Origin: Hymenobacter aquaticus
Lineage (GTDB): Bacteria; Bacteroidota; Bacteroidia; Cytophagales; Hymenobacteraceae
DNA: 64,000 bases
Direction: 5' to 3'
Assembly: GCF_004765605.1 (NCBI RefSeq)
Contig: NZ_SRLC01000001.1
Location: 2,790,001 to 2,854,000, forward strand
The number at the start of each line of letters is the position of its first letter. Within the stretch, counting starts at the first letter, position 1. Of this stretch, positions 1-64,000 are shown piece by piece. A program made the position numbers and the translations under genes. The notes beneath the pieces were generated by a model. The model did not search any database. It had not been told where the DNA came from and worked only from the letters and a program-made list of their open reading frames with translations.

Positions 1-45
1 GGCCAGGATGATATACAAAATGTCGGGCATTGAGCTATGGTTTTA

Positions 46-119
46 GGGGGGTGGGGAAAAACCATAACACGGAAAAACCTGCCGACGACGAACGAATGGC
101 GGAGCCGCTTGCCCCACCC
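46..119 (-). other. Possible structured RNA or hairpin downstream of zapA
   Basis: An 8-bp perfect inverted repeat, GGGTGGGG at 49-56 and CCCCACCC at 112-119, closes a 55-nt interior that contains a smaller GC-rich hairpin around 98-108. It lies just downstream of zapA on the same strand. In many bacteria the 6S RNA gene is next to zapA, so a small RNA here is possible. No 6S consensus was matched and no promoter was recognised, so this could simply be a mRNA 3' structure. Confidence 0.2.
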
Positions 120-153
120 GATTCGAGTCTGAAACGATGCCGGCGCCGGTGCT

Positions 154-444
154 TTAGCCCAGCACCACGCCCGACAGCAGCTCGTCCAAGCGCGCGAGGC
201 GTTCGGTCAGGGCTGCATCGGTGCCGTCCTTTTCCTTGCTGACCTTCAGGCTGTCAGCCATGGTGGACAAGGCAATCATGGCCAGCAGATCCTGCTTGTC
301 CTGAATGCCATACTGCTCGCGAAATTCCTTGATCCGCTCGCCCAGCAGGCGGCCCGCCAGGCGCAGGCGCTCCTCCTCCAGGGGGGCTACCCGCATCGGG
401 TAATCCCGGTCGGCAATGCGGATTTTAATGGAAAGTTCGCTCAT
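154..444 (-). CDS. zapA: Cell division protein ZapA
   Basis: A 96-residue ZapA-family protein, which binds and bundles FtsZ at the division ring in the cytoplasm. The N-terminal part (MSELSIKIRIADRDYPMRV) is the typical short beta region, followed by a long helix with the family pattern in which Arg/Leu-rich residues lead into LLAMIALSTMADSL. The length matches the family (about 95-110). It starts 31 bp after the stop of the coiled-coil gene at 476-772, so the two are probably co-transcribed downstream of pheT. The pheT, small coiled coil, zapA order is, from memory, common in Bacteroidota. The identification is strong for a small protein. Confidence 0.85.
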   Translation of the reverse strand: MSELSIKIRIADRDYPMRVAPLEEERLRLAGRLLGERIKEFREQYGIQDKQDLLAMIALSTMADSLKVSKEKDGTDAALTERLARLDELLSGVVLG

Positions 445-475
445 CGGGAGCAGCAGTCGTGGGATGTAGGGTTTG

Positions 476-772
476 TTACTCTCTCAAGTAGGCAAGGCAC
501 TTATCTATTTCGCGGATATATTCGTTGAGGCGAAGTTTCAGCTCGTTTGCGTTGGCAGGTTCCCCTGCTATGGTATTGACAAGTTTAGCGATATTCTCTT
601 GATTCTGGAAATCCTTCAACTGCCGCTCCCGGTCGCGCACGTCGGCCCGGAGCTGTTGGATGGTGGTCTGGGCATCGGCCAAATCCTCGCGCAAGCCCTG
701 ATAGGCAGCCACTAAAGACGTCACCTGACGCTCCAGGCGGTCTAGTTGGGCAAGTTGTTTGGAAGAGGCCAT
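476..772 (-). CDS. Small coiled-coil protein, possible ZapB-like partner of ZapA
   Basis: A 98-residue, highly charged protein. Residues 8-60 show a heptad-like Leu pattern (LDRLERQVTSLVAAYQGL, then DLADAQTTIQQLRADVRDRE), which predicts a long coiled coil; the C-terminal 35 residues form a second short helical region. There is no signal peptide or membrane segment. Its position directly before zapA suggests a divisome-associated coiled coil analogous to ZapB, but that is inferred from context only. No catalytic motif is visible. The ATG at 770-772 is the only plausible start. Confidence 0.7.
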   Translation of the reverse strand: MASSKQLAQLDRLERQVTSLVAAYQGLREDLADAQTTIQQLRADVRDRERQLKDFQNQENIAKLVNTIAGEPANANELKLRLNEYIREIDKCLAYLRE

Positions 773-830
773 CGAAAAAGAAATATTTTGGAGGCTAATG
801 TAAGACGAAGTTGCCGGCTGTGGTACTCCG

Positions 831-853
831 GAGTTAAAGTTGGGCTTTAACTC
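831..853. repeat. Perfect 9-bp inverted repeat with 5-nt loop
   Basis: GAGTTAAAG at 831-839 and CTTTAACTC at 845-853 form a perfect hairpin between pheT and the coiled-coil gene. There is no T-run on either side, so it is not a classical terminator and could be an operator or processing site. A second perfect 8-bp pair, TATAGAGT (903-910) and ACTCTATA (932-939), lies just beyond it. Confidence 0.6.
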
Positions 854-942
854 GCTTCAGCCAACTACCTTCAATACCAAAAACGGCCCGGGCATTTACG
901 TGTATAGAGTTGGCACGAATTGTCCTGGTATACTCTATAAAG

Positions 943-1035
943 CGTCATGCTGAGCGGAGTCGAAGCATCTCTGCCGCAGTAGTAAATAGATTTTACCATT
1001 GCAGTAGAGATGCTTCGACTTCGCTCAGCATGACG
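943..1035. repeat. Long palindromic intergenic repeat (REP-like, family A)
   Basis: Arms of 30 bp at 943-972 and 1006-1035 are inverted copies with one mismatch (29/30), separated by 33 bp. Each arm begins CGTCATGCTGAGC and continues into GTCGAAGCATCTCT. The structure sits 12 bp past the pheT stop, so it would fold at the 3' end of the pheT message. A diverged relative is at 50267-50371 (sharing CGTCATG at the arm end and CATCTC at the inner edge) and a decayed half copy is near 15085-15106. Confidence 0.85.
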
Positions 1036-1047
1036 TCCTTTTGGGAG

Positions 1048-3483
1048 TTACTTCCGGATCAGGGCCCCGGCCTGCTTTTCGAACTGGCCGATGAGGCGCT
1101 GCATTACGCCGTCGATGGCCTGGTCGGTGAGGGTTTGGGTGGGGTCCTGCAGGGTGAAGCTCACGGAGTAGGACTTTTTGCCCGCACCCAGATTTTCGCC
1201 CTCGTACACGTCGAACACGTTCACGCTCTGCAGCAGCTTTTTCTCGGTGCGCTGGGCAATCTGACGGAGCTGGTCGAAGGTCACGGTCCGGTCGACGACT
1301 ACGGACAAGTCGCGGCGCACCTCGGGGAACTTGGCCAACTCCTTGGCCGTGAGCGTGTTCTTGTATTTCCGCATCAGGAAGTCCCAATCCAGCTCGGCGT
1401 ACCACACGGGCTGGTTCACGTCGAGGCGTTTGAGGATGGCTGGCGACACGGCCCCGAGGTGGGCCACCGGCTGGTTCTGGGCCAGCAAGGTGAGGCCCCC
1501 GGCCAAGTACGGATGCTGCACGGGCTGGGACGCGGGCTGCGCAAAGCCGAACGAGGCCAGGACCTGCTGCACGGCGGCGGCTAGCTGGTGGAAAGTGGTT
1601 TTGTCGGACTTCTGCTGCCAGGTTTCGGCGGCGGTGTTGCCGCTGAGGTAGATAACGAGCTTGTTTCGCTCAGTATACTTGCCCTCGGCTTCGCGGTGGT
1701 AAGTTTTGCCGAACTCGTAGAGCTTCAGGTCGCGCTGGCGGCGGTTGACGTTGTAGCGGATGATTTCCAGGCCCGAGTGCAGCAGCGTGGGGCGCATCAC
1801 GTTCAGGTCGGCGCTGTTGAAGTTGAGCACCGGTACCAGAGTTTCATCCTTCTCCCCTTCCTTCTCGAAATAGAGCGAGTTGGTCAGCGAGTTGGTAATG
1901 ATTTCCGAAAAGCCCTGGCCGCTGAGCAGGCGGGCCGTGTTCTGGCGCAGCACCTCGGGGTCGGGGTTGGGGAATTTGGCCAGGAACGAAGCCGAGTTGT
2001 GGGGCCGCAAAGCCACGTGGTTGTAGCCGTAGATGCGCAGGATTTCCTCGATGACATCGGCTTCCCGGGTCACGTCCACCTTGTGCGGCGGCACGCTCAG
2101 AATCCACTCGGCGTGGCCGGCGGCATCCTGGCTTTCCTCGGCAATGAGAATATCGAGGTCGGTGAGGATCTGGCGGATTCGCTCGGGGGCAATGAACTGA
2201 CCCACGAGCCGTTCAACGCGGGGCAGGCGCAGGCGCACCGGCGTGTGGCTGATGGGCGCGGGGTACTCATCCACGATACCTGCGGCCACGGTAGCCCCGG
2301 CCACTTCCTGGAGCAGCAGGGCGGCACGCTTCAGGGCCACGGGCACCATGTGCGGGTCGGTGCCCCGCTCGAAACGGAAGGAGGCGTCGGTTTTGAGCTG
2401 GTGCACCTGGGACGATTTGCGCACGGCGGCGGGTTGGAAGTAGGCGCTTTCCAGGAACACGCGGGTCGTAGCGTCCGACACGCCGGAGGTTTTGCCCCCG
2501 AACACGCCGGCCAGGGCCATAGGCGCGCCGTTGGCGTCGGCAATAACCAAATCAGCTGCTTTCAACGTCCGCTCGGTGCCGTCCAGGGTCGTGAACTTCT
2601 CCCCTTCCTGGGCCCGCTTCACGATGATTTTATTGCCGGTAATCTGGTCGGCGTCGAAGGCGTGCAGGGGCTGGCCCAGCTCGTGCAGCACGAAGTTGGT
2701 CACGTCCACCACGTTGTTGATGGGCGAAAGGCCGATGCTGCGCAGGCGGCGCTGCAGCCACTCCGGCGACGGGCCTACCTGCACGTTTTCCAGCAGCAAA
2801 CCGGCGTAGCGCGGACTGGCTTCCGGGTCCTGAATTTCCACCGTGATGTTGCGCTCGGCCGAAGCCGGGGCGTGAAACTTGCTGATGTCGGGCAGGTGGC
2901 AGGGCTGGCGCAGCAACGCGCGCAGCTCCCGGGCCACGCCGTAGTGCGAAGCGGCGTCGGCGCGGTTGGGCGTCAGCCCGATTTCGTAGACCGAGTCGGA
3001 GTCCAGGCCGAAGTACTCAGCGGCGGGCGTACCGTTGGGCAGCTCGGTTTCCAGCACCATGATGCCAGCGTGCGACTGGCCCAGCCCGATTTCGTCCTCG
3101 GCGCAGATCATGCCCTCGGAGGCCGCCCCGCGAATCTTGGACTTCTTGATTTTGAACGGCTCCCCTGCGGCTGGGTACAGCGTCGCGCCTTCCAGGGCCA
3201 CTACCACGCGCTGACCGGCGGCCACGTTGGGCGCGCCGCACACAATCTGGCGGGGCGTGGCGTCGCCCACGTCCACGGTAGTCAGACTGAGCTTGTCGGC
3301 GTCGGGGTGCCGCTCGCAGGTGAGCACCGTGCCCAGCACCACGCCGCGCAGGCCGCCGGGGATGCTTTCGAGCTCCTCAATTCCTTCTACTTCCAGGCCG
3401 GAGCCGGTGAGCAGCTGGCCGAGTTCCACGGCGGGTTTGTCGGTCGGAATCAGGGTACGGAGCCAGTCGAGGGATATTTTCAT
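1048..3483 (-). CDS. pheT: Phenylalanine--tRNA ligase beta subunit
   Basis: An 811-residue beta subunit of the alpha2beta2 phenylalanyl-tRNA synthetase, which charges tRNA-Phe. Domains in order: an N-terminal segment beginning MKISLDWLRTLIPT, an EMAP-type tRNA-binding domain at about 44-155 (GVVLGTVLTCERHPDADKLS), the B3/B4 editing region at about 215-390, the B5 domain at about 415-485, the catalytic-like core, and a C-terminal FDX-ACB anticodon-binding domain (FPEVRRDLSVVVDR). The length is normal for the family. The frame is open 22 codons upstream, but that stretch is translated repeat DNA (see 3487-3575), so the ATG at 3481-3483 is chosen. pheS is not in the window. Confidence 0.97.
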   Translation of the reverse strand: MKISLDWLRTLIPTDKPAVELGQLLTGSGLEVEGIEELESIPGGLRGVVLGTVLTCERHPDADKLSLTTVDVGDATPRQIVCGAPNVAAGQRVVVALEGATLYPAAGEPFKIKKSKIRGAASEGMICAEDEIGLGQSHAGIMVLETELPNGTPAAEYFGLDSDSVYEIGLTPNRADAASHYGVARELRALLRQPCHLPDISKFHAPASAERNITVEIQDPEASPRYAGLLLENVQVGPSPEWLQRRLRSIGLSPINNVVDVTNFVLHELGQPLHAFDADQITGNKIIVKRAQEGEKFTTLDGTERTLKAADLVIADANGAPMALAGVFGGKTSGVSDATTRVFLESAYFQPAAVRKSSQVHQLKTDASFRFERGTDPHMVPVALKRAALLLQEVAGATVAAGIVDEYPAPISHTPVRLRLPRVERLVGQFIAPERIRQILTDLDILIAEESQDAAGHAEWILSVPPHKVDVTREADVIEEILRIYGYNHVALRPHNSASFLAKFPNPDPEVLRQNTARLLSGQGFSEIITNSLTNSLYFEKEGEKDETLVPVLNFNSADLNVMRPTLLHSGLEIIRYNVNRRQRDLKLYEFGKTYHREAEGKYTERNKLVIYLSGNTAAETWQQKSDKTTFHQLAAAVQQVLASFGFAQPASQPVQHPYLAGGLTLLAQNQPVAHLGAVSPAILKRLDVNQPVWYAELDWDFLMRKYKNTLTAKELAKFPEVRRDLSVVVDRTVTFDQLRQIAQRTEKKLLQSVNVFDVYEGENLGAGKKSYSVSFTLQDPTQTLTDQAIDGVMQRLIGQFEKQAGALIRK

Positions 3484-3486
3484 CTT

Positions 3487-3575
3487 GGTTGCTGATTGCT
3501 GATTACTGATTGCTGATTGCTGTAGCTTGTTGAATAACGAAACAATCAACCATCAGCAATCAGCAATTCAGGCGG
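3487..3575. repeat. TTGCTGATTGCTGATT short tandem/inverted repeats upstream of pheT
   Basis: At about 3487-3523 the octamer-like unit GATTGCTG/GATTACTG is repeated four to five times. At about 3550-3570 the complementary ATCAGCAATCAGCAA occurs, so the two blocks can pair across a 30-nt loop. The structure occupies the pheT leader and could form a stem in the 5' UTR. It resembles the slippage-prone TTGCTGAT repeats seen between genes of several bacteria. Confidence 0.7.
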
Positions 3576-3607
3576 CAAAGGTACGGATTCGGGCGGGCGG
3601 CGAAAGG

Positions 3608-4249
3608 CTAGTGGGCGTGGCCGGTGTGGTCTTCCTCGGGGAAGCTCTTTTCGCCGGCCGGAATGGGAATGGGCAGGCGGTTGTCGGCCGGCGGCACGGG
3701 GCAGGAATACTCGTTGTTATAGGCGCAGAACGGGTTGTAGGCCGCGTTGAAGTCCAGCACGATTTCCTTATCGGCCTCCGCGGGCAGGGCAATATCGAGG
3801 TAGCGGCCCCCGCCGTAGGTGTCGAAGCCGTTGGTTTTGTCGGTGAAGGGCACGAATAGCTCGGGCTTGTCGTCGTTCACTTTCAGAAACAAGACCAGCT
3901 GCCGGGGCTGCCGGTCAAGCTCAAACGTGGCCTTGCCCCAGCGCAGGTACTTATCGGCCTTGCCGTCGGTGAGCTGCATGGCCATGGTATCAGGGGTGGC
4001 AAACCGCTCCAGCTGGGCCGTGACGCGGAAGGCTTTGTCGGGCGCGTAGTAGCGCAGCGAGTCGAAATGGTCGCGCTGCTCGGCGTTGAGCGGCGAGTCT
4101 TTCATGCGGCGGAAGGAGTTGTTCTTTTCGGTGCGGGCTTTCTGAATGCCGGTAGCGTACTGGTCGTGGCCCAGCACCAGATCCTGCAGGAAGTAAGCGA
4201 AGACCACCAGCAGGCCCAGGCCGATGAGAAGTTTGGGGTTGATGCGCAT
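3608..4249 (-). CDS. DUF1684 domain-containing membrane-anchored protein
   Basis: A 213-residue protein with one N-terminal hydrophobic segment (residues 5-24) that anchors it or exports it. The body carries the DUF1684 signature blocks: DGKADKYLRWGKATFEL, then YGGGRYLDI, then FNAAYNPFCAYN followed by CPVPPADNRLPIPI and AGEKSF. The function of DUF1684 is unknown to me. The C terminus is His-rich (HTGHAH). The ATG at 4247-4249 is preferred over a TTG three codons upstream. It lies between radC and pheT on the same strand, but a 202-bp repeat element separates it from radC. Confidence 0.85.
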   Translation of the reverse strand: MRINPKLLIGLGLLVVFAYFLQDLVLGHDQYATGIQKARTEKNNSFRRMKDSPLNAEQRDHFDSLRYYAPDKAFRVTAQLERFATPDTMAMQLTDGKADKYLRWGKATFELDRQPRQLVLFLKVNDDKPELFVPFTDKTNGFDTYGGGRYLDIALPAEADKEIVLDFNAAYNPFCAYNNEYSCPVPPADNRLPIPIPAGEKSFPEEDHTGHAH

Positions 4250-4272
4250 AGGCCGCAAAGGTAGTACACGGG

Positions 4273-4474
4273 CCTCACCCCAACCCTCTCCCGAGGAGAG
4301 GGGGCCAGATGACGCGAACAGACGAAAGTCACAGCTTCTCAGCTGTGACTTTCGTATTCCTATCAGATCAGGAGATGCTACTATCAGCAGTAGCCGTTGC
4401 AGAGGCGCGAGCCGAAGCGGCGGCGCAGAACCTTGCGGCTGGCCCCCTCTCTTCAGGAGAGGGACGGGGTGAGG
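4273..4474. mobile_element. MITE-like 202-bp repeat unit with 34-bp inverted ends
   Basis: The ends are 4273-4306 and 4441-4474. Compared as inverted copies they agree at 30 of 34 positions and begin CCTCACCCC. Each end can also fold by itself (CCCTCTCC with GGAGAGGG). The middle has a separate perfect 14-bp hairpin, ACGAAAGTCACAGC with GCTGTGACTTTCGT, at about 4322-4355. No coding capacity and no clear target duplication are seen. The right end abuts the radC stop codon, so the element may supply the 3' end of the radC message. Related halves occur near 15106-15145. Confidence 0.65.
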
Positions 4475-5218
4475 CTACAGAATGCACTCGTCGGCGAAGC
4501 TGTAGTAGCCGTGGTCGGTGTAAATCAGGTGGTCGAGCACGGGCAAATCCAGGAACTGGCCGGCTTCCTTGAGCTTGCGGGTCAGGGCAATGTCGGCGGC
4601 CGAGGGCTGGCGGTTGCCGCTGGGGTGGTTGTGGACCAGAATAATGCTGCTGGCCAGCTGCTCCAGGGCCTCTTTGAAAATCATCTTGGGGTCGGCCACG
4701 GTGCCAGCCACGCCCCCGCTGCTCACGCTGGTTTTGCGCATCACCACGTTGGCCCGGTTCAGCAGAATCACCCAGAACTCCTCGTGGGGCAAATCCTGGA
4801 GGTTGGGCCGCACCAGGTTGTAGATATCCAGGGAGCAGGTGATGGTGGTGCGGGCTGCGGCGGCGGTTTCCTTGCGCCGCCGCCCCAGCTCCAGGGCCGC
4901 CACGATGGTAATGGCCTTGGCCTCGCCAATGCCTTTATGGCGCATCAGGTCTTTGATGGACAGCCGGGCCAGCTCGTTCAAATCATTTTTTACGGCCGCC
5001 AGAATCAGCTTGGCCACGTCCACGGCCGAGAGCTTGGCCGTGCCCGAGCCCAGCAGAATGGCCATCAGCTCGGCGTCGGAAAGGGCCGTGCGGCCTTTTT
5101 GCATGAGCTTTTCGCGGGGCCGGTCTTCCTCGGCCCAGCTCTTGATGCTGAAGCTGGCGGGGGTTTGGTAGAAGACGGGCGCAGTTGCTTCTTCGGACAG
5201 ATTGTCAAACGATTCCAT
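4475..5218 (-). CDS. radC: RadC family JAB/MPN domain protein
   Basis: A 247-residue RadC-like protein, the expected family length (about 220-245). The N-terminal third has the helix-hairpin-helix region (LSDAELMAILLGSG, then LMRHKGIGEAKA). The C-terminal half is the JAMM/MPN metal site with HNHPSGNRQPSAAD, giving the two His and the Asp of HxH(x7-10)SxxD. The family is named for DNA repair, but its role is disputed and a nucleic-acid or peptide hydrolase role has not been settled. It is the first gene of the minus-strand group, with a divergent promoter region of about 115 bp shared with the phosphoesterase at 5334. Confidence 0.92.
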   Translation of the reverse strand: MESFDNLSEEATAPVFYQTPASFSIKSWAEEDRPREKLMQKGRTALSDAELMAILLGSGTAKLSAVDVAKLILAAVKNDLNELARLSIKDLMRHKGIGEAKAITIVAALELGRRRKETAAAARTTITCSLDIYNLVRPNLQDLPHEEFWVILLNRANVVMRKTSVSSGGVAGTVADPKMIFKEALEQLASSIILVHNHPSGNRQPSAADIALTRKLKEAGQFLDLPVLDHLIYTDHGYYSFADECIL

Positions 5219-5333
5219 CGGGTATTGATGTTGTAGGGCGTAACGGATAAAGTATAACCGGGCGTAATTCGTCTGGTAAAGTAGTTACCGGCGGCCAAAA
5301 CCTCTGCGCGCCGGCGTAGTTTCTCTCTGATAT

Positions 5334-6593
5334 ATGCAAAGAATCATCACCAGCGCGCTGTTTGTCGTGCTCCTGCTTGGCGTCGATTGGTACGTATTCC
5401 AGGCCGTGCGCACCGTCAGCCAGGGCGCTTCGGCCGCCACCCAGCGCTTTATTACCGGCGGCTACTGGCTGCTCACCCTCGTTTCCCTGTTCGGCATTCT
5501 CTGGATGGCCCTCACCCGCGGCACCCCGCCCACGCTGCTGCGCACCTACCTGACCAGCGCCATTATGGTGCTGTTCGTCTCGAAGCTGGTGGTAGTCTTG
5601 TTTCTGCTGGTCGATGACGCGGGCCGCCTCGTGCGGTTTATGGCCTCCAAGTTCGGGGCCCGGCCCGACCCGCTCGGCAACGGCAGTCCCGGCATTTCGC
5701 GCAGCCAGTTTCTGAACCGCATGGCCCTGGTGGCGGGCGGCATTCCGTTCGTGGCCCTGATCTGGGGCATGGTGAAGGGCGCCACCGACTACCAGGTGAA
5801 GCGCGTGGTGCTGAAGTTTCCGAACCTACCCGCCTCGTTCGACGGCTTCAAGCTGCTCCAGATTTCGGACTTGCACACGGGCAGCTTCAACGCCGACCCC
5901 GAGCCCCTGGAGCGGGCCGTGGCCCTGATCAACAAGCAGCAGGCCGACCTGGTCTTCATGACCGGCGACCTGGTCAACAACGTGGCCACCGAGGTGGAGC
6001 CCCACATTGATACGCTGGCCAAAATCCAGTCGAAGCTGCCGATTTACTCGATTCTGGGCAACCACGACTACGCCGACTACGTCGACTGGACCGATCTGGG
6101 CGGCCAATCAGCCAAGCAGGCCAACCTCGACCGACTCAAGCAGAACCACGCCAAGATTGGCTGGAAGCTGCTGCTGGACGAAAGCCACACGATTGAGCGC
6201 GACGGCGAGAAAATAGCGGTGCTGGGCGTGCAGAACTGGGGCGCGCAGATGCGTTTCCCGAAGTACGGCAACCTGGCCCAGGCCCACGCCGGCAGCGGCG
6301 ACGCGCCCTTCAAAATCCTGCTCAGCCACGACCCTTCCCACTGGGAAGCGCAGGTGCTGGAATACCCCGACATCGACCTCACGCTCTCGGGCCACACCCA
6401 CGGCATGCAGTTCGGCGTCAACCTCTCGTTCCTGAAATGGAGCCCGGTGCAATACGTCTACAAGCAGTGGGCGGGCCTGTACTCGAAGGGCAAGCAGCAC
6501 CTGTACGTGAATACCGGCCTGGGCTTTATCGGCTACCCCGGCCGGGTGGGCTTCCTGCCCGAAATCACCGTGTTTGAGCTGCGCCGGGCCTAA
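5334..6593 (+). CDS. Membrane-anchored calcineurin-like metallophosphoesterase
   Basis: A 419-residue protein. Four predicted membrane helices occupy about residues 3-25, 40-62, 72-98 and 126-148, followed by a catalytic domain with all dimetal motifs: ISDLHTGSF (about 178), MTGDLVNN, LGNHDY, a His-bearing LLSHDP and SGHTHGMQ near the C terminus. The architecture matches the YkuE/YaeI-type phosphoesterases, some of which act on UDP-diacylglucosamine or other phospholipid-linked substrates at the inner membrane, but the substrate here cannot be read from sequence. Monocistronic: a strong terminator follows 22 bp after the stop. Confidence 0.9.
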   Translation: MQRIITSALFVVLLLGVDWYVFQAVRTVSQGASAATQRFITGGYWLLTLVSLFGILWMALTRGTPPTLLRTYLTSAIMVLFVSKLVVVLFLLVDDAGRLVRFMASKFGARPDPLGNGSPGISRSQFLNRMALVAGGIPFVALIWGMVKGATDYQVKRVVLKFPNLPASFDGFKLLQISDLHTGSFNADPEPLERAVALINKQQADLVFMTGDLVNNVATEVEPHIDTLAKIQSKLPIYSILGNHDYADYVDWTDLGGQSAKQANLDRLKQNHAKIGWKLLLDESHTIERDGEKIAVLGVQNWGAQMRFPKYGNLAQAHAGSGDAPFKILLSHDPSHWEAQVLEYPDIDLTLSGHTHGMQFGVNLSFLKWSPVQYVYKQWAGLYSKGKQHLYVNTGLGFIGYPGRVGFLPEITVFELRRA

Positions 6594-6615
6594 ACTGACC
6601 AATTTATTTCCGGAG

Positions 6616-6651
6616 AAAAAGCGGCTAGGATTATTCCTAGTCGCTTTTTTT
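6616..6651. terminator. Rho-independent terminator after the phosphoesterase
   Basis: AAAAAGCGGCTAGGA pairs with TCCTAGTCGCTTTTTTT across a TTAT loop. A-run before and T-run after allow function on both strands. Confidence 0.85.
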
Positions 6652-6745
6652 ATTTCCCGAGTTTACCCGGCAGTAACCGAGGAGTTTGTGGGCGCGTATA
6701 CGCCGCATCAGTTTCTGATTTCTCTCACAACCGACTCTCTACACC

Positions 6746-7399
6746 ATGAAAAATTCACTGTTGCTGTTGTCGTGCGCCGCGGCCTTCACAATGGCTTCCT
6801 GCTCGCAGGAAAAAACCACCGAAACCTCCGAAACGACCATTACCACGGACGCCGCCAACGGCACGGCCATGAACACGGCCGACATGGATACCCAGTACCG
6901 CAACCGCGCCAATACCATTGCCACCAAGATGGCCTCGGACATGAAAATCCAGGATACGGCGATGGTGTCGCGCGTGCGCACGGCCTACTACAACCGGGCC
7001 CGCCGCATGGGCGAGCTGCGCAACCAGTACACTTCCGACACGACCGGTATGGCCGCCGCCATGCGCGACGCCAACATGCAGACCGACACCGAGTTCAAGT
7101 CTATCTTCACCGAGCCAACGCAGTACCAAGCCTACGAAACCAACCGCTCCGCCTACGACGAGTCGAACTACATGGACGACAACTCGGCCATGTCTTCCTC
7201 GTCGGATATGAGCTCGTCGGCAGACATGAGCACCACCGACAACTCGGCCATGTCGTCATCGGCCGATAACTCGATGTCGGGCGGCACACAGGTGGAGAAG
7301 CTGAAGGCCAAGGCCGACGACGGCAGCAAGCTGAAAGTGAAAGACAACGGCAAGGTGAAAACCAAAGACGCCGACGGCAACAAAACAAAAACCGAGTAA
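6746..7399 (+). CDS. Low-complexity lipoprotein with Lys-rich tail, unknown function
   Basis: A 217-residue predicted lipoprotein: signal peptide then lipobox ending FTMASC, with the acylated Cys at residue 18. The middle (about 45-135) is helical with no recognised domain. Residues about 140-180 are low complexity built from SSSDMSS, SSADMS and DNSAMSSS repeats. The last 35 residues are a highly charged tail rich in Lys and Asp, ending in a KVKTKDADGNKTKTE stretch. The exported repetitive protein at 10219-10716 ends in a similar GKMKTKD tail. Not recognised as a known family; flanked by terminators on both sides, so it is its own transcript. Confidence 0.75.
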   Translation: MKNSLLLLSCAAAFTMASCSQEKTTETSETTITTDAANGTAMNTADMDTQYRNRANTIATKMASDMKIQDTAMVSRVRTAYYNRARRMGELRNQYTSDTTGMAAAMRDANMQTDTEFKSIFTEPTQYQAYETNRSAYDESNYMDDNSAMSSSSDMSSSADMSTTDNSAMSSSADNSMSGGTQVEKLKAKADDGSKLKVKDNGKVKTKDADGNKTKTE

Positions 7400-7428
7400 G
7401 CGTCCGGCGTAATTCCGGACTAGCCGAT

Positions 7429-7460
7429 AAAAAGCCCGATCTGGTCGATCGGGCTTTTTT
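7429..7460. terminator. Rho-independent terminator after the lipoprotein gene
   Basis: A near-perfect stem AAAAAGCCCGATC / GATCGGGCTTTTTT with a short TGGTC-type loop and a T-run. Confidence 0.9.
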
Positions 7461-7627
7461 ACTTTTGCCCCGGAGCCTTCCTTTGGGTTCTGCCCAGCGC
7501 AGTTGCCGGCCGGTAATTAGCACCTGTCCTGAGTGCTTGCCGCACCTTTGCGGCAGTTTTTTCGTTGCTTCGGAACTCCTGCCTGCAACGGCTCCGGAGT
7601 TTTTGGGCTCATTTAGGGGCTACTTCC

Positions 7628-8329
7628 ATGGTAGTCTGTATTCTAATCAGCTTCGTGAAGGGCTTCTTTCAACTACTACAGGGTTTCTTTTCGGCGCGGG
7701 CACTTGGCCTGCTGGTCGGCTGCTGGCTGCTGCTGGCAGGCGGCGCTGCGGCGCAGGTGCGCGTCACGGGCACGGTGTCGGGGGCTAAAGACCGGCAGCC
7801 CATTCCCGGCGCGGCCATTTTCGTGCAGGGCACCAACCGTGGCACTGTGGCCAATGCCGAGGGCGACTTTGCCCTCAGCGTTGCCAATACCGACACGCTC
7901 GTGTTTCGGGCCGTGGGCTTTAAGCCCCAACGCCTGCCGCTGGGCCGCACCGGCTTGTCCCAGATTGTGGTGCAGATCTACATGCTGCGCGACAGTATTC
8001 AGCTGGGGGAAGTCCGGATTCAGGAAGGGCGCCCCGATCGGGCCGTTATCAACCGGGCGCTGCGCAACGTGCGCCGGCCCACGCCCCCGGCCAACGCCGT
8101 GCGCCGGGCCCCGCCGCCCAAGCCCCTGTTCCCGGTCGATACCATCGCCCCGCGCGACCCTATCCCGACCCTGGCCAGCCCCATCAGCCTGATTTACGAC
8201 CAGTTTTCCCGGGCCGGGCAGCAGCGGCGCAAGATGGAGGAAATTCAAGCCCAGGAAAAAGCCGCCCAGGCCGAGAAGAACCGGCAGAAATACAACCGCA
8301 ACTTCAAAGAAAACACGGGCTATGAGTAA
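7628..8329 (+). CDS. Exported carboxypeptidase-regulatory-like domain protein
   Basis: A 233-residue protein from the ATG at 7628; an upstream in-frame ATG at 7565 would add 21 residues that do not look like a signal peptide. Residues about 1-43 are a hydrophobic export signal ending LLLAGGAAAQ. Residues about 45-130 are a CarbopepD_reg_2-type beta-sandwich (VTGTVSGAKDRQPIPGAAIF, then GTVANAEGDFAL and LVFRAVGFKP), the fold found at the N terminus of SusC proteins, here without any barrel. A Pro-rich linker follows, then a Gln/Glu/Lys-rich helical tail (EEIQAQEKAAQAEKNRQK). It is probably periplasmic or surface exposed with an unknown role. The stop codon overlaps the inverted end of the element at 8328-8711. 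Confidence 0.75.
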   Translation: MVVCILISFVKGFFQLLQGFFSARALGLLVGCWLLLAGGAAAQVRVTGTVSGAKDRQPIPGAAIFVQGTNRGTVANAEGDFALSVANTDTLVFRAVGFKPQRLPLGRTGLSQIVVQIYMLRDSIQLGEVRIQEGRPDRAVINRALRNVRRPTPPANAVRRAPPPKPLFPVDTIAPRDPIPTLASPISLIYDQFSRAGQQRRKMEEIQAQEKAAQAEKNRQKYNRNFKENTGYE

Positions 8330-8417
8330 TGTGCTCAGGTGCTAATGTGAGAAATGTGCCATTGCGAGCTTGCGAAGCAATCCGTCCTCTGCGCAGTACG
8401 ACCTGACCTTTGCCCGG

Positions 8418-8452
8418 AAAGCCCTTTATTCCAGCTGGAGTAAAGGGCTTTT
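8418..8452 (+). terminator. Hairpin terminator inside the repeat unit
   Basis: AAAGCCCTTTA pairs with TAAAGGGCTTT around a self-complementary TCCAGCTGGA core. It lies 90 bp past the gene ending at 8329 and probably ends its transcript. Confidence 0.7.
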
Positions 8453-8456
8453 GCTT

Positions 8457-8541
8457 GTACCGCGAAGTTCCACTTCGCGCGTCGTTGGAGCCAGCTGAAC
8501 AACCGTCGTTCAGCGCCTCGCGAAGTGGAACTTCGCGGTAC
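8457..8541. repeat. Perfect 23-bp inverted repeat, REP-like
   Basis: Arms at 8457-8479 and 8519-8541 begin GTACCGCGAAGTTCC and are exact inverted copies. Each arm is itself partly palindromic (CGCGAAG with CTTCGCG). A smaller CTGAAC/GTTCAG pair lies in the loop. Confidence 0.85.
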
Positions 8542-8753
8542 ATGGGTCAGGGCTTTTCACTTTAGAAGGCTGAGCACATTTCAGAGGACGGATGGCCGCC
8601 GCTTGAGGCGCGGAATGGCTCATGACACATTCAGCCACATTGCTCACATTCTACCCACATTGCTCACATTAAGAATTAGCACATTCCCCCACATTAGCAC
8701 CTGAGCACATTCCTACTCACAACTTCACTTCCGGCCCCGCGTAAAGTCAGGGT

Positions 8754-9668
8754 ATGAGAATTGGATATCCCTGCGTCAATGAATCCCTGGATTGCACCTC
8801 CGGAGCCACGTTTCGGCTGGCGTCTTACTCCGCTGAGCGGGTAGAGCTGGCCGTAGCCAGCAACCTGATTTGTCTGCAGCGCATCCTGGAATACAACGTG
8901 GCCCACGAGCTGCGCTTTTTCCGGATTGGCTCCAGCATCGTGCCGTTCGGCTCCCACCCCATCAACACCTTTCCCTGGCAGGCGCGCTTCGAGCCGGAGT
9001 TTCGTGCCATCGGCAACTACGTGCGGGCGCAGGGCATGCGCATCTCCTTTCACCCCGACCAGTTTGTGGTGCTCAACTCGCCCAGCGAGGATATCGTGCA
9101 GCGCAGCATCGCCGAGCTGGTGTACCAGGGCTCGATGCTGGACTTGATGGGCCTCGACAGCACGGCCAAGCTCCAGATTCACGTGGGCGGCCTCTACGGC
9201 GACCGGGACTTGGCCATCAGCCGCTTTATTGCCACCTACCGCGAGCTGCCGACGGCCGTGCAGCGCCGGCTGGTTATCGAAAACGACGACCGGCTGTTTA
9301 GTCTGCGCGACTGCCTGCGGGTGCACGAGGCCGTGGGCATCCCGATTCTGTTCGACAACTTCCACCACGAGTGCCTCAACCACGGCGAGCCAATGGCCGA
9401 GGCGCTGCGCCTGGCCGCCGCCACCTGGCACCCCGAGCGCGACGGGGTGCTGATGATGGACTACAGCTCGCAGCAGCTGGGCGAGCGGAAAGGTAAGCAC
9501 ACCACCACGCTCGAAGAAGACCTATTCCGCGAGTTCCTGACCCATCTGCACGGCCTCGACGTCGACATCATGCTCGAAATAAAGGACAAGGAGGCCAGCG
9601 CCTGCCGCGCCGTGGGCGTGCTGCGCGAGCTGCAACTCATTGCCGCCGAAGCCGCTTCCCTGTCGTAA
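8754..9668 (+). CDS. uvsE: UV DNA damage endonuclease UvsE
   Basis: A 304-residue UvdE/UvsE-family TIM-barrel endonuclease, which nicks DNA 5' of UV photoproducts and other lesions in an alternative excision repair pathway. The start MRIGYPCVN, the ICLQRILEYN helix, RISFHPDQFVVLNSP, QIHVGGLYGDR, LVIENDD, and LFDNFHHECLN are the family blocks that carry the His, Asp and Glu metal ligands. The length agrees with bacterial UvsE (about 290-320). It appears complete. It is followed 36 bp later by a small orphan gene on the same strand. Confidence 0.95.
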   Translation: MRIGYPCVNESLDCTSGATFRLASYSAERVELAVASNLICLQRILEYNVAHELRFFRIGSSIVPFGSHPINTFPWQARFEPEFRAIGNYVRAQGMRISFHPDQFVVLNSPSEDIVQRSIAELVYQGSMLDLMGLDSTAKLQIHVGGLYGDRDLAISRFIATYRELPTAVQRRLVIENDDRLFSLRDCLRVHEAVGIPILFDNFHHECLNHGEPMAEALRLAAATWHPERDGVLMMDYSSQQLGERKGKHTTTLEEDLFREFLTHLHGLDVDIMLEIKDKEASACRAVGVLRELQLIAAEAASLS

Positions 9669-9704
9669 CACAACTCCTTTCACCCCCCTACTTCTTCCCT
9701 TTCA

Positions 9705-10061
9705 ATGGCAAACGACACACTGCCCCAGAATCATCTGGCCAATACCATACAGGCCCTGAAAAGCGGCCTTACTTCCATCCCGCTCAGCGCCGCCATGGAC
9801 AACACCGAGGCCTGGCAGCAGGAGTTTCTGCAGAGCGGCATCCCGGCCTTGCAGGACATAGCCCGCGAAATCGGCAACCTGCAGTCGTTGCTCACGGCGC
9901 CCAAGATTGACGGCCCCGCCGTAGGCCGCGCCCTGAGCTTGCTGGGCTCCCAGACTACCCAGTTTGCCTTCCAGGCCGAAGCCGGGCAGCAGGCCGACGT
10001 CCGCTCCATCGGCGACCTGCTCCTGCGCCTGGGCTCCGATTTGCAGGCCCAGCCCGCCTAA
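9705..10061 (+). CDS. Small orphan protein downstream of uvsE
   Basis: A 118-residue soluble protein with no signal peptide or membrane segment. It is predicted mainly helical, with segments such as LANTIQALKSGLTSIPL and IPALQDIAREIGNLQSLL. There are no cysteines and no obvious catalytic motif. It starts 36 bp after uvsE and ends before a strong terminator, so it probably shares the uvsE transcript. Codon use and GC content look like the neighbours, so a real gene is likely. Not recognised. Confidence 0.65.
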   Translation: MANDTLPQNHLANTIQALKSGLTSIPLSAAMDNTEAWQQEFLQSGIPALQDIAREIGNLQSLLTAPKIDGPAVGRALSLLGSQTTQFAFQAEAGQQADVRSIGDLLLRLGSDLQAQPA

Positions 10062-10087
10062 CTGCGGGGCGCCGCAGTCCGAACACG

Positions 10088-10126
10088 ACAAAGCCTGTCC
10101 GAGCATACCGGGCAGGCTTTGTTTTT
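10088..10126 (+). terminator. Rho-independent terminator after the uvsE operon
   Basis: CAAAGCCTGTCC pairs with GGCAGGCTTTG, then TTTTT. Confidence 0.85.
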
Positions 10127-10157
10127 GACGACGCGAGGTAGCAGGCCTTATGCCCCC

Positions 10158-10198
10158 GTAAAAAAAGCCCCGGCCATACTTGGTCGGGGCTTTTTTAC
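10158..10198. terminator. Bidirectional terminator before the repetitive exported protein
   Basis: GTAAAAAAAGCCCCGGCC pairs with GGTCGGGGCTTTTTTAC across a short loop. It serves the minus-strand gene ending at 10219 and backs up the plus-strand terminator at 10088. Confidence 0.85.
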
Positions 10199-10218
10199 GG
10201 AATGGCGTTAACCAGGAA

Positions 10219-10716
10219 CTACAGGCCGGGCTTGGTTTTAGCCTTGGCCTTCATGTTGTCATCCTTGGTTTTCATTTTGCCTTTTTTGTCGGCTTTCGAC
10301 TTCATCTTGCCGTTTTCCATGCTGCCTTCGCTCATGGTCGAGCCCGAAGTCGTGCTCATGGTGCCGGAAGTGGTGCCGGTGCCCATCGAGCCGTTGTCCA
10401 TGGTGCCGGAGGTCGTGCCGGTACCCATCGTGCCCGAGGTCGTGCCCGTGTTCATGGTGCCGCTAGTCGTGCCGGTATTCATCGTGCCCGACGTGGTGCC
10501 GGTGCCCATCGTGCCGGACGTGGTGCCCGTGTTCATGGTACCCGAGGTGGTACCGGTATTCATTGTGCCGCTCGTCGACGAACCGCTCGTCATTGAGCCG
10601 CTGGTCATCGAACCCGAAGTGCTAGTGCCGGAAGTAGTGGTGCCGGTAGTGGTTTGGGCCGAAGCCGAAGTGATACCAGCAGCGAGAAGGGCGGCGAAAG
10701 CAAAAGCAGTTTTCAT
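10219..10716 (-). CDS. Exported repetitive Thr/Ser/Gly/Met protein with Lys-rich tail
   Basis: A 165-residue protein with a clear signal peptide (MKTAFAFAALLAAGITSASA). The mature part is made of a nine-residue repeat TTSGTM(N/G)TG, about seven near-perfect copies encoded by a 27-bp tandem repeat, preceded by shorter SGSMTSG variants. The last 35 residues switch to a Lys/Met/Asp-rich basic tail (KADKKGKMKTKDDNMK). The composition suggests a flexible, possibly glycosylated spacer with a polybasic end. The tail resembles that of the lipoprotein at 6746-7399. No family recognised. Repeat number is likely to vary between strains. Confidence 0.75.
   Translation of the reverse strand: MKTAFAFAALLAAGITSASAQTTTGTTTSGTSTSGSMTSGSMTSGSSTSGTMNTGTTSGTMNTGTTSGTMGTGTTSGTMNTGTTSGTMNTGTTSGTMGTGTTSGTMDNGSMGTGTTSGTMSTTSGSTMSEGSMENGKMKSKADKKGKMKTKDDNMKAKAKTKPGL
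10250..10640. repeat. 27-bp coding tandem repeat
   Basis: About seven copies of a 27-bp unit, plus degenerate flanking copies, encode the TTSGTM(N/G)TG repeats of the exported protein. The opposite strand is also open here and reads VVPVP(I/F) repeats, a by-product of the repeat. Confidence 0.8.
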
Positions 10717-10905
10717 AGGAAGAGTTTTTGGATGTAGAAAGGATTTTACCGCCGGTGGGACTGACGCGGTAGAGCCTCTTACGCAGAAACGTGCTCCGTG
10801 TTGAAAAATACCGCTTCCTAAACGCCTGACCCATTTAGTCTAAGAGGCTTACCGGGCGGTAAACAGCCGCTTTCTCTCTACGAAACTACCTTTTCGGGCG
10901 GCAGC

Positions 10906-11958
10906 TTATTTCTCCCGCACCCCGAAGCGGTAAACGGTAATAGAGTGCAGCGTGTCGCCGGGCTGCAGAATGGTGCTGGGAAACTTCGGCTGGTTGGGCG
11001 AGTCGGGAAAGTGCTGGGTTTCCAGACAGAAGCCCGCGTGCTTGCCGTAGACCCGGCCGCCCTTGCCCGTGAGCGTGCCGTCCAGGAAGTTGCCGGTGTA
11101 GAACTGGATGCCCGGCTCGGTGGTCAGGACCTCCAAGGTGCGGCCCGAGGTCGGCTCGTAGACCGTGGCGGCTGGGTGCAGCTCCGCCCCGGGCTGGTTC
11201 AGCACCCAATTGTGGTCGTAGCCGCCGGGCACCTCTCCGATTCGCTCGCCAATGGCGTGGGCCGTGGCGAAGTCAAAGGGCGTACCCTTCACAGACCGTA
11301 GCTCCCCGGTCGGAATCAGGGTGTTGTCGACCACCGTGTAGCGGTCGGCCGGCAGCGTGACCTGGTGGGCCAGCACATCCGGGCCCGCGCCCAGGTTGAA
11401 GTAGCTGTGGTTGGTCAGGTTCACCGGCGTGGCTTTATCCGTCGTGGCCGTATAGTCGAGGCGCAAGGCGTCGTCCTGGGTCAGCGTGTAGACCACCGTG
11501 ACAGTCAACGTGCCGGGGTAGCCTTCTTCCCCGTTTTTACTCACATAGCGCAAGGTCAGGGTCTGGCCGTCGGCACTGCGGCCGGGCTCGGCCTGCCAGA
11601 CGACCTTGTCGAAGCCCTGCCGGCCGCCGTGCAGGTGGTTGGGCCCGTTGTTTTTGGCCAGCGAGTAGGTTTTCCCATTCAGGGTGAACTGCCCGGCCTT
11701 GATGCGGTTGCCGTAGCGCCCGATCAGGGCCCCGAAATACGGGCCGGCTTGCTGGTATTCGGGGCTCTGGTAGCCGCTCACGTTGTCGAAGCCCAGCACG
11801 ACGTCGCCCAGCTGCCCGGCTTTGTCGGGCACCAAGAGGCTGGTGAGCGTGCCGCCGTAGTTGGTGATGCGCGCTTGCAGCCCGTGGGCGTTGGTTAGGG
11901 TATAGAGCTGTACTTCGGTGCCGTCGTGGGTGTGGCCGAAGGAGGTGGGCGTAGACAT
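10906..11958 (-). CDS. galM: Aldose 1-epimerase (galactose mutarotase)
   Basis: A 350-residue galactose mutarotase, which interconverts alpha and beta anomers of hexoses. The fold markers are NYGGTLTSLLVPD at the N terminus, NRIKAGQFTLNGK, HLHGGRQGFDKVVW, and the catalytic His in VNLTNHSYFNLG. The catalytic Glu is in GFCLETQHFPDSPNQP near the C terminus. The length is the family norm. The ATG at 11958 is chosen because the ten upstream codons in the same frame are not conserved-looking. There is no signal peptide, so it is cytoplasmic. It follows the DUF294 gene by 83 bp on the same strand. Confidence 0.95.
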   Translation of the reverse strand: MSTPTSFGHTHDGTEVQLYTLTNAHGLQARITNYGGTLTSLLVPDKAGQLGDVVLGFDNVSGYQSPEYQQAGPYFGALIGRYGNRIKAGQFTLNGKTYSLAKNNGPNHLHGGRQGFDKVVWQAEPGRSADGQTLTLRYVSKNGEEGYPGTLTVTVVYTLTQDDALRLDYTATTDKATPVNLTNHSYFNLGAGPDVLAHQVTLPADRYTVVDNTLIPTGELRSVKGTPFDFATAHAIGERIGEVPGGYDHNWVLNQPGAELHPAATVYEPTSGRTLEVLTTEPGIQFYTGNFLDGTLTGKGGRVYGKHAGFCLETQHFPDSPNQPKFPSTILQPGDTLHSITVYRFGVREK

Positions 11959-12041
11959 GGCAGGTAGATTTCGGGGAAACGGGGGCACGGTGCCGAGGGC
12001 ATGTACGGCCCCGGGGCATCTGGGGGTGACGCAAGAGCGTC

Positions 12042-13952
12042 CTACAGCGTTTTGGCGAAGCCGACTTTGATCTTGAGCTGGAAGTCGCCGATAACCTTGA
12101 AGATTTCCTTCAAACTGACTTCCTCCACCCGGGTCAGCGTCTTGGGGTCGAGGTAGTTGTCGGGGCGGCGTTTGTCGCTGATGATCTGCACGGCCTGCTT
12201 CTTGAGGCGCATGCCCATCAGGTAGTAGTACGACTGCAGCAGCTCGTGGTACTCTTTGTCGCTAAACACGCCCTGCTCCTTGAGGGCCGCCAGCCGCTCG
12301 CCGGTGTTGGTCAGAAAGATGCGGTGCTTCAGGGCGTAGATGCGGGCCAGGTCCACGATGGGCGTCATGGTCTTTTTCAGGTTGAACACCTGCTGGGAGC
12401 CCACCGTGAAGGTGCGGATGTTGCGGAAAAACGTGAGCGGGGGCTCAAACTGCAGGGCATTGATGGCCATGTAGTAGAAAAACCGGTCGTGGGGCACTTG
12501 CAGCTGCTCGCTCAGAAACTGCTGCAACTCCTGCATGATGGTGGCGTCGCCGTAGAGGTAGCGGCAGTCGAAGAAGGCCGCGAACTGCATCACCGCCTCG
12601 GGGTTCGACTCGCTGATCCACTCGGTGTAGTTGCGCTTCCAGTGCGAAAGGGAGTGGGTCCACTTGGGGTTTTTGGCCATGAAGCCCCCCTCGCAGAAGC
12701 TGAAGCCAATGGCGTTGAGCTGGTCGGAGACGTGCTCGGCAAACTGCTTGAAATAGGCCCGCACGGCCTCGCGCTGCTCGTTGGCCTTGTCCTCGTAGAT
12801 AATGGCGTTGTCCTGGTCAGTGAGCAGGGTTTGCTCCTTGCGGCCTTCGCTGCCCAGCACCATAAACACGAACCTAGCCGGCGGCGGCCCCATTTCCTGA
12901 ATCACGCCCTCAATGACTTTCAGGGCAATGGTGTCGGAAATGCTGGTGATGAGCTGGTTCACGATTTCGGGCTTCACGCCGCGGTCCAGCAGTTGGTACA
13001 CCATGTCGGGCACCTGCTCCCAGCGCCGCCGCAGCTCCGGGCCCGACACGGCCTGCTTCACGGCCTGAATAAACATGAACGGCGACTGGGCCTGCTCGGT
13101 GAGCAGCTTGTTGCGGCTCACGAAGCCCACGTAGCCGGCCCCATCGGCGGCGCGCACGAGCAGGTAGCGGGTCTTGGTCTGGAACATGAGCAGCGTGGCC
13201 TCATACACGTAGGCCTGGGCGCTGATGCTGACCACCGGCGCATCCATAATGGTGCTGACCGGCTGGCGGGCGTCGAGCAGGCCGGCCACCACTTTGTCGC
13301 GCAGGGTAATATCGGTGACGTAGCCCGTGATGGTGCCGGCGGCGTCGGTGACGAAGTAGCAGCTGGTGCGGGCCTCGGCCATGCGGCGGGCCACCTCCCG
13401 GATGGGCGTGGTGCCGGGGCAGGCCACGATGTCGCGCAGCTCCACGGCTTCGAGGCGGCGCGAGTAGAGCTGGTCGGAGGCCAGGTAGTTCTGGGCCGCG
13501 CTGCCCTGGTTGAGCTTCACGAAGTGGGCGTACTCGTCGTCGAGCATGCGCTGGCCGTACTTGGTGGTGAAGTACTGGAAAAACCCGTCGTAGGCCTGGC
13601 ACAGGGCCCGGAAGTCGCGGCGGTGCAGGAAGTAGACGCGCGTGCCCTTGCGGGCCAGTACCGTGCGCAACGAGCGTTTCTTATTGAGCAGCACCGAGAT
13701 GCCGCCGTAGCAGCAGCCCGGCCCGCAGTGTTCCACCAGGCGCTTGTGCTGCTGGCTGTCGTAGAAAAACGTTTCGTACCCGCCCTCCACCACGATGTCG
13801 AGGCCGCGCAGCTTGCTCACGTCCTGCATGTATATAATGGCCTCGCGCGGGTGGGTTACTTCTTCCAGCAGATCGGCAATTTCGCGCAGCACGTCTTCGG
13901 GCAGCACGTCGAAAGGCTTCACGGTGCGCAGAAACTCTATCCGGTCGGTCAT
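12042..13952 (-). CDS. DUF294 nucleotidyltransferase with cyclic-nucleotide-binding-like and CBS domains
   Basis: A 636-residue cytoplasmic signalling-type protein. Domains: a cyclic-nucleotide-binding-like beta barrel at about 5-130 (starting FLRTVKPFDVLPEDVL), a pair of CBS domains at about 165-290 (TTPIREVARRMAEA, STIMDAPVVSIS), a DUF294 nucleotidyltransferase core at about 345-450 with GSEGRKEQTLLTDQDNAI, and the DUF294_C helical domain to the end. The G-S and DxD pattern of the transferase is intact. The family is related to GlnD-type uridylyltransferases; substrates are unknown. It starts 2 bp after the stop of the exonuclease gene, so the two are translationally linked. Confidence 0.9.
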   Translation of the reverse strand: MTDRIEFLRTVKPFDVLPEDVLREIADLLEEVTHPREAIIYMQDVSKLRGLDIVVEGGYETFFYDSQQHKRLVEHCGPGCCYGGISVLLNKKRSLRTVLARKGTRVYFLHRRDFRALCQAYDGFFQYFTTKYGQRMLDDEYAHFVKLNQGSAAQNYLASDQLYSRRLEAVELRDIVACPGTTPIREVARRMAEARTSCYFVTDAAGTITGYVTDITLRDKVVAGLLDARQPVSTIMDAPVVSISAQAYVYEATLLMFQTKTRYLLVRAADGAGYVGFVSRNKLLTEQAQSPFMFIQAVKQAVSGPELRRRWEQVPDMVYQLLDRGVKPEIVNQLITSISDTIALKVIEGVIQEMGPPPARFVFMVLGSEGRKEQTLLTDQDNAIIYEDKANEQREAVRAYFKQFAEHVSDQLNAIGFSFCEGGFMAKNPKWTHSLSHWKRNYTEWISESNPEAVMQFAAFFDCRYLYGDATIMQELQQFLSEQLQVPHDRFFYYMAINALQFEPPLTFFRNIRTFTVGSQQVFNLKKTMTPIVDLARIYALKHRIFLTNTGERLAALKEQGVFSDKEYHELLQSYYYLMGMRLKKQAVQIISDKRRPDNYLDPKTLTRVEEVSLKEIFKVIGDFQLKIKVGFAKTL

Positions 13953-13954
13953 AG

Positions 13955-14668
13955 TCAGAGCAGTAAGAAGTAGGCGGCCAGCAAGACCAGCAGCAGCAGA
14001 ATCAGTGCGGCAAGTATACGGGCAGCCGGTGGCCCGGGCTTTTCCGGCGGCCGGCGCGGGGGCGTTTGAGCGGTCAGGGTTTGCTCGGTGATGTCGCCGT
14101 TGCGCCAGAGCTCAAAAAAGCAGCGGGCCGTGGCCTGGGCATCTACCAGCGCGTCGTGCTGCCGCCGCAGGGGCTCCCGGAACAGCCGCTCGTACAGCTC
14201 GCCCAGGCGCAAGAAGCGCTGCGGACCGGCCTGCACAAACCGGCTGGTGGTGAGCATGGTGCAGAAGGTGGGCAGCGCCTCCAGCGGGTTGTCCAGGCCG
14301 GCGCGGTAAAAGCCCACGCCCAGCATGTGGAAGTCGAGCTGCATGAAGTGGGCCACCACCAGGGGCTCGTAGCGGAGCAAATCCTGGTAGAGGCGGCGCA
14401 GCACCGCGTGCCGGGGCTGGCCGTGCTCCTGCAAGAACTCCCGGGTCAGGCCGTGCACGCTCACCGAGGCGGGGCTCAGGTCGTAGTCGCTGGGCAGGAT
14501 GTAGTGGTTTTCGGCCTTGAGCTGCTGCCCGTCGCGGGAGCACACCACCCAGGCCAGCTGGGCAATGTGGGGCCAGTTGCCCAGCACCGAGTACGGCTGC
14601 GACCAGTCCTGCGGAATGCCGGAGGTTTCGGTATCGACGAACAGCACGTACTCTCTCACGGCGGGCAA
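13955..14668 (-). CDS. DEDDh 3'-5' exonuclease with C-terminal membrane helix
   Basis: A 237-residue exonuclease of the DnaQ/RNase T fold. Motif ExoI is FVDTETSG near residue 9, ExoII lies around VVAHFMQLDFHMLG, and ExoIII is HDALVDAQAT, which makes it a DEDDh enzyme. After a Pro/Arg-rich linker (PPRRPPEKPGPP) the last 22 residues are a continuous hydrophobic helix, so the nuclease is probably tail-anchored in the inner membrane with the catalytic domain in the cytoplasm. Pairing with a CBS/DUF294 protein is seen in other bacteria. The partner starts 2 bp downstream. Confidence 0.88.
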   Translation of the reverse strand: MPAVREYVLFVDTETSGIPQDWSQPYSVLGNWPHIAQLAWVVCSRDGQQLKAENHYILPSDYDLSPASVSVHGLTREFLQEHGQPRHAVLRRLYQDLLRYEPLVVAHFMQLDFHMLGVGFYRAGLDNPLEALPTFCTMLTTSRFVQAGPQRFLRLGELYERLFREPLRRQHDALVDAQATARCFFELWRNGDITEQTLTAQTPPRRPPEKPGPPAARILAALILLLLVLLAAYFLLL

Positions 14669-14677
14669 ACGGATTTT

Positions 14678-15011
14678 TTACTGGACCACGGGACGGATGT
14701 GGCCCTGCTTATCGAACTCGACGGGCACCACGGCGGCTTGCTTCCGCACGGGCGCGTCGTCGTCGTTGCCAAACAGCGTGCTCCACCACTGGCCTCTTAC
14801 GTCCTGAAAAAAGACGTCATGGCCCGCGTAGGGCACCGATACGTAGCATGGCTCGTAGGGCCCAGCAGCGTCCGGGACTCGGCCGTCATGCAGTGGTAGC
14901 GCTCATAATAGCGCTCGGCGCAAGATAGATAATAGCGTCCATTGGCCTTCAACAAATACGCGCCCTCGAAGCCGACGTGGTTGAGCTCGGAGGCCTTGCA
15001 AGGCCGGTTGG
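14678..15011 (-). pseudogene. Decayed C-terminal part of a GH43-type glycoside hydrolase
   Basis: The minus strand reads ELNHVGFEGAYLLKANGRYY, LSCAERYYERYHCMTAES and LLGPTS in one frame. After a frameshift near 14863 it continues in another frame as CYVSVPYAGHDVFFQD, QWWSTLFGNDDDAPVRKQ and VVPVEFDKQGHIRPVVQ before a TAA at 14678-14680. Joined, this is a typical C-terminal third of a GH43-like enzyme. The 5' part is missing: homology stops near 15011 at a GGT microsatellite. It is not similar in detail to the intact GH43 gene at 61841-63478. Family assignment is by motif recognition; the frameshift is directly visible. Confidence 0.75.
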
Positions 15012-15205
15012 GGATGGTGGTGGTGGTGGTGGTGCTTTTGTCTGGACGTTATGACAAGGAACGGCAGGCGGCGGCGCAGCCGAAGCACCTCGCGGGCTGT
15101 CGTTGAACCCCTCCCCAACCCCTCCCCTCCGGGAGAGGGGCTTAGATTAGCATTGCAATGATTTGTACCAAGAGCATAATCCCAGGGCGTGGTGGTGGTG
15201 GTAGA
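15010..15205. repeat. GGT microsatellites and repeat debris between two pseudogenes
   Basis: Runs of GGT occur at about 15014-15033 and again at about 15190-15203. Between them lie a half copy of palindrome family A (CGAAGCACCTCGCGGGCTG, ending near 15106) and a C-rich block at about 15106-15145 resembling the ends of the 4273-4474 element (CCCCTCCCC with GGGAGAGGGG). This is the junction where the two neighbouring genes lost their 5' parts. Confidence 0.6.
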
Positions 15206-15261
15206 ATACTTCAACGGGGCCACCCGCCGCACCGCGTACCCGAAGGGCGGGAAGCGTATGC

Positions 15262-15761
15262 GGACTACAGGCTCCTACGCCCCCTGGGTATCACCGATTA
15301 CCGCTGGCAGTATACGCCCCAGCACGTGGTGAACCCTGCGGGCAGCCTTCAACTCCGCGCGCTGGACTTCGCCAAGTACGGCCAACTGGACCAGAACGGT
15401 GGCAGTGGCAGAGGCGGCAACTGCTGCCCGCCGCGTGGGTCGCTAAAACATTCACGAAACACGTCGCCATTCCCAATCGGGTCAACGAGCCTTACGGGTA
15501 TCTGTTCCAGAGCAAAACGTACCAGGTGCAAGGCAAGGTCTGCGAGACGTTCTATGGCGCGGGCAACGGCGGCAACATTTTTTTGTATTCCCGACCAGGC
15601 GCTGGCCGTGGTGGTAACGGCTACCGCGTACGGAGCCGCCTACTCACCCGCAAGTGGACAGGATGATGACCGGCTTTATTCTGCCGGCCGAGCCAGGGGC
15701 TGGCGCGAATAAGGCAGCCGTCCGCTCTGCCTTGCCAACGCCCTTGGGCAGGCGGCCCTAA
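15262..15761 (+). pseudogene. Decayed C-terminal part of a serine beta-lactamase-like hydrolase
   Basis: Three reading frames must be joined. Frame 1 gives LLRPLGITDYRWQYTP and NPAGSLQLRALDFAKYGQL. From about 15399 another frame gives RQLLPAAWVAKTFTKHVAIP, VNEPYGYLFQSKTYQVQGK and FYGAGNGGN. After a run of seven T near 15580 the first frame returns with FCIPDQALAVVVTATAYGAA, and a final shift near 15645 gives PQVDRMMTGFILPAEP before a TAA at 15759-15761. This is the C-terminal half of a class C beta-lactamase-fold serine hydrolase of the 6-aminohexanoate-dimer hydrolase type. The catalytic SxxK part is absent. Confidence 0.78.
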
Positions 15762-15893
15762 CTACGGTTGCTCGCGCTTACGGCGCACCGTGCGAAGGAA
15801 ACGGCGGGTTCTCGCCTCCTCAACAGCTTGCGCAGCCACGTCATCACCTAAAGCTGCCATGTAACCTTTGTACCAAACTTTTACCCGAGGCCA

Positions 15894-17207
15894 CTATTCC
15901 AGTACCGAGAGATTATAGGCAATTTCAGCCTGTAACGCTGCATAAGGCACTTGCCGCAGCTGCTGGCCGTTGCGCACGGCCAGGGCCGCCAACGCCCCGC
16001 AGGCTTCGCCGGTAGCCGAGGAAGTAGGCATAATGCGGATGGCGCTGTGGCCTTCGCGGGTGGAAGAGATGCAGCGGCCGGCCACCAGCAGGTTGTCGGC
16101 CTGCTGCACCAGCAGGGAGCGAAGCGGCACCTCATAGTACTGGCCTTCTTCTACGTGCTCCAGCACGGAGCTCTCCCCTTTCTGCCCGTGGATGTCGATG
16201 CCGTAGCTGGAGCGGGCCACCGGATCCGGGAACTTGTGCATGTTGCGCACGTCGGCCCCCGTTACGGCGTAGTCGCCGACGGCGCGGCGGGTTTCGCGCA
16301 CGCCCACCTGCACAGCCGTTTCCACGAGGTAGGAGTTCTCGAAGCCGGGCAGCTCCTGCTGAATCAGCCGTACCAGCTGATCAACCTGATTGCGGCCGGT
16401 GAGCTCGGCAGCCGTCAGGTCGGGCGAGGAGGAGCCGTCGAGGCCCAGCACGTTGCTGGTGTTGAAGGAGCCTTCGCCGCTGCCGGGCAGGGTGGTAAAG
16501 AAGATATACTCGATTTCCGGGGGCAGGCGCTTTTCGGCAATGGCGCGGCGCACGTTGCTCCAGTAGCCCGCCACCGACACGATTTTCGAGAAATCGAAGT
16601 CGTAGGTCATCCAGTCGAAGAAGTCGTGCTTGTTGGCCTGGGCATAGTCGGTGGCCCGCTGAATATCGATGCCGCCCATGCGGAAAAACAGCGTCAGGGC
16701 CTGCAGCAGGCCGGTTTGCTCGTCGCCCTTCACCCACGGAAAGTTGCCCAAGAACACCAGCTGTGCGTCGCCGGTTGTATCGATGAACACCTCCCCGGCT
16801 ATTATTACTTCGCGGCCATCAACCAGAATATCCAGGGCGGCGAGGCGGTTACCGTCGCGCTGCACCCGCGCAATTTCGCCGTGCAGCAGCACCGTCACGC
16901 CGGCCGCCCGCAGCAGCTCGTAAGCCGAGGAGCGAAAGGCGCTGGCGTAGAATCCGTTGTCAATCATGCCGTTCTGGCGGCGCATTCCGTTTTCCAGGTC
17001 CTCGAACACGCCCCGCACCAGCGGCTGGCCGTGCACGGTGTGCTTCATAAACGGCCCGACCATCCCGGCCGTGCTCATGCCGCCCACGAAGCCGTAGTGC
17101 TCCACCAGCAGCACCGAGGCACCCATCCGCCCGGCCTTCACCGCCGCCCCGATGCCGGCAATGCCGGCCCCGGCCACAATCACATCGTATTTTTGCTTTA
17201 GCTCCAT
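15894..17207 (-). CDS. Cytoplasmic FAD-dependent oxidoreductase (FAD_oxidored family)
   Basis: A 437-residue flavoprotein. The N terminus has the Rossmann dinucleotide motif DVIVAGAGIAGIGAAVKAG ending in an acidic residue (LLVEHYGFVGG), followed by the family block STAGMVGP. A second FAD block near the C terminus reads LLVAGRCISS and then SAIRIMPTSSATGEACG. No signal peptide, so it acts in the cytoplasm. PF12831-type proteins are often linked to SusC/SusD loci, but their substrates are mostly unknown. It is the last gene of the PUL that begins with the sigma factor at 33561, and follows a shorter paralogue 66 bp upstream. Confidence 0.88.
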   Translation of the reverse strand: MELKQKYDVIVAGAGIAGIGAAVKAGRMGASVLLVEHYGFVGGMSTAGMVGPFMKHTVHGQPLVRGVFEDLENGMRRQNGMIDNGFYASAFRSSAYELLRAAGVTVLLHGEIARVQRDGNRLAALDILVDGREVIIAGEVFIDTTGDAQLVFLGNFPWVKGDEQTGLLQALTLFFRMGGIDIQRATDYAQANKHDFFDWMTYDFDFSKIVSVAGYWSNVRRAIAEKRLPPEIEYIFFTTLPGSGEGSFNTSNVLGLDGSSSPDLTAAELTGRNQVDQLVRLIQQELPGFENSYLVETAVQVGVRETRRAVGDYAVTGADVRNMHKFPDPVARSSYGIDIHGQKGESSVLEHVEEGQYYEVPLRSLLVQQADNLLVAGRCISSTREGHSAIRIMPTSSATGEACGALAALAVRNGQQLRQVPYAALQAEIAYNLSVLE

Positions 17208-17273
17208 AAGGGGGAAAGTATCGTCGGTGGGGAATACGCCGGCGGCGCGGCGCGTCTTCCGGCATTGGTTTGG

Positions 17274-18179
17274 TTACTGAGCTACCGGGCGCGCAGCCTG
17301 GGCGGCCACGGCGGCAGCTTCCAGGTCGGCGGCGCGCTGCAGCCACTGGTGGGGCGCGTAGGAGCGGCCAGCCAGCAGGTCGGCGGCGCTGCCGAAGGCT
17401 TCGCCAGGCTCTGCCGGCGCTGCCTGGTAGAGCAGCTGGGTTTCGGCCGGCACAATCTGCAGGCGGGCACCCAGCGGCGCCAGCGCGGCCGTCAGGGTAT
17501 CCAGCATATCGTTGGCCGTGGTTTCAACGAAGGTGGGATGCGCGGCGGGCAGCCCCAGCGCCAGCCAGTAGCGGCCGTCGGGCAGGCGCACGGCCTGCTG
17601 CAAACCGGCCAGGGCCTGCATGGTGGCGGCGGCGGCTTCGGGCACAGGGCTGGTGAACACGCACAGCCGCGCCCCGGTGAGCTGGCCGGTGCGCCGCACC
17701 AGGCGCGTGAGGTGGCCGGCATCGGTGGCATCGAGCACGCGGCGGGCCCGCACGCTAAACTCGCCTTCCTTACCAATTACGCTCAGCGTGGCGTAGCCAT
17801 CGGGGCCGGCCGGGGCCAGGGCGCGGGCCTTCACGTGAAACAGCAGCGCCACTGCCGATGCCTCCAGCGCGTGCTGCAAGCCGATTTTGATGACTTCCGG
17901 GTTGAGCACGCAGCCTTCCTCTGCCTCATACACGGTAGCGTAGGGGTTGGCGAAGAGCTGCCCAAAAAGCTGCCGGGCGTGGGGCGTGGCCGCCACGGGC
18001 CGCTGCTGCAGGCAGCTCAGACTTTCCGTGACGCTGCCCCCAGGGAAGCCATAAGGATTGAGCACCAGTACGGTGTTGCCGGCGGCGGCGTAGTGCAGCG
18101 CCAGCAGAATACCCCCCACCGAGGCTCCGTACACGACATAGTCGTAGGGCTGCGAATGATTCAGCGAATGAATTTGCAT
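17274..18179 (-). CDS. Short FAD-dependent oxidoreductase-like protein
   Basis: A 301-residue flavoprotein-like protein. It begins with a Rossmann motif, YVVYGASVGGILLALHYAAA, then NPYGFPGGSVTESLSC in the place where the neighbour has YGFVGGMSTAGMV. The middle contains a DATDAGHLTRLV block that resembles the FAD-contact strand. It lacks the C-terminal FAD-closing motif present in its 437-residue neighbour, and the C terminus is Ala-rich and helical. It may be a subunit that pairs with the larger flavoprotein, or a degenerate paralogue. There is no signal peptide. Family certain at the fold level, function unknown. Confidence 0.8.
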   Translation of the reverse strand: MQIHSLNHSQPYDYVVYGASVGGILLALHYAAAGNTVLVLNPYGFPGGSVTESLSCLQQRPVAATPHARQLFGQLFANPYATVYEAEEGCVLNPEVIKIGLQHALEASAVALLFHVKARALAPAGPDGYATLSVIGKEGEFSVRARRVLDATDAGHLTRLVRRTGQLTGARLCVFTSPVPEAAAATMQALAGLQQAVRLPDGRYWLALGLPAAHPTFVETTANDMLDTLTAALAPLGARLQIVPAETQLLYQAAPAEPGEAFGSAADLLAGRSYAPHQWLQRAADLEAAAVAAQAARPVAQ

Positions 18180-18337
18180 AGAGAGAATGAAAAGCGGGCC
18201 GAAGGCCCTGAAGCCACGTCAGCGCGTGCCGGAACTGCTGCTACAGACCATCGGGAAAGAGGTTTCCCTTAATTCTGCAGCCGCAACCCACGGTTTTCCT
18301 GGCAAGTCCGTTGGGCAGCAGCCGTTTGCTTGCCGGC

Positions 18338-19555
18338 CTATTTAGCGTTCATCTGCACCGGCACCAGCGTAATGGGCGTGGGCAGGCAGGATGCGCCGGG
18401 CGGTGAATATGTGAGGTGAATCAGCTGCTCCTGACCGTCGGCGGACGGGGCAAATACCTGGATGACAACGGCCTCGGGCTCCTTTTTGGTGGCCGCCTTA
18501 TCGGAAGGCAGCTTCACGATGCCGCCGGGGTGCAGGCCGGCACTGACCACCACGCTGGTGGCCATGGCCCCGCACCAGTTGTTGTTGGGGCCGCCGCCGC
18601 GGGCGTTGCGCGTGAGCAAGGCCAGGCCCCGGCCGTCGGTGCTGCGCCAGCGGATGTTGATATCGTAGAGCACGCCGTAGTTGCCCTTGAGCACGGCTGT
18701 TTCTGTGGTGTGGCTGGCGGTGCCCTCCACCCACGGGTCGCGCTGGCCGTCGGCCACGGTGATTTCGGCCGCGCCGTGGCGGGTGTCAAACACCGAGTCG
18801 AGCTGCACGCGGTAGTTGCTCACGCCAAACACGCCGCGGCCGGCCCCGCTCTTGCTTTTGCCGGGCAGCACCGGGGGGTTGCGGGCCAGCGCCGTGGGGC
18901 CGGGCGTGCCGGGGTCGGTCTGCAGCACCGTAATTTCGGCCGGCTGATCGATGAGAAACTCGTAGAAGCCGTGCACCAGGTCGTCGTACCTGACGGTGGT
19001 TTTCTCCCATTTTTCGTCCAGGGCCACGGCCTGCCCGGCTTTCACCTGCCGCACCTTCGGGCTGGGCTGCGAGGCGAAGTAGTCGGCCAGGCCCTGGCTG
19101 CCAATCTTGAGGTAGTCGCCGCTGGGCGGCTGCGCCGAATACTTCAGCATCTGCAGGCGCATGGGCCCGGAACCCAGGTTTTTGATGAGGGCCGTGATTT
19201 TGCGGTCCATCTTCTGGGGCTCCTTCACGCCGTTCACGTTGTAGAGGTAGAAGCGCACGGTGCCGGGCAGCACCCGTTCCCGGAACACGGCCGCCTCGGG
19301 CACCCGGATGTACTCCGGGTCGTCGCTGATGAGAAACTGCGGGCCCGGCAGCACCAGCTTGCGGTAGCTTAGCTGCCTGGACTTCTGAAAGGCAAACTCC
19401 GGCAGCTCTACGCTGGCGCCGGGCTTGGCCTGCAGGATGCGGGCGCTGGTAGAGTCGGGCGGCAGCGGCTGGGTAGCCTTCACCGTGATGATGGCGCCGG
19501 CCAGCAGCACCGCCAGGCTGATTTCCTCTTTCCAGATGTTGAAGGAAAATTTCAT
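18338..19555 (-). CDS. Exported protein of unknown family in the PUL
   Basis: A 405-residue protein from the ATG at 19553-19555; ten further codons upstream are open. Residues about 8-28 form a single hydrophobic segment (ISLAVLLAGAIITVKA), a signal peptide or anchor. The rest is predicted mostly beta: LVLPGPQFLISDDPEYI, RVLPGTVRFYLYNVNG, ALIKNLGSGPMRLQML, then a C-terminal half with GVFGVSNYRVQLDSVFDT and VLYDINIRWRSTDGRGLALL. It suggests two beta-sandwich modules, perhaps for carbohydrate binding. No catalytic motif is recognised and I cannot name the family. It lies between a T9SS protein and the FAD genes on the same strand. Confidence 0.7.
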   Translation of the reverse strand: MKFSFNIWKEEISLAVLLAGAIITVKATQPLPPDSTSARILQAKPGASVELPEFAFQKSRQLSYRKLVLPGPQFLISDDPEYIRVPEAAVFRERVLPGTVRFYLYNVNGVKEPQKMDRKITALIKNLGSGPMRLQMLKYSAQPPSGDYLKIGSQGLADYFASQPSPKVRQVKAGQAVALDEKWEKTTVRYDDLVHGFYEFLIDQPAEITVLQTDPGTPGPTALARNPPVLPGKSKSGAGRGVFGVSNYRVQLDSVFDTRHGAAEITVADGQRDPWVEGTASHTTETAVLKGNYGVLYDINIRWRSTDGRGLALLTRNARGGGPNNNWCGAMATSVVVSAGLHPGGIVKLPSDKAATKKEPEAVVIQVFAPSADGQEQLIHLTYSPPGASCLPTPITLVPVQMNAK

Positions 19556-19699
19556 GGCAAAAATGGGGTGGGAAGGGAAAAACAAGGCAGTAAAAAAAGA
19601 AGAGAAACCAGGTTCCTCTTCTTTTTCGACCTAAAGTATACGTGGCGGCCGAAGCATATCCTTCGGCGCACCTACTATCATAACTTATTATCAGATAGA

Positions 19700-21121
19700 T
19701 TATTGAATCATAATTTTACGTGTGCCAACGCCGGCCGGAGCCTGCACCTGCAGCAAATACACGCCGGCGGCCAGCCGCGGCAGGGCAAGCTGCTGACGGC
19801 CCGGCAGGGCAGTGCCCTGCGCCACTACGCGGCCCTGCAAATCCTGCACCTGCCAGGTCTGCACGGTGCGGTCCTGGATGTCGAGCGTGAAAGAGCCGGT
19901 GCTGGGGTTGGGGTGCACCTGCAGAGCGGCGGTGAGGGCGGCCGAGCGGGTGCCCAGCACGGTGGTAGCCGTGGCCGTAGAAGCGGCCGACAGCGCCTCG
20001 CGCAAGGCAAATACTTTGATAAAATACGGCGTGTTGGGGCGCAGACCGGGAATATTGGCCGTGACAGTGGTGATGCCGGCGGCCGGGCTCAGCACCTGCA
20101 CGCGGCCGTAGTCCGGGGTATTGGCCGTGGCGGTGGGGTTGAGGCCAAAATTGGCGCCGCTGGTGCTGTAGTACACCTCGTAGGCAATTTCATCGGCGCC
20201 ATCCGAGAAGCTCACGTTGATGCTGGCGCCGGCGGCCGTGGCCGTCAGGTTGGCGGGCGCGGGCAGCGGTGCTGCTGTGGTAGGTGTGGGGTCGAAGGTG
20301 AAGCTGCGGCGCTGGGCAGCGGTGCTGCTGGTAAGGGCCAGAATGGGGCCGGCCGCCTGAGCATTCACCCCGGAGAAAGCCGCCACGTTGTAGCGGGCCT
20401 CCGGAATGCTGGTGGCCACGTAAATCGTGTTGTAGGTGGGCGGCGTGGTGGTGGCGTCCACTTTGTGGGTCATTCCCACCTGAAAGCCCTTGTTGGCCCC
20501 CGTGGAGCCGATGTTCATGCTGCCATACACGTACTCGATGACGTTGCTGGTTTCGTAGAAGCGCATCTGGTAGGTGGCATCTACGGTGCCGCTGTTGGCC
20601 AGCACGCCCAGGTTCAGGTACTCCACTACCAGCACGCGGTTAGGAGCTGTGCCGGTGGTCTTGTAGTGAATCTTGCCCGTCGATGATGGTCCGATGGTGG
20701 CTACATCGGCGGCGGCAAAGGCCCGGTGGAAGGCGGCAAACCGCTCCAGCCCGCCCGTGAGGGTTGCGGCTACTACCAGGTTTTCCTCGGCCAGGCTCAC
20801 CAGGCCGGTGGTGGTGGCGCTGAACTGGCTGAACCGCTGCCCATAAAACCAGAGGTCAAACCCGATGGGCTGGAACGTGGAGCCGGGCACATTGGTAGCT
20901 CCGGGGCCGAAGAGCTGAGTGGTGCCCGTGCTCATGTCGATGGCCGCGCCGGTGCGGCTGGTAGCCAGGCTGGCGGCCGTGCTGGTAGTCCAGCGGTAGC
21001 GGCTCATATCCAGCTGGGCCTGGGCTGCGTGCGACGAAACGGCCAGCAGCGCGGCCAACGCCGTGAGGCGGGCCAGCCGCTTGGGAGTAGCCTGGTGCAA
21101 AAGAGTAGAAAGTGACTTCAT
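19700..21121 (-). CDS. Secreted fibronectin type III protein with T9SS sorting domain
   Basis: A 473-residue secreted protein. The start at 21119-21121 gives a signal peptide ending AVSSHAAQAQ at about residue 36. Residues about 40-270 form a beta-rich domain (IGFDLWFYGQRFSQFSATTT, VVEYLNLGV, YQMRFYETSNVIEYVYG) like those that open many adhesin-like T9SS substrates. An FN3 domain follows at about 290-380 (LPAPANLTATAAGASINVSF, then GLRPNTPYFIKVFA). The last 75 residues are a type A T9SS sorting domain (LQVHPNPSTGSFTLDI, RLAAGVYLLQVQA). It is probably a surface-bound glycan-binding accessory of the PUL. Confidence 0.85.
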   Translation of the reverse strand: MKSLSTLLHQATPKRLARLTALAALLAVSSHAAQAQLDMSRYRWTTSTAASLATSRTGAAIDMSTGTTQLFGPGATNVPGSTFQPIGFDLWFYGQRFSQFSATTTGLVSLAEENLVVAATLTGGLERFAAFHRAFAAADVATIGPSSTGKIHYKTTGTAPNRVLVVEYLNLGVLANSGTVDATYQMRFYETSNVIEYVYGSMNIGSTGANKGFQVGMTHKVDATTTPPTYNTIYVATSIPEARYNVAAFSGVNAQAAGPILALTSSTAAQRRSFTFDPTPTTAAPLPAPANLTATAAGASINVSFSDGADEIAYEVYYSTSGANFGLNPTATANTPDYGRVQVLSPAAGITTVTANIPGLRPNTPYFIKVFALREALSAASTATATTVLGTRSAALTAALQVHPNPSTGSFTLDIQDRTVQTWQVQDLQGRVVAQGTALPGRQQLALPRLAAGVYLLQVQAPAGVGTRKIMIQ

Positions 21122-21164
21122 AGGAGGGGGAATTGGATGATGAGAACGGGTAAGAGAAAAGCAG

Positions 21165-23018
21165 TTAGCGGCTGAGCTGCACGTTGGCACTGAGCCACTG
21201 GCCGCTGGCCTGGCGGGCCTGCACCACATATTGGCCCGCAGGCAGCGCACTGCGCAGCTGCACGGCGTGGGTGGCCCCCGCCGCCAGCCGCACCGGCTGC
21301 TCATACACCACACGGCCCAGCTGATCGGTCACGCGCACGGCCGTCAAGGTGGTTTCGGCCCGCACCGAGAACGTGCCCTGGCTGGGGTTGGGAAAGGCCT
21401 GTAGCTGGCTCCCGGTAGCTTTGCGCGACTCGCGGGTGCCAAGCGGGACGGCGCGGCCGTCGAGGCGACGGTTGCGCACCAGCAGCACCGCGTCGGCACT
21501 CACGAAGCGGCCGGCGGGCGTGTTGTCGGCACTCAGGCGCACCACGCGCTGACGGCCGGTGCGCAGGTAGAAGTCGCCGAGCTTCACGAAGCCGGCATTG
21601 CTTACGCGGGTTTGGTCTACTGCCACAGTCGTCGTGGTGCCGGTGGCGTCCGTCACCTGGAAGGGCGCGGCCGTATTACGGTTGCTGGAAACCACCTGGT
21701 AAGCGTACACCTCGTACCAGGCATCGGCGGGCACGGTGAGGTAGTAGTCCAGGGCATTGCCGGCGGTGTTGTCGGCGTAGAGGCTGGGGCCGCTGTAGCC
21801 GGGGTTGTTGCTGGTCAGCCAGGTGCCCGAGCGCACGGCATTGGCGGCGTCGGTGATGGGCACCAGCGTCCGGAACGTGCGCCAGTCGGCGGCAGCAAAC
21901 GGCGCGGTGGCGGGCGTGGCGAAGCGCGTGCGGCTCAGGTAGCGGAAGCGCCCGGCCAGATCATCAGCAAACCAGATGGCGCTGCCCAGAAAGCCTTTGC
22001 TGCGCGCCAGATCCAGGTAGCTCACCATCTGCGGGTTGGTGAGCACCACCGACGAGCCGGGGCTGACGGCAAACGACGGATACACCTTCGTGGGGTCGTT
22101 CACCAGGTTTTTGGCGTAGGTGATGTAGCCGTCGTACACGGCCTGGGTGCTGGCGTAGCTCTGCACCTGCACGTTGTCGACCTTGTTGTTATCTACCCAC
22201 CACTTCCAGTCCTGCAGGTACTGGTTGTAGGCCGTGTAGGTGCTGGAGCCGTACTGGCTGGGCGCATTCGACACAATCAGGCGCGGATTCACGGCCTTGA
22301 TGCTGTCGTACACGCGGGCATGGAAGCTGTTGATTTTGTCGGCGCGCCAGCGCATCCAGGCCGCATCGTTGCCGGCTGTGGGCGGAGCCGCGCCGTTGTG
22401 CTCCTGCCGGTAGAGGACGACGGTGAACGGGTCGTAGCCGTAGTCGAGGCTGGCGTAGCGGATGCGGTCCAGCTGAATGCCATCCACGTCGTAGCGGCGG
22501 CTGATTTCGGTGGCCAGGCTGATGAGGAAGTTCTGGGCGGCGGGGTTGCTCTGGGCCATCCAGTAGAAATTGCTGGCCGGGTCGAGCTGCTGGCCGCTGA
22601 GCTTGGTGGCGGTCCAGTCGGGGTGCACGTCCAAGATGGGGCCGCGCACGGCGCCGGGCGCCAGGTTGCCGGTCCAGCCAGCCACGAAGCCGTATTCAAA
22701 CCAGGCCTCCACCCGCAGGCCCACGCGGTGGCCTTCGGCAATGGCTTCGGCCAGGATGTCGCGGTCGGCGTAGGTAGGGTCGGTGCGCAGGCCGGTCTGC
22801 TGGAAGAAGCGCGCACTCTGAAACAGCGGATAGCCGCGGCTCCACACGTTCACATACACCGTGTTGAAGTTGGCCGAGGCTAGGCTGTCCATCTGCTGGG
22901 CAATGGCGGCGCGGCTGCCGAACTTGGTGCGCGTAAGCCAGGTGGCGCGCAGCTCCTGGGCCATGGTAGCGGCCGGCAGCAGCAAGGCCAGAGCGGCGGT
23001 TAGAAAGCGTTTTTTCAT
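21165..23018 (-). CDS. GHL10-type glycosidase-like protein with golvesin-like and T9SS domains
   Basis: A 617-residue exported protein with a signal peptide (residues 1-20, ending ATMA). Residues about 22-365 are a glycosyl hydrolase-like 10 (GHL10/DUF187) TIM barrel: ELRATWLTRTKFGSRAAIAQ, NFNTVYVNVWSRGYPLFQS, EAWFEYGF, VDGIQLDRIRYASLDYGYD. Residues about 390-515 look like a golvesin C-terminal-like beta sandwich (YEVYAYQVVSSNRNTAAPF, GFVKLGDFYLRTGRQRVVRL). The C terminus is a T9SS sorting domain (LQAFPNPSQGTFSV). Family members cleave or bind bacterial or host polysaccharides but specificity is poorly known. It is encoded between the GH20 gene and the FN3 protein. Confidence 0.88.
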   Translation of the reverse strand: MKKRFLTAALALLLPAATMAQELRATWLTRTKFGSRAAIAQQMDSLASANFNTVYVNVWSRGYPLFQSARFFQQTGLRTDPTYADRDILAEAIAEGHRVGLRVEAWFEYGFVAGWTGNLAPGAVRGPILDVHPDWTATKLSGQQLDPASNFYWMAQSNPAAQNFLISLATEISRRYDVDGIQLDRIRYASLDYGYDPFTVVLYRQEHNGAAPPTAGNDAAWMRWRADKINSFHARVYDSIKAVNPRLIVSNAPSQYGSSTYTAYNQYLQDWKWWVDNNKVDNVQVQSYASTQAVYDGYITYAKNLVNDPTKVYPSFAVSPGSSVVLTNPQMVSYLDLARSKGFLGSAIWFADDLAGRFRYLSRTRFATPATAPFAAADWRTFRTLVPITDAANAVRSGTWLTSNNPGYSGPSLYADNTAGNALDYYLTVPADAWYEVYAYQVVSSNRNTAAPFQVTDATGTTTTVAVDQTRVSNAGFVKLGDFYLRTGRQRVVRLSADNTPAGRFVSADAVLLVRNRRLDGRAVPLGTRESRKATGSQLQAFPNPSQGTFSVRAETTLTAVRVTDQLGRVVYEQPVRLAAGATHAVQLRSALPAGQYVVQARQASGQWLSANVQLSR

Positions 23019-23114
23019 AGAAAAGCAGTCGGCAAGAAACGGCTCCCGTGGCCGCAGCGCGGGGTGTGTGCTTACAGACCCGCTTTCGGGTTGAATCCCC
23101 TAAGGGTGCGGGAA

Positions 23115-25421
23115 TTATCTGTGGCCCTCAACGACTACCTCATCCGCCATCAGAAACGCCGCGCCGCCCGCGCCGGGGTGGCCGGGCGGGCACACCCCCA
23201 CATTGCGGGCCCGTATCCGCACGTAGCGCACGGCGCCGGCCGGCCCGGCGGCGCCGTAGCTGCGCCGGAGCGGCCCTTCCGCGCTAATCGGTTCGGGCGT
23301 GGTGGCTTCGGACCCCGATGTATACGTCTGACCGTCCGAAGAAAAGCCGAACTGCACGACGCGGGGCAGAAAAATCCAGGAGTTCCAGTCCTGCAGAAAC
23401 GCCACCCGCACGCTGTCGAGCCGCTGTCTACGGCCTAGGTCTAGGGTAAGGTCGAGGTCGGTGCGCTCAAAGCCCTGCCAGGCGCCGTCGCGGTAGTCGA
23501 GGCTGCCCAGGCGGCCATCGGTGAGGGCGCCCGCGCCCCCCGCAGAATAGATCGGGTGAAACGGCGTCGCCAGCGCCACTGCCGCGCCTAAAGCCGCATG
23601 GGGCTGGAGCTGTACGGCGGGCAGTTCGGTCAGTGGCTGGCCGCCGCGCAAGGCCAGCACCCGCAGCCGGGTGGGCGTTTCGACCATCAGCGGCACCATG
23701 TAAGGAGCTGAAGTTGGTGAGGGTGTAGTGCCATCCATAGTGTAGCGCAGCCCGATGCCGGGGCCGCCGGCCGTGAGCGTGGCGCGCAGGCCGGTGGCGA
23801 TGGGCTCGGTACTGACGGCCAGCGGGCGGGTTTCGAAGCCATACTGCACGCCCAGCGCCGCCAAGCGCGGATAATACTGCCGGGTGCGGGCCAGAAACTC
23901 CGGGTAGGCGCGGGCCGCCGGCGGGCCGGTCCAGAGCACTTCGGCCAGGGCCAGCAGGCGCGGAAACATCGCCTGATCCAGCTGCGCGGGTGTTATCCGC
24001 TCGGTCCAGATAGCCGCCTCGCTACCCAGCACCCGGCCGCGCTCCGCCGCCGTCAGCCCGGCCGGGCGCGGGTCGAACCGGTACACTTTGGCCAGATCCA
24101 AGATAGTGGTGTTCTGGTCGAAATACGTGAAGCTGCTGGGGGAGGCCACCACCGAATAGCCCGCCCGGACTGCCGCCGCTACGGGCCCCAACCCGTGCCA
24201 GGCCTGCACCACGGTGCCGGCCGGCGGGTGCAGCGCCAGCGCCTCGTCCCAGACGATGCCGCGCCGCCTGCGCCGGGCCAGCACCGCCGACACCTGCCGT
24301 AGGAAATACCCCTGCAACTCCCGCTCCGACCGGAGATTTTCCCGGCGCATCAACGCCTGGCATTTCGGGCAGGCACGCCAGCGGGCCACGGGTGTTTCAT
24401 CGCCGCCGACGTGCACAAGCTGGCCCGGAAACAGGTCCATCACCTCACCCAGCACATCGGCCGCAAACCCGGCGGTGCGCGGATTGCCCACGCACAGCAC
24501 ATCCTCGTGCACGCCCCAGTCGGTAGCCACGGCCAGTGGCCGGCCCCGGCACGACAGCTCCGGATAGGCCGCCAGCGCTGCCTGCACGTGGCCGGGCATA
24601 TCCACTTCGGGCACCAGCTCGATGTGGCGCAGCCGGGCGTAGGCCACCAGCTCCCGCAGCTCGGCCTGGCTGTAAAAGCCGCCGTCCGGCTGGCCGTCGG
24701 CCCCACGCCGCCAGGCACCCACGCTGGTCAGGCGCGGCCAGGTGCGGCTTTCCAGGCGCCAACCCTGGTCGTCGGTAAGGTGCAGATGCAGGCGGTTGAG
24801 CTTGTGCAGGGCCAGCAAATCCAGGTAGCGCCGCAGCTGGGCCGGGGGCAGAAAGTGGCGGCTTACATCGAGCAGCAACCCCCGCCACCCAAACGCCGGC
24901 CAATCCTGAATGTGTACACCCGGCACCAGCAGCGGCCCCACGGCGGGCCCTGCCAGCTCAAGCGCCGCGGGCAGCAGCTGCCGCAGCGTCTGGGTACCCC
25001 AGAACAGGCCGGCCCCCGTGGAGGCCCGCAGCCAGATTCCGCGCGGTGTCACGCGCAGCTGGTACTGCTCCCGGAGCGAGTCAGGCACCGGGCCAGGCTG
25101 CAGAATGAGGTGCACACCGGCGCTGGCCGTATCGGCACTGAACTGTAGCTCCCCTCCTATTCCACGGCGGTGCAGCCAAGCGGCCAGCTGCCGGCCGGCT
25201 TCTGCGGCGGCGGTGTCGGTGGCCGGGGCGGTGAGCAAGAGTCGGGTGCGGGCACTGAGCGTAAATCCGGTACCGGTGTACTGCACTATTTGCGGCCGGG
25301 GCAGCAACACTGGATTTGCCGCTGCGGCCTCCGTTTCCGCCGGTTGGGGCCGCCGGCTGCAACCCGGCAGTGCGGCCAAAGCCAGCCAGAGCATAGGGAG
25401 CAGAAATGAGCGGGAAAGCAT
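23115..25421 (-). CDS. GH20 beta-N-acetylhexosaminidase lipoprotein
   Basis: A 768-residue lipoprotein: lipobox LAALPGC with Cys21. Residues about 38-155 are the GH20 N-terminal domain. The TIM barrel at about 165-510 has the family hallmarks FGWRGLLLDVSRHFLP, LHLHLTDDQGWRLE, ELVPEVDMPGHVQAAL and the catalytic Asp-Glu pair in HVGGDE at about 335. The enzyme removes terminal beta-GlcNAc or GalNAc by substrate-assisted catalysis. After the barrel come a chitobiase C-terminal-type domain (YTMDGTTPSPTSAPY) and an F5/8-type domain (about 640-768) that may bind sugars. It gives the strongest clue that the PUL targets an N-acetylhexosamine-containing glycan. Confidence 0.94.
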   Translation of the reverse strand: MLSRSFLLPMLWLALAALPGCSRRPQPAETEAAAANPVLLPRPQIVQYTGTGFTLSARTRLLLTAPATDTAAAEAGRQLAAWLHRRGIGGELQFSADTASAGVHLILQPGPVPDSLREQYQLRVTPRGIWLRASTGAGLFWGTQTLRQLLPAALELAGPAVGPLLVPGVHIQDWPAFGWRGLLLDVSRHFLPPAQLRRYLDLLALHKLNRLHLHLTDDQGWRLESRTWPRLTSVGAWRRGADGQPDGGFYSQAELRELVAYARLRHIELVPEVDMPGHVQAALAAYPELSCRGRPLAVATDWGVHEDVLCVGNPRTAGFAADVLGEVMDLFPGQLVHVGGDETPVARWRACPKCQALMRRENLRSERELQGYFLRQVSAVLARRRRRGIVWDEALALHPPAGTVVQAWHGLGPVAAAVRAGYSVVASPSSFTYFDQNTTILDLAKVYRFDPRPAGLTAAERGRVLGSEAAIWTERITPAQLDQAMFPRLLALAEVLWTGPPAARAYPEFLARTRQYYPRLAALGVQYGFETRPLAVSTEPIATGLRATLTAGGPGIGLRYTMDGTTPSPTSAPYMVPLMVETPTRLRVLALRGGQPLTELPAVQLQPHAALGAAVALATPFHPIYSAGGAGALTDGRLGSLDYRDGAWQGFERTDLDLTLDLGRRQRLDSVRVAFLQDWNSWIFLPRVVQFGFSSDGQTYTSGSEATTPEPISAEGPLRRSYGAAGPAGAVRYVRIRARNVGVCPPGHPGAGGAAFLMADEVVVEGHR

Positions 25422-25558
25422 CAGCAGGAAAGAAAATCAGAGAAATTGGCTGCCAGCAACGTGCCTCCCGGCAGAGCAGCTGGCAGGCTCCCGGCAGAGC
25501 CGCTGCCTGAGCAACCAACCGCCAGCTGACCAGGCAGCGCGGCGTTCTTCCGTCAGTC

Positions 25559-26248
25559 TTATGGCACCAAGTGCGGCTGCACCAGTCTGGTCCAGAGCTC
25601 ATAGGCCGGGCGGGTCATGTGGAGGCTATCAGCCTGGTAGAACGCGGGGCGGGGGCGGCCATTGGAACCGAGCAGGGGCGTACCAACATCAACGAACTCC
25701 ACCCGGCGGTGCCAGCGGGCATAGCGCCGGATGCGGCGGTTGGCCTGCTGCATGAGCGGGTACTCCGCCCAACGGGCCGGGCTGGGCTTAATGGACAGGT
25801 AGGTGAGCCGGGTGGCGGGCAGCTCTCGGCGTAGCCGCCGGGCAAACGTGCGAAACGAGGCATACACGTGCGCCGGCGCATAGCCGGCGGCAATGTCGTT
25901 GTCGCCGGCGTAGAGCACCACCTGCCGCGGCCGGTAGGGCGTGATAAGCCGCGCGAAGTAATGATTCACGTCGGTGAAGCGCGCCCCGCCGAAGCCGCGG
26001 TTCAGCACGGGCTGGCCCGCAAAGTCGGTGGCGAGCGTGCGCCAGCCCCGCACCGACGAGCTGCCGGTGAAAACAATGGGCTGCTGTGGTGGTCGCGCCA
26101 GGCTATCCTGCCGGGCGAAGGCGGCTATTTCCGGGGCCCAGAGCTGCGGGTTGGCGGGCTTGGGTGCGGCCGGCCGCTGAGCCCAAGCAAAAGGGGCGGC
26201 CACCAGTCCCACAACCAGCAGCGCGCCCCGGATTGCATAACGCAACAT
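25559..26248 (-). CDS. Exported SGNH/GDSL-type hydrolase
   Basis: A 229-residue protein with a signal peptide (residues 1-23, ending FAWA). The SGNH blocks are FTGSSSVRGW (nucleophile Ser), LNRGFGGARF (Gly block), YAGDNDIAAG (Asn block) and DSLHMTRPAYELW (Asp and His). It would be a periplasmic esterase, for example removing acetyl groups from glycans so that GH20 can act. Substrate is inferred from context only. It lies 76 bp past SusD on the same strand. Confidence 0.88.
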   Translation of the reverse strand: MLRYAIRGALLVVGLVAAPFAWAQRPAAPKPANPQLWAPEIAAFARQDSLARPPQQPIVFTGSSSVRGWRTLATDFAGQPVLNRGFGGARFTDVNHYFARLITPYRPRQVVLYAGDNDIAAGYAPAHVYASFRTFARRLRRELPATRLTYLSIKPSPARWAEYPLMQQANRRIRRYARWHRRVEFVDVGTPLLGSNGRPRPAFYQADSLHMTRPAYELWTRLVQPHLVP

Positions 26249-26324
26249 AGTACAGATAACGGATGAGGTTAGCGTAACGATTTATTGATTTGGTTTCGAT
26301 AATCCTGTAAATCAGGCGCCGGCG

Positions 26325-27857
26325 CTACTGCTTATCCCACCAGATGCGGGTGGTCATCAGGTCGGGGCCCTGGCGGCTGAGGGCCTGCTGGTAGCCGCTG
26401 GGGTTTTGCAGGGCCTCCGTGCTGGGGTAGCGCATGCGGCGCGGCACCTGCCCGTTGGTTTCGCCCTGGCTGGGCACCTGCTGCAGCACCGGGAAGCCCG
26501 TGCGGCGGTACTCGGCGTAGGCCTCGAAGCCGCTGTGGCCAAACAAGGACAGCCACTTTTGGGTGCTGATTTGCTGCTGGGCCTGCGCCGGGTTGAACTT
26601 CACCAGGGGCCCATTGAGGTAGGCCGTGATGGCCGCCGCGTCGGTCACGCCGGCCAGGGCCATAGCTTCGCGCACGCCTGTTTCGTACCAGCTCTGGGCC
26701 GTACCCGTGTTGTCCCAGCCGCGCAGGGCGGCTTCGGCCCGCAGGAAGCACACCTCCGAGTAAGTCAGCAGGTTCTGGTCGTTGCTGGTGTTTTTGTAGC
26801 GCGCCCCACCCTGCGAATAGTTGGCCGGGGAATACTGCGTCTGGGCCAGCTGCGTGGTTGAAAGGCCATTGGGCAGCCCCACCCGCGCCAGGTTGCTGCT
26901 CGATACGGGGTCGACGAAGACGTTCAGCCGCGGGTCGTTATAGCGGGTCAGGTAGTCGACCAGCGTGGCGCTGATGCGGCTGTCGGCGAAGTTGAGCACC
27001 ACGGCCAGCGGGTTCTGGTTGATGCGGATGCTGCCACCGGTGTTCTTCATAATGGCCGACTCGGCGTTGCTGGTCATCACGCCGCTGGCCAGCGCGTCGC
27101 GCACCTGCTGCTCGGCCAGCGCCGGGTTCACCTTGCTCAGGCGCATGGCCACGCGCAGCCGCAGCGAGTTGGCGAAGCGCCGCCAGCGGTTGTTGACGGC
27201 CGGCAGCGAGGTGCTGGGCGCGTGCGAGCCGGCGTTGCCGAACAGTAGGTCGGCCTGCCCGTAGTTGCCGCGCCTGGTGTCGTCGAGGGCCGCCGCCGAT
27301 TCTTTCAGCTCTTTCAGAAAGTCCTCGTAGATGGCCTGCTGCGGGTCGTACTTGGGCTGCGTATTGCCGTCCGTTACGCCCTTAAAGGCGTCGAAATACG
27401 GCATGTCGCCCCAGTAGTCGGTCATGCGCTGAAACAGGAACACGCGCCAGATGCGGGCTTCACTAAGCTTGTTTACTTCCTCGGGCGAGTTCTGCACGTA
27501 GCGGATGGCCTGCTGCAAATCCATGCCGTAGCCGGCGTAGAAGTTGTTCCAGAAAGAAGCCGTCCAGGTCAGGTTGCTCTCGTAGCGGTCGGTCTGGAAG
27601 CTGGCCGTGGAATTGGCAAAAAACTGCACCCACATGTTGGCGTGCAGGTGCTCGCCCAGCTGCTGGTCGTTGTCGTAGAGGGCGCCGTACTTCAGGGCCC
27701 GCGAAAACAGCAGGTTGGCCGGCACGTCGATGGCCTTGGTGGGGTCGGTGTTGATTTCCTCGAACCGGTCGGTGCAGGCGGGCGCCGTGAGCAGCAGGCC
27801 CAGCCCGGCCAGCAGAGCGGCGGCGCGGCGGCGGGAAACGCGAAAAGTGGTCGTCAT
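26325..27857 (-). CDS. SusD/RagB-family nutrient-binding lipoprotein (SusD-like group 2)
   Basis: A 510-residue outer-membrane lipoprotein. The signal ends LLLTAPAC with Cys28, followed by TDRFEEINTDPTKA, the classic opening of the SusD-like_2 group. TPR-type helices include YGMDLQQAIRYVQN and RIWRVFLFQRMTDYWGD. Near the C terminus are YSEVCFLRAEAALRGW and WLSLFGHSGFEAYAEYRRTG. It captures glycan fragments and hands them to the SusC channel encoded immediately upstream (23-bp gap). Specificity cannot be read from sequence. Confidence 0.94.
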   Translation of the reverse strand: MTTTFRVSRRRAAALLAGLGLLLTAPACTDRFEEINTDPTKAIDVPANLLFSRALKYGALYDNDQQLGEHLHANMWVQFFANSTASFQTDRYESNLTWTASFWNNFYAGYGMDLQQAIRYVQNSPEEVNKLSEARIWRVFLFQRMTDYWGDMPYFDAFKGVTDGNTQPKYDPQQAIYEDFLKELKESAAALDDTRRGNYGQADLLFGNAGSHAPSTSLPAVNNRWRRFANSLRLRVAMRLSKVNPALAEQQVRDALASGVMTSNAESAIMKNTGGSIRINQNPLAVVLNFADSRISATLVDYLTRYNDPRLNVFVDPVSSSNLARVGLPNGLSTTQLAQTQYSPANYSQGGARYKNTSNDQNLLTYSEVCFLRAEAALRGWDNTGTAQSWYETGVREAMALAGVTDAAAITAYLNGPLVKFNPAQAQQQISTQKWLSLFGHSGFEAYAEYRRTGFPVLQQVPSQGETNGQVPRRMRYPSTEALQNPSGYQQALSRQGPDLMTTRIWWDKQ

Positions 27858-27880
27858 AGAGAATCAGGCCGTAGCCGCCG

Positions 27881-30800
27881 TTAAAATTCCAGGTTGAGGT
27901 TGTAGCCCAGGCTGCGGCTGTTGGGGTAGCCGCCCGATTCCAGGCCCTGGGCCCGGCTCAGGTTGTAGCCCGACTCGGGGTCGAAGCCCTGCGTGTCGCG
28001 CCGCAGAAAGGCTAGGTTGCGGCCCACTATCGAGAAGCTGGCGCCACGGATAAACTTGGCCTTGCTCAGCAGCGCAGTTGGCAGCCGGTAGCCCAGCGCC
28101 ACCTCGCGCAGCTTCACGAAGGTGGCATCGTACACGAACGGCTCCGACACCGTCGCGAGCCGCGCCCAGTAGGATTCGGGGTTCACGAAACCAGCCTTGG
28201 GCGTAAACGAGCCGTCAGCATTCTTCACCACGCCTTCCACGTACACGCCGCCGGTGGGCGTCCAGTTGGCGGGCGTGGCGCCGGCCGCCAGCCGCGCCGC
28301 TTCCGACTCGTACCAGCCCTGCCGGCCTTCGAGCGTCTGCTTGGCATTGCCGCGCACCGAGGCTACCTGCTGCGACACCGAGTAGATCTGGCCGCCCCAG
28401 CGGGCATCCAGCAGCACGCTCAGGCTGAGCCCCTTGTAGCTGAACGTGTTGCTCAGGCCCCCAAACCAGTCGGGCTGGAAGTTGCCGAGCTTGTTGTTGT
28501 TGCTGGTGCTGGCCAGCGGAAAGCCGTTGGCATCCACTAGCAGCCGCCCGTCGGGGGCGCGCTGCAGCACCGTGCCGAAGATGTCGCCGAAGGGCTTGCC
28601 CACGGCGGCTACTACCGACACGTTGTTGCTCTCGTTGCCGAGAAAGTACGACACGCCGCCTTCGTTGAGGGCCACCACCTTCGACTGGTTCTTCGCCCAG
28701 TTGGCGGTCATATCCCAGCGGAAGCCGTTTTCCAGCTTCACCGGCGTCACAAGGCCCACGATTTCGAGGCCCTGGTTCTGGATGTCGCCGGCGTTGATGA
28801 GCTGGCTGCGGAAGCCCGAGGCGGCCGTCACGCCGATGCTGGTTACCTGGTTGAAAGTATTGGTGCGGTACACGGTCAGGTCGAGGCCGGCGCGGTCCTT
28901 GAAAAAGCGCATCTCCGAGCCAAACTCAATCGAGCGGGTGGTCTGGGGCTTGAGGTTGATGGTGGGCAGCTGGTCCTGCAGGTTGGCAAACGGCTGGCCC
29001 AGGTGGGAACTACCCACGCCGGGCGCGTTGGCAATGCCTGACCCCAAATCATAGAGCGTGGTCAGCTCGTAGGCGCTGGCACCCTTGCCCACGCGGGCCC
29101 AGGAAGCGCGCAGCTTGCCCAGGCTCAGCACCTTGGAGTCCAGCTTGAGCAGGTCGGTGTAGGACACGGCCAGCGAGGTGCTGGGGTAGAAGTACGACCA
29201 GTTGCCGCGCGGCAGCGTCGAGTCCCAGTCGTTGCGGCCGGTGGCCTCCAGAAACACGGCGTTGCGGAAGCTCAGCTGAGCCCGCCCGAACAACGACTGT
29301 ACTTCGGAGCGCGAGAAGTTGTAGATGGGCACGCGGGCCGCCCCGTTGTCGATGGTGAACAGGTTGGGCACGCTCAGCCCCTGCGTGGAGGCCCCGGCCT
29401 GCTCGTTGCTGCGCTGCAGCAGGTTGCCGAAGGCCTGGGCCGTCAGCTCGAAGTCCTCGCTCAGGTTGCGCGTGCCGCTCAAGATGAAGTCCATGTTGGT
29501 TTCCTTCACCCGGAACGTGCTTTCCGACAAGCCGCCCCGGTCGGGCACGGCCGTGGTGTTCCAGCTCGTCCAGCTGGCGTAGCGGTAGCCCGAGCGGGAG
29601 GTATAGAAGTCGGTGCCGCCGCGCACCTGCAGCCACAGCCAGGGCAGAATGTCGTAGCGGATGGCCACCGAGCCGTTCACCCGGTCCTGGCTCACCTCGT
29701 TGGTATTCAGGTAAGCCGCCCAAAACGGGTTCTGGCGCTGGGTGCCCGAGGCCAGCACGCCGGCACCCAGTTGGGTGTTCAGGTTCCAGAGGCGGGGCTG
29801 CAAGGTCACCGGGTCGCGGTAGTCGCGCAGGTCGTCGATGTACACGCTGCGGGGCATATACAGGAACTGCGTCATCACATTGTCGGGGCTGGCGCCGAGT
29901 GTGGGGCGGTTGTAGGTGCGCGACAAGGTGTAGTTGAGCTTGGTATCCACCGAGAGCTTGTCGCCCAGCGAGGTGGTGCCGCGCAGCGTCACGTTGTCGC
30001 GCACCAGGCTGCTGTTGGGATAAGTGCCCTTGTTGCGCAAATCGCTCAGCGACACGCGCAGCGTCGATTTGTCGGTGCCGCCGGTCAGGGCCACCGTGTT
30101 GGAGGTGGTATAGCCGGTTTCGAAAAAGTCCCGGATGTTGTCGGGCTGCGGGCTGTAGGGCTTGATTTCGCCGGTCCAGTGCCGGGCCAGTTGCCCCTCC
30201 ATGCGCGGCCCCCAGCTGCCGATGTTTTCGCCGGCCTGCTGAATCTGCGGGAAGCCGTCGGCCGTCAGGATGGGCTGGCCGGCTGTGTTGCTCAGAAACC
30301 GCCCTTGCGTGCCCTGCCCGTACTCGTTCTGGTAGTCGGTGAGCACCTGCACCCGGTCGAAGGTGGTGTTGGAGTTCAGCGACACGCCCAAGCCCTGGTT
30401 TTTGCGGCCCTTCTTGGTGGTCACAATCAGCACGCCGTTGGCGGCGCGGTTGCCGTAGAGGGCCGCCGCGTTGCCGCCCTTCAGCACCGAGATGCTCTCA
30501 ATGTCCTCGGGGTTGATGGTGGACAGGCCGTCGCCGGAGTCGAAGCCGCCCAGGCGGCTGGCCTGCTGCAGGTTGGTGTTGTCGATGGGCACACCGTCAA
30601 CGACCACCAGCGGGCGGCTGTCGCGGGTGAGCGAGGTGTAGCCGCGGATGATGATGTTGGTGGAGCCGGCCGGGCCCGAGCCGTTGCGGTTGATCTGCAC
30701 GCCGGCCAGCTTGCCGCTCAGCGAGTTGATAATGTTGGGCTCGCGCGCCACCACGATTTCGGCCGCCTTCACGTCCTGCACCGAGTAGCCCAGCGACTTG

Positions 30801-31570
30801 CGCTGCCGCTCCAGGCCGAAGCCCGTCACCACCACTTCCGACAGGGTTTTGGCATCCGGGGCCAGAGCCACGGCCAGCGTCGTCTGGCTGCCAATCTCCA
30901 CTTCCTGCGCCGTAAACCCAATGTAGCTGAACACCAGCGTGGTAGCACCCTCGGGCACCTCCAGCGTGAAAAAGCCCTCCGCATTGGTTGCCGTCCCGAC
31001 CGTGGTGCCTTTCACCACCACGTTCACGCCGGGCAGCGGGCCGCTGCCGTCGCGGGCCGTTACGGTGCCGCTCACGGTGCGCGCCGCCGCGGCCGGCCGG
31101 CGCAGCACCGGGGCCGGCGTGCCCGACAGCGCCACCAGGCTGCCGTTGGTGGGCGTCGGCAGTCCTGCCGCCGACGTATCAGTCCGGCGGGCGGTCAGGA
31201 TAATCTGCTGCCCGACAATGCGGTATTCCATGCCCAAGGGACGCAGCACCTGGTCGAGGGCCGTTTCCAGGGGCACGTTGGTCAGGTTGATGGTCTGGCG
31301 CCGGCGCTTGTCGAGGCGGTTGTCGCTGTAGATGAACACGTAGCTGCTCTGGCGCTCGATTTCGCGTAGCAGGTACGTCACGTCTTTGTCTTTGGCCTTG
31401 AGCGTGATGGTAGCGGCGGTGGCCCCGCTGGAGGCCGCCTGCAGCTGGGCACTATTGCCGGCCGACAGGTTGGCCAGCAGCAGAGAGCTGGCTACCAGCA
31501 GCGCCTTGCCGGCGGTGCGGGTGGTGGGGTTGCAGCGAAAAGCAAATTCCGGGAGTAGCCTTAGATTCAT
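27881..31570 (-). CDS. SusC/RagA-type TonB-dependent transporter with STN signalling domain
   Basis: A 1229-residue outer-membrane transporter from the ATG at 31568-31570. After the signal peptide (about 1-45) there is an STN domain at about 55-130 (DKDVTYLLREIERQSSYVF, VPLETALDQVL), a CarbopepD_reg_2 domain at about 170-250 (GPLPGVNVVVKGTTVGTATN), a plug (LSGKLAGVQINRNGSGP, RPLVVVDGVPIDN) and a beta barrel ending in LGYNLNLEF. The STN domain, together with FecR and sigma genes just upstream, indicates trans-envelope signalling in which substrate binding activates the sigma factor. It forms a pair with the SusD downstream. Confidence 0.95.
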   Translation of the reverse strand: MNLRLLPEFAFRCNPTTRTAGKALLVASSLLLANLSAGNSAQLQAASSGATAATITLKAKDKDVTYLLREIERQSSYVFIYSDNRLDKRRRQTINLTNVPLETALDQVLRPLGMEYRIVGQQIILTARRTDTSAAGLPTPTNGSLVALSGTPAPVLRRPAAAARTVSGTVTARDGSGPLPGVNVVVKGTTVGTATNAEGFFTLEVPEGATTLVFSYIGFTAQEVEIGSQTTLAVALAPDAKTLSEVVVTGFGLERQRKSLGYSVQDVKAAEIVVAREPNIINSLSGKLAGVQINRNGSGPAGSTNIIIRGYTSLTRDSRPLVVVDGVPIDNTNLQQASRLGGFDSGDGLSTINPEDIESISVLKGGNAAALYGNRAANGVLIVTTKKGRKNQGLGVSLNSNTTFDRVQVLTDYQNEYGQGTQGRFLSNTAGQPILTADGFPQIQQAGENIGSWGPRMEGQLARHWTGEIKPYSPQPDNIRDFFETGYTTSNTVALTGGTDKSTLRVSLSDLRNKGTYPNSSLVRDNVTLRGTTSLGDKLSVDTKLNYTLSRTYNRPTLGASPDNVMTQFLYMPRSVYIDDLRDYRDPVTLQPRLWNLNTQLGAGVLASGTQRQNPFWAAYLNTNEVSQDRVNGSVAIRYDILPWLWLQVRGGTDFYTSRSGYRYASWTSWNTTAVPDRGGLSESTFRVKETNMDFILSGTRNLSEDFELTAQAFGNLLQRSNEQAGASTQGLSVPNLFTIDNGAARVPIYNFSRSEVQSLFGRAQLSFRNAVFLEATGRNDWDSTLPRGNWSYFYPSTSLAVSYTDLLKLDSKVLSLGKLRASWARVGKGASAYELTTLYDLGSGIANAPGVGSSHLGQPFANLQDQLPTINLKPQTTRSIEFGSEMRFFKDRAGLDLTVYRTNTFNQVTSIGVTAASGFRSQLINAGDIQNQGLEIVGLVTPVKLENGFRWDMTANWAKNQSKVVALNEGGVSYFLGNESNNVSVVAAVGKPFGDIFGTVLQRAPDGRLLVDANGFPLASTSNNNKLGNFQPDWFGGLSNTFSYKGLSLSVLLDARWGGQIYSVSQQVASVRGNAKQTLEGRQGWYESEAARLAAGATPANWTPTGGVYVEGVVKNADGSFTPKAGFVNPESYWARLATVSEPFVYDATFVKLREVALGYRLPTALLSKAKFIRGASFSIVGRNLAFLRRDTQGFDPESGYNLSRAQGLESGGYPNSRSLGYNLNLEF

Positions 31571-31645
31571 GTGCGGGAATTGGCGGGGAGGTGGGAAGCA
31601 AAAAAAAAGAACACACCTAGCCCGCACGCAGGCCACGGCATGTCA

Positions 31646-32758
31646 TCAGATAGTGAGAGGCTTTAGAGACTCAGGGGTTTCGGCGTCGCAGCCCAGGCCC
31701 TTAATCAGTAGCGTACTGTTTTGAAGCTCAAAATCGAAGGCACGGGTCATTTCAATCAGGCGCAGCACTTCGCGCAACGACTGATCCTTGAAGCGGCCGG
31801 TGAGACGGCAGTTGCGCAGCCGCTCGTCCTCGAAGCGCACGGTCACGTTGTACTGCCGCTCCAGGGTCTTGGCTACTTCCGCCAGCGGCGTGGCCTGGAA
31901 GATTAGCGAGCGTTGGTTCCAGGAGGCGTAGTCGCGGCCATTGACCTGCTCTACGCGCAGCTCGTGGCTGGCTTTGGAATACACCACCTTCTGATCCGGC
32001 ACTACATAGATGGTGTCGCGCGCGGCGGCGGCCGGCAGGGCCGCCCGGATAAAGGCCACGCGGCCCGTCACGACGGCCGTTTCCACGGCGTCGTCTTCCT
32101 TATAGGCTTTCACATTGAAGGACGTGCCCAGTACGCGCACCTCGTGGGTACCCACATGGATAATGAAGGGCATCTGCTCGTTGCGCTTCACGTCGAAAAA
32201 GGCCTCCCCTTCCAGGTATACCTCGCGCCGCGCGCCACTGAACGTGGCCGGAAACGAGAGCCGGCTATCAGCGTTCAGCCACACGGCCGTGCCATCGGCC
32301 AGCAGCACCTTGGACTTGGTACCGCGCGGGTTGGTGCGCTCCTCGTAGCTGAGCGGCGCCAGGCCGCTAGGCTGCGCCAGATACTGCCGGTAGGCCACCG
32401 TGCCGCCCGTAGCCAGCACGGCTACCGAAGCGGCGGCCAGCCACAGGCGCCGCCACCGCGCCGGACGCGGCAGGGCTACTACCCTGCCACCGGTTTCGTC
32501 GGCTTCGGCAGCCTCACCAGCCAGGGCGGGTTGTTCCGCCTCGTCGATGCGGGCCAGCAGGCGGTCAAAGGCCCGGGCCGTGTCGGCGGGGTTGGCCACG
32601 GGCTTGGGCCCCTGCCAGAACAGCCTGATTTCGTCGTAAACGAGGCGCTCCTCTTCCGTGGCCTGGGCCAGCCAGGCGTGCAACACTTCGCGCTCCACCT
32701 CAGAGAGTTCTCCGGCGAGTTCTTTCCCGATAAGATCGTATAGTTCGGAAATCTCCAT
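31646..32758 (-). CDS. FecR-family anti-sigma factor
   Basis: A 370-residue inner-membrane regulator. The N-terminal cytoplasmic helices (YDLIGKELAGELSEVEREVL) bind the sigma factor; a membrane helix lies at about 105-125 (LWLAAASVAVLATGGTVAY). The periplasmic part has the FecR domain (ERTNPRGTKSKVLLADG, VWLNADSRLSFPATF) and a C-terminal DUF4974 domain (TPLAEVAKTLERQYNVTVRF), which contacts the SusC STN domain. It starts 167 bp after the sigma factor gene, and a strong hairpin terminator lies between them. It precedes the SusC gene by 75 bp. Confidence 0.95.
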   Translation of the reverse strand: MEISELYDLIGKELAGELSEVEREVLHAWLAQATEEERLVYDEIRLFWQGPKPVANPADTARAFDRLLARIDEAEQPALAGEAAEADETGGRVVALPRPARWRRLWLAAASVAVLATGGTVAYRQYLAQPSGLAPLSYEERTNPRGTKSKVLLADGTAVWLNADSRLSFPATFSGARREVYLEGEAFFDVKRNEQMPFIIHVGTHEVRVLGTSFNVKAYKEDDAVETAVVTGRVAFIRAALPAAAARDTIYVVPDQKVVYSKASHELRVEQVNGRDYASWNQRSLIFQATPLAEVAKTLERQYNVTVRFEDERLRNCRLTGRFKDQSLREVLRLIEMTRAFDFELQNSTLLIKGLGCDAETPESLKPLTI

Positions 32759-32864
32759 CCCCTATTTACAGCTCAAATGACGTGTTTGATTTTCTAGACA
32801 TGGGTGCGGCCCATATCCCCTAACTTCCCCGTAAAATTAGGCTGCTGCCGGACACCCGGACAGC

Positions 32865-32892
32865 AAAAAGGCGCGACCGGGGCCGCGCCTTG
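32865..32892 (-). terminator. Terminator between sigma and anti-sigma genes
   Basis: On the minus strand AAGGCGCGGCCCCGG pairs with CGCGCCTT and runs into TTTTT. It lies 34 bp after the sigma stop and 107 bp before the FecR start, so sigma transcription may end or be attenuated here. Confidence 0.75.
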
Positions 32893-32925
32893 GCAAAGGC
32901 TGACAAGTAGATTGCTCCAACTTCT

Positions 32926-33561
32926 TTAGCCGGCCGCTCCGGCCAGCAGCAGCGGAATCAGGGCCTGGGCGATGCGCAGCACGCGCGGCGGTGCCTGTCG
33001 GGCCGCGAGGTGGGCCTGCAGATCTACGCTGATTTTCTTGATGGCAATGCCGATCTGCACCTCAATGGTTTTGGTGGAAATCCCCAGTATCTCGGCTACT
33101 TCCTTGTATTTGAGGCCATCTTCGCGGATCAGCTTGAAGATGATCTTGCACTGCGGCGGCAGCTTGTCTACGGCCCGATGAATCTCGGCCTGCAGCTCGG
33201 ATACCAGTAGCGTACGCTCCGGCGTGAGGGTTTCTACGCTCAAGTAAGCCGGCAGATCTTCCAGCGGAATGGCAGGCTGGTTTTCCGCTTTCTGCAGGTA
33301 GTTCAGCGACTGATTTTTGATGGAAATGTAGAGGTAGCTGTCCATGTTCTTCACCTCCGGCAGCGTGGCCCGCTTCTGCCACAGCTTGAAAAACACATCC
33401 GACACCACCTCTTCCGCCAGCTCCCGCGACTTGACGTAGAACTGCGCGAATTTCAGCAGCCGTGGGTAGTACAGGGTGAAGAACTGCTCGAATGCCCGCC
33501 GGTCGTCGGCGGTGGCAATGCGGTGGAGAAGCAGAGCGGTGGACGGGTGGGAAGAATCCAT
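32926..33561 (-). CDS. ECF-type RNA polymerase sigma-70 factor
   Basis: A 211-residue ECF sigma factor. Region 2 is at about 25-95 (YYPRLLKFAQFYVKSRELAE, VVSDVFFKLWQKRA, DSYLYISIKNQSLNYL) and region 4 at about 135-190 (PPQCKIIFKLIREDGLKYKE, VAEILGISTKTIEVQIGIAI), with the usual DNA-recognition helix. It directs polymerase to the PUL promoters when released by the FecR protein. The C terminus adds a short hydrophobic LIPLLLAGAAG tail, unusual for the class. It heads the minus-strand PUL. Confidence 0.95.
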   Translation of the reverse strand: MDSSHPSTALLLHRIATADDRRAFEQFFTLYYPRLLKFAQFYVKSRELAEEVVSDVFFKLWQKRATLPEVKNMDSYLYISIKNQSLNYLQKAENQPAIPLEDLPAYLSVETLTPERTLLVSELQAEIHRAVDKLPPQCKIIFKLIREDGLKYKEVAEILGISTKTIEVQIGIAIKKISVDLQAHLAARQAPPRVLRIAQALIPLLLAGAAG

Positions 33562-33676
33562 CAGAATCGTTTTGTTAAAAATGATGGTTCCTCCGCGTTA
33601 AACCAAATTTTTTCTGCCAAAGCCTCGTTTTTTTCAACAACCTGGCACGCAGCGCCATTTTTTTTCGGAATTCCGG

Positions 33677-33710
33677 GCAAAAACCGAGGTTTTGCGTTTG
33701 TACTGCAAAA
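33677..33710. promoter_or_regulatory. Alternating GCAAAA/TTTTGC half-sites upstream of the sigma gene
   Basis: GCAAAA (33677-33682), TTTTGC (33690-33695) and GCAAAA (33705-33710) make two overlapping inverted repeats with 7-nt and 9-nt spacers, 116-149 bp upstream of the sigma factor start. This could be an operator or a promoter-proximal structure. The rest of the 306-bp gap 33562-33867 holds an AT-rich leader and the nagB terminator, with no other gene visible. Confidence 0.35.
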
Positions 33711-33835
33711 TCTGTGACGGCCGTATCCTGGCCGCAGCAAGTAGTGGAAGAAACCGCTCCAGCAACTCGGTTGCGTTGCTGCGGAATGCTTTTTCGGGAA
33801 GGCCGGCTGCGCCGCCGAACAGGATGTAAAGCGAC

Positions 33836-33863
33836 AAAGGACGCCCCACCGCGGGGCGTCCCT
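33836..33863 (-). terminator. Terminator after nagB
   Basis: GGACGCCCC (33839-33847) pairs with GGGGCGTCC (33853-33861). The minus strand then reads TTTG, so the T-run is short. Confidence 0.7.
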
Positions 33864-33867
33864 GTCA

Positions 33868-35793
33868 TCAGAATTTCCAGCGTACGAAGGCCTCAATGGC
33901 TTCATACTCGGACAGCCCGAGCTGGTCGTAGAGCTGGGCGGTGGTGCGGTTGCGCTCCTCGGCCCGCTGCCAGAACTCGCGCTGATCGGCACCCGGAAAC
34001 AGCGGCCGGTCTTTCTGGCTCTGGTGCTTGAAGATGGCGCGGCGCTTGCGCGTCAGCTCTTCGGGCGAAAGCGGGACGGCCATTTCAATTTCTGCTACGT
34101 CCCACTCCTGCCAGGCCCCGCGGTAGAGCCACACCCAGCAGTCCTGCAGCCAGGGCGTGCCGGCCGCTTTCAGTCGCCGCACCGCCTCGAAGATGGCCGC
34201 CAGGCATACGCGGTGCGTGCCGTGCGGGTCGCTCAGGTCGCCGGCGGCGTAGATCTGGTGCGGCTGTATCTGGTTGAGCAGGTTGATGGTGAGCTGAATA
34301 TCTTCCTCGCCCAGGGGCTTCTTGCGCACGCGGCCCGTTTCGTAGAAGGGCAAATCCTGGAAGTGGGCGCGCTCGTCGGGGTCGAGGCCGGCGTAGCGCA
34401 GGGCACTTTTGGCCTCGCCGCGCCGGATCAGGCCCTTGATCTGCTGCACCTCGTCGGAATCGACCTGGCCGGGCTGCTTGCCTTTGAGCGTTTCGGACAC
34501 GCGGCGGTAGATATTGTCGCCGGGCTGCCCGCCGGCCACGCTGAAGGCCTCATCATACTCCGCCACAAAGTCGGCGAAGCGAATGGCCTCGTCATCGAAC
34601 ACGGCAATGTTGCCCGAGGTCTGGTAGGCTACGTGCACCTCGTGGCCCTGATCGACGAGGCGCAGCAGCGTGCCGCCCATTGATATGACGTCGTCGTCGG
34701 GGTGGGGCGAGAAGATGAGCACGCGCTTGGTGAAGGGCACGGCCCGCTCGGGGCGGTGGGTATCGTCGGCGTTGGGCTTGCCGCCGGGCCAGCCCGTGAT
34801 GGTGTGCTGCAGCTGGTTGAACACCTTGATGTTGATATCGTAGGCGGCGCCCGACTCGGCCAGCAGCCCCGACAGGCCGTGCTCGTTGTACTCCTCAGCC
34901 GTGAGCTTGAGGATGGGCTTTTGCAGGGTGCGGGCCAGCCAGGTTACGGCCTTGCGCACGTGGGCATCGTTGTCCCAGCGCAGGTCGGTGCCCACCAGCC
35001 AGGGCGTTTTCACCCGGGTCAGCTCGGCGGCGGCGGCCTCATCCAGAATGACGTGGACGTTGGCGTGCTTCTGCAGGTAGGTGGCCGGCACCGAGTCGGT
35101 CATGTCGCCTTCTACCATGCGCTTCACCACGGCAGCCTTGCCCTCGCCCCAGGCCAGCAGCATCACCTCCCGGGCCTCCAGAATGGTGCCTACGCCCATC
35201 GTAATAGCGCGGCGCGGCACGTTTTCCTCGCCGTAGAAGTCGGAAGCCGCGTCGGTGCGCGTGATGTGGTCGAGGGTGATGAGGCGGGTGCGCGAGGCCG
35301 CGCCGGAGCCGGGCTCATTGAAGCCGATGTGGCCCGTGCGCCCGATGCCCAGCAGCTGCAGATCAATGCCGCCGGCTTCGCGGATCTGCTCCTCGTAGCG
35401 GCGGCAGAACTCGCCCACCTGCTCCGGGGCCACGGTGCCGTCGGGGATGTGCACGTTTTCGGGCCGAATGTCGATGTGGTCGAACAGGTACTCATGCATG
35501 AAGCGCACGTAGCTCTGCAGCGAGTCGGGCGCCATGGGGAAGTACTCGTCGAGGTTGAAGGTGATGACCTTCTGGAAGCTGAGTCCTTCCTGCTGGTGCA
35601 GGCGCACCAGCTCCTCATACAGCCGCGTGGGCGTGGAACCGGTAGCCAGGCCCAGCACGCAGGGCTGGCCCGCAGCGTTGCGCCGCCGGATCAGGGCGGC
35701 AATTTCCCCGGCCGCAGCAATAGAAGCCTGCTCCGAGTCGGAGTAGATGGTGGTGGGGATACGCTCGGCGTGGAGGGCGTCAGCAGCAGTCAT
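33868..35793 (-). CDS. nagB: Glucosamine-6-phosphate deaminase fused to a PIG-L deacetylase-like domain
   Basis: A 641-residue two-domain enzyme. Residues about 12-275 are NagB, converting GlcN-6-P to fructose-6-P and ammonia: GLATGSTPTRLYEEL, FNLDEYFPM, LLGIGRTGHIGFNEPG and TMGVGTILEAREVMLL. After a linker (about 280-350), residues about 360-640 are a PIG-L/LmbE-type domain with the zinc motif SPHPDDD and a later DPHGTHR. PIG-L enzymes remove N-acetyl groups from GlcNAc-type sugars, so the second half might deacetylate a GlcNAc derivative. From memory this fusion is common in Bacteroidota. No separate nagA gene is in the window. Confidence 0.93.
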   Translation of the reverse strand: MTAADALHAERIPTTIYSDSEQASIAAAGEIAALIRRRNAAGQPCVLGLATGSTPTRLYEELVRLHQQEGLSFQKVITFNLDEYFPMAPDSLQSYVRFMHEYLFDHIDIRPENVHIPDGTVAPEQVGEFCRRYEEQIREAGGIDLQLLGIGRTGHIGFNEPGSGAASRTRLITLDHITRTDAASDFYGEENVPRRAITMGVGTILEAREVMLLAWGEGKAAVVKRMVEGDMTDSVPATYLQKHANVHVILDEAAAAELTRVKTPWLVGTDLRWDNDAHVRKAVTWLARTLQKPILKLTAEEYNEHGLSGLLAESGAAYDINIKVFNQLQHTITGWPGGKPNADDTHRPERAVPFTKRVLIFSPHPDDDVISMGGTLLRLVDQGHEVHVAYQTSGNIAVFDDEAIRFADFVAEYDEAFSVAGGQPGDNIYRRVSETLKGKQPGQVDSDEVQQIKGLIRRGEAKSALRYAGLDPDERAHFQDLPFYETGRVRKKPLGEEDIQLTINLLNQIQPHQIYAAGDLSDPHGTHRVCLAAIFEAVRRLKAAGTPWLQDCWVWLYRGAWQEWDVAEIEMAVPLSPEELTRKRRAIFKHQSQKDRPLFPGADQREFWQRAEERNRTTAQLYDQLGLSEYEAIEAFVRWKF

Positions 35794-36055
35794 GCTTAGG
35801 GGAAAGAATGGGTGAAACGTGTCTTGACAGAAAAATCGGGGCAGTACAATTCCAGCGCGCCGGCCAGCCGGCCGGGCAAAAGCAAGTGGGCCCGGGCCGG
35901 GCCGGCAAAAAAAGCTGGGTTTCGCTGCTAAAGACGCCTACGGATGGGCTACCCCTTAACAATCCGGAGAAAATTTCCTGAAAAAAAAGCGGCAGCCCGC
36001 CACCAGCCGAGAATCATCCGGCGGAGCCTGCTCCCGCTTAAGTTCAACTAGCTGC

Positions 36056-36766
36056 ATGCACTACCACTCCCCCACTTCCCCCTGGTCCGCTCTGCGCGGC
36101 GGCCTTATCGTGTCCTGCCAGGCCGAGGGCGACTCGCCCTTCAACACCCCCGCCGGCGTGGCCCTGTTTGCCCGCGCCGCCGTGCAGGGCGGGGCTGCGG
36201 GCATCCGTTCCGAGGGTATCGAGAAAACCCGCCGCATCCTGGCGGAAGTCAGCGTGCCGGTCATCGGGCTGCTGAAGTCGTCGTTTGCCGATGGCACGGT
36301 GTGCATCACGGGCACGCTGGCGGGGGTGCGGGCCCTGGCCGAAATGGGCTGCGCCGTAGTGGCCATCGACGGCACTTTGCGGGAGCGGGAAGGCCTCAGC
36401 GGCCCCGACTTCATCCGCCAAGTAAAGGCCGAAATGGGCTGCCTGGTCATGGCCGACATTGCCACCGTGGCCGAGGGCGACGCCTGCGCAGCCGCCGGCG
36501 CCGACTGCCTCTCCACCACCCTCAGCGGCTACACGCCCGAAACCGCACACCTGAAAGCCGCAGGCCCCGACCTGGCACTGGTGCGCGACCTGGTGGCCCG
36601 CGTCGGCATCCCGGTTTTCGCCGAAGGCCGCCTGAACACGCCCGCCGACGCAGCGGCGGCGCGGCAGGCCGGCGCCTGGGCCGTGGTGGCCGGCTCGGCC
36701 ATCACGCGGCCCACGCTCATCACCGAATGGTACGTGCAGGCACTGCAGACCGGGCCGCCGGCTTAG
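36056..36766 (+). CDS. nanE: N-acetylmannosamine-6-phosphate 2-epimerase
   Basis: A 236-residue TIM-barrel epimerase that converts ManNAc-6-P to GlcNAc-6-P. Family blocks: LRGGLIVSCQAEGDSPFN, GAAGIRSEGIEKTR, VPVIGLLKSS, VVAIDGTLRERE, AEMGCLVMADIATV, ADCLSTTLSGYT and IPVFAEGRLNTP. All expected positions are present and the length is standard. It begins a plus-strand operon (nanE, permease, CBM9-like, SGNH) divergent from nagB, to which its product leads. No sialic acid lyase is in the window, so the source of ManNAc may be another pathway or a locus elsewhere. Confidence 0.93.
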   Translation: MHYHSPTSPWSALRGGLIVSCQAEGDSPFNTPAGVALFARAAVQGGAAGIRSEGIEKTRRILAEVSVPVIGLLKSSFADGTVCITGTLAGVRALAEMGCAVVAIDGTLREREGLSGPDFIRQVKAEMGCLVMADIATVAEGDACAAAGADCLSTTLSGYTPETAHLKAAGPDLALVRDLVARVGIPVFAEGRLNTPADAAAARQAGAWAVVAGSAITRPTLITEWYVQALQTGPPA

Positions 36767-36841
36767 GGGAACGGGCCGCAATCCGGGTCTATCCGGCTAC
36801 CGCTCCTCTCCTGCCTCTTTCCCATTTCCTTCCTGCTCCGG

Positions 36842-38320
36842 ATGCCGACTCTTCAACTGCTGGCCCTGGTGGGCATTTTTGCCCTGATGGCGCTGCTCAT
36901 GTTTCTGCGCAAGCTACCGGCGCTGCTGGCCCTGCCGCTCATGGCCGTGCTGGTGGCGCTGGTGGGCGGCATCCGGGTGCCCGACGTGCTGGAGCACGTC
37001 ATTGGGGCCGGGGCCGTGAAGCTGCACGGGGCCTACACGGTGGCCATCTTCGGGAGCATGCTCAGCGTGATGCTGCAAAAAACGCGGGTGGTGGAAAGCT
37101 TCGTGAAGAAGGGCGCCGAGCTGTCGGGCGACAACCCCTGGCTTATTGCCGTGAGCATGCTGGCCATTATTGCGCTGCTGTTTACTACTGTTACGGGGCT
37201 GGGGGCCATTATCATGGTGGCCACCATCGTGCTGCCCATCCTGTCGTCGGTAGGCATCGGCGGGCTGACGACGGTGGGCATCTTCCTGTTCGGGCTCAGC
37301 ATCGGGGGCACGCTCAACGCTACCAACTGGGCCGTGTACGTGAGCGTGATGGGCCTGCAGCTGGAGCAGGTGCGGCCGTTTGCGCTGCTCATGTTTGGGG
37401 TGAGCACCACGGCGGCGCTGATTTACATCACCGCTCAGCTCTACCGCGACGGGCAGGAGCTGAACCTGCGCCGCATCATCACGGGCAGTCTGCTGACGCT
37501 GGCCGTGGTGGCGGGGCTTATCGGCGGCTACCACTACGGCCTGACGCCGGACGCCCAGCAGCAGCTGGGCACAGTGGCCGGGCAGGCAGGCACGGGCCTG
37601 AAATGGGCTACGGCGGCCGCACTTGCGGCGCTGGCGCTGCTGGTAACAGGGCGGGCGGCACTCAGTGGCAGAACCAACAATGCCCATGACGTGCATTGGT
37701 CGGCTTACTTCTCGCCCCTGATTCCGCTGCTGCTGATTCTGCTGTTCGAAGTGAATTTCATTGCCGCCTTCATCCTGGGGCTGCTGTACGCCTTTGTCAG
37801 CACCTACCGCCGCGGCAGCCTCAACCTGCTGATTCAGGCCGCGCTGGAAGGCGGGGCGGTGGTGATGCCGGCCGTGGTGCTCATGTTCGGCATCGGCATG
37901 CTGCTGGTGGCCATCATGGGGCCGGGCACGCCGCTGCCTGCCTACCCCGGCGGCTGGCCGGTGCTGGGGCTGTTGCAGCCGCTGCTGCAGTTTATTCAAC
38001 CCCACCACGGGTGGTCGTACGTGCTGATTTTCACGCTGGCGGCGCCGCTGGCGCTCTACCGCGGCCCGCTGAACGTGTGGGGCATGGGCTACGGCCTGGC
38101 CGCCGTGTTCCTGGCGTCGGGCTTCAACCCGCTGGCTATTATGGGCCTGCTAATGGCCGTAGGCCCCATTCAGAGCATCAGCGACCCGACCAACACCCAG
38201 AATGTGTGGCTGGCCAATGAAATGCGCGTGGACGTGCAAAAAGTCCTCTGGAACACGCTGCCCTACACCTGGGTGCTGGCCCTGGCCGGCCTGCTGCTGG
38301 CCGCCGTGCTGTTTATGTAA
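36842..38320 (+). CDS. Multi-pass permease, possibly GntP/CitMHS-like, in the nanE operon
   Basis: A 492-residue integral membrane protein with about 12 predicted helices, for example residues 5-22 (LLALVGIFALMALLMFL), 100-125, 170-192 and 295-325. Features include GLGAIIMVATIVLPIL, IGGTLNATNWAVYVSVMG, and near the end PIQSISDPTNTQN. The pattern of two related halves with re-entrant Gly/Asn-rich loops fits the ion-transporter superfamily (GntP or citrate-type). Its place 75 bp after nanE suggests transport of an amino sugar or a related acid, but the substrate is inferred. No ATP-binding or PTS component is adjacent. Confidence 0.8.
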   Translation: MPTLQLLALVGIFALMALLMFLRKLPALLALPLMAVLVALVGGIRVPDVLEHVIGAGAVKLHGAYTVAIFGSMLSVMLQKTRVVESFVKKGAELSGDNPWLIAVSMLAIIALLFTTVTGLGAIIMVATIVLPILSSVGIGGLTTVGIFLFGLSIGGTLNATNWAVYVSVMGLQLEQVRPFALLMFGVSTTAALIYITAQLYRDGQELNLRRIITGSLLTLAVVAGLIGGYHYGLTPDAQQQLGTVAGQAGTGLKWATAAALAALALLVTGRAALSGRTNNAHDVHWSAYFSPLIPLLLILLFEVNFIAAFILGLLYAFVSTYRRGSLNLLIQAALEGGAVVMPAVVLMFGIGMLLVAIMGPGTPLPAYPGGWPVLGLLQPLLQFIQPHHGWSYVLIFTLAAPLALYRGPLNVWGMGYGLAAVFLASGFNPLAIMGLLMAVGPIQSISDPTNTQNVWLANEMRVDVQKVLWNTLPYTWVLALAGLLLAAVLFM

Positions 38321-38425
38321 GCTGCAAGCCGCAAGCCTGCGCGCTGTCCAATAGTGCCGGCCGCCACGCTGCTGTTGGCGGGCCGCTTGGTACCCTTCTC
38401 TCTATCTCACCTCATCCCGCTCCCC

Positions 38426-39004
38426 GTGCGCTTTTCTCACCTGCAACACGCTACCGCCCTACGGCCCCACCCGGCCGCGCTGCCGCCCGCCGCGGCCCGG
38501 CCCGCTGTGCAGGCCCGCTGGCAGCTTTCCCCGGAGGGCTACTTCGACGTCACTTTCCGGGTGACGCTGCCGGCTGGCGCAGCCTGGAACACCAATCCCG
38601 ACTTCTCCCGCACCGATTACCGCGCCAACTGGGGCTTGTGGGAACACGACGTGGTAGAGCTGTTCCTGCAGCCGCGCCCCCACCCCGACGCCACCGCCGC
38701 GCCCTACCTGGAGGTGCAAGTGTCGCCGCTGGGGCAGCCGTTTGCCCTGCTGATTGAGGAGCCGGCCCGCCACTTCGCCCCGCCCCCGGCGCTGGCCTAC
38801 CTCAAGGAAATCGTGCTGGAGCCGGCCGTGTGGCAAACCCGGCTGCGCGTGCAGGTGCCCGACTATGCCCCCGGCGCACCTTTGTTTGGCAACCTCACGG
38901 CCTGCCTGGGGCCGGCAGGCGCCCGCACCTACTGGGGCCTGCAGCTGAGCGCCGGCCCGGAGCCGGACTTCCACCGCCCCGTTGATTTTGGGCAGCTAAT
39001 CTGA
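38426..39004 (+). CDS. CBM9-like carbohydrate-binding protein
   Basis: About 192 residues from the GTG at 38426; an upstream in-frame GTG at 38354 would add 24 residues with a weak hydrophobic stretch. The body is a single beta sandwich of the family 9-like/DOMON type: FDVTFRVTLPAGAAW, DYRANWGLWEHDVVELFLQP (a hallmark of CBM9-like proteins in which WEHDVVELFL marks the calcium and ligand region), YLEVQVSPLGQ, and YWGLQLSAGPEPDFHRP. Without a convincing signal peptide it may be cytoplasmic. It lies 10 bp upstream of the SGNH gene, so both are probably co-translated. Start uncertain. Confidence 0.72.
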   Translation: MRFSHLQHATALRPHPAALPPAAARPAVQARWQLSPEGYFDVTFRVTLPAGAAWNTNPDFSRTDYRANWGLWEHDVVELFLQPRPHPDATAAPYLEVQVSPLGQPFALLIEEPARHFAPPPALAYLKEIVLEPAVWQTRLRVQVPDYAPGAPLFGNLTACLGPAGARTYWGLQLSAGPEPDFHRPVDFGQLI

Positions 39005-39014
39005 AGCTTTTTCG

Positions 39015-39581
39015 ATGCTAACTACTCCCCGCGCGCCCCGCTTGCTGCTGCTCGGCGACTCCATCACGGCCGGCTTCGATACGGCCCGCCTGCTGCCGGA
39101 GCTGGCCATCCGGAACGAGGGCGTTTCCGGCGACAGCACGGTGGAGCTGCTGGAACGGCTGCGGCCGGAGTGGCTGCCGACGCCGACGCTACAGGCCGTA
39201 TTCGTCTGCATCGGCACCAACGACCTGGCCCGCGCCCGCACCGACGAGTTCATTCTGCAGCAAATCATCCGCATCGTGGCGGCTGTGCGCCAGGCCGCCG
39301 CGCCGGGCCTTCCGATCTACCTGACCTCCTTATTTCCGACCCGCGACAATGCACCCCGCCCCAACGCGCGCATCGTCGGCTTCAATCAGCAGCTGGCGCA
39401 GCTGTCCCGGCAGCTTGGTGCGCCGTTCCTGAACCTGCACCCGCACTTTACCGACGAAACCGGCCAGCTGCGCGCCGACTTCACCGACGATGGCCTGCAC
39501 CTGCTGGAAGCCGCTTACGCACGGTGGGCTTTGCTGCTGCGGGAGGTTGTGCAGGAGCAGGGACTGGCTTCCGGCAGCTAA
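39015..39581 (+). CDS. Cytoplasmic SGNH/GDSL hydrolase
   Basis: A 188-residue SGNH-fold esterase without a signal peptide. Block I is LLLLGDSITAGF (nucleophile Ser), block II NEGVSGDSTVELLERL, block III VCIGTNDLARA and block V DDGLHLLEAAY with the catalytic Asp-His. It is close in size to the thioesterase/lysophospholipase and acetylhydrolase group. In this operon an intracellular sugar deacetylase is plausible but unproven. Last gene of the nanE operon, followed by a strong terminator. Confidence 0.9.
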   Translation: MLTTPRAPRLLLLGDSITAGFDTARLLPELAIRNEGVSGDSTVELLERLRPEWLPTPTLQAVFVCIGTNDLARARTDEFILQQIIRIVAAVRQAAAPGLPIYLTSLFPTRDNAPRPNARIVGFNQQLAQLSRQLGAPFLNLHPHFTDETGQLRADFTDDGLHLLEAAYARWALLLREVVQEQGLASGS

Positions 39582-39615
39582 TCAGAAAAGAGTTCTTTTG
39601 TGTTTGGTTAAGTGC

Positions 39616-39650
39616 AAAAAAGCCCTCCGCAGTGCGGAGGGCTTTTTTAA
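39616..39650. terminator. Bidirectional terminator between convergent operons
   Basis: AAAAAAGCCCTCCGC pairs with GCGGAGGGCTTTTTT. It ends the nanE operon and the GH94 operon. A short direct repeat of AATTCCCACATG follows at about 39650-39673. Confidence 0.92.
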
Positions 39651-39693
39651 ATTCCCACATGAATTCCCACATGTATGCTTGAATACCCTCTCC

Positions 39694-42156
39694 TTATAGC
39701 GTCACTTCAATCACTAATTCTGCAGCGGCATAACTCGCCGGATCAATAAAATTGCCGGCCACCAGCTGGCCGTTCACGCGCATCTCACGCACACCCTGGT
39801 TGCGGCCGTGGGGATTGTGCACGGTCAGCTTGAGGCGCTTGCCGCGGAACACCCGCTCGGCCGTGAACGAAGGCCAGGCGGCCGGAATGTGCGGGTCGAT
39901 GCTGATGCCCTCCAGCGAGGTGCGGAAACCCAGGATGTAGTCGAGGCCGATGCGCAGCATCCAGACGGCGGTGCCCGTGAGCCAGGAGTGGCTGGCCTGG
40001 CCCTCGGTTTCGTGGTCGGGACTGGTCACGTACTCGGCAAACACGTAGGGCTCCACCTCGTAGCGGTCGATGCGGGCCGACGAGTTGGGCGGCAGCATGC
40101 GGCGGTACACCTCCACGCCGCGCTCCACGTCGCCGTTGAGCAGGGAGGCCAGCACAAACCACGACGACGCGTGGTTGAAGATGGCGCCGTTCTCCTTCTT
40201 GCCCGGTACGCAGCGGCTGATCAGCCCCATGGTTTCATCGACTTCCGTAAACGACGGCCAGCAGATCTGAATGCCGTTGGGGCGACCCATCAGCTCGTAG
40301 GTGGAGTTGAGGGCCGAGTTGCCGCGCTCCTCGGGGGCCAGGCCCGAAATAACCGACCAGGTCTGGGAGTTGATAAAGATCTTGCCCTCTTTGTGCGCGT
40401 TTGAGCCCACCGGGTCGCCGTTATCCTTGAAGGCGCGGATGTACCATTCGCCGTCCCAGGCCACGGAGTTGGTGACTTCGCCCAGCTTATCGTAAGCCGT
40501 CTGCCAGCGCTGACGGGTGGCGGTGTCGCCGCGCTTTTCCAGCAGCGGAAAGCACTTGCGCAGGCCATAGGCCAGGAAAAAGGCTCCCCACACGGTTTCG
40601 CCCTTGCCCAGGGGGCCAATCTGGTCGAGCGTGTCGTTCCAGTCGCCGTTCATCATCTTGGGCAGGCCCCGCTCGGTGGTGGCCGAGAGGCAGAAGTCCA
40701 ATGACCGCACGATGTGGTCGTAGACTGTGGCTGGCTCGCCGCCGTCGTAGAACGGCACCAGCTCGTCGAGGAGGCTGTAGTCGGCGGTTTCGTTGAGGTA
40801 CTCCACCACCCCGAAGCTCAGCCAGAGCGGCGTGTCGGAGTGGTTGGTTTTCTCGCCGTTGTTGGTGAATTTAAAGAAGTTGTGCAGCGTCGAGCCATCC
40901 TGCAGCTGGAAGCGCAGGGCGTTCAGCAGGCGGGCTCGCACCCGCTCGGGGTGGGTGATGACCATGCCCAGAATGTCCTGAAACTGGTCGCGGATGCCAT
41001 TGCCGAACAGCAGCCCGCCGTGGTAGTAGCCCGAGTTGCGGGCCATGTCGAAGGTCACGGCGGCCTGGTAGGGATTCCACACGTTGAGCATGGTATTCAG
41101 GGCCGCATCCGGCGTCTGGGCCCGGATGTGGCCCAGGTAGTCGTCCCAGTAGGCGCGCACGGCGGCCAGCTTCTTATCCAGTACGGCCGTATCGCGCAGC
41201 TCCTCCCAGCGGAAAGCTGCGTGCTGGCGCACGTCTTCGTCCTTTTTCACCACGGCCATCACGGCGGCAAAGTCCACCGACTCGCCCGCCTGCAGCGTGA
41301 GCTTGCTTTGCAGGGCCGCCACCGGGTCGCCGGCGGTGATTTCGGTGTTGTGCATCCGGCCGGTTTCCACGCATTCGGGGTTGGCTTCGGAGCGCCAGCG
41401 GCCGATAAACTTGTCGAGGCTGCCGTCGAAGCCCGTCACGGGCAAACTCAGGGTGAAGTACAGGTGGTAGTCCCAGCCGATGTTGGGCTGGGCCACCGAT
41501 ACTTTCTTGTTGAGCACCCAGTAGCGGCGGGTGCACTCCAGCGCCTGCAGATCTTCCTGAAAGTGAATGTCGGTGAAGTGCTTGTCGTTGGGCTGGTTGA
41601 TGATGTCGTTCAGCGCGTTGCCCATCATCAGCTCGGTGAAGGCGTACACCTCCAGCTGCCGGGCGCGCCCGCTCAGGTCGGTGAGCTTCACGCGCCACAC
41701 CTCGGCATTCACGTCGGTGGGCACGAAGTAGGTCAGCTCGCCGCGCACGCCGTTTATTTCGGTGACGATGGTGGTGTAGCCCTGGCCGTGGCGGCACTCG
41801 TACCGGTCGTACTTCAGCTCGATGGTCGGGGCCCAGCTCAACGACCAATACTGGCCGGTTTCAGCGTCCTTGACCATGATGTAGCGACCGGGCCGGTCCC
41901 AGGGCAGGCAGTTGTAGCGCATGCGCGTGAGCCGGTTGTCGCGCGGCGACTCCAGGAAGCTGAAGCCCCCGCCGGTGTGCGAAATCAGGCCAGCGTACTG
42001 CTCGTTCCACATGTAGTTGAACCACGGCCGGGGCGTGCGCGGGTCGGTGATGATGTACTCGCGGGAGTCGGCGGAGAAGTGGCCGTAGGCCGGGCCGGGC
42101 GGCGTAGCGGCCGGCGCAGTGGTTGGAGCAGCGCTGGGCGCAGACAGGTCATTCAT
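39694..42156 (-). CDS. GH94 family glycoside phosphorylase, probable N,N'-diacetylchitobiose or cellobiose phosphorylase
   Basis: An 820-residue cytoplasmic phosphorylase. The N-terminal beta sandwich opens with GHFSADSREYIITDPRTPRP and WFNYMWNEQYAGLISHTGGG; the (alpha/alpha)6 barrel contains LFGNGIRDQFQD, the catalytic acid in MNGDWNDTLDQIG, and EGQASHSWLTGTAVWML near the end. GH94 enzymes cleave beta-linked disaccharides with phosphate to give an alpha-sugar-1-phosphate plus free sugar. The neighbours (phosphohexomutase, NagB, NanE, GH20) make GlcNAc2 the likeliest substrate, but cellobiose or another disaccharide is not excluded. It is the third gene of the HyuA-mutase-phosphorylase operon. 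Confidence 0.9.
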   Translation of the reverse strand: MNDLSAPSAAPTTAPAATPPGPAYGHFSADSREYIITDPRTPRPWFNYMWNEQYAGLISHTGGGFSFLESPRDNRLTRMRYNCLPWDRPGRYIMVKDAETGQYWSLSWAPTIELKYDRYECRHGQGYTTIVTEINGVRGELTYFVPTDVNAEVWRVKLTDLSGRARQLEVYAFTELMMGNALNDIINQPNDKHFTDIHFQEDLQALECTRRYWVLNKKVSVAQPNIGWDYHLYFTLSLPVTGFDGSLDKFIGRWRSEANPECVETGRMHNTEITAGDPVAALQSKLTLQAGESVDFAAVMAVVKKDEDVRQHAAFRWEELRDTAVLDKKLAAVRAYWDDYLGHIRAQTPDAALNTMLNVWNPYQAAVTFDMARNSGYYHGGLLFGNGIRDQFQDILGMVITHPERVRARLLNALRFQLQDGSTLHNFFKFTNNGEKTNHSDTPLWLSFGVVEYLNETADYSLLDELVPFYDGGEPATVYDHIVRSLDFCLSATTERGLPKMMNGDWNDTLDQIGPLGKGETVWGAFFLAYGLRKCFPLLEKRGDTATRQRWQTAYDKLGEVTNSVAWDGEWYIRAFKDNGDPVGSNAHKEGKIFINSQTWSVISGLAPEERGNSALNSTYELMGRPNGIQICWPSFTEVDETMGLISRCVPGKKENGAIFNHASSWFVLASLLNGDVERGVEVYRRMLPPNSSARIDRYEVEPYVFAEYVTSPDHETEGQASHSWLTGTAVWMLRIGLDYILGFRTSLEGISIDPHIPAAWPSFTAERVFRGKRLKLTVHNPHGRNQGVREMRVNGQLVAGNFIDPASYAAAELVIEVTL

Positions 42157-42195
42157 GGCAGAAAGTAAGCTTGAGAGGAGGCAAAAACAGGGGTA

Positions 42196-43644
42196 TCAGG
42201 CTGGCCGGAGCAGCTCCTGCCCGGCAGCCAGCAGCGCCGCCACTTCGGCCCCCGACTGCCCTTCGGCGTAGAGGCGCATCAGCGGCTCGGTTTCGGAAGC
42301 GCGCAGCAGCAGCCAGCGCGTAGTGCCGTGCAGCCGCAACTTCAGCCCGTTTACGACCCCGCGGCTGCTGTAGAAAGCGGCCGAGTCGGCGACGGGCCAG
42401 CCGGCCAGCTGCGCGGGCGGCGTGGCGTGCAGCGCGGGCAGCCTGGTGAGGCGGTCAGGGTGGTGGTACTCCTGGTCGATGCGGTCGTAATGGATGCGGC
42501 CGAACCGCTCGCGCCCGGCCTGCACCAGCTTCCCGAGGGTGCGGTAGCCCGAAAGAGCCAGCATTTCCAGCACCAGCAGGCCCGAGAGCAGGCCGTCGCG
42601 CTCCGGCAGGTGGCCCTTCAGGCCGTAGCCGCCGCTTTCCTCGGCCCCGAAGGCCACGTCGTGCGCCAGCATGGCCTCGCAGATGTACTTGAAGCCCACC
42701 TGCACGTCGTGCACGCGGCGCGTGGGCGTGGCCAGGGCCAGCAGCTTGTCGGTCACGGAGGAAGTCTTCACCAGGTCGCCGCCGAGGCCCTTGCCGTGCA
42801 CCACGAAATCGGCCAGCAGCAGGATGGTTTCCTGGGCGCTGAGCCACTCGCCGGTTTCGAGCAGCACGCCCAAGCGGTCGGCGTCGCCGTCGGTGGCCAG
42901 GCCCAGGACGTAGCGGCCGGGCGCGGCGGCCAGGGCGTCGCGCAGGGGCGTCAGGTTTTTCTCGATGGGCTCGGCCGCTCGCCCACCAAAGTCGGCCCGG
43001 GCCTCGCCGGCCAGCGTGTCGGCGGGGCAGCCGTGGGCGCGCAGCAGTTGCTCCAGCAGGCACTGTCCGGCCCCGTGCATGGAGTCGATGAGCACCGGCA
43101 GCTGCGCCCGCCGGATGGCGGCCAAATCTACCAGCGTGGCCAGGTGGGTCAGGTAGGGCGCGTTGAAGTCCAGCACCTGCACGTTGGTGCGGCTCTGGCG
43201 GCGGGGCGAGTGGTCGAGCAGCTGCTCGATGCGGTGGGTTTCTTCGGTCAGGAAAGGCCCGCCGTAGCTGGCCTTGAACTTGATGCCGTTGTACGCGGCC
43301 GGGTTGTGCGAAGCCGTCACCATTACGCCCACCTGCAGGCCCTGGCTGCGCACGGCGTAGGCCAGCGCGGGCGTGGTCACGATGCTATCGGCCAGGCACA
43401 CTTCAATCCCGTTGCCGGACAGAATCTCCGCCAGCAGCTGCGCAAACTCTGCCGACTGCCGGCGCCCATCGTAGCCCACGGCCGCCGTGCGCTGCCCCGG
43501 ACTCACGCGCAGATAATCGGCCAGGGCCGTGGCCACGCGGGCCACGTTAGCGGCGGTCATGTCCACATCCAGCAGGCCGCGCCAGCCGTCGGTACCGAAA
43601 GCAATGGGGACAAAGGGAGTAGTAACTGAGGTTTCAGCGCTCAT
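42196..43644 (-). CDS. Phosphoglucomutase/phosphomannomutase family protein
   Basis: A 482-residue alpha-D-phosphohexomutase. It has the phosphoserine loop [14 protein letters not shown], the metal-binding loop [12 protein letters not shown], the sugar-specificity loop [13 protein letters not shown], and the phosphate-binding loop [17 protein letters not shown]. It moves phosphate between C1 and C6 of a hexose or N-acetylhexosamine. Between a GH94 phosphorylase and amino-sugar genes, conversion of GlcNAc-1-P to GlcNAc-6-P is the natural role, though glucose-1-P would fit a cellobiose phosphorylase. It overlaps the upstream gene by 4 bp (ATGA), indicating translational coupling. Confidence 0.93.
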
Positions 43645-45797
43645 TTTTTCTCTGCGGCAATCACCACTACCTCGTCGGTGGGCAGCAGCTTGTGTAGTTC
43701 GATATCCACCAGGGCCATAATCTGCGACTCCTGTATCAGGCCCGTCAAATCCACCACGCGGCTATCGGTGAGCAGGAAGATGTCGGGCACCAGCGCCCCG
43801 GCGTCGCCGAAGCTGGTGAGCTGCTCGACCAGGCCGCGAATGGTGTTTTTCACGCCACTACTCGCGCCGGTAGCCACCAGGCAATCGGAGAGCTGCAGCC
43901 GGATGGTGCCTTCCTGATCGATGACGCGCAAAGGCTGGCGCTGCTGGCGCACCAGGCCCAGCCAGGCGCGGTGCTCGTGCCGGTGCGCCACGGCCCACAG
44001 CGAGCGGGTGCGCCCGGCCACCGTCAGGGCCGCTGCCGCGCAGCGCAGCGACTGGGCGCAGCGGGCCAGCAGCGCTGCTTCGGGCAGCGGTTCGAGGGCG
44101 TCTTCGCGGGCCCGCAGCTCGCTGGCGCCCAAGGCCGTGGCAATTACCTTCTTGTTTTTGCTGTCGATTTCGATGGTTACTTCCACCGTGTCGGGCTCGG
44201 CGCCCATGCTTACCACCGAGGCCACGGCCTGCTGGCGCAGCGCAATCAGGTCGGCTTCGGTGGGGTTGAGAATGTTGCGCTCCACCGAGTCGCGGATCAT
44301 GGCCAGCGCCGCCCCAATGGCCGAAATCACCTCCCCGTTGTGGGTAATGGTATGCTCCACGCCCAGCGCCTGCGCCGCAAACGGTACGATGGCCGAAGCC
44401 CCGCCGCCCCCGCCCACGAACTGAATCAGGGTCGGGTCGAGCTTGTACTCGCGGCTGAGCTGGCGGATAACGGGCCGGATCTTTTCGGCAGTGAGCGTCA
44501 GCAGCTCGGTGGCCAGCTCGCGGGGTGGGCGCTGCAGCACGGCGCCCAGCGCCGCGAAACCGCTTTCCACGGCCGCCTGGTTGGCCTGGCCGTGGCCCAG
44601 CTCCTTAACCAGGCCCAGCAGATTGGCGGCGCAGGTAGGCGTGAGCGTATACTCGGCGCGGGCATCCTGGGGGCGCCGCAGGGCCAGGTAATCGGTGGGG
44701 TCGCCGGGCAAGGGCTGCACGGCGGTGGTCTGCAGGCCGGTGAAGTCGGGCTCGTCGGCGAAGGCCACGTAGTGCAGGTGGGCAATGTGGGCGCTGCGCG
44801 GGCCCACGTCCACAAACTTGCTGCCCTGCAGGCGCGGCACCGAGCCCCCGGCCACGCCCAGCGTACGCACATCCAGGGTGTTCAGGTAGAGCCGATTGCC
44901 ACCGATTTGAGCCGTCTTGATTTGGGCCTTGCCATTCTTGATGACCGAAATGTCGGTGCTCGTGCCGCCCACTTCCAGAAAGATACCGTCGGAGATGCGC
45001 GCGTACATCAGGGCCGCCGCTACGCCCGCCGCCGGTCCCGAGAGCATCGTCAGAATGGGGCGCTTGCGCATCTCGTTGATGTCCATAATGCCGCCGTCGG
45101 AGCGCATAATCATCAGGGGCACCGTAATACCGGCCTTTCGGATGCTGGCCTCGGTCATGTTGGCCGTTTCCAGCATCTTGGGCATCATGCTAGCATTGAT
45201 GACGGCCGTGCGGGTGCGCACCCGCAGGCCATAAAGCTGCGAAATGCTGCTGGCGGCCGTACCCAGCAGCCCCATTTCGGCGGCCACGCGCACCACGGTT
45301 TCCTCGTTGACCGGGTTATCAACCCCGAAGGCTTCGGAGGCCACAATTACATGGGCCCCTTCGGCCACCAGCGCCTCGATGGCCGTGCGGGCCTGGGCTT
45401 CCGTTACGGGCTGGCGCGTGTCGAGGAAGCGGAAGCGGGTGGGCAGCAGCTTGCCGGGCGCCAGCTGCACCTCGCGCAGGTTGGTTTCGCCGCGGGCGCG
45501 GCGCCCTTCCAGCCCGTTGCCCATCCCGATGATGCCCACCGTGGCTACGTCGCCTTCCAGCAGCGCGTTGGTAGCCTGGGTGGTGGAGTGCGCAATGAGG
45601 ATGACTTCGGCCGGATCAATCTGCGCTGTTTGCAGCAGTACCTGCATCGACTCTACCACACCACGGGCCACGCCCTCGGCGGCGCTGTGGGTAGTCGGTA
45701 CACAGGCTTTGCCCACTACCAGCAGGCCATTTACGTCCAGCGCCACGGCGTGCGTGAACGTGCCGCCGACATCAATCCCGATTTTGATTTTGCGCAT
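43641..45797 (-). CDS. Hydantoinase/oxoprolinase (HyuA)-like ATPase without a HyuB partner
   Basis: A 718-residue protein. The first ~185 residues are the Hydant_A_N region of the actin/sugar-kinase (ASKHA) fold: [17 protein letters not shown], then [17 protein letters not shown]. The hydantoinase A core covers about 200-495 ([61 protein letters not shown]). The last 190 residues are a C-terminal extension. HyuA proteins use ATP to open cyclic amides (hydantoin, 5-oxoproline) or activate ketones, usually with a HyuB subunit; none is nearby. It is the first gene of an operon with a phosphohexomutase and GH94, so a sugar-related ATP-dependent step is a reasonable but untested idea. Confidence 0.88.
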
Positions 45798-45925
45798 AGG
45801 GCCTTACCCGAGGCCGCAGGCTGTACCGAGCTGGGGCCGGACCTCTGCTGCCTTAGACCCAGTTTTCACCTACTGCCCTTAAACAGCCCCCAGGACAACC
45901 GTGAAAAACTTCCCGCTGGCGCGGG

Positions 45926-46059
45926 TCAGGGAGGTAGCACGTTGCTGTGATTTGCTCTGCCGGGCAGCAGACAGGCCAAGACGAGCTGGTGCATGCCTTC
46001 CAGGGCGGTGGTGAGTCGCTCGTACTCCCGGGCCAGGCGCCGGCACCGGCGCTATACAC
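45926..46059 (-). pseudogene. Remnant of an IS5-type transposase C terminus
   Basis: On the minus strand the frame between stops reads RCRRLAREYERLTTALEGMH followed by QLVLACLLPGRA and a TGA at 45926-45928. RCRRLAREYE and the following helix are typical of the last 30 residues of IS5-group DDE transposases. Nothing else of the transposase remains. The surrounding 360-bp gap (45798-46157) otherwise holds only hairpin debris. Confidence 0.5.
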
Positions 46060-46083
46060 CCGGCAGAAGTCGTTGCACTAGCG

Positions 46084-46140
46084 GCGCAAGTCCCTCTGCG
46101 GGAGGATTGCGCGCCTCAAGCGGCGAGGGTTGGGATGGGG
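46084..46140. repeat. REP-like hairpin debris upstream of HyuA end and downstream of pectinesterase
   Basis: GCGCAA/TTGCGC (46084-46089 and 46107-46112) enclose a TCCC/GGGA stem. The adjoining 15-mer CGCGCCTCAAGCGGC at 46110-46124 is the exact reverse complement of 8598-8612 in the 8328-8711 unit, showing a shared repeat family. A CACCCC-type C-rich block follows on the minus strand. Confidence 0.6.
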
Positions 46141-46157
46141 TGCGGTGTCGTCGGGGC

Positions 46158-47183
46158 CTACTTCCGCGCCGGGTCCCAGCCGGCCCCGCCGGCAAAAATG
46201 GCTTTAAGCGTGTACTGCCTGGCCTCCTTGGCCGTGAGCTGCCGGGCCCACTTCACGCGCTCCTTGGCGTGGGCGCCGGGGCCGGTGGAGTTGTACTCGG
46301 CGTAGTACACCGTCTTTTCGTTGTCGGGGTTGCGCCAGTTGTCCCAGCCGGCGGGCGTGATGTGCGCGCCCAGCTCGCAGTTGATGAAGACGGTTTTGGC
46401 ATTCGGGCGCCAGGGCCGACCCAGGTAAACCTTGTTGACGTCGGGGCCGGCGGCCGTGAGCTTGCAGTTGAGCAGCACGTAGCCGTACTGCTGGTGCTCG
46501 GTCGTGGAGGCGGCCGTGACGTAGGAGTTGCGCTTGCTGCGCAGCTCGCAGCCCTCGAATACCACCGTGGCGGTGCCAAACAGAAAGTCGGTGGTGCCTT
46601 CGATGTAGCAGTTCTGGTAGTATTGCCGGCTGTTTTCGACGGCCATAAACAGCGTGTCCTGGTTGCCCAGCATGCGGCAGTTGCGGAACGTGGCCCGGTC
46701 GCCTTCCACGTGCAGGGCCACAGCCTGCCCCACCGGCCCGGCCGAGTTTTCGAAGGTGATGTTCTCGGCCGTGAAGTCGTTGGCCTGCACCAGCACCGTG
46801 TGGGAGGTGTAGGTCGTGTGCTTGGCCACGTCGCCGGAATAGTCGCCGAAGGTGATGACGACGCCCTCCTTACTCTCGCCCAATAGCGTGACGTGGGTTT
46901 TGTGCGAGGGCACCACCAGCTTCTCGCGGTAGGTGCCGTTCTTAATGAAGATGGTCACCGTGACCTGCGACAAGTCGCGGGAGGCATTCACCGCTTCCTG
47001 AATGGTGCGGTAGTCGCCGGAGCCATCAGCCGCTACGGTCATGCGCGTGACCTGCGGCGGCGCGGGCGCGGGGGCCGGCTTGGCGGCGGGCGGGGGCGCG
47101 GGCGCGGTGGGCGGCGTCTGGGCGTGCACGTGGGCCGCACCTAGTATTAGGCTAGCCGTGAGCAGAAGTCGGGAAAGCAGCAT
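46158..47183 (-). CDS. Pectinesterase (CE8), first copy
   Basis: A 341-residue exported pectin methylesterase. Signal peptide at 1-21 (ending AAHVHA), then a Pro/Ala-rich linker to about residue 45. The beta-helix carries the CE8 catalytic set: GPVGQAVALHVEGD (Gln), LGNQDTLFMA (Gln and acid/base Asp), IEGTTDFLFGTATVVFEGC (nucleophile Asp) and YLGRPWRPNAKT (Arg). It removes methyl esters from polygalacturonan, exposing it to lyases or hydrolases. The family usually acts in the periplasm or at the surface. It shares about the same layout as the copy at 47421 and is separated from it by a triple hairpin array. Confidence 0.94.
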   Translation of the reverse strand: MLLSRLLLTASLILGAAHVHAQTPPTAPAPPPAAKPAPAPAPPQVTRMTVAADGSGDYRTIQEAVNASRDLSQVTVTIFIKNGTYREKLVVPSHKTHVTLLGESKEGVVITFGDYSGDVAKHTTYTSHTVLVQANDFTAENITFENSAGPVGQAVALHVEGDRATFRNCRMLGNQDTLFMAVENSRQYYQNCYIEGTTDFLFGTATVVFEGCELRSKRNSYVTAASTTEHQQYGYVLLNCKLTAAGPDVNKVYLGRPWRPNAKTVFINCELGAHITPAGWDNWRNPDNEKTVYYAEYNSTGPGAHAKERVKWARQLTAKEARQYTLKAIFAGGAGWDPARK

Positions 47184-47212
47184 CGAAGCGTAGTCAAAAC
47201 AGATGGAAAGGC

Positions 47213-47375
47213 GGCTTGTCTCCTTATTCCTTGCTTTCAGAAAAAAGGAGACAACTCAAGCGAAACAATTTTTACTGTCTCCTTTATTTTTGTTTCGGCA
47301 AGTAAGGAGACAAGTTGCGCGAGGCAAGTTCAGTTGTCTCTATACTTGCTCGTTGCAGAAAAAAGGAGACAAGCC
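47213..47375. repeat. Array of three related inverted-repeat hairpins between two pectinesterase genes
   Basis: Three copies at 47213-47254, 47276-47314 and 47334-47375 each have TTGTCTCC-like left ends and AAGGAGACAA right ends, about 40 bp long, with spacers of 21 and 19 bp. The outer ends of the array (GGCTTGTCTCCTT and AAGGAGACAAGCC) are also perfect inverted copies. Loops are AT-rich and differ, though copies 1 and 3 share GCAGAAAAAAGG-like right halves. No coding capacity. Confidence 0.8.
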
Positions 47376-47420
47376 GTGCCGCCTAGTGGCGCGCGCAACG
47401 CGGGGCGCGGGGCACGATAC

Positions 47421-48377
47421 TCAGTCCTTGGTCGGGTCCCAGTTGCGGAACACCTTCTCGCGGGTGTAGGCTTTGGCCTGCTCGTCGGTGAGCTGGTGGC
47501 TCCAGGGCACGCGCTGCTTGGGCTGGGCGCCTTTGCCCTGGTTCTGAAACTCGGCGTAAGTGGCGGTTTGCTTGTTGGTTTCCTTGCCCCAATGGTCCCA
47601 GCCGGCGGCGCCGATTTGTTCGCCCAACGCGCACCGGATGAAGACCGTTTTGGCGTAGGGCCGCCAGGGCCGGCCCAGCAGGAAGCTGCCCGCCGGGGCG
47701 TCGCCGATGATCTTGCAGTGCTGGAACACGTAGCCGTAGCGGGTGCTGTCGGGGGTGGAAGCGGCCGTGACGTAGCCCCCACCCTTTTTGCAAAAGATGG
47801 TGCAATCCTCGAAAAAGGCGGTGCTGGAGCCGAAGATGAAGTCCACGGTGCCCTCGATGTAGCAGCCCTGGTAGTACTGCCGCGAGCCGTAGCCGTAGGT
47901 GTAGAGCGTGTCCTGGAAGCCCAGGAAGCGGCAGTTCCGGAAGCGGGCTTTGTCGCCGGCCACCCACACGGCCACGGCCTGCCCCACCGGGCCCGAGGAG
48001 TTCTGGAAGGTGATGTTCTCGGCCGAGAAGTCGGCGCCGTAGACGTAGATGCTGGCCGAGCCCGAGGTGCCCTTGTCTTCGCCGAAGATGTTCTTCTTCT
48101 GGTTATAGTCGTCGTAGGTCAGGATGGTTTGCGCCCGGTCTTCGCCGATGATTCTGACCAGGTTCTTGGAGCCGGCCAGGATGAGCTTTTCCTTGTAGAC
48201 GCCCTTCTTGATGAAGATGGTGGTGATTTTCTTGCGGAAGTCGGGCACGGCGTTGAAGGCTTCCTGCACGGTGCGGTACTGGCCCGAGCCGTCCTGGGCC
48301 ACCACGAAGTCATAGGCGAAGGCGCGGCCCGTGAGCAGGCTGCTCAGCAGGCAGAGTAGCGTTAGGAATTTTCTCAT
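47421..48377 (-). CDS. Pectinesterase (CE8), second copy
   Basis: A 318-residue exported pectin methylesterase; signal peptide at 1-21 (ending LTGRAFA). Catalytic blocks are GPVGQAVAVWVAGDKARF, LGFQDTLYTYG, IEGTVDFIFGSSTAFFEDC and LLGRPWRPYAKT, all intact. It lacks the Pro-rich linker of the first copy. Its start overlaps the stop of the upstream rhamnogalacturonan acetylesterase gene by 4 bp (ATGA), so methyl and acetyl ester removal are translationally coupled. Two CE8 enzymes with slightly different loops may handle different methylation patterns. Confidence 0.95.
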   Translation of the reverse strand: MRKFLTLLCLLSSLLTGRAFAYDFVVAQDGSGQYRTVQEAFNAVPDFRKKITTIFIKKGVYKEKLILAGSKNLVRIIGEDRAQTILTYDDYNQKKNIFGEDKGTSGSASIYVYGADFSAENITFQNSSGPVGQAVAVWVAGDKARFRNCRFLGFQDTLYTYGYGSRQYYQGCYIEGTVDFIFGSSTAFFEDCTIFCKKGGGYVTAASTPDSTRYGYVFQHCKIIGDAPAGSFLLGRPWRPYAKTVFIRCALGEQIGAAGWDHWGKETNKQTATYAEFQNQGKGAQPKQRVPWSHQLTDEQAKAYTREKVFRNWDPTKD

Positions 48378-49201
48378 GGCGTGGTGGGTTGCGCATCCTT
48401 GCCGTTGGCCACGGACGGCACGGCGTTTTTGGCCGTGGGCTTGGCAATTCGCTCCGACAAGAGCGGCAGCTTCTGGGCTATTACCTGGCTGACCACGAGC
48501 TGGGCCATCTTGCGGGCGCCCAACTCGCTGAAGTGGGTGTTGTCGTTACGGCCGGCGGGGTAGTTGGGATGGTCGCCGGGCTCGAGCTGCAGAAACAGCT
48601 GCTTCGACTGGTCGGCGCCGTACTTCTGCAGCAGCTCCCGGCTCATCCGGTCGAGGTCAATCAGGGGCACTTTCAGTTCCCGGGCCACGTCCATCGTGGC
48701 GGCGGAGTAGGCTACGTGGGTTTCCATGATCTTGCCCTCCTTATCGAATTTGCGGCGCGTAACGGGCGTAATCAGCACCGGGTAGGCCTTCTTGCCGCGC
48801 GTTTCCTGCACAAACTTGACGAGGTTCCGGCGGTAGTCGGCCGGGGCCACGTACCGGTCGGGCTTGTCCTGGGCTTCGTCGTTGTGGCCAAACTGGATGA
48901 AGACGTAGTCACCTTCCTGCAAAGCATCGACGATGGGCTGCCAGCGGTTTTCGGCCAGAAAGGTGCGGGTGCTGCGCCCGTTCTGCGCCCGGTTGTCCAC
49001 CACCACCGTCGAGTCGAAGAACGTGGGCAGCGGCATGCCCCAGCCGGTTTCGGGGAAGGTCTGCCGGATCTTCTGGGCAATGGTGGAGTCGCCGACGAGG
49101 TAGAGCCTGATCTTCTTCGGCGGGGCGCCGGTGAAGGCCAGCAAGAGCAGCACCAGCAGCAGGTAGGAGCGCGTTGCACGCGCCCGGTCGTTGTTCAGCA
49201 T
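48374..49201 (-). CDS. Rhamnogalacturonan acetylesterase (CE12), first copy
   Basis: A 275-residue SGNH esterase that removes acetyl groups from rhamnogalacturonan I. The blocks are YLVGDSTIAQKIRQTFPETG (Ser), NRAQNGRSTRTF (Gly), IQFGHNDEAQDKPD (Asn) and NDNTHFSELGARKMA (Asp, His). A hydrophobic export segment lies at about 14-25 (LLLVLLLLAFTGA). The first codons (RARATRSYLL) overlap a REP-like palindrome at 49163-49190, so this N terminus may have been shaped by repeat insertion. Coupled to the second CE8 gene downstream. A paralogue lies 91 bp upstream. Confidence 0.93.
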   Translation of the reverse strand: MLNNDRARATRSYLLLVLLLLAFTGAPPKKIRLYLVGDSTIAQKIRQTFPETGWGMPLPTFFDSTVVVDNRAQNGRSTRTFLAENRWQPIVDALQEGDYVFIQFGHNDEAQDKPDRYVAPADYRRNLVKFVQETRGKKAYPVLITPVTRRKFDKEGKIMETHVAYSAATMDVARELKVPLIDLDRMSRELLQKYGADQSKQLFLQLEPGDHPNYPAGRNDNTHFSELGARKMAQLVVSQVIAQKLPLLSERIAKPTAKNAVPSVANGKDAQPTTP

Positions 49202-49296
49202 AGTAGCCGTTGTTATTTATGGATTATAGAAGAGTCGGAGAAGCAGCGTTTGGGCAACTGGCGCGGCTCCGACGGGCGCGTGCAACGCGCCCCTAC
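49163..49296. repeat. Inverted pair of GCGCGTTGCACGCGCC palindromes
   Basis: Copies at 49163-49190 and 49270-49296 are inverted relative to each other and differ by one mismatch and one indel over 27 bp. Each is itself a near-palindrome (GGGCGCGTGCAACGCGCCC type). One lies inside the start of the CE12 gene ending at 49201, the other spans the stop of the CE12 gene at 49293. Confidence 0.7.
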
Positions 49297-50078
49297 CGGG
49301 CCTGGGCGTCGACGGTCTTCTTGACTTCGCGCTTCACAATCCGGTCGGCCAGCTCCAGCTGGAGGGTGCGGATGTCGGCCAGCACGAGCTGGGCCATCTT
49401 GCGGGCGCCTAGCTCGCTGAAGTGAGTGTTGTCGTCGCGGCCGGCGGGGTAGTTGGGGTGCTCGTTCGGGGCCAGGTGGTTGAAGAGCAGCTTGGAGGCT
49501 TCGGGGCCGAACTGCTGGAGCAAAGCCAGGCTTTCGGCGTCCAGGTCAATCAGGGCCACTTTCTGCTCCTGGGCCACGCTGCGCACGAGGCCGGCGTACA
49601 CGGCGTGGGTTTCCTCCACTTTGCCGGCCGCGTCGAACTTGCGGCGGGCGACGGGCGTGAGCAGCACGGGCGTGGCTTTCCGGGCCCGGGTTTCGGTGAC
49701 GAAGCGCACGAGGTTGGCCCGGAAGTCGGCCTCGGGCGTGTAGTTGGCCTTGGTGGGCACCTCGTCGTTGTGGCCGAACTGGATGAAGACGTAGTCGCCG
49801 GGCCGCAGGGCGGCGGCCACGGGCTGCCAGCGGCTTTCGGCCAAAAACGACTTGGTGCTGCGCCCGTTCATGGCCCGGTTGTCGACGGTGACGGTTTCGT
49901 CGAAAAAGTACCGGAAGGGCATGCCCCAGCCGGTTTCGGGAAAGGCCTTTTCTTCCTTGTTGGCCATCGTGGAGTCGCCGATGAGGTAGACCTTGATGGC
50001 CGCGGGTGGGGCGCCGGTAAAGGCCAGCAGCGCGAGCAAGCAAACGGCTGCCACGGTGGTAAAAAGACGATGGGCCAT
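49293..50078 (-). CDS. Rhamnogalacturonan acetylesterase (CE12), second copy
   Basis: A 261-residue exported SGNH esterase, paralogous to 48374-49201. Signal peptide at 1-24 (CLLALLAFTGAPP overlaps the cleavage zone). Blocks are YLIGDSTMANKEEKAFPETG, NRAMNGRSTKSF, IQFGHNDEVPTKAN and DDNTHFSELGARKMA. It heads the run of four esterase genes and is preceded, 150 bp upstream, by a CAAACG operator-like site (50229-50246). The two CE12 copies share more than the family motifs, including TGAPP after the signal, which suggests a local duplication. Confidence 0.93.
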   Translation of the reverse strand: MAHRLFTTVAAVCLLALLAFTGAPPAAIKVYLIGDSTMANKEEKAFPETGWGMPFRYFFDETVTVDNRAMNGRSTKSFLAESRWQPVAAALRPGDYVFIQFGHNDEVPTKANYTPEADFRANLVRFVTETRARKATPVLLTPVARRKFDAAGKVEETHAVYAGLVRSVAQEQKVALIDLDAESLALLQQFGPEASKLLFNHLAPNEHPNYPAGRDDNTHFSELGARKMAQLVLADIRTLQLELADRIVKREVKKTVDAQAR

Positions 50079-50228
50079 ACGGGTAGGCGAAGGGTAGAAC
50101 GGAGTTTGCCACGCTTCCCGCCCGAGGTTGCCGGCCGCTTAAGCCCGCTGGTCCCGGCAACGCGGTACGCGTAGCAGCAAGTAAGGCCTATTTGCGGCCG
50201 GAAAGGCCGTTAAAGAGGAGAATAGTTG

Positions 50229-50246
50229 CGCAAACGTTGCCGGGAA
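50229..50246. promoter_or_regulatory. LacI-type operator-like site upstream of the CE12/CE8 run
   Basis: Reads GCGCAAACGTTGCCGGGA. The central CAAACGTTG fits the near-palindromic CG-centred operators of LacI-family regulators and resembles four other sites in the pectin region. Confidence 0.5.
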
Positions 50247-50266
50247 CGATGCCGAATGAGGGCATC

Positions 50267-50371
50267 AGAACGTCATGTCGAGCCTTGCGAGACATCTCGC
50301 GTGCTGATGTTGCCACGGTAATCATATACCATTGCACGCGAGATGTCTCACTCTGTTCGACATGACGTTCT
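50267..50371. repeat. Long palindromic intergenic repeat, family A second copy
   Basis: Arms at 50267-50303 and 50334-50371. The outer 15 bp (AGAACGTCATGTCGA) and inner 16 bp (GAGACATCTCGCGTGC) are perfect inverted matches, with a 7-bp mismatched bulge between. Related to 943-1035. It lies between the SSS gene terminator and the operator-like site; the 386-bp gap 50079-50464 holds nothing else recognisable. Confidence 0.85.
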
Positions 50372-50393
50372 ATATTATTACCACAAACGCTAC

Positions 50394-50429
50394 AAAAAAG
50401 GCGGCTACACCGTGGTGCAGCCGCCTTTC
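50394..50429 (-). terminator. Terminator after the SSS symporter
   Basis: On the minus strand AAAGGCGGCT pairs with AGCCGCCTTT, with an inner CACC/GGTG stem, then TTTT. Confidence 0.9.
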
Positions 50430-50464
50430 TCGTATCAATAAGAAGCTTCTCTCCTACTGGGAGC

Positions 50465-52150
50465 TTACCAGTAAATGGTGTACAGCGCCGTTAGAATCAC
50501 GGCAATGACCATGGCACCGATGGTGAAGCTGCGCTGGGGCTTGAACATGCTGGCGTCGACTTCCAGGCCGTTGGTTTTGGTGCCGCGGCTGGTTTCGAGC
50601 AGGCTGATGATGACCATCACGATGACGCAGATGACGAACACGAAGCCCATCCGGTCGAGGAAGGGAATTTCGTAGACGCCGGCCTCACTTTTCACCGCGA
50701 AGCCCAGCGGGGCCAGGAACGACAGATCTACCAGGCCGGGCAGGAACTTGAACATGATGGAAAGCAAAAAGCCGCCGATGGTGGCAAACAGGGCCGCGTT
50801 GGAAGTCGTTTTCTTCCAGAAGAAGCCCAGGATGAACATGGCGAAGATGCCCGGCGACACGAAGCCGGTGTACTCCTGAATGTACTGGAAGCCGCCCTTC
50901 TTGTCGATGCCCAGGTGGGGCGCAATGAGCACGCCCAGAATCATGGCCACGACCACGGCAATCTTGCCTACCACTACGAGCTTCTTCTCCGAAGCTTCCG
51001 TGTTCAGCACTTTCTTGTAGATGTCGAGGGTGAAGATGGTGGCAATGGAGTTGGCCTTGCCGGCCAGGGAGGCCACCACGGCGGCCGTGAGAGCGGCAAA
51101 CGACAGGCCTTTCAGACCCGTGGGCAGAATGTTGAGCAGTACCGGGTAGGCGCGGTCGGGGTTCAGATCAGCGCCTGACCCAAACTCGGCGGCCCCGAAC
51201 ACGTCCTGCTTGTAGAGCACGTAGGCGGCAATGCCGGGCAGCACCACAATGACGGGCATGAGCAGCTTTAGAAAGGCCGCAAACAAGATACCCGAGCGGG
51301 CCGTGGGCAAATCAGCACCGAGGGCGCGCTGGGTGATGTACTGGTTGCAGCCCCAGTAGTTCAGGTTCACAATCCACATGCCGCCGAGCAGCACCGTGAG
51401 GCCCGGCAGATCGATGAAGTTGGGGTTGTCCTGTTGGAAAATCATCTGGAAGTGGTCGGCGGCCTGGTCCTGCATCAGCTTGAAGCCGCTGATAACGCCC
51501 GATTGGCCGTAGTGGTCGGCCACCATGTCGAGAGCCAGGTAGGTGGTAGCCAGGCCGCCCAGAATCAGGAAGAACACCTGGATTACGTCGGTGAAGCCGA
51601 TAACCTTCATGCCGCCCAGCGTAATAATGACAGCAAATATGGCCAGAGCGTAGAGGCAGAACGTGAGGTTGAGGCCGGCAATGCTGCTGATGGCAATGGC
51701 CCCGAGGTAGAGAATCGAGGTCAGGTTGACTACCACGTAGAGCATCAGCCAGAAAATGGCCATAATCATAGCCACCGTGCCGTTGTAGCGCTGGTTCAGA
51801 AACTGCGGCATCGTGAAGATGTGGTTCTTCAGATACACCGGAATAAAGAACACGGCCACGATAATCAGCGTCAGGGCCGCCATCCATTCGTAGGTCGCAA
51901 TGGCCAGGCCCATCTTGAAGCCCGAGCCCGACATACCCACGAACTGCTCGGCCGAAATGTTGGAGGCAATGAGCGAGGAGCCGATGGCCCACCAGGTCAG
52001 GGAGCCTTCGGCCAGGAAGTAATCTTTGGAGTCGCCCTCGATGGTACCGTCGTGGCCGGTCTTGCGGCGGTAAATCCAGATGCCGTACCCTGACACAATC
52101 AGGAAGTAGACAAAGAAGACAATGTAATCTAGAGTGGCGAGTTGGTTCAT
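50465..52150 (-). CDS. Sodium:solute symporter (SSS/SGLT family)
   Basis: A 561-residue inner-membrane symporter with about 14 helices. SSS features: LDYIVFFVYFLIVSGYG at the start, WWAIGSSLIASNISAEQFVG, GLNLTFCLYALAIFAVIIT, NYWGCNQYITQRALGA (SGLT-type signature), SLAGKANSIATIFTLDIY and a C-terminal helix after FKPQRSF. The length and motifs match vSGLT-like sugar transporters. In this context it likely imports galacturonate or pectin-derived oligosaccharides. A CAAACG-type site lies 172 bp upstream of the start. Confidence 0.93.
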   Translation of the reverse strand: MNQLATLDYIVFFVYFLIVSGYGIWIYRRKTGHDGTIEGDSKDYFLAEGSLTWWAIGSSLIASNISAEQFVGMSGSGFKMGLAIATYEWMAALTLIIVAVFFIPVYLKNHIFTMPQFLNQRYNGTVAMIMAIFWLMLYVVVNLTSILYLGAIAISSIAGLNLTFCLYALAIFAVIITLGGMKVIGFTDVIQVFFLILGGLATTYLALDMVADHYGQSGVISGFKLMQDQAADHFQMIFQQDNPNFIDLPGLTVLLGGMWIVNLNYWGCNQYITQRALGADLPTARSGILFAAFLKLLMPVIVVLPGIAAYVLYKQDVFGAAEFGSGADLNPDRAYPVLLNILPTGLKGLSFAALTAAVVASLAGKANSIATIFTLDIYKKVLNTEASEKKLVVVGKIAVVVAMILGVLIAPHLGIDKKGGFQYIQEYTGFVSPGIFAMFILGFFWKKTTSNAALFATIGGFLLSIMFKFLPGLVDLSFLAPLGFAVKSEAGVYEIPFLDRMGFVFVICVIVMVIISLLETSRGTKTNGLEVDASMFKPQRSFTIGAMVIAVILTALYTIYW

Positions 52151-52319
52151 TTAAAAACGGTGAAAGAGTAGAAAGTACCGGCAGAAAGCAGCGCTGCCGC
52201 AGCAGTACCGCCGCAAAGGCTGGCTAAAGCTAAGTTTATGCGTTCTGAGTTGCACGCTTGTAATCCTAAATAAAGCGTTTAATCCCGGCTTTAACCCTCC
52301 TGTACTGTCACGTAAACTA

Positions 52320-52335
52320 CCGCAACCGTTTGCAT
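52320..52335. promoter_or_regulatory. LacI-type operator-like site upstream of the SSS symporter
   Basis: Plus strand ACCGCAACCGTTTGCA; read on the minus strand TGCAAACGGTTGCGGT. GCAACCGTTTGC at 52322-52333 is nearly palindromic and matches the CAAACG core of the other sites. The rest of the 239-bp gap 52151-52389 shows no gene. Confidence 0.5.
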
Positions 52336-52389
52336 AGACCCCGCTTTTCCGGCCGGCCCCACCAGCCGCGAACCGCTGCGGCAGCGTCC

Positions 52390-54384
52390 TCAGGGAGTCG
52401 GCAGGACTGAGAGGCGCGCCGGCCCCAGCGCGGCGGCCAGCTCGGGCAGGTCGTAGGAGCGCAGCACGCCCGGCACCACGAGCGAGTAGCCGTCCTTGGC
52501 CGTGGGCTGCTCCAGCTGCTGCTGAAACGACTTGGGCCCCGCTCCCACCCACACGTTGGCAATAACTGGGGCCAACACGGCTGCGTGCAAGGCCACGGGC
52601 ACGGCCCGGCCGGTGGCGTACAGCGCCACGGGTGCCGCGCGCAGCCGCGGCTCCTGCCCGATGAAGCCCAGCGCCATGAATACGTCGACGACCCGCTGGC
52701 CCAGCAGCGGCTGGCCCACGTGCAGGGCCAGCAGGGCGTTGCGGTACTCGCGGTTGTAATACTTCTTGTCGTTGAGCGGCTCGGGGTCCGTCGTCTCGCC
52801 CAGGCCGCGCAGGTCGGGGAGCAGCACGGCGTAGTTCTGGCGTAAGTACCCGGTGAGCAGCGCGGTGCTGTCGGCCAGGGTGCGCTTGCCCCGCTCGGGC
52901 AGCCACAGCACTACCTTCGTCACGGGCGCGTCGCCGGCGGGCAAGGCCAGCAGGGCGGGCAGCGGCACCTGGCCGGCGCGCCGGATGATGAGCTTGCGCA
53001 GCGGCACCTGGTCTTTGTTAAGTACGGTTTCCTTCCACTCCACCGCCACGGGCGCGTCGAGCGGGGCGGGCAGGCGCAGCTGGCGGCGGATAAGCGCCGG
53101 CAGATCTTTCGCCCCGCCGCTCTTGTTGCGCTGCCGGCTTAGCTCCCGGGCCCGCTCCAGGTTGCGCTGCGGAATAGTCAACTCGTCGTTGAAGGCCGTC
53201 GTCACCTGCCCGGTGCGGGTGCACCACAGCTGCTCGGGCTGCAGCGTGGCCAGGTTGCCTTCCCGCACGGGCTGGTTGTCGTCGTAGAGCCAGCGCCGAA
53301 ACCACTGCACGGCCGCCTCGCGCTTGGGCTGGGAGATGCCGTGGCCGTCGTCGTAGGTAAACAGGCTGACGCGGCCCGCCGGCCCGAAGCCCTGGTACAC
53401 CTGCCGCACCTGCGCGTAGGCATCCTGCACTAGGCCGTAATCCACGAAATCGAAGCGCCCGGCCAGCAGCTGCATGGGCCGGGGCGCAAACATAATGGGC
53501 CAGTCGGCCACGTCGAGGCCCACCCGGCCGGCGTCGGGAATTTGCACGCAGCCGTCGGCGGGGCCGGTCAGCTCCAGCACCCGCTCCCCGCTGGCCACGT
53601 AGCTGCAGAGCGCGGCCACCTGCACCCGGTCGTCGTAGCCGATGAAGTAGGCCGTTTGGGTGGCCCCGCCCGAGTTGCCCAGCGCCCCGATGCGGGCGGC
53701 ATCCACTTCGGGACGGGTCAGCAGGTAGTCGAGGCCGCGCACGTTGTCCCAGAGCTCATCGGCCACGCTGCTGGTGCCCACCAGCGCCGATTCGGCGTTG
53801 AGCAGGGTGTGCTCGGTGGTGCCGCCCCGGGTCAGGGGCTTGCCCGTGCCGTCGGTCAGCTGGTACCGCTCCCCCTGCGAAATAGGGTCGATAACGAACA
53901 CCACAAACCCATTTTTGGCGAACAGGATGGCCGTTTTCTGGTACGACTCGGTGGCTTTCGACTCGGCCTCGTGCCCGCAAAACAGCAGCACGCCCGGCAG
54001 CCGGCCGTTGCGCTCCTTGGGCACGTAGAGGTTGGCCGTAACGTGGTGCCGGGGCGTGCTTTCGTACACCACTTTTTCGATGCGGTATCCGTCGCGGGCC
54101 AGCTGGCCCGTCACCCGCGCCTTCAGGGGCGTGCGGGCCGGCAAGGGCCCCAACACCCGGCGGTAGCGGGCCCGCACACTGTCGCGGTAGGCCCGCACCC
54201 CGGCTTCCGACTGCACCGCCCGGGCCAGCTCGGTGCGGCGGCCGGCGTACTGGTCGCGCATCTGTTGCACCAGGGCGGTGTTCAACGACACGTTGGCTTT
54301 CCAGTCGAGCACGTCGTAGGGTTTCTGGGCCCGGGCTCCGTAGGCACCCAGCACGCCCAGTACCAGTAGCAGCAGGTTTTTCAT
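52390..54384 (-). CDS. Exported two-domain alpha/beta hydrolase, acetylesterase-like
   Basis: A 664-residue protein with a signal peptide (residues 1-19, ending GAYGARA). The first alpha/beta hydrolase domain (about 90-370) has the nucleophile elbow IGALGNSGGATQT, an oxyanion-side LLFCGHEAESK, LAGRFDFVDYG (acid) and TYDDGHGISQ (His), resembling acetyl xylan esterase/cephalosporin deacetylase-type enzymes. The second domain (about 430-664) keeps the fold (KVVLWLPERG, YAVLLPDLRGLGET) but its elbow reads LYATGRAVPV, so the Ser nucleophile is absent. It probably removes acetyl or other acyl groups from pectin side chains. A stop 18 codons earlier rules out a longer useful start. Confidence 0.85.
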   Translation of the reverse strand: MKNLLLLVLGVLGAYGARAQKPYDVLDWKANVSLNTALVQQMRDQYAGRRTELARAVQSEAGVRAYRDSVRARYRRVLGPLPARTPLKARVTGQLARDGYRIEKVVYESTPRHHVTANLYVPKERNGRLPGVLLFCGHEAESKATESYQKTAILFAKNGFVVFVIDPISQGERYQLTDGTGKPLTRGGTTEHTLLNAESALVGTSSVADELWDNVRGLDYLLTRPEVDAARIGALGNSGGATQTAYFIGYDDRVQVAALCSYVASGERVLELTGPADGCVQIPDAGRVGLDVADWPIMFAPRPMQLLAGRFDFVDYGLVQDAYAQVRQVYQGFGPAGRVSLFTYDDGHGISQPKREAAVQWFRRWLYDDNQPVREGNLATLQPEQLWCTRTGQVTTAFNDELTIPQRNLERARELSRQRNKSGGAKDLPALIRRQLRLPAPLDAPVAVEWKETVLNKDQVPLRKLIIRRAGQVPLPALLALPAGDAPVTKVVLWLPERGKRTLADSTALLTGYLRQNYAVLLPDLRGLGETTDPEPLNDKKYYNREYRNALLALHVGQPLLGQRVVDVFMALGFIGQEPRLRAAPVALYATGRAVPVALHAAVLAPVIANVWVGAGPKSFQQQLEQPTAKDGYSLVVPGVLRSYDLPELAAALGPARLSVLPTP

Positions 54385-54433
54385 GTAAATCAGTAACAAG
54401 CACCACGGCGGACAGCCGGGCGGAAGCTCCCAC

Positions 54434-54474
54434 AAAAAAGCCCGGACAGCAACGATGCGGCCCAGGCTTTTTGC
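54434..54474 (-). terminator. Terminator after uxaB
   Basis: On the minus strand AAAAAGCCTGG pairs with CCGGGCTTTTTT across a 20-nt partly paired loop. Confidence 0.7.
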
Positions 54475-54489
54475 GTGGCAGCTGGTTGG

Positions 54490-56010
54490 TTAAGCCGATA
54501 CCTGCGCGGTCAGATGACTGGCCACGGTGGCATACACGCCCTGGTCGAGCATGGCTTGCAGGTGGCTGCTCACCTGGGCCGCGAAGCCCGGCAGCGTGGT
54601 CAGGTCGTGGCCCCAGAGGGTAGAGTTGCGCAGCACGGTAGTGGTCAGCTCGGCCGCGTCGAGGCGCTGCCAGAGGTCGGCGAAGTAGGCGGCCTTTTCA
54701 TCCTGAATCGGGTAGGTCTGGCCGTTCAGCTCGCCGTACCAGGTGTGGTCCTGCTCCTGGGTGCCGCGCATAAACAGCAGGTAGCCCGCGAAGCCCAGCG
54801 CCGCGCAGGCCGGCACCCGCTGGTACCGCTCGACGTAGCCGAGCAGCGTGGCCACGTTGCGCAGCTGGAGCTTGGCCGAGTAGTTGAGCGTGATGCCCAG
54901 CCAGCGGTGCTCGATGTAGGGGTTGCGGAACCGGTCGAGCACCTGCCGGCCAAACTCGCGCGACACGTCTTCCGGCACCGGATACGGAATGCCTCGGCGC
55001 AGATTATCCTGCATCAGACTGGAGATAAAGGCGCCCAGCACTTCGTCTTCCATGGCGGCCCGCACCGTGTCGAAACCGGCCAGGTAGGCCAGGCCGCAGC
55101 TGAGCGTGTGCGTGCCGTTGAGCATGCGCAGCTTCAGCTCCCGAAACTGGTTGATGTCGGGCTGCACGACCACGCCGGCGTCGGCCTGCTCGAACGACAG
55201 TACCCGGCGCACCTTCTCGTCGCCCTCAATGGCCCAGAGCCGGTACACTTCCGACATCGTGAGCAGGTCGTCGTTGTAGCCCAGCTCGGCTTCCAGCGCC
55301 GCCTGCAGGGCCGCGGCGGGCCGGCCGGGCACGATGCGGTCCACCAGGGAGTTGCAGCAGGTGTTGGCCGTTTCGAGCCAGTCGATGAACTCGGCTTCGA
55401 GGCCGTTGCGGTGGGCCAGCTCCAGCAGAATGGCTTCGAGCTTGGCGCCGTTTTCCGGAATCAGCTCGGTGGGCACAATCACCAGGCCCTTGGCCGGGTC
55501 GCCCTGAAACGCCTGGTAGCGGGCGTAGAGCACGGCCAGCAGCTTGCCCGGAAACGACTGGGGCGGACTGGTGCGGATGTCGTCGGCGACCAGCTGAATG
55601 CCGACCTCGGTGGTATTGGAAATCACCACGGCCAGGTCGGGGCTCTGGGCGCAGCGCAGCACCTCGGCCCACTGGCTTTTGGCCGACAGCACCCGGCTGA
55701 TAGCCGAGCACACCACGTTTTCCTCGACCTGCTGCCCGTCCTCAATGCCGCGGATGCAGAGCGTATACAGCCCATCCTGGCGCGTGAAGGCCGTGATATC
55801 GCCCCCGTCGGTGGACTTCACCACCACGATGCGGCCGTTGAAGACGCCCTGGCGGTTGGCCTTGTCGATGAGGTAGTCGGGCAGGCCGCGCAGCAGCACG
55901 CCGGTGCCGAATTGCAGCACTTTCTCGGGCAGCGCCAGGTGGGCGGCGGCGGGCAGGGCCACGGTGGCGGAACTGAGCTGGGCCAGGGTATTGGTAGATA
56001 GTTCTTTCAT
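54490..56010 (-). CDS. uxaB: Tagaturonate reductase (altronate oxidoreductase)
   Basis: A 506-residue NAD-dependent mannitol-dehydrogenase-type enzyme. KVLQFGTGVLLRGLPDYLID is the N-terminal nucleotide-binding block, VVISNTTEVGI and PTELIPENG follow, and LKLRMLNGTHTLSCGLAYLA holds the catalytic Lys/Asn/His region. It reduces D-tagaturonate to D-altronate in galacturonate catabolism in the cytoplasm. The start MKELSTNTL at 56008-56010 is preferred over an open extension of 28 codons. Its leader (56011-56170) holds two operator-like sites. uxaA and uxaC are not in the window. Confidence 0.93.
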   Translation of the reverse strand: MKELSTNTLAQLSSATVALPAAAHLALPEKVLQFGTGVLLRGLPDYLIDKANRQGVFNGRIVVVKSTDGGDITAFTRQDGLYTLCIRGIEDGQQVEENVVCSAISRVLSAKSQWAEVLRCAQSPDLAVVISNTTEVGIQLVADDIRTSPPQSFPGKLLAVLYARYQAFQGDPAKGLVIVPTELIPENGAKLEAILLELAHRNGLEAEFIDWLETANTCCNSLVDRIVPGRPAAALQAALEAELGYNDDLLTMSEVYRLWAIEGDEKVRRVLSFEQADAGVVVQPDINQFRELKLRMLNGTHTLSCGLAYLAGFDTVRAAMEDEVLGAFISSLMQDNLRRGIPYPVPEDVSREFGRQVLDRFRNPYIEHRWLGITLNYSAKLQLRNVATLLGYVERYQRVPACAALGFAGYLLFMRGTQEQDHTWYGELNGQTYPIQDEKAAYFADLWQRLDAAELTTTVLRNSTLWGHDLTTLPGFAAQVSSHLQAMLDQGVYATVASHLTAQVSA

Positions 56011-56087
56011 GATCAGCGGATCATCTAAACGGTGTTGCTCCTTCTCTCCTAATCTGCGTGTGGGCGACGTCAGCCCGTAGCGGGCAG

Positions 56088-56104
56088 CAACCAAACGTCC
56101 CCGG
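56088..56104. promoter_or_regulatory. Operator-like site 1 upstream of uxaB
   Basis: Reads GCAACCAAACGTCCCCG, with the CAAACG core followed by CCCCGG as in the site at 61533. It lies 78 bp before the uxaB start. Confidence 0.4.
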
Positions 56105-56134
56105 CGCGAGCCTCCTGAGCGAGGCCGCGGCCGA

Positions 56135-56151
56135 GGACAAACGGTTGCTTG
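56135..56151. promoter_or_regulatory. Operator-like site 2 upstream of uxaB
   Basis: Reads GGACAAACGGTTGCTTG. Its CAAACGGTTGC is identical to the minus-strand reading of the site at 52320-52335. It lies 125 bp before the uxaB start and 20 bp below the SusD stop codon. Confidence 0.5.
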
Positions 56152-56170
56152 TCAGCCGGGGGCGGCCGGC

Positions 56171-57958
56171 TTAGTTGTAGCCGGCGTTTTGCTTCAGCTT
56201 GTTGTTCGTGTTCAGCGAGGTAGCCGGAATGGGCAGCAGCTGGTGGGTCGGAATGTAGCCGGAAGCAATGTCCGCAATGCGGTTTTCACTGATAGCCGAG
56301 CGCCAGGCCACGGCCGTAGCCCCGGCGGGAGTCGTAGCCGGGGCGGGCCGGTAGAGCGAGCGAACAAACCTGATCTGGCCGTTGGTCACGGTGTAGTAGG
56401 CCGTCAGCGGAATGTTGGCGTAAGGGCTGGCGGGCGTCTTGTCGGCCATCCAGGCCCGCAGCGTGGCCTTCACGGCATCGAGCTTGGGCCCGAGCAGGTT
56501 CCAGCGGATCAGGTCGTACTTGCGGACACCTTCGCCACCGAACTCCAGGAAACGCTCGTTCTGCAAAAAGGCGAAGAAGCCGTCTTTATCGGTCGGGGGC
56601 GTTTTGGCGGCGGCGGCGTTGCCTTTGAAGCCGCGCAGGCGCACTTCCATCAGGGCCTGAGAGGCCGAAAAGCCCTTGAACGTCGCCGTGGGGCCGGCCA
56701 ATTCGTTTTGCGCCTCCGCAAACATCAGCAGCACGTCGGCGAAGCGGATCAGGGGCCAGTTGTAGCCCAGGCTTTGCACCGAAGCCCCCGACACCAGCGG
56801 GCTGCGCCAGTCGCGGCGGAACTTGCCGTCGTAGATGGTAATCAGGTTGGTAGCCTTCTGCGCGTCGTTCGACTCGATGGTGTAGGGCGCCAGCGTTACG
56901 TCGCGGCGGGCGTCGAGCGAATCGAAGGCGTAGAAGTAGGTGGGCAGGGCCGTAATGGCCCCGCTCGAGGCCCCGTACTTGGGCGAGGCGTTGATGCGGG
57001 GGCCGTTGTAATAGCCCAGCTTGCTGTCGGACAGCGCGCTGGCTCCGCCCATGCCCACTTCAAACATGATTTCGCGGTTGGCGTCGCGGCGCAGCTCATT
57101 GATGCTGCGGAAGGTTTCCTCGTAGCTCGAGTTCAGGTTGTGCTGGCCGCGGTTAATCATCAGCTCCTGGCACTCCACGCGCACCGTGTCGTAGAACTGG
57201 CGGTAGTCGGGGGCCCGCTCTACGACTCCCTGCGGGTTCATCGAGTAGCCGGCGCGGTAGAGGGCCACGCGGGCCCGCAGGGCTTTCACGGCTCCTTTGG
57301 TGATGCGCTCATCCGAGGAGGCAATGGCCGTGCGCCACGGCACAATCTTGGCCGCCTCGTCGAGGTCGGCCAGCAGCCGGTCGTAGATCTTGAAGCGGTT
57401 TTCGCGCGGAATGTTGAAATCCTGACCCGTCACCGAGGGCTCAAACTGCGCGGGCACATCGCCCCAGTTGCGGATCAGCTCGAAGTAGTACTGGGCGCGC
57501 AGGGTGAGGGCCTCGCCGTAGAGGCGCTTGACGGCCACCATGTCGGCACCGCTCTGAAACTGCGGCATCTGCGGAATATTCTTGATGCAGATGTTGGCGC
57601 GCTCAATGCCCTGGTAGAGCGTGTTCCAGGGGTTTTGCACGTCGGCGTTGGTGGCCACCGACGCGTAGCGGGCAATGCCGCGGCGGCCGGTGCCGGCGTC
57701 GTTGCCACCCTGGCTGCTCTGCATCTCATCCGAGTCGAAGGGGAAGAAGCTGCTCAGGCGGTTGCCGTAGCCGGCGTCGCCCGAGAGCGGGTCGTAGGCG
57801 CCCATCACGGCGCTGGTGGCCCCGCTGACGGTGCTGAACACCTGCTCGGTGGTATCAAACGAGTTCGGCTCGATTTCCAGGAAATCTTTGCAGGACATGA
57901 CACCGGCCAGACAGACGATGCCAAAAGCGGCTATGGTAGGACGAAGGATGCGTTTCAT
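56171..57958 (-). CDS. SusD/RagB-family nutrient-binding lipoprotein, pectin PUL
   Basis: A 595-residue outer-membrane lipoprotein from the ATG at 57956-57958. Lipobox LAGVMSC places the Cys at about residue 23, followed by KDFLEIEPNSFDTTEQVF, a canonical SusD opening. Later blocks are RANICIKNIPQMPQFQ, YGEALTLRAQYYFELIRNWG, WPLIRFADVLLMFAEAQNEL and FLEFGGEGVRKYDLIRWNLL, all typical of the large SusD group. It binds glycan at the surface and pairs with the SusC encoded 21 bp upstream. In this neighbourhood the ligand is probably a pectic oligosaccharide. Confidence 0.95.
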   Translation of the reverse strand: MKRILRPTIAAFGIVCLAGVMSCKDFLEIEPNSFDTTEQVFSTVSGATSAVMGAYDPLSGDAGYGNRLSSFFPFDSDEMQSSQGGNDAGTGRRGIARYASVATNADVQNPWNTLYQGIERANICIKNIPQMPQFQSGADMVAVKRLYGEALTLRAQYYFELIRNWGDVPAQFEPSVTGQDFNIPRENRFKIYDRLLADLDEAAKIVPWRTAIASSDERITKGAVKALRARVALYRAGYSMNPQGVVERAPDYRQFYDTVRVECQELMINRGQHNLNSSYEETFRSINELRRDANREIMFEVGMGGASALSDSKLGYYNGPRINASPKYGASSGAITALPTYFYAFDSLDARRDVTLAPYTIESNDAQKATNLITIYDGKFRRDWRSPLVSGASVQSLGYNWPLIRFADVLLMFAEAQNELAGPTATFKGFSASQALMEVRLRGFKGNAAAAKTPPTDKDGFFAFLQNERFLEFGGEGVRKYDLIRWNLLGPKLDAVKATLRAWMADKTPASPYANIPLTAYYTVTNGQIRFVRSLYRPAPATTPAGATAVAWRSAISENRIADIASGYIPTHQLLPIPATSLNTNNKLKQNAGYN

Positions 57959-57979
57959 CGTGGGAATCCGTTGCAACAA

Positions 57980-60900
57980 TTAGAGGGAGAGGTTGACCCC
58001 GAACAGCAGGGCGCGGCTGCGGGGGTAGGCCGCGTAGTCGACGCCGGGCGTCAGAGGCGTACCACGGCGGGTGTTTACCTCGGGGTCGAAGCCGGTGTAC
58101 TTGGTGAAGGTGTAGAGGTTGTTACCCGTCACGTAGAAGCGCACCTGGGTCAGCTTGGCGTACGCCGAAATCGTCTTGGGCAGCGTGTAGCCGAGGGTCA
58201 CGTTGTTCACGCGCAGGAACGAGCCGTCTTCAATGGCCCACGAGTGGGGAAACAGCTGGCGGGTCGGGGTCCAGATCTTGGCGTTCTGGTTGAGGCGGCG
58301 CGAGGTTTCCAGGTCGGTAATCACGGCGCCGTTTTCGTCGATGGTGCGGTACCGGTCGTTCATGATGGCCAGGCCGTTGCTCAGGTAGGAGTTGGCCAGG
58401 TTCGAGGTCAGCTCAATCTTGTTGGCGTTGTAGACGTCGTTGCCGTACACGAAGTTCAGGAAGATGCTGGCGTCGAAACCTTTGTAGGTAAACTGCTGGT
58501 TTAAGCCCCCCGAGAATTTGGGGTTGGCGTTGCCAATCACCGTGCGGTCAGCCTCGTTTACCGTGCCGTCGCCGTTCACGTCCTTCAGCTTGAGCGTACC
58601 CGGAATTACTTCCTCGTTGGCACCGCTGTAGCCTACTACGCCCCGGTCCGAAACGACGCCGGGCTTCAGGTTCCACTTGCCGTTGCTGTAGCCTTCGAAG
58701 TCGTCGGCGGTGTAGAAGCCGTCGGTGACGTAGCCGTACATCAGGCCCACGGGCTGGCCCACGGCCACGTAGTAGTCGGCGGTGATGGCCGTGCTGGCCC
58801 AGCCCGAGTATTGCAGCGGGAAGGGGTTCGGGCCGAGGTCTTCCACCCGGTTGCGGTTCAGCGCCACGTTGGCGTTAGCCGTCCAGGAGAAGTCCGGGGT
58901 CTGGAACACGGTACCGGTTGCCTGCAGCTCCAGCCCCCGGTTGGAGGTAGCGCCGATGTTCACCAGCTGCGAGGTATAGCCCGAAGTCGGCGCGATGGCC
59001 AGGTTCAGGAGCAGGTCGCGGGTGCGGTTCGAGTAGGCGTCAATGGTCAGCTGCACGCGGTTGCTGAACAGGCTGATGTCCAGGCCCAGGTTGCGCGACA
59101 CGGTGGTTTCCCACTTCAGATTTTCGTTGAACAAGGAGTTCACCACGGCGCCGGGCACCAGGGTTTCGCCCAGGGCATACTGGCCCGTGGTGCGGAAAGC
59201 GGCGCGGTACAGGTTATCCTGAATCCGGTTGTTGCCGGCCAGGCCGTAGCTCAAGCGCAGCTTCAGATCGGAAACCGTGTTGGTGAAGGGCTTCATGAAC
59301 TCTTCCTGCGAAATGCGCCAGGCGGCCGAAGCAGCCGGGAAGAAGCCCCAGCGGCTGTTGATGCCGGGCGCGAACTTCGACGAGCCGTCGGCGCGGAACG
59401 TGGCCGTCAGCAGGTACTTGTCGTCGAAGGAGTAGTTTACGCGGCCAAAGCCCGAGAGCAGCCGCGACTTAATGGGCTGGTCGGTGGTCGGGGCCGGCTG
59501 GGGCGTCGCGGGGGCGTTGGGGTCGCGCTGGTTGATGTTGTTGAAGGCCTTTTCGTAGCCGATGGTCAGCGGCAGGTAGTAGCTCACCACGTTCTGGGTG
59601 TTAAACTCCTGCAGGTAGATTTCGTGGCCGGCCAGGGCGTCAAACGAGTGCTTGCCCTTGTTGAAGTTGTAGCTCAGCACGTTCGAGTTGTTGAACGTAA
59701 TCTGGGAGCCGGTGCCAATGCCCAGAAACGGCAGGCCCGAGAAGTTGGCGCCTTTGATAACGGGCGAAAACTGCCCGTTGAAGGTTTCGACGCGGGTGTT
59801 GGTGTTGTCGAAACCAAGGGTGGTACGGAAGGCCAGGGCCTTGGTGAAGTTGTACTGCGCGTTGCCCCCCAGGTTGAACAGGCGGCGCTTGTCGGCGCGG
59901 TACTCGTTCTGAATCGTCAGCACCGGGTTCGACAACGAGCCCGAGGTGCGGAAAAACTCGTCGTCTTCCAGGTTTTCGTTGGGGTCGATGGCGCCGGGGC
60001 GCACCAGGGCCAGGGGCTGATACACGATGGTGTTGCGCAGCCGGGTGTTGGTCGTGGAGCCCGTGCCTTGGTTCGAAGTGCCCGAGCCCTGCACGGTCTG
60101 GTCGTTGAAGCGGGTGCTGAGGCCAAACTTGAACTTGTCGTTGGCTTTGTGGTCGAAGCGGAAGTTGATCAGGTTGCGGGTAAAGCCCGACTCAATCTGG
60201 ATGCCGTCTTCCTGGTTGCGGGTCAAGCTCAGCGAGAAGGTCGAGCCTTTGCCGCCACCCGACAGCGTTACGTTGTGGGTCTGCTGGAAAGCGTCGCGGC
60301 CGAATACTTTGTCCTGCCAGTCGATGAACTCGGCGCTGCGGGCCCGGCCCAGCGTGTCGTAGCCGAAGATGTCGTTGCCGTTGGCATCCTTGCCCACGGG
60401 CTGGGAGTAGTCGCGCGTGTCGCGGAAATTGGTCGAGCCGAAGCGGCTTTTGATGGTGCTCAAACCGGCGCTGCCGGCCAGGGCGGCCTTTTCGTACACG
60501 TAATCCACGTACTCGTTGGGCTTCATCACGTCGAGCGTCTTGGCAATGCGTCGCACGCCGGCAAAGCCGTTGTAGGTCACGCTCAGCTTGCCTTCCCGGC
60601 CACCTTTGGTCGTAATAATAACCACGCCGTTGGCGCCGCGGGCCCCGTAGATAGCCGTGGCCGAAGCGTCTTTCAGCACGTCAACCGAGGCAATATCCTG
60701 GGGTGAAAGCACCGACAGGGCGTTTTCCAGCTGCACGCCGTCCACGATGTAGAGCGGCGAGTTGTCCTGGGTAATCGAGCCGCCGCCCCGCACCCGGATG
60801 CGGATGTCGGAGCCGGGCTGGCCTTCCGAGGAAGTAACCTGCACGCCGGCCAGACGGCCGGTCAGGGCCTCCGCGGCCGAGTTTACCGGCACGTCCTTGA

Positions 60901-61297
60901 TTTGCTTGGCGCCCACCGAGGCCACCGAGCCGGTTACGTCCTTGCGGGGCACCTCGGCGTAGCCAATCACGACGACGTCCTCCATTACCTTGGTATCGGG
61001 GCTGAGCTGGATGCTGACGTTGCTCTGGCTGCCGCTAACCGGCACGTCCTTCGAGAGAAAGCCGATGTAGCTCAGGCGCAGCACCACGTCGCCGGCGTTG
61101 GCGGGCAGCGCGATGCTGAACTTGCCATCCATGTCGGTGGAGGCGCCGGTGGTGGTTCCCTTCACCACGACTGTTACGCCGGGCAGGGGCTCGTCTTTTT
61201 CAGTAGATCGAACGACGCCCTGAATGCTGCGCTGCTGGGCCACCGCGTGCAGGGCCACGCTGAGCAGGAGCCAGACAAACAGTATGTACTTTCTCAT
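57980..61297 (-). CDS. SusC/RagA-type TonB-dependent transporter, pectin PUL
   Basis: A 1105-residue outer-membrane transporter. Signal peptide at 1-20 (LLLSVALHAVA), CarbopepD_reg_2 domain at about 23-105 (SIQGVVRSTEKDEPLPGV, STDMDGKFSIALPANAGD), plug at about 115-225 (AAEALTGRLAGVQVTSSEGQ, SPLYIVDGVQLENALSVLSP, ATAIYGARGANGVVIITTKG), then the 22-strand barrel ending LLFGVNLSL. It has no STN domain, unlike the SusC of the first PUL, so it is not expected to signal through an ECF sigma factor. That agrees with the LacI-type operator-like sites found upstream. Confidence 0.96.
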   Translation of the reverse strand: MRKYILFVWLLLSVALHAVAQQRSIQGVVRSTEKDEPLPGVTVVVKGTTTGASTDMDGKFSIALPANAGDVVLRLSYIGFLSKDVPVSGSQSNVSIQLSPDTKVMEDVVVIGYAEVPRKDVTGSVASVGAKQIKDVPVNSAAEALTGRLAGVQVTSSEGQPGSDIRIRVRGGGSITQDNSPLYIVDGVQLENALSVLSPQDIASVDVLKDASATAIYGARGANGVVIITTKGGREGKLSVTYNGFAGVRRIAKTLDVMKPNEYVDYVYEKAALAGSAGLSTIKSRFGSTNFRDTRDYSQPVGKDANGNDIFGYDTLGRARSAEFIDWQDKVFGRDAFQQTHNVTLSGGGKGSTFSLSLTRNQEDGIQIESGFTRNLINFRFDHKANDKFKFGLSTRFNDQTVQGSGTSNQGTGSTTNTRLRNTIVYQPLALVRPGAIDPNENLEDDEFFRTSGSLSNPVLTIQNEYRADKRRLFNLGGNAQYNFTKALAFRTTLGFDNTNTRVETFNGQFSPVIKGANFSGLPFLGIGTGSQITFNNSNVLSYNFNKGKHSFDALAGHEIYLQEFNTQNVVSYYLPLTIGYEKAFNNINQRDPNAPATPQPAPTTDQPIKSRLLSGFGRVNYSFDDKYLLTATFRADGSSKFAPGINSRWGFFPAASAAWRISQEEFMKPFTNTVSDLKLRLSYGLAGNNRIQDNLYRAAFRTTGQYALGETLVPGAVVNSLFNENLKWETTVSRNLGLDISLFSNRVQLTIDAYSNRTRDLLLNLAIAPTSGYTSQLVNIGATSNRGLELQATGTVFQTPDFSWTANANVALNRNRVEDLGPNPFPLQYSGWASTAITADYYVAVGQPVGLMYGYVTDGFYTADDFEGYSNGKWNLKPGVVSDRGVVGYSGANEEVIPGTLKLKDVNGDGTVNEADRTVIGNANPKFSGGLNQQFTYKGFDASIFLNFVYGNDVYNANKIELTSNLANSYLSNGLAIMNDRYRTIDENGAVITDLETSRRLNQNAKIWTPTRQLFPHSWAIEDGSFLRVNNVTLGYTLPKTISAYAKLTQVRFYVTGNNLYTFTKYTGFDPEVNTRRGTPLTPGVDYAAYPRSRALLFGVNLSL

Positions 61298-61532
61298 TGG
61301 AATGGTGTGTGGGAATTGAAAAATGACTGCGAAAAGACTGGCCGCTTCTGCTTTACCGCCGGGTGTGGAGGGACTTACCGGGGTGGCAGCCAGGCTGCCG
61401 GAACAGACGGGAATCGTTTTTTTGTACTCTCACCCGTTGGCGCGGCCAAATTTGTACTGTTAGCCGATTCATCGGTTCTATAAGTTTACACTAACCCCCG
61501 CCAATAGCGAAGCAATAGCGGGTTTTTATTTG

Positions 61533-61558
61533 TGCAAACGTTCCCGGCAACGTTGCCG
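61533..61558. promoter_or_regulatory. Tandem LacI-type operator-like site upstream of SusC
   Basis: GTGCAAACGTTCCC is followed directly by CGGCAACGTTGCCG (61545-61558), a perfect 14-bp palindrome with a central CG. It lies 236 bp before the SusC start. This is the strongest of five similar sites in the pectin region. Confidence 0.6.
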
Positions 61559-61787
61559 CTTCCCGGTTTCACTATGTTTTACGCAGTATTTATGATTAAA
61601 TAGTCATATTTATTAAACAATCTGTTTTTCAGATGAATTAAGTAGCCATATTTCATAAATATAACTTTTCTTATTTCATTCAGCATACACTCACCCCCTG
61701 TTATAAGTGGTGGGCGAGTCAGGCAAAATCACGGTCCGGGTTCCGGCGGCGGCAGGCAGCGCCTACAATCCGAGCGGGCATGGACGC

Positions 61788-61822
61788 AAAAAAAGCCCGC
61801 CGGGCACCCGACAGGCTTTTTC
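61788..61822 (-). terminator. Terminator after the GH43 gene
   Basis: On the minus strand AAAAAGCCTGTCGGG pairs with CCCGGCGGGCTTTTTTT (imperfect stem, strong T-run). Confidence 0.82.
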
Positions 61823-61840
61823 CGTGGAAATCACCCGGCC

Positions 61841-63478
61841 TTACTCAATCCGGAACCAGTCGAAATCGGCGGCACCGGCGTCGTTGGTTTTGCTGGCCCG
61901 GGTGCAAAACAGCCCCACCTTCGCCCCTATCCACTTGCCTTCCCGCGCCTGAAACACCGGCCCCACGGGCGTATAGCGTTGCCCGTCGAGGCTGTAGCTG
62001 AACTGGCACTTGGCCCCCGCCGCCACGGCGACGCGCAAGTACACGGGCTGCCGGGCGGGCACTTCGGCCACCACCGGCCCCGCAGTTTCGGCAGTGCCCT
62101 TGTCGGCGTTCTGGCAGGTAGCCTGGCGCAGTTGCAGCTTACCGCCCTCGTTCGTCACCGAAAGGCAAGCGTAATCTAGGCCCATCATCACCAGGCCGGT
62201 TTTCTCGCCCTCGAAGCGGGGCGTGAACGTGAGCTTGGTGGTGGCGGTAAACACCTCGGCCGGCAGCTTTTGCAGCAGCAAGTTGGGCACCTGCCAGAGA
62301 CTCTTGTAGTCGGGGGGCACCGGCACCGAATAGAGGCGCAGCGCCCCGGTGCCGGTCAGAAACGACCAGCCCACCTGCGGATTGGCATGCCACTGCCACT
62401 GCAGGCCCAGCTCCCGGCCGTCGAACTCGTCGGAAGTAGCGGGGGTGGCCAGCGCGGCGGGCTTGCCTTTGGTGGCGGGCTTGCGGAAGGTGAGTACCGG
62501 CTCACCCTTGCCGTCACCGTCGGGGTCGTTGCCGATTACCGGCCAGTCGTTTTTCCAGGTCATGGGCTGCAAATGCACCACGCGGCCGTAGGGCCCCTGA
62601 TCCTGGAAATGCATAAACCAGTCCTCGCCCGTGGGCGTGTCGATCCAGGCGCCTTGGTGCGGACCGTTGACGGGCGTTTTGCCCTGATCCAGCACAATCC
62701 GGTCTTCGTAGGGGCCAAACACGTTTTTGGCGCGCAGCACCACCTGCCAGCCGGTGGCCACGCCCCCGCCCGGCGCCATGATGTAGTAGTAGCCCTTGCG
62801 CTTGTAGAATTTGGGGCCCTCGATGGTCGGGTGCTGCTCGTGGCCGTCGAACACCAGCCGGTCGTCGCCGAGCAGATGCAGGCCGTCGGGACTCATGCGG
62901 CTCACGGCCAGCACGCTCTTGAAGCCGGCCCGGCTGCCCGCGAAGCCGTGCGTGAGGTAGGCCTGCCCGTCTTCGTCCCACAACGGGCAGGGGTCAATCC
63001 AGCCCTTGACTTCCTTCACGCACACCGGCGCCGACCACGGCCCGGCCGGGTTTTTGGCCTTGGTCACGAAGATACCCAGGTCGGGGTCGGGGTAGTAGAT
63101 GTAGAACTCCTTCTTGTGGTAGCGGATGGAAGGCGCCCACACCCCGTTGCCGTGCTGGGGCACATCGTAGCGGGCCTGGGGCGGCTGCTGGGTGAATACC
63201 GCCCCGATGATCGTCCAGTTAACCAGGTCGGTGGAGTGCAGAATCTGCAGGCCGGGTACGGCGTTGAAGCTCGACGAAGTCAGGTAGTAGTCGTTGCCCA
63301 CGCGCACCACGTCGGGGTCGGAATAATCGGCGTAGAGCACCGGGTTTTTGTAGGAGCCGTTGCCCAGGTCGGGCACCCATACTTTCGACAAGGACGAGGA
63401 CTGGGCCGCCGCGAAACGGGGTAGCCAGGACAGAACGGCCAGGGCCGCCAGCAGCAGGACTCGGATGGATTTTACCAT
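61841..63478 (-). CDS. GH43 family glycoside hydrolase with C-terminal beta-sandwich
   Basis: A 545-residue exported enzyme; signal peptide at 1-25 (ending LPRFAAA). The five-bladed propeller at about 40-330 has the GH43 catalytic set: YADYSDPDVVRVGNDYYL (base Asp), GWIDPCPLWDEDGQAYLTHG (pKa-tuning Asp) and TIEGPKFYKRKGYYYIMAP (acid Glu). Residues about 345-545 are a concanavalin-like beta sandwich (DEFDGRELGLQWQWHANP, YACLSVTNEGGKLQLR, GAADFDWFRIE). GH43 enzymes are exo-acting arabinofuranosidases, xylosidases or galactosidases; in a pectin PUL, removal of arabinose or galactose side chains is likely. Confidence 0.93.
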   Translation of the reverse strand: MVKSIRVLLLAALAVLSWLPRFAAAQSSSLSKVWVPDLGNGSYKNPVLYADYSDPDVVRVGNDYYLTSSSFNAVPGLQILHSTDLVNWTIIGAVFTQQPPQARYDVPQHGNGVWAPSIRYHKKEFYIYYPDPDLGIFVTKAKNPAGPWSAPVCVKEVKGWIDPCPLWDEDGQAYLTHGFAGSRAGFKSVLAVSRMSPDGLHLLGDDRLVFDGHEQHPTIEGPKFYKRKGYYYIMAPGGGVATGWQVVLRAKNVFGPYEDRIVLDQGKTPVNGPHQGAWIDTPTGEDWFMHFQDQGPYGRVVHLQPMTWKNDWPVIGNDPDGDGKGEPVLTFRKPATKGKPAALATPATSDEFDGRELGLQWQWHANPQVGWSFLTGTGALRLYSVPVPPDYKSLWQVPNLLLQKLPAEVFTATTKLTFTPRFEGEKTGLVMMGLDYACLSVTNEGGKLQLRQATCQNADKGTAETAGPVVAEVPARQPVYLRVAVAAGAKCQFSYSLDGQRYTPVGPVFQAREGKWIGAKVGLFCTRASKTNDAGAADFDWFRIE

Positions 63479-63524
63479 TCAAAACTGATTTTCAACGGAA
63501 AGGAAACAGGTTCTACTAAAACGC

Positions 63525-63557
63525 AAAACGGCCCCGGAGTCTCTTCCGGGGCCGTTT
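63525..63557 (-). terminator. Terminator after the T9SS protein gene
   Basis: On the minus strand AAACGGCCCCGGA pairs with TCCGGGGCCGTTTT across an AGAGA loop. Confidence 0.9.
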
Positions 63558-63568
63558 CTGGGGGCTGG

Positions 63569-64000
63569 TTAGTTTCGTATAAACTTGGTCGTCAGGCTTT
63601 CCTTGCCGCTGCTGTAGCGCAGCAGGTAGGTGCCCTTGGCCAGCCCGTCGAGCTTGAGCGGGGTCTGCTCCACGCCGGGCTTGGGGCTGAACGTAGCCAC
63701 CTTGCGGCCGTCGAACGAGTACACCGTGACGCTGGCATCGGCACCGGCTTTGGGGTGAGTCAACGTCAGCTGCTGCTGGGCCGGGTTGGGGTACACGGCC
63801 AGCCCGGCGGCCAGGGCCGCCGCCGCGTGCGTGCCCGTAACGATGAGGGGCTCCCCTTTCATCTGCACGTCGCGCAGCAGGCCGTAGCGGCCCGCGCTGC
63901 CGCTGCCGCAGCTCCAGTACAGGCGCACGGTCAGGGTTTGCCCACTTTCGAGGCGCACGTCGCTGGCACCAGCCAAGGCCAGGCGGAAGTTCTGGTTGGT
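63569..64000 (-). CDS. C-terminal part of a T9SS-secreted protein (runs off the window)
   Basis: At least 143 codons; the frame is open to the window edge at 64000, so the N terminus is missing. The visible part ends a beta-rich domain (GQTLTVRLYWSCGSGSAGRY, GLLRDVQMKGEPLI), followed by a type A T9SS sorting domain of about 75 residues (LAVYPNPAQQQLTLTHP, VTVYSFDGRKVATF, LAKGTYLLRYSSG, ending TTKFIRN). The catalytic part is not visible; beside GH43 and pectin genes a pectate lyase or similar enzyme is likely, but this is only context. Confidence 0.85.
   Translation of the reverse strand, partial: TNQNFRLALAGASDVRLESGQTLTVRLYWSCGSGSAGRYGLLRDVQMKGEPLIVTGTHAAAALAAGLAVYPNPAQQQLTLTHPKAGADASVTVYSFDGRKVATFSPKPGVEQTPLKLDGLAKGTYLLRYSSGKESLTTKFIRN

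Follow-up and report, generated by a model that had tools for sequence, protein, structure and literature searches.

Pectin genes and operator copies in the window

The window, a stretch of 64,000 nucleotides from Hymenobacter aquaticus (contig NZ_SRLC01000001.1, positions 2,790,001 to 2,854,000), contains the following genes.

49293..50078, minus strand: GDSL-like esterase gene (Pfam Lipase_GDSL_2; CE12 in the initial annotation)
50465..52150, minus strand: SSS-family symporter gene (Pfam SSF)
54490..56010, minus strand: tagaturonate reductase gene, uxaB-type (NCBIfam NF002969, 585.6 bits against a cut-off of 359)
56171..57979, minus strand: SusD gene (Pfam SusD_RagB)
57980..61297, minus strand: SusC gene, no STN domain reported (Pfam, TIGR04056)

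The gene names given in the initial annotation agree with these as far as they were tested (GDSL esterase, SSS symporter, tagaturonate reductase, SusC), as does the absence of a reported STN domain, by Pfam, in the SusC that follows the 61533 site. A second SusC in the window has an STN domain and lies beside sigma and FecR genes. The window had been described as free of regulator genes; this holds for the LacI family, with no member detected in a scan of 29 window ORFs, but not in general, since the window also encodes an ECF sigma factor and a FecR protein.

A single motif had been proposed for five sites before pectin genes, at 50229, 52320, 56088, 56135 and 61533. All five strings were found at these positions, and 61545-61558 is a perfect 14-bp palindrome centred on CG, one of two such palindromes in the window. 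With a scoring matrix trained on eight sites from the same genome outside the window, the shared motif was recovered at the first and last sites and not at the other three, and the single five-site matrix was therefore rejected. The motif is a 24-bp operator with a consensus of about GCAAWCGTTNYCGGSAACGTTGCC, consisting of two 12-bp boxes, each centred on CG, with a centre-to-centre distance of 12 bp.

61534..61557, minus strand: 24-bp operator before SusC, reading towards SusC (score 36.6, rank 1 in the window)
50230..50253, minus strand: 24-bp operator before the GDSL (CE12-type) esterase gene (score 32.2, rank 2)

The best unrelated window position scored 11.6, and no other position matched the 24-bp pattern with up to three mismatches (mean 0.00 in 100 shuffles). 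Of 30 loci, 21 had a counterpart of the 61534 operator ahead of the SusC orthologue, and the 50230 operator was found at a matching position in this genome and the five closest relatives (loci L089-L094). On this comparative evidence, 50230-50253 and 61534-61557 are genuine copies of a predicted pectin-gene control element.

A sister element and two unsupported sites

The remaining three sites scored at background level, with best matrix scores of -0.3 near 52320 (rank 243 in the window), 0.5 near 56088 (rank 186) and -7.0 near 56135 (rank 1727).

52314..52331, minus strand: sister element AAACGGTTGCGGTAGTTT before the SSS symporter gene (reported site 52320), one of three exact genome matches
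56088..56150, no strand assigned: reported sites 56088 and 56135, unsupported by score or conservation

The sister element has exactly three exact copies in the genome, before the symporter gene here, at an FGGY-kinase operon and at uxuA-GH67, and at the symporter it lies in an aligned block in all six closest genomes. Only these exact copies stand out, since with up to two mismatches the pattern matched nine places against eight for a control pattern. The 52320 site was thus rejected as a degenerate pectin operator, its score being at background and its sequence fitting a separate element; it is a real conserved element of xylan/glucuronate type, sister to the pectin operator. Both 56088 and 56135 were rejected as operators: among seven aligned sequences, resemblance at 56088 was limited to the two closest relatives, and no conserved counterpart of 56135 was found.

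The regulon and its candidate regulator P0001

In the own genome the operator pattern matched 22 places, against three for the reversed pattern, and 18 of the 22 were examined. Two matches in coding regions (C2:184501 and C1:819298) and one directly before a CpsB gene (C2:865847) were taken as chance. Thirteen operator sites were recognised in this genome, and ten of them have a pectin or galacturonate gene as neighbour. The operator also occurred as exact copies in Cytophagales genomes (80 of 120 stretches viewed). Each of the 82 sites examined in other species was intergenic, and the adjoining genes included those for GH28, SusC, pectinesterase, LacI and SDR proteins. The arrangement of the double operator with its A/T tract appears to be kept across Cytophagales and also occurs in some further families of the class. 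The operator is a putative control element that precedes genes for pectin digestion in a large group of bacteria from soil and plants.

A LacI-family gene, designated P0001 (G000:C1:539590-540609), lies outside the window, at a distance of 2.3 Mb, within a kduD-kduI-uxaA-uxaC locus. Its product combines the LacI helix-turn-helix (PF00356, 1.1e-12) with a periplasmic-binding-like sensor domain (PF13377, 6.4e-36), the domain pair of the LacI/GalR family, and 12 of 345 genomes in a phylum sample matched it at E up to 1e-90. As in that family, a CG-centred palindromic operator lies near both the regulator gene and its candidate targets: the operator was found upstream of lacI in 45 of the 53 loci fetched. 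Autoregulation of lacI was not supported, as the site at P0001 itself points to the divergent gene and eight of the 53 loci had no operator nearby. The operator with its flank (extended operator) was present in all 83 genus genomes with a P0001 orthologue versus 6 of 37 others, a co-occurrence confounded by the presence of pectin genes. A change from ST to SV in the recognition helix accompanies the departure of operator base 15 from G (G in 39 of 39 versus 1 of 6), perhaps as a single evolutionary event. P0001 is therefore the likely regulator of the operator.

Taken together, the idea of a shared pectin operator is partly confirmed, and its core holds with correction. Enrichment of operator matches before pectin genes, conservation of the SusC and GDSL-esterase sites at orthologous loci and the position of a LacI-family gene at a regulon site strongly support the LacI-family pectin regulon. 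The proposal that the regulator is a repressor is weakened by the operator geometry described below.

Predicted promoter geometry and proposed mode of control

The operator has a direction and a rigid position, spanning about -81 to -58 relative to the predicted promoter. Behind it come an A/T tract, a TTG near -35 to -33 and, +45 to +47 from the operator end, a -7-like box (-7 position scale from PMC9723704).

61525..61531, minus strand: A/T tract at +3 to +9 from the operator end before SusC (7/7 A/T)
61482..61488, minus strand: predicted -7-like element TAAACTT at +46 before SusC (pattern match)
50178..50184, minus strand: weak -7-like TTACTTG at +46 before the GDSL esterase gene (pattern match)

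Transcription of SusC is predicted to start near 61476. Over 79 clusters, the A/T tract averaged 6.3/7 A/T, and the -7-like box peaked at +45 to +47 with a weight of 21.2, against a shuffle mean of 2.8 and maximum of 6.7. The textbook -7 consensus is TAnnTTTG; the peak was less clear with it than with TAnnYTT. Elsewhere than at the peak lay the best -7-like match in 5 of 13 own promoters, and the best TANNYTT matches before the GDSL esterase gene were at +40 and +57. In 43 loci the A/T side of the operator was turned towards the sole neighbouring gene, and in eight it was not; at C2:701627 it points away from a pectate lyase gene.

This fixed distance and mostly fixed orientation upstream of the predicted promoter weaken the repressor reading. 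The operator lies upstream of the -35/-33 element at constant spacing, as upstream activator sites do, and its end is some 46 bp short of the -7-like box, rather than over or downstream of the predicted core promoter; a promoter-blocking repressor is therefore doubtful, and the fixed place suggests a regulator that turns genes on rather than simply blocking them. We consider it probable that P0001 operators, each two adjacent dimer boxes, mediate direct activation of the pectin/galacturonate regulon from upstream. P0001, probably bound to a uronate-pathway intermediate, would bind both strong window sites, most likely with one dimer per 12-bp box, and contact RNA polymerase from upstream of a promoter with a -7-like box modelled as TAAWYTT, much like CcpA at cre sites upstream of -35. 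It would thereby control pectin breakdown, uptake, and galacturonate and ketodeoxygluconate catabolism. The fuller model, in which a LacI-family protein activates a whole polysaccharide-degradation regulon through two dimers 12 bp apart, centred near -69.5 beside an A/T tract as a possible docking site for the alpha subunit of polymerase, is more tentative, its chance falling slightly short of even.

Most studied LacI-family proteins repress, which counts against activation, and GalR represses by contact at gal from about -60. P0001, being of this family, could therefore act at the same operator as an upstream repressor, through polymerase contact or looping, relieved by a uronate intermediate; repression from a cre that lies upstream of the promoter is reported for lev (PMC3463425). 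We regard this as rather unlikely, since the fixed distance and orientation to predicted promoter elements, seen across 79 unlike promoters, go beyond what a blocking repressor requires. That the operator is bound mainly by some other protein, such as a LacI paralogue or GntR-type regulator, is very improbable: the own genome has seven matches to P0001 at E up to 1e-60, GntR-type genes make up 4 of 99 neighbours of other-species sites, and five genomes carry the extended operator with no P0001 orthologue found, but the operator sites at lacI, the covariation at base 15 and the presence of the operator in every genome with a P0001 orthologue argue for P0001. The 24-bp site might also be one long palindrome that takes a single dimer on its central CG, most LacI-family motifs being even palindromes with a central CG according to PMC4052901. 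This is unlikely, as the outer bases G1 and C24 were retained in 84 of 85 sites chosen by the inner 16 columns only, and the sister element at the symporter retains a lone 12-bp box.

The operator of two boxes, both conserved, resembles that of E. coli GntR at gntKU, where LacI-family sites overlap about 13 bp apart (PMC4052901); both have two CG-centred sites in close tandem, whereas here the spacing is 12 bp and doubling is the regulon's normal form. The same source finds it hard to square known structures with the way in which such closely spaced LacI sites are bound, and many natural examples of the double operator are offered here. Within Bacteroides, KdgR (BT0487), UxaR (BT0824) and UxuR (BT1434) are predicted LacI-family uronate regulators (PMC3878776), forming one branch of their own (PMC4052901). 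They are likened to P0001 by family and by glucuronate/galacturonate pathway, whereas the regulon here also includes pectin lyases, esterases and a SusC. CcpA of Bacillus subtilis, also of the LacI/GalR family, activates from a cre upstream of -35 in a helix-face-dependent manner (PMC3463425); in contrast to this global and mostly repressing regulator, the upstream position is found here in most of the regulon. No description of the operator was found in the titles and opening abstract lines of the open-licence papers searched. The circuit proposed here is concrete and testable, would govern pectin utilisation across a large Bacteroidota group, and would link SusC/SusD expression to an intracellular uronate signal. 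SusC/SusD uptake is likewise controlled by ECF sigma/anti-sigma and hybrid two-component systems, whereas the candidate regulator here is a soluble LacI-type protein and the operator-linked SusC lacks a reported STN domain; if the model is true, LacI-family activators are a further route to SusC/SusD control beside these systems.

The operator in the window and across the genome

All five reported strings (50229, 52320, 56088, 56135 and 61533) were found at the stated positions, among genes for pectinesterases, GDSL esterases, an SSS symporter, tagaturonate reductase and a SusC/SusD pair. The initial annotation had regarded them as one candidate pectin-regulon operator. A 24-bp pseudo-palindrome was common to 50230-50253 and 61534-61557, and no third copy occurred in the window at ≤3 mismatches, nor did shuffles give one. 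With a matrix built from eight sites of the own genome, all outside the window, the 61534 and 50230 sites ranked one and two in the window, whereas the other three ranked 186, 243 and 1727 and were ruled out as the same motif. The single-operator reading thus holds for two of the five.

Across the whole genome (5.5 Mb, four contigs), GNNAACGTTNCCGGNAACGTTNNC matched 22 places at ≤3 mismatches and the reversed pattern three. Among the 18 places whose surroundings were examined, two within predicted genes and one just upstream of a CpsB gene were taken as chance, two were of a sister type, and the remaining 13 were intergenic. Pectin or galacturonate genes stood at 10 of these 13 (the first ten listed below), in agreement with the expected placement before uronate or pectin genes.

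Genes at the 13 intergenic operator sites
50230-50253, GDSL esterase
61534-61557, SusC of the window's pectin cluster
GH28-GH88
lacI/kduD pair
Pectinesterase
PelZ-like secreted protein (NCBIfam match below cut-off)
Second PelZ-like protein (NCBIfam match below cut-off)
Pectate lyase
Pectate lyase with CBM77
Pel9A-like beta-helix protein (only just above Pfam cut-off)
Second SusC/SusD
GFO/IDH oxidoreductase
T9SS-sorted protein, role unknown

Just past the window end, at 2.3 and 2.4 kb, are two of the 13, between the pectinesterase gene and a PelZ-like gene. Conservation at orthologous loci, also anticipated, was seen for SusC, with the operator upstream in 21 of 30 loci; the GDSL-esterase site was kept in the own genome and its five closest relatives. 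Beside the latter site, an inverted repeat with 38-nt arms (50267-50371) belongs to a dispersed family; the 115-bp stretch matches 79 times in the genome, both strands of many palindromic copies being counted. Elsewhere in the window (27881-33561), an STN-domain SusC adjoins FecR and an ECF sigma factor, in contrast to the pectin SusC.

The candidate regulator and its range

The LacI-family gene sought near a regulon site was found 2.3 Mb from the window's sites: P0001 and kduD flank one operator. Next in this locus come kduI, a cupin, a PL10-pectinesterase protein, a second uxaB-type gene, uxaA and uxaC, followed by a PfkB kinase, a KDPG-type aldolase and a transporter. P0001 orthologues were present in 83 of 120 genomes of the genus at ≥71% identity (next-best listed match, 48%); one carried two in-frame stops and one was partial. 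The operator with its flank occurred in 83/83 orthologue-bearing genomes vs 6/37 others, and the reversed pattern in none of the 120. Fisher's p on this 83/0/6/31 table, 4.7e-23, is no clean probability, given the relatedness of the genomes and the link of both features to pectin genes. One of the six, the one-contig genome G031, keeps five operator sites with its orthologue (L363) broken over three frames, by assembly error or true loss. In 45 of 53 fetched orthologue loci the operator lay upstream of lacI (gene starts in all fetched loci are those of a simple script and not of a curated caller); in G002 and some other relatives, the divergent neighbour of lacI is SusC itself.

An exact scan with GCAAWCGTTNYCGGSAACGWTGCC over 84,980 species, one genome each, matched at least 120 stretches, against about 0.1 expected by chance (our own arithmetic). 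The 80 stretches whose titles were viewed came from Hymenobacter, Dyadobacter, Runella, Spirosoma, Emticicia, Flectobacillus, Larkinella, Fibrella, Fibrivirga, Arcicella, Arsenicibacter, Solirubrum and unnamed Cytophagales/Hymenobacteraceae bins, with one from Pseudoflavitalea; all 82 of their sites fall outside predicted genes. Pfam matches of the 99 adjoining genes, among the 25 of 57 families listed, included 15 GH28, 14 TonB plug, 9 LacI, 8 short-chain dehydrogenase, 8 GDSL, 7 pectinesterase, 4 pectate lyase and 4 GntR; the GntR-type genes hint that some regulons have another regulator besides. For lacI genes in other families of the order or at lower identity, 13 of 20 loci had an upstream operator scoring >20. 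In a phylum sample, P0001 was matched in only 12 of 345 genomes at E ≤1e-90. Within another family of the class, the operator was upstream of lacI in L376, L377 and L379 (56-59% identity) and on its opposite side in L378; other loci were without it.

The sister element at the symporter

The reported site at 52320 is part of AAACGGTTGCGGTAGTTT. An exact search of the own genome with the pattern AAACGKTTNCGGTADTTT gives three places only.

Matches of AAACGKTTNCGGTADTTT
52320, SSS symporter
Upstream of an FGGY kinase gene, with a xylose-isomerase-like gene behind
Upstream of uxuA-GH67, divergent from the second LacI gene, P0002

Given these companions, the symporter of the pectin cluster is probably subject to xylan/glucuronate control, in addition to or in place of the pectin regulation. 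The block at 52320 aligns in the own genome and its five closest relatives; of 30 symporter loci, 14 had a loose box pattern (single box, pair or separate boxes) upstream and 16 had none. At the N-terminus of P0002 (L021:6314-7453) is a stretch resembling the zinc-binding part of IS256/IS1-type transposases, with E-values of 4.9e-6 and 1.4e-4 that fall short of the curated cut-offs.

Promoter geometry and mode of control

In 85 sites chosen by the inner 16 columns alone from protein-fetched loci, the outer bases G1 and C24 were each kept in 84, and a TTTATT flank stood on one side only. Read gene-ward, 252 distinct sites from all loci (three CG steps and matrix score >26) showed AATAAA at +4 to +9, counted from the operator end, and a TAAWYTT peak at +46. 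After similar downstream sequences were merged into 79 clusters, the best -7-like match at +45 to +47 had a weight of 21.2 (500 shuffles: mean 2.8, maximum 6.7), TTG stood at +23 in 12 cases vs a mean of 1.6 elsewhere, and +3 to +9 held 6.3 A/T of 7 vs 3.6 on the opposite side. The 13 own promoters gave 5.3 weighted matches vs 0.74, and none of 5000 shuffles reached 5.3; five peak elsewhere (GFO/IDH, GH28 with its nearest tie at +44, T9SS protein, PL1-CBM77 and GDSL esterase). The A/T side of the perfect-looking operator at C2:701627 (L022:9627-9650) points away from the pectate lyase gene, no plus-strand gene explaining it was found on that side, and its -7-like match is tied with five others. 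Among the sites of other species with a single adjacent gene, 43 loci had the A/T side towards that gene and eight did not; five of the eight lay so close to the end of the fetched stretch that a gene on the A/T side could have been lost. Another 24 sites had genes on both sides and seven had none. On the scale of Flavobacterium psychrophilum, for which PMC9723704 gives TAnnTTTG at -12 to -5, the operator would span about -81 to -58 (centre -69.5) of the predicted promoter. The SusC leader (61421-61466) contains two 16-bp direct repeats, 81% alike and 30 bp apart.

An activator bound upstream of -33, at constant spacing and orientation, would touch polymerase, with the A/T tract between, and the rigidly spaced, directional operator fits this arrangement. 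The site for a polymerase-blocking repressor would be expected to overlap or follow the promoter, whereas the operator sits upstream of the predicted -33; the repressor part of the proposed LacI-type control is therefore weakened, and P0001 stays its candidate regulator. Since the upstream geometry is fixed and CcpA offers a precedent, we prefer activation to repression with moderate confidence. Two dimers per operator are favoured, because both boxes are equally conserved and the sister element is single-box; section 9 of PMC4052901 describes, at 110 operons, LacI sites that overlap with a spacing of about 13 bp and calls their binding mode hard to explain. CcpA belongs to the same family as P0001 and, according to passages of PMC3463425, activates from sites upstream of -35 in a helix-face-dependent manner, with lev as an upstream-repressed exception.
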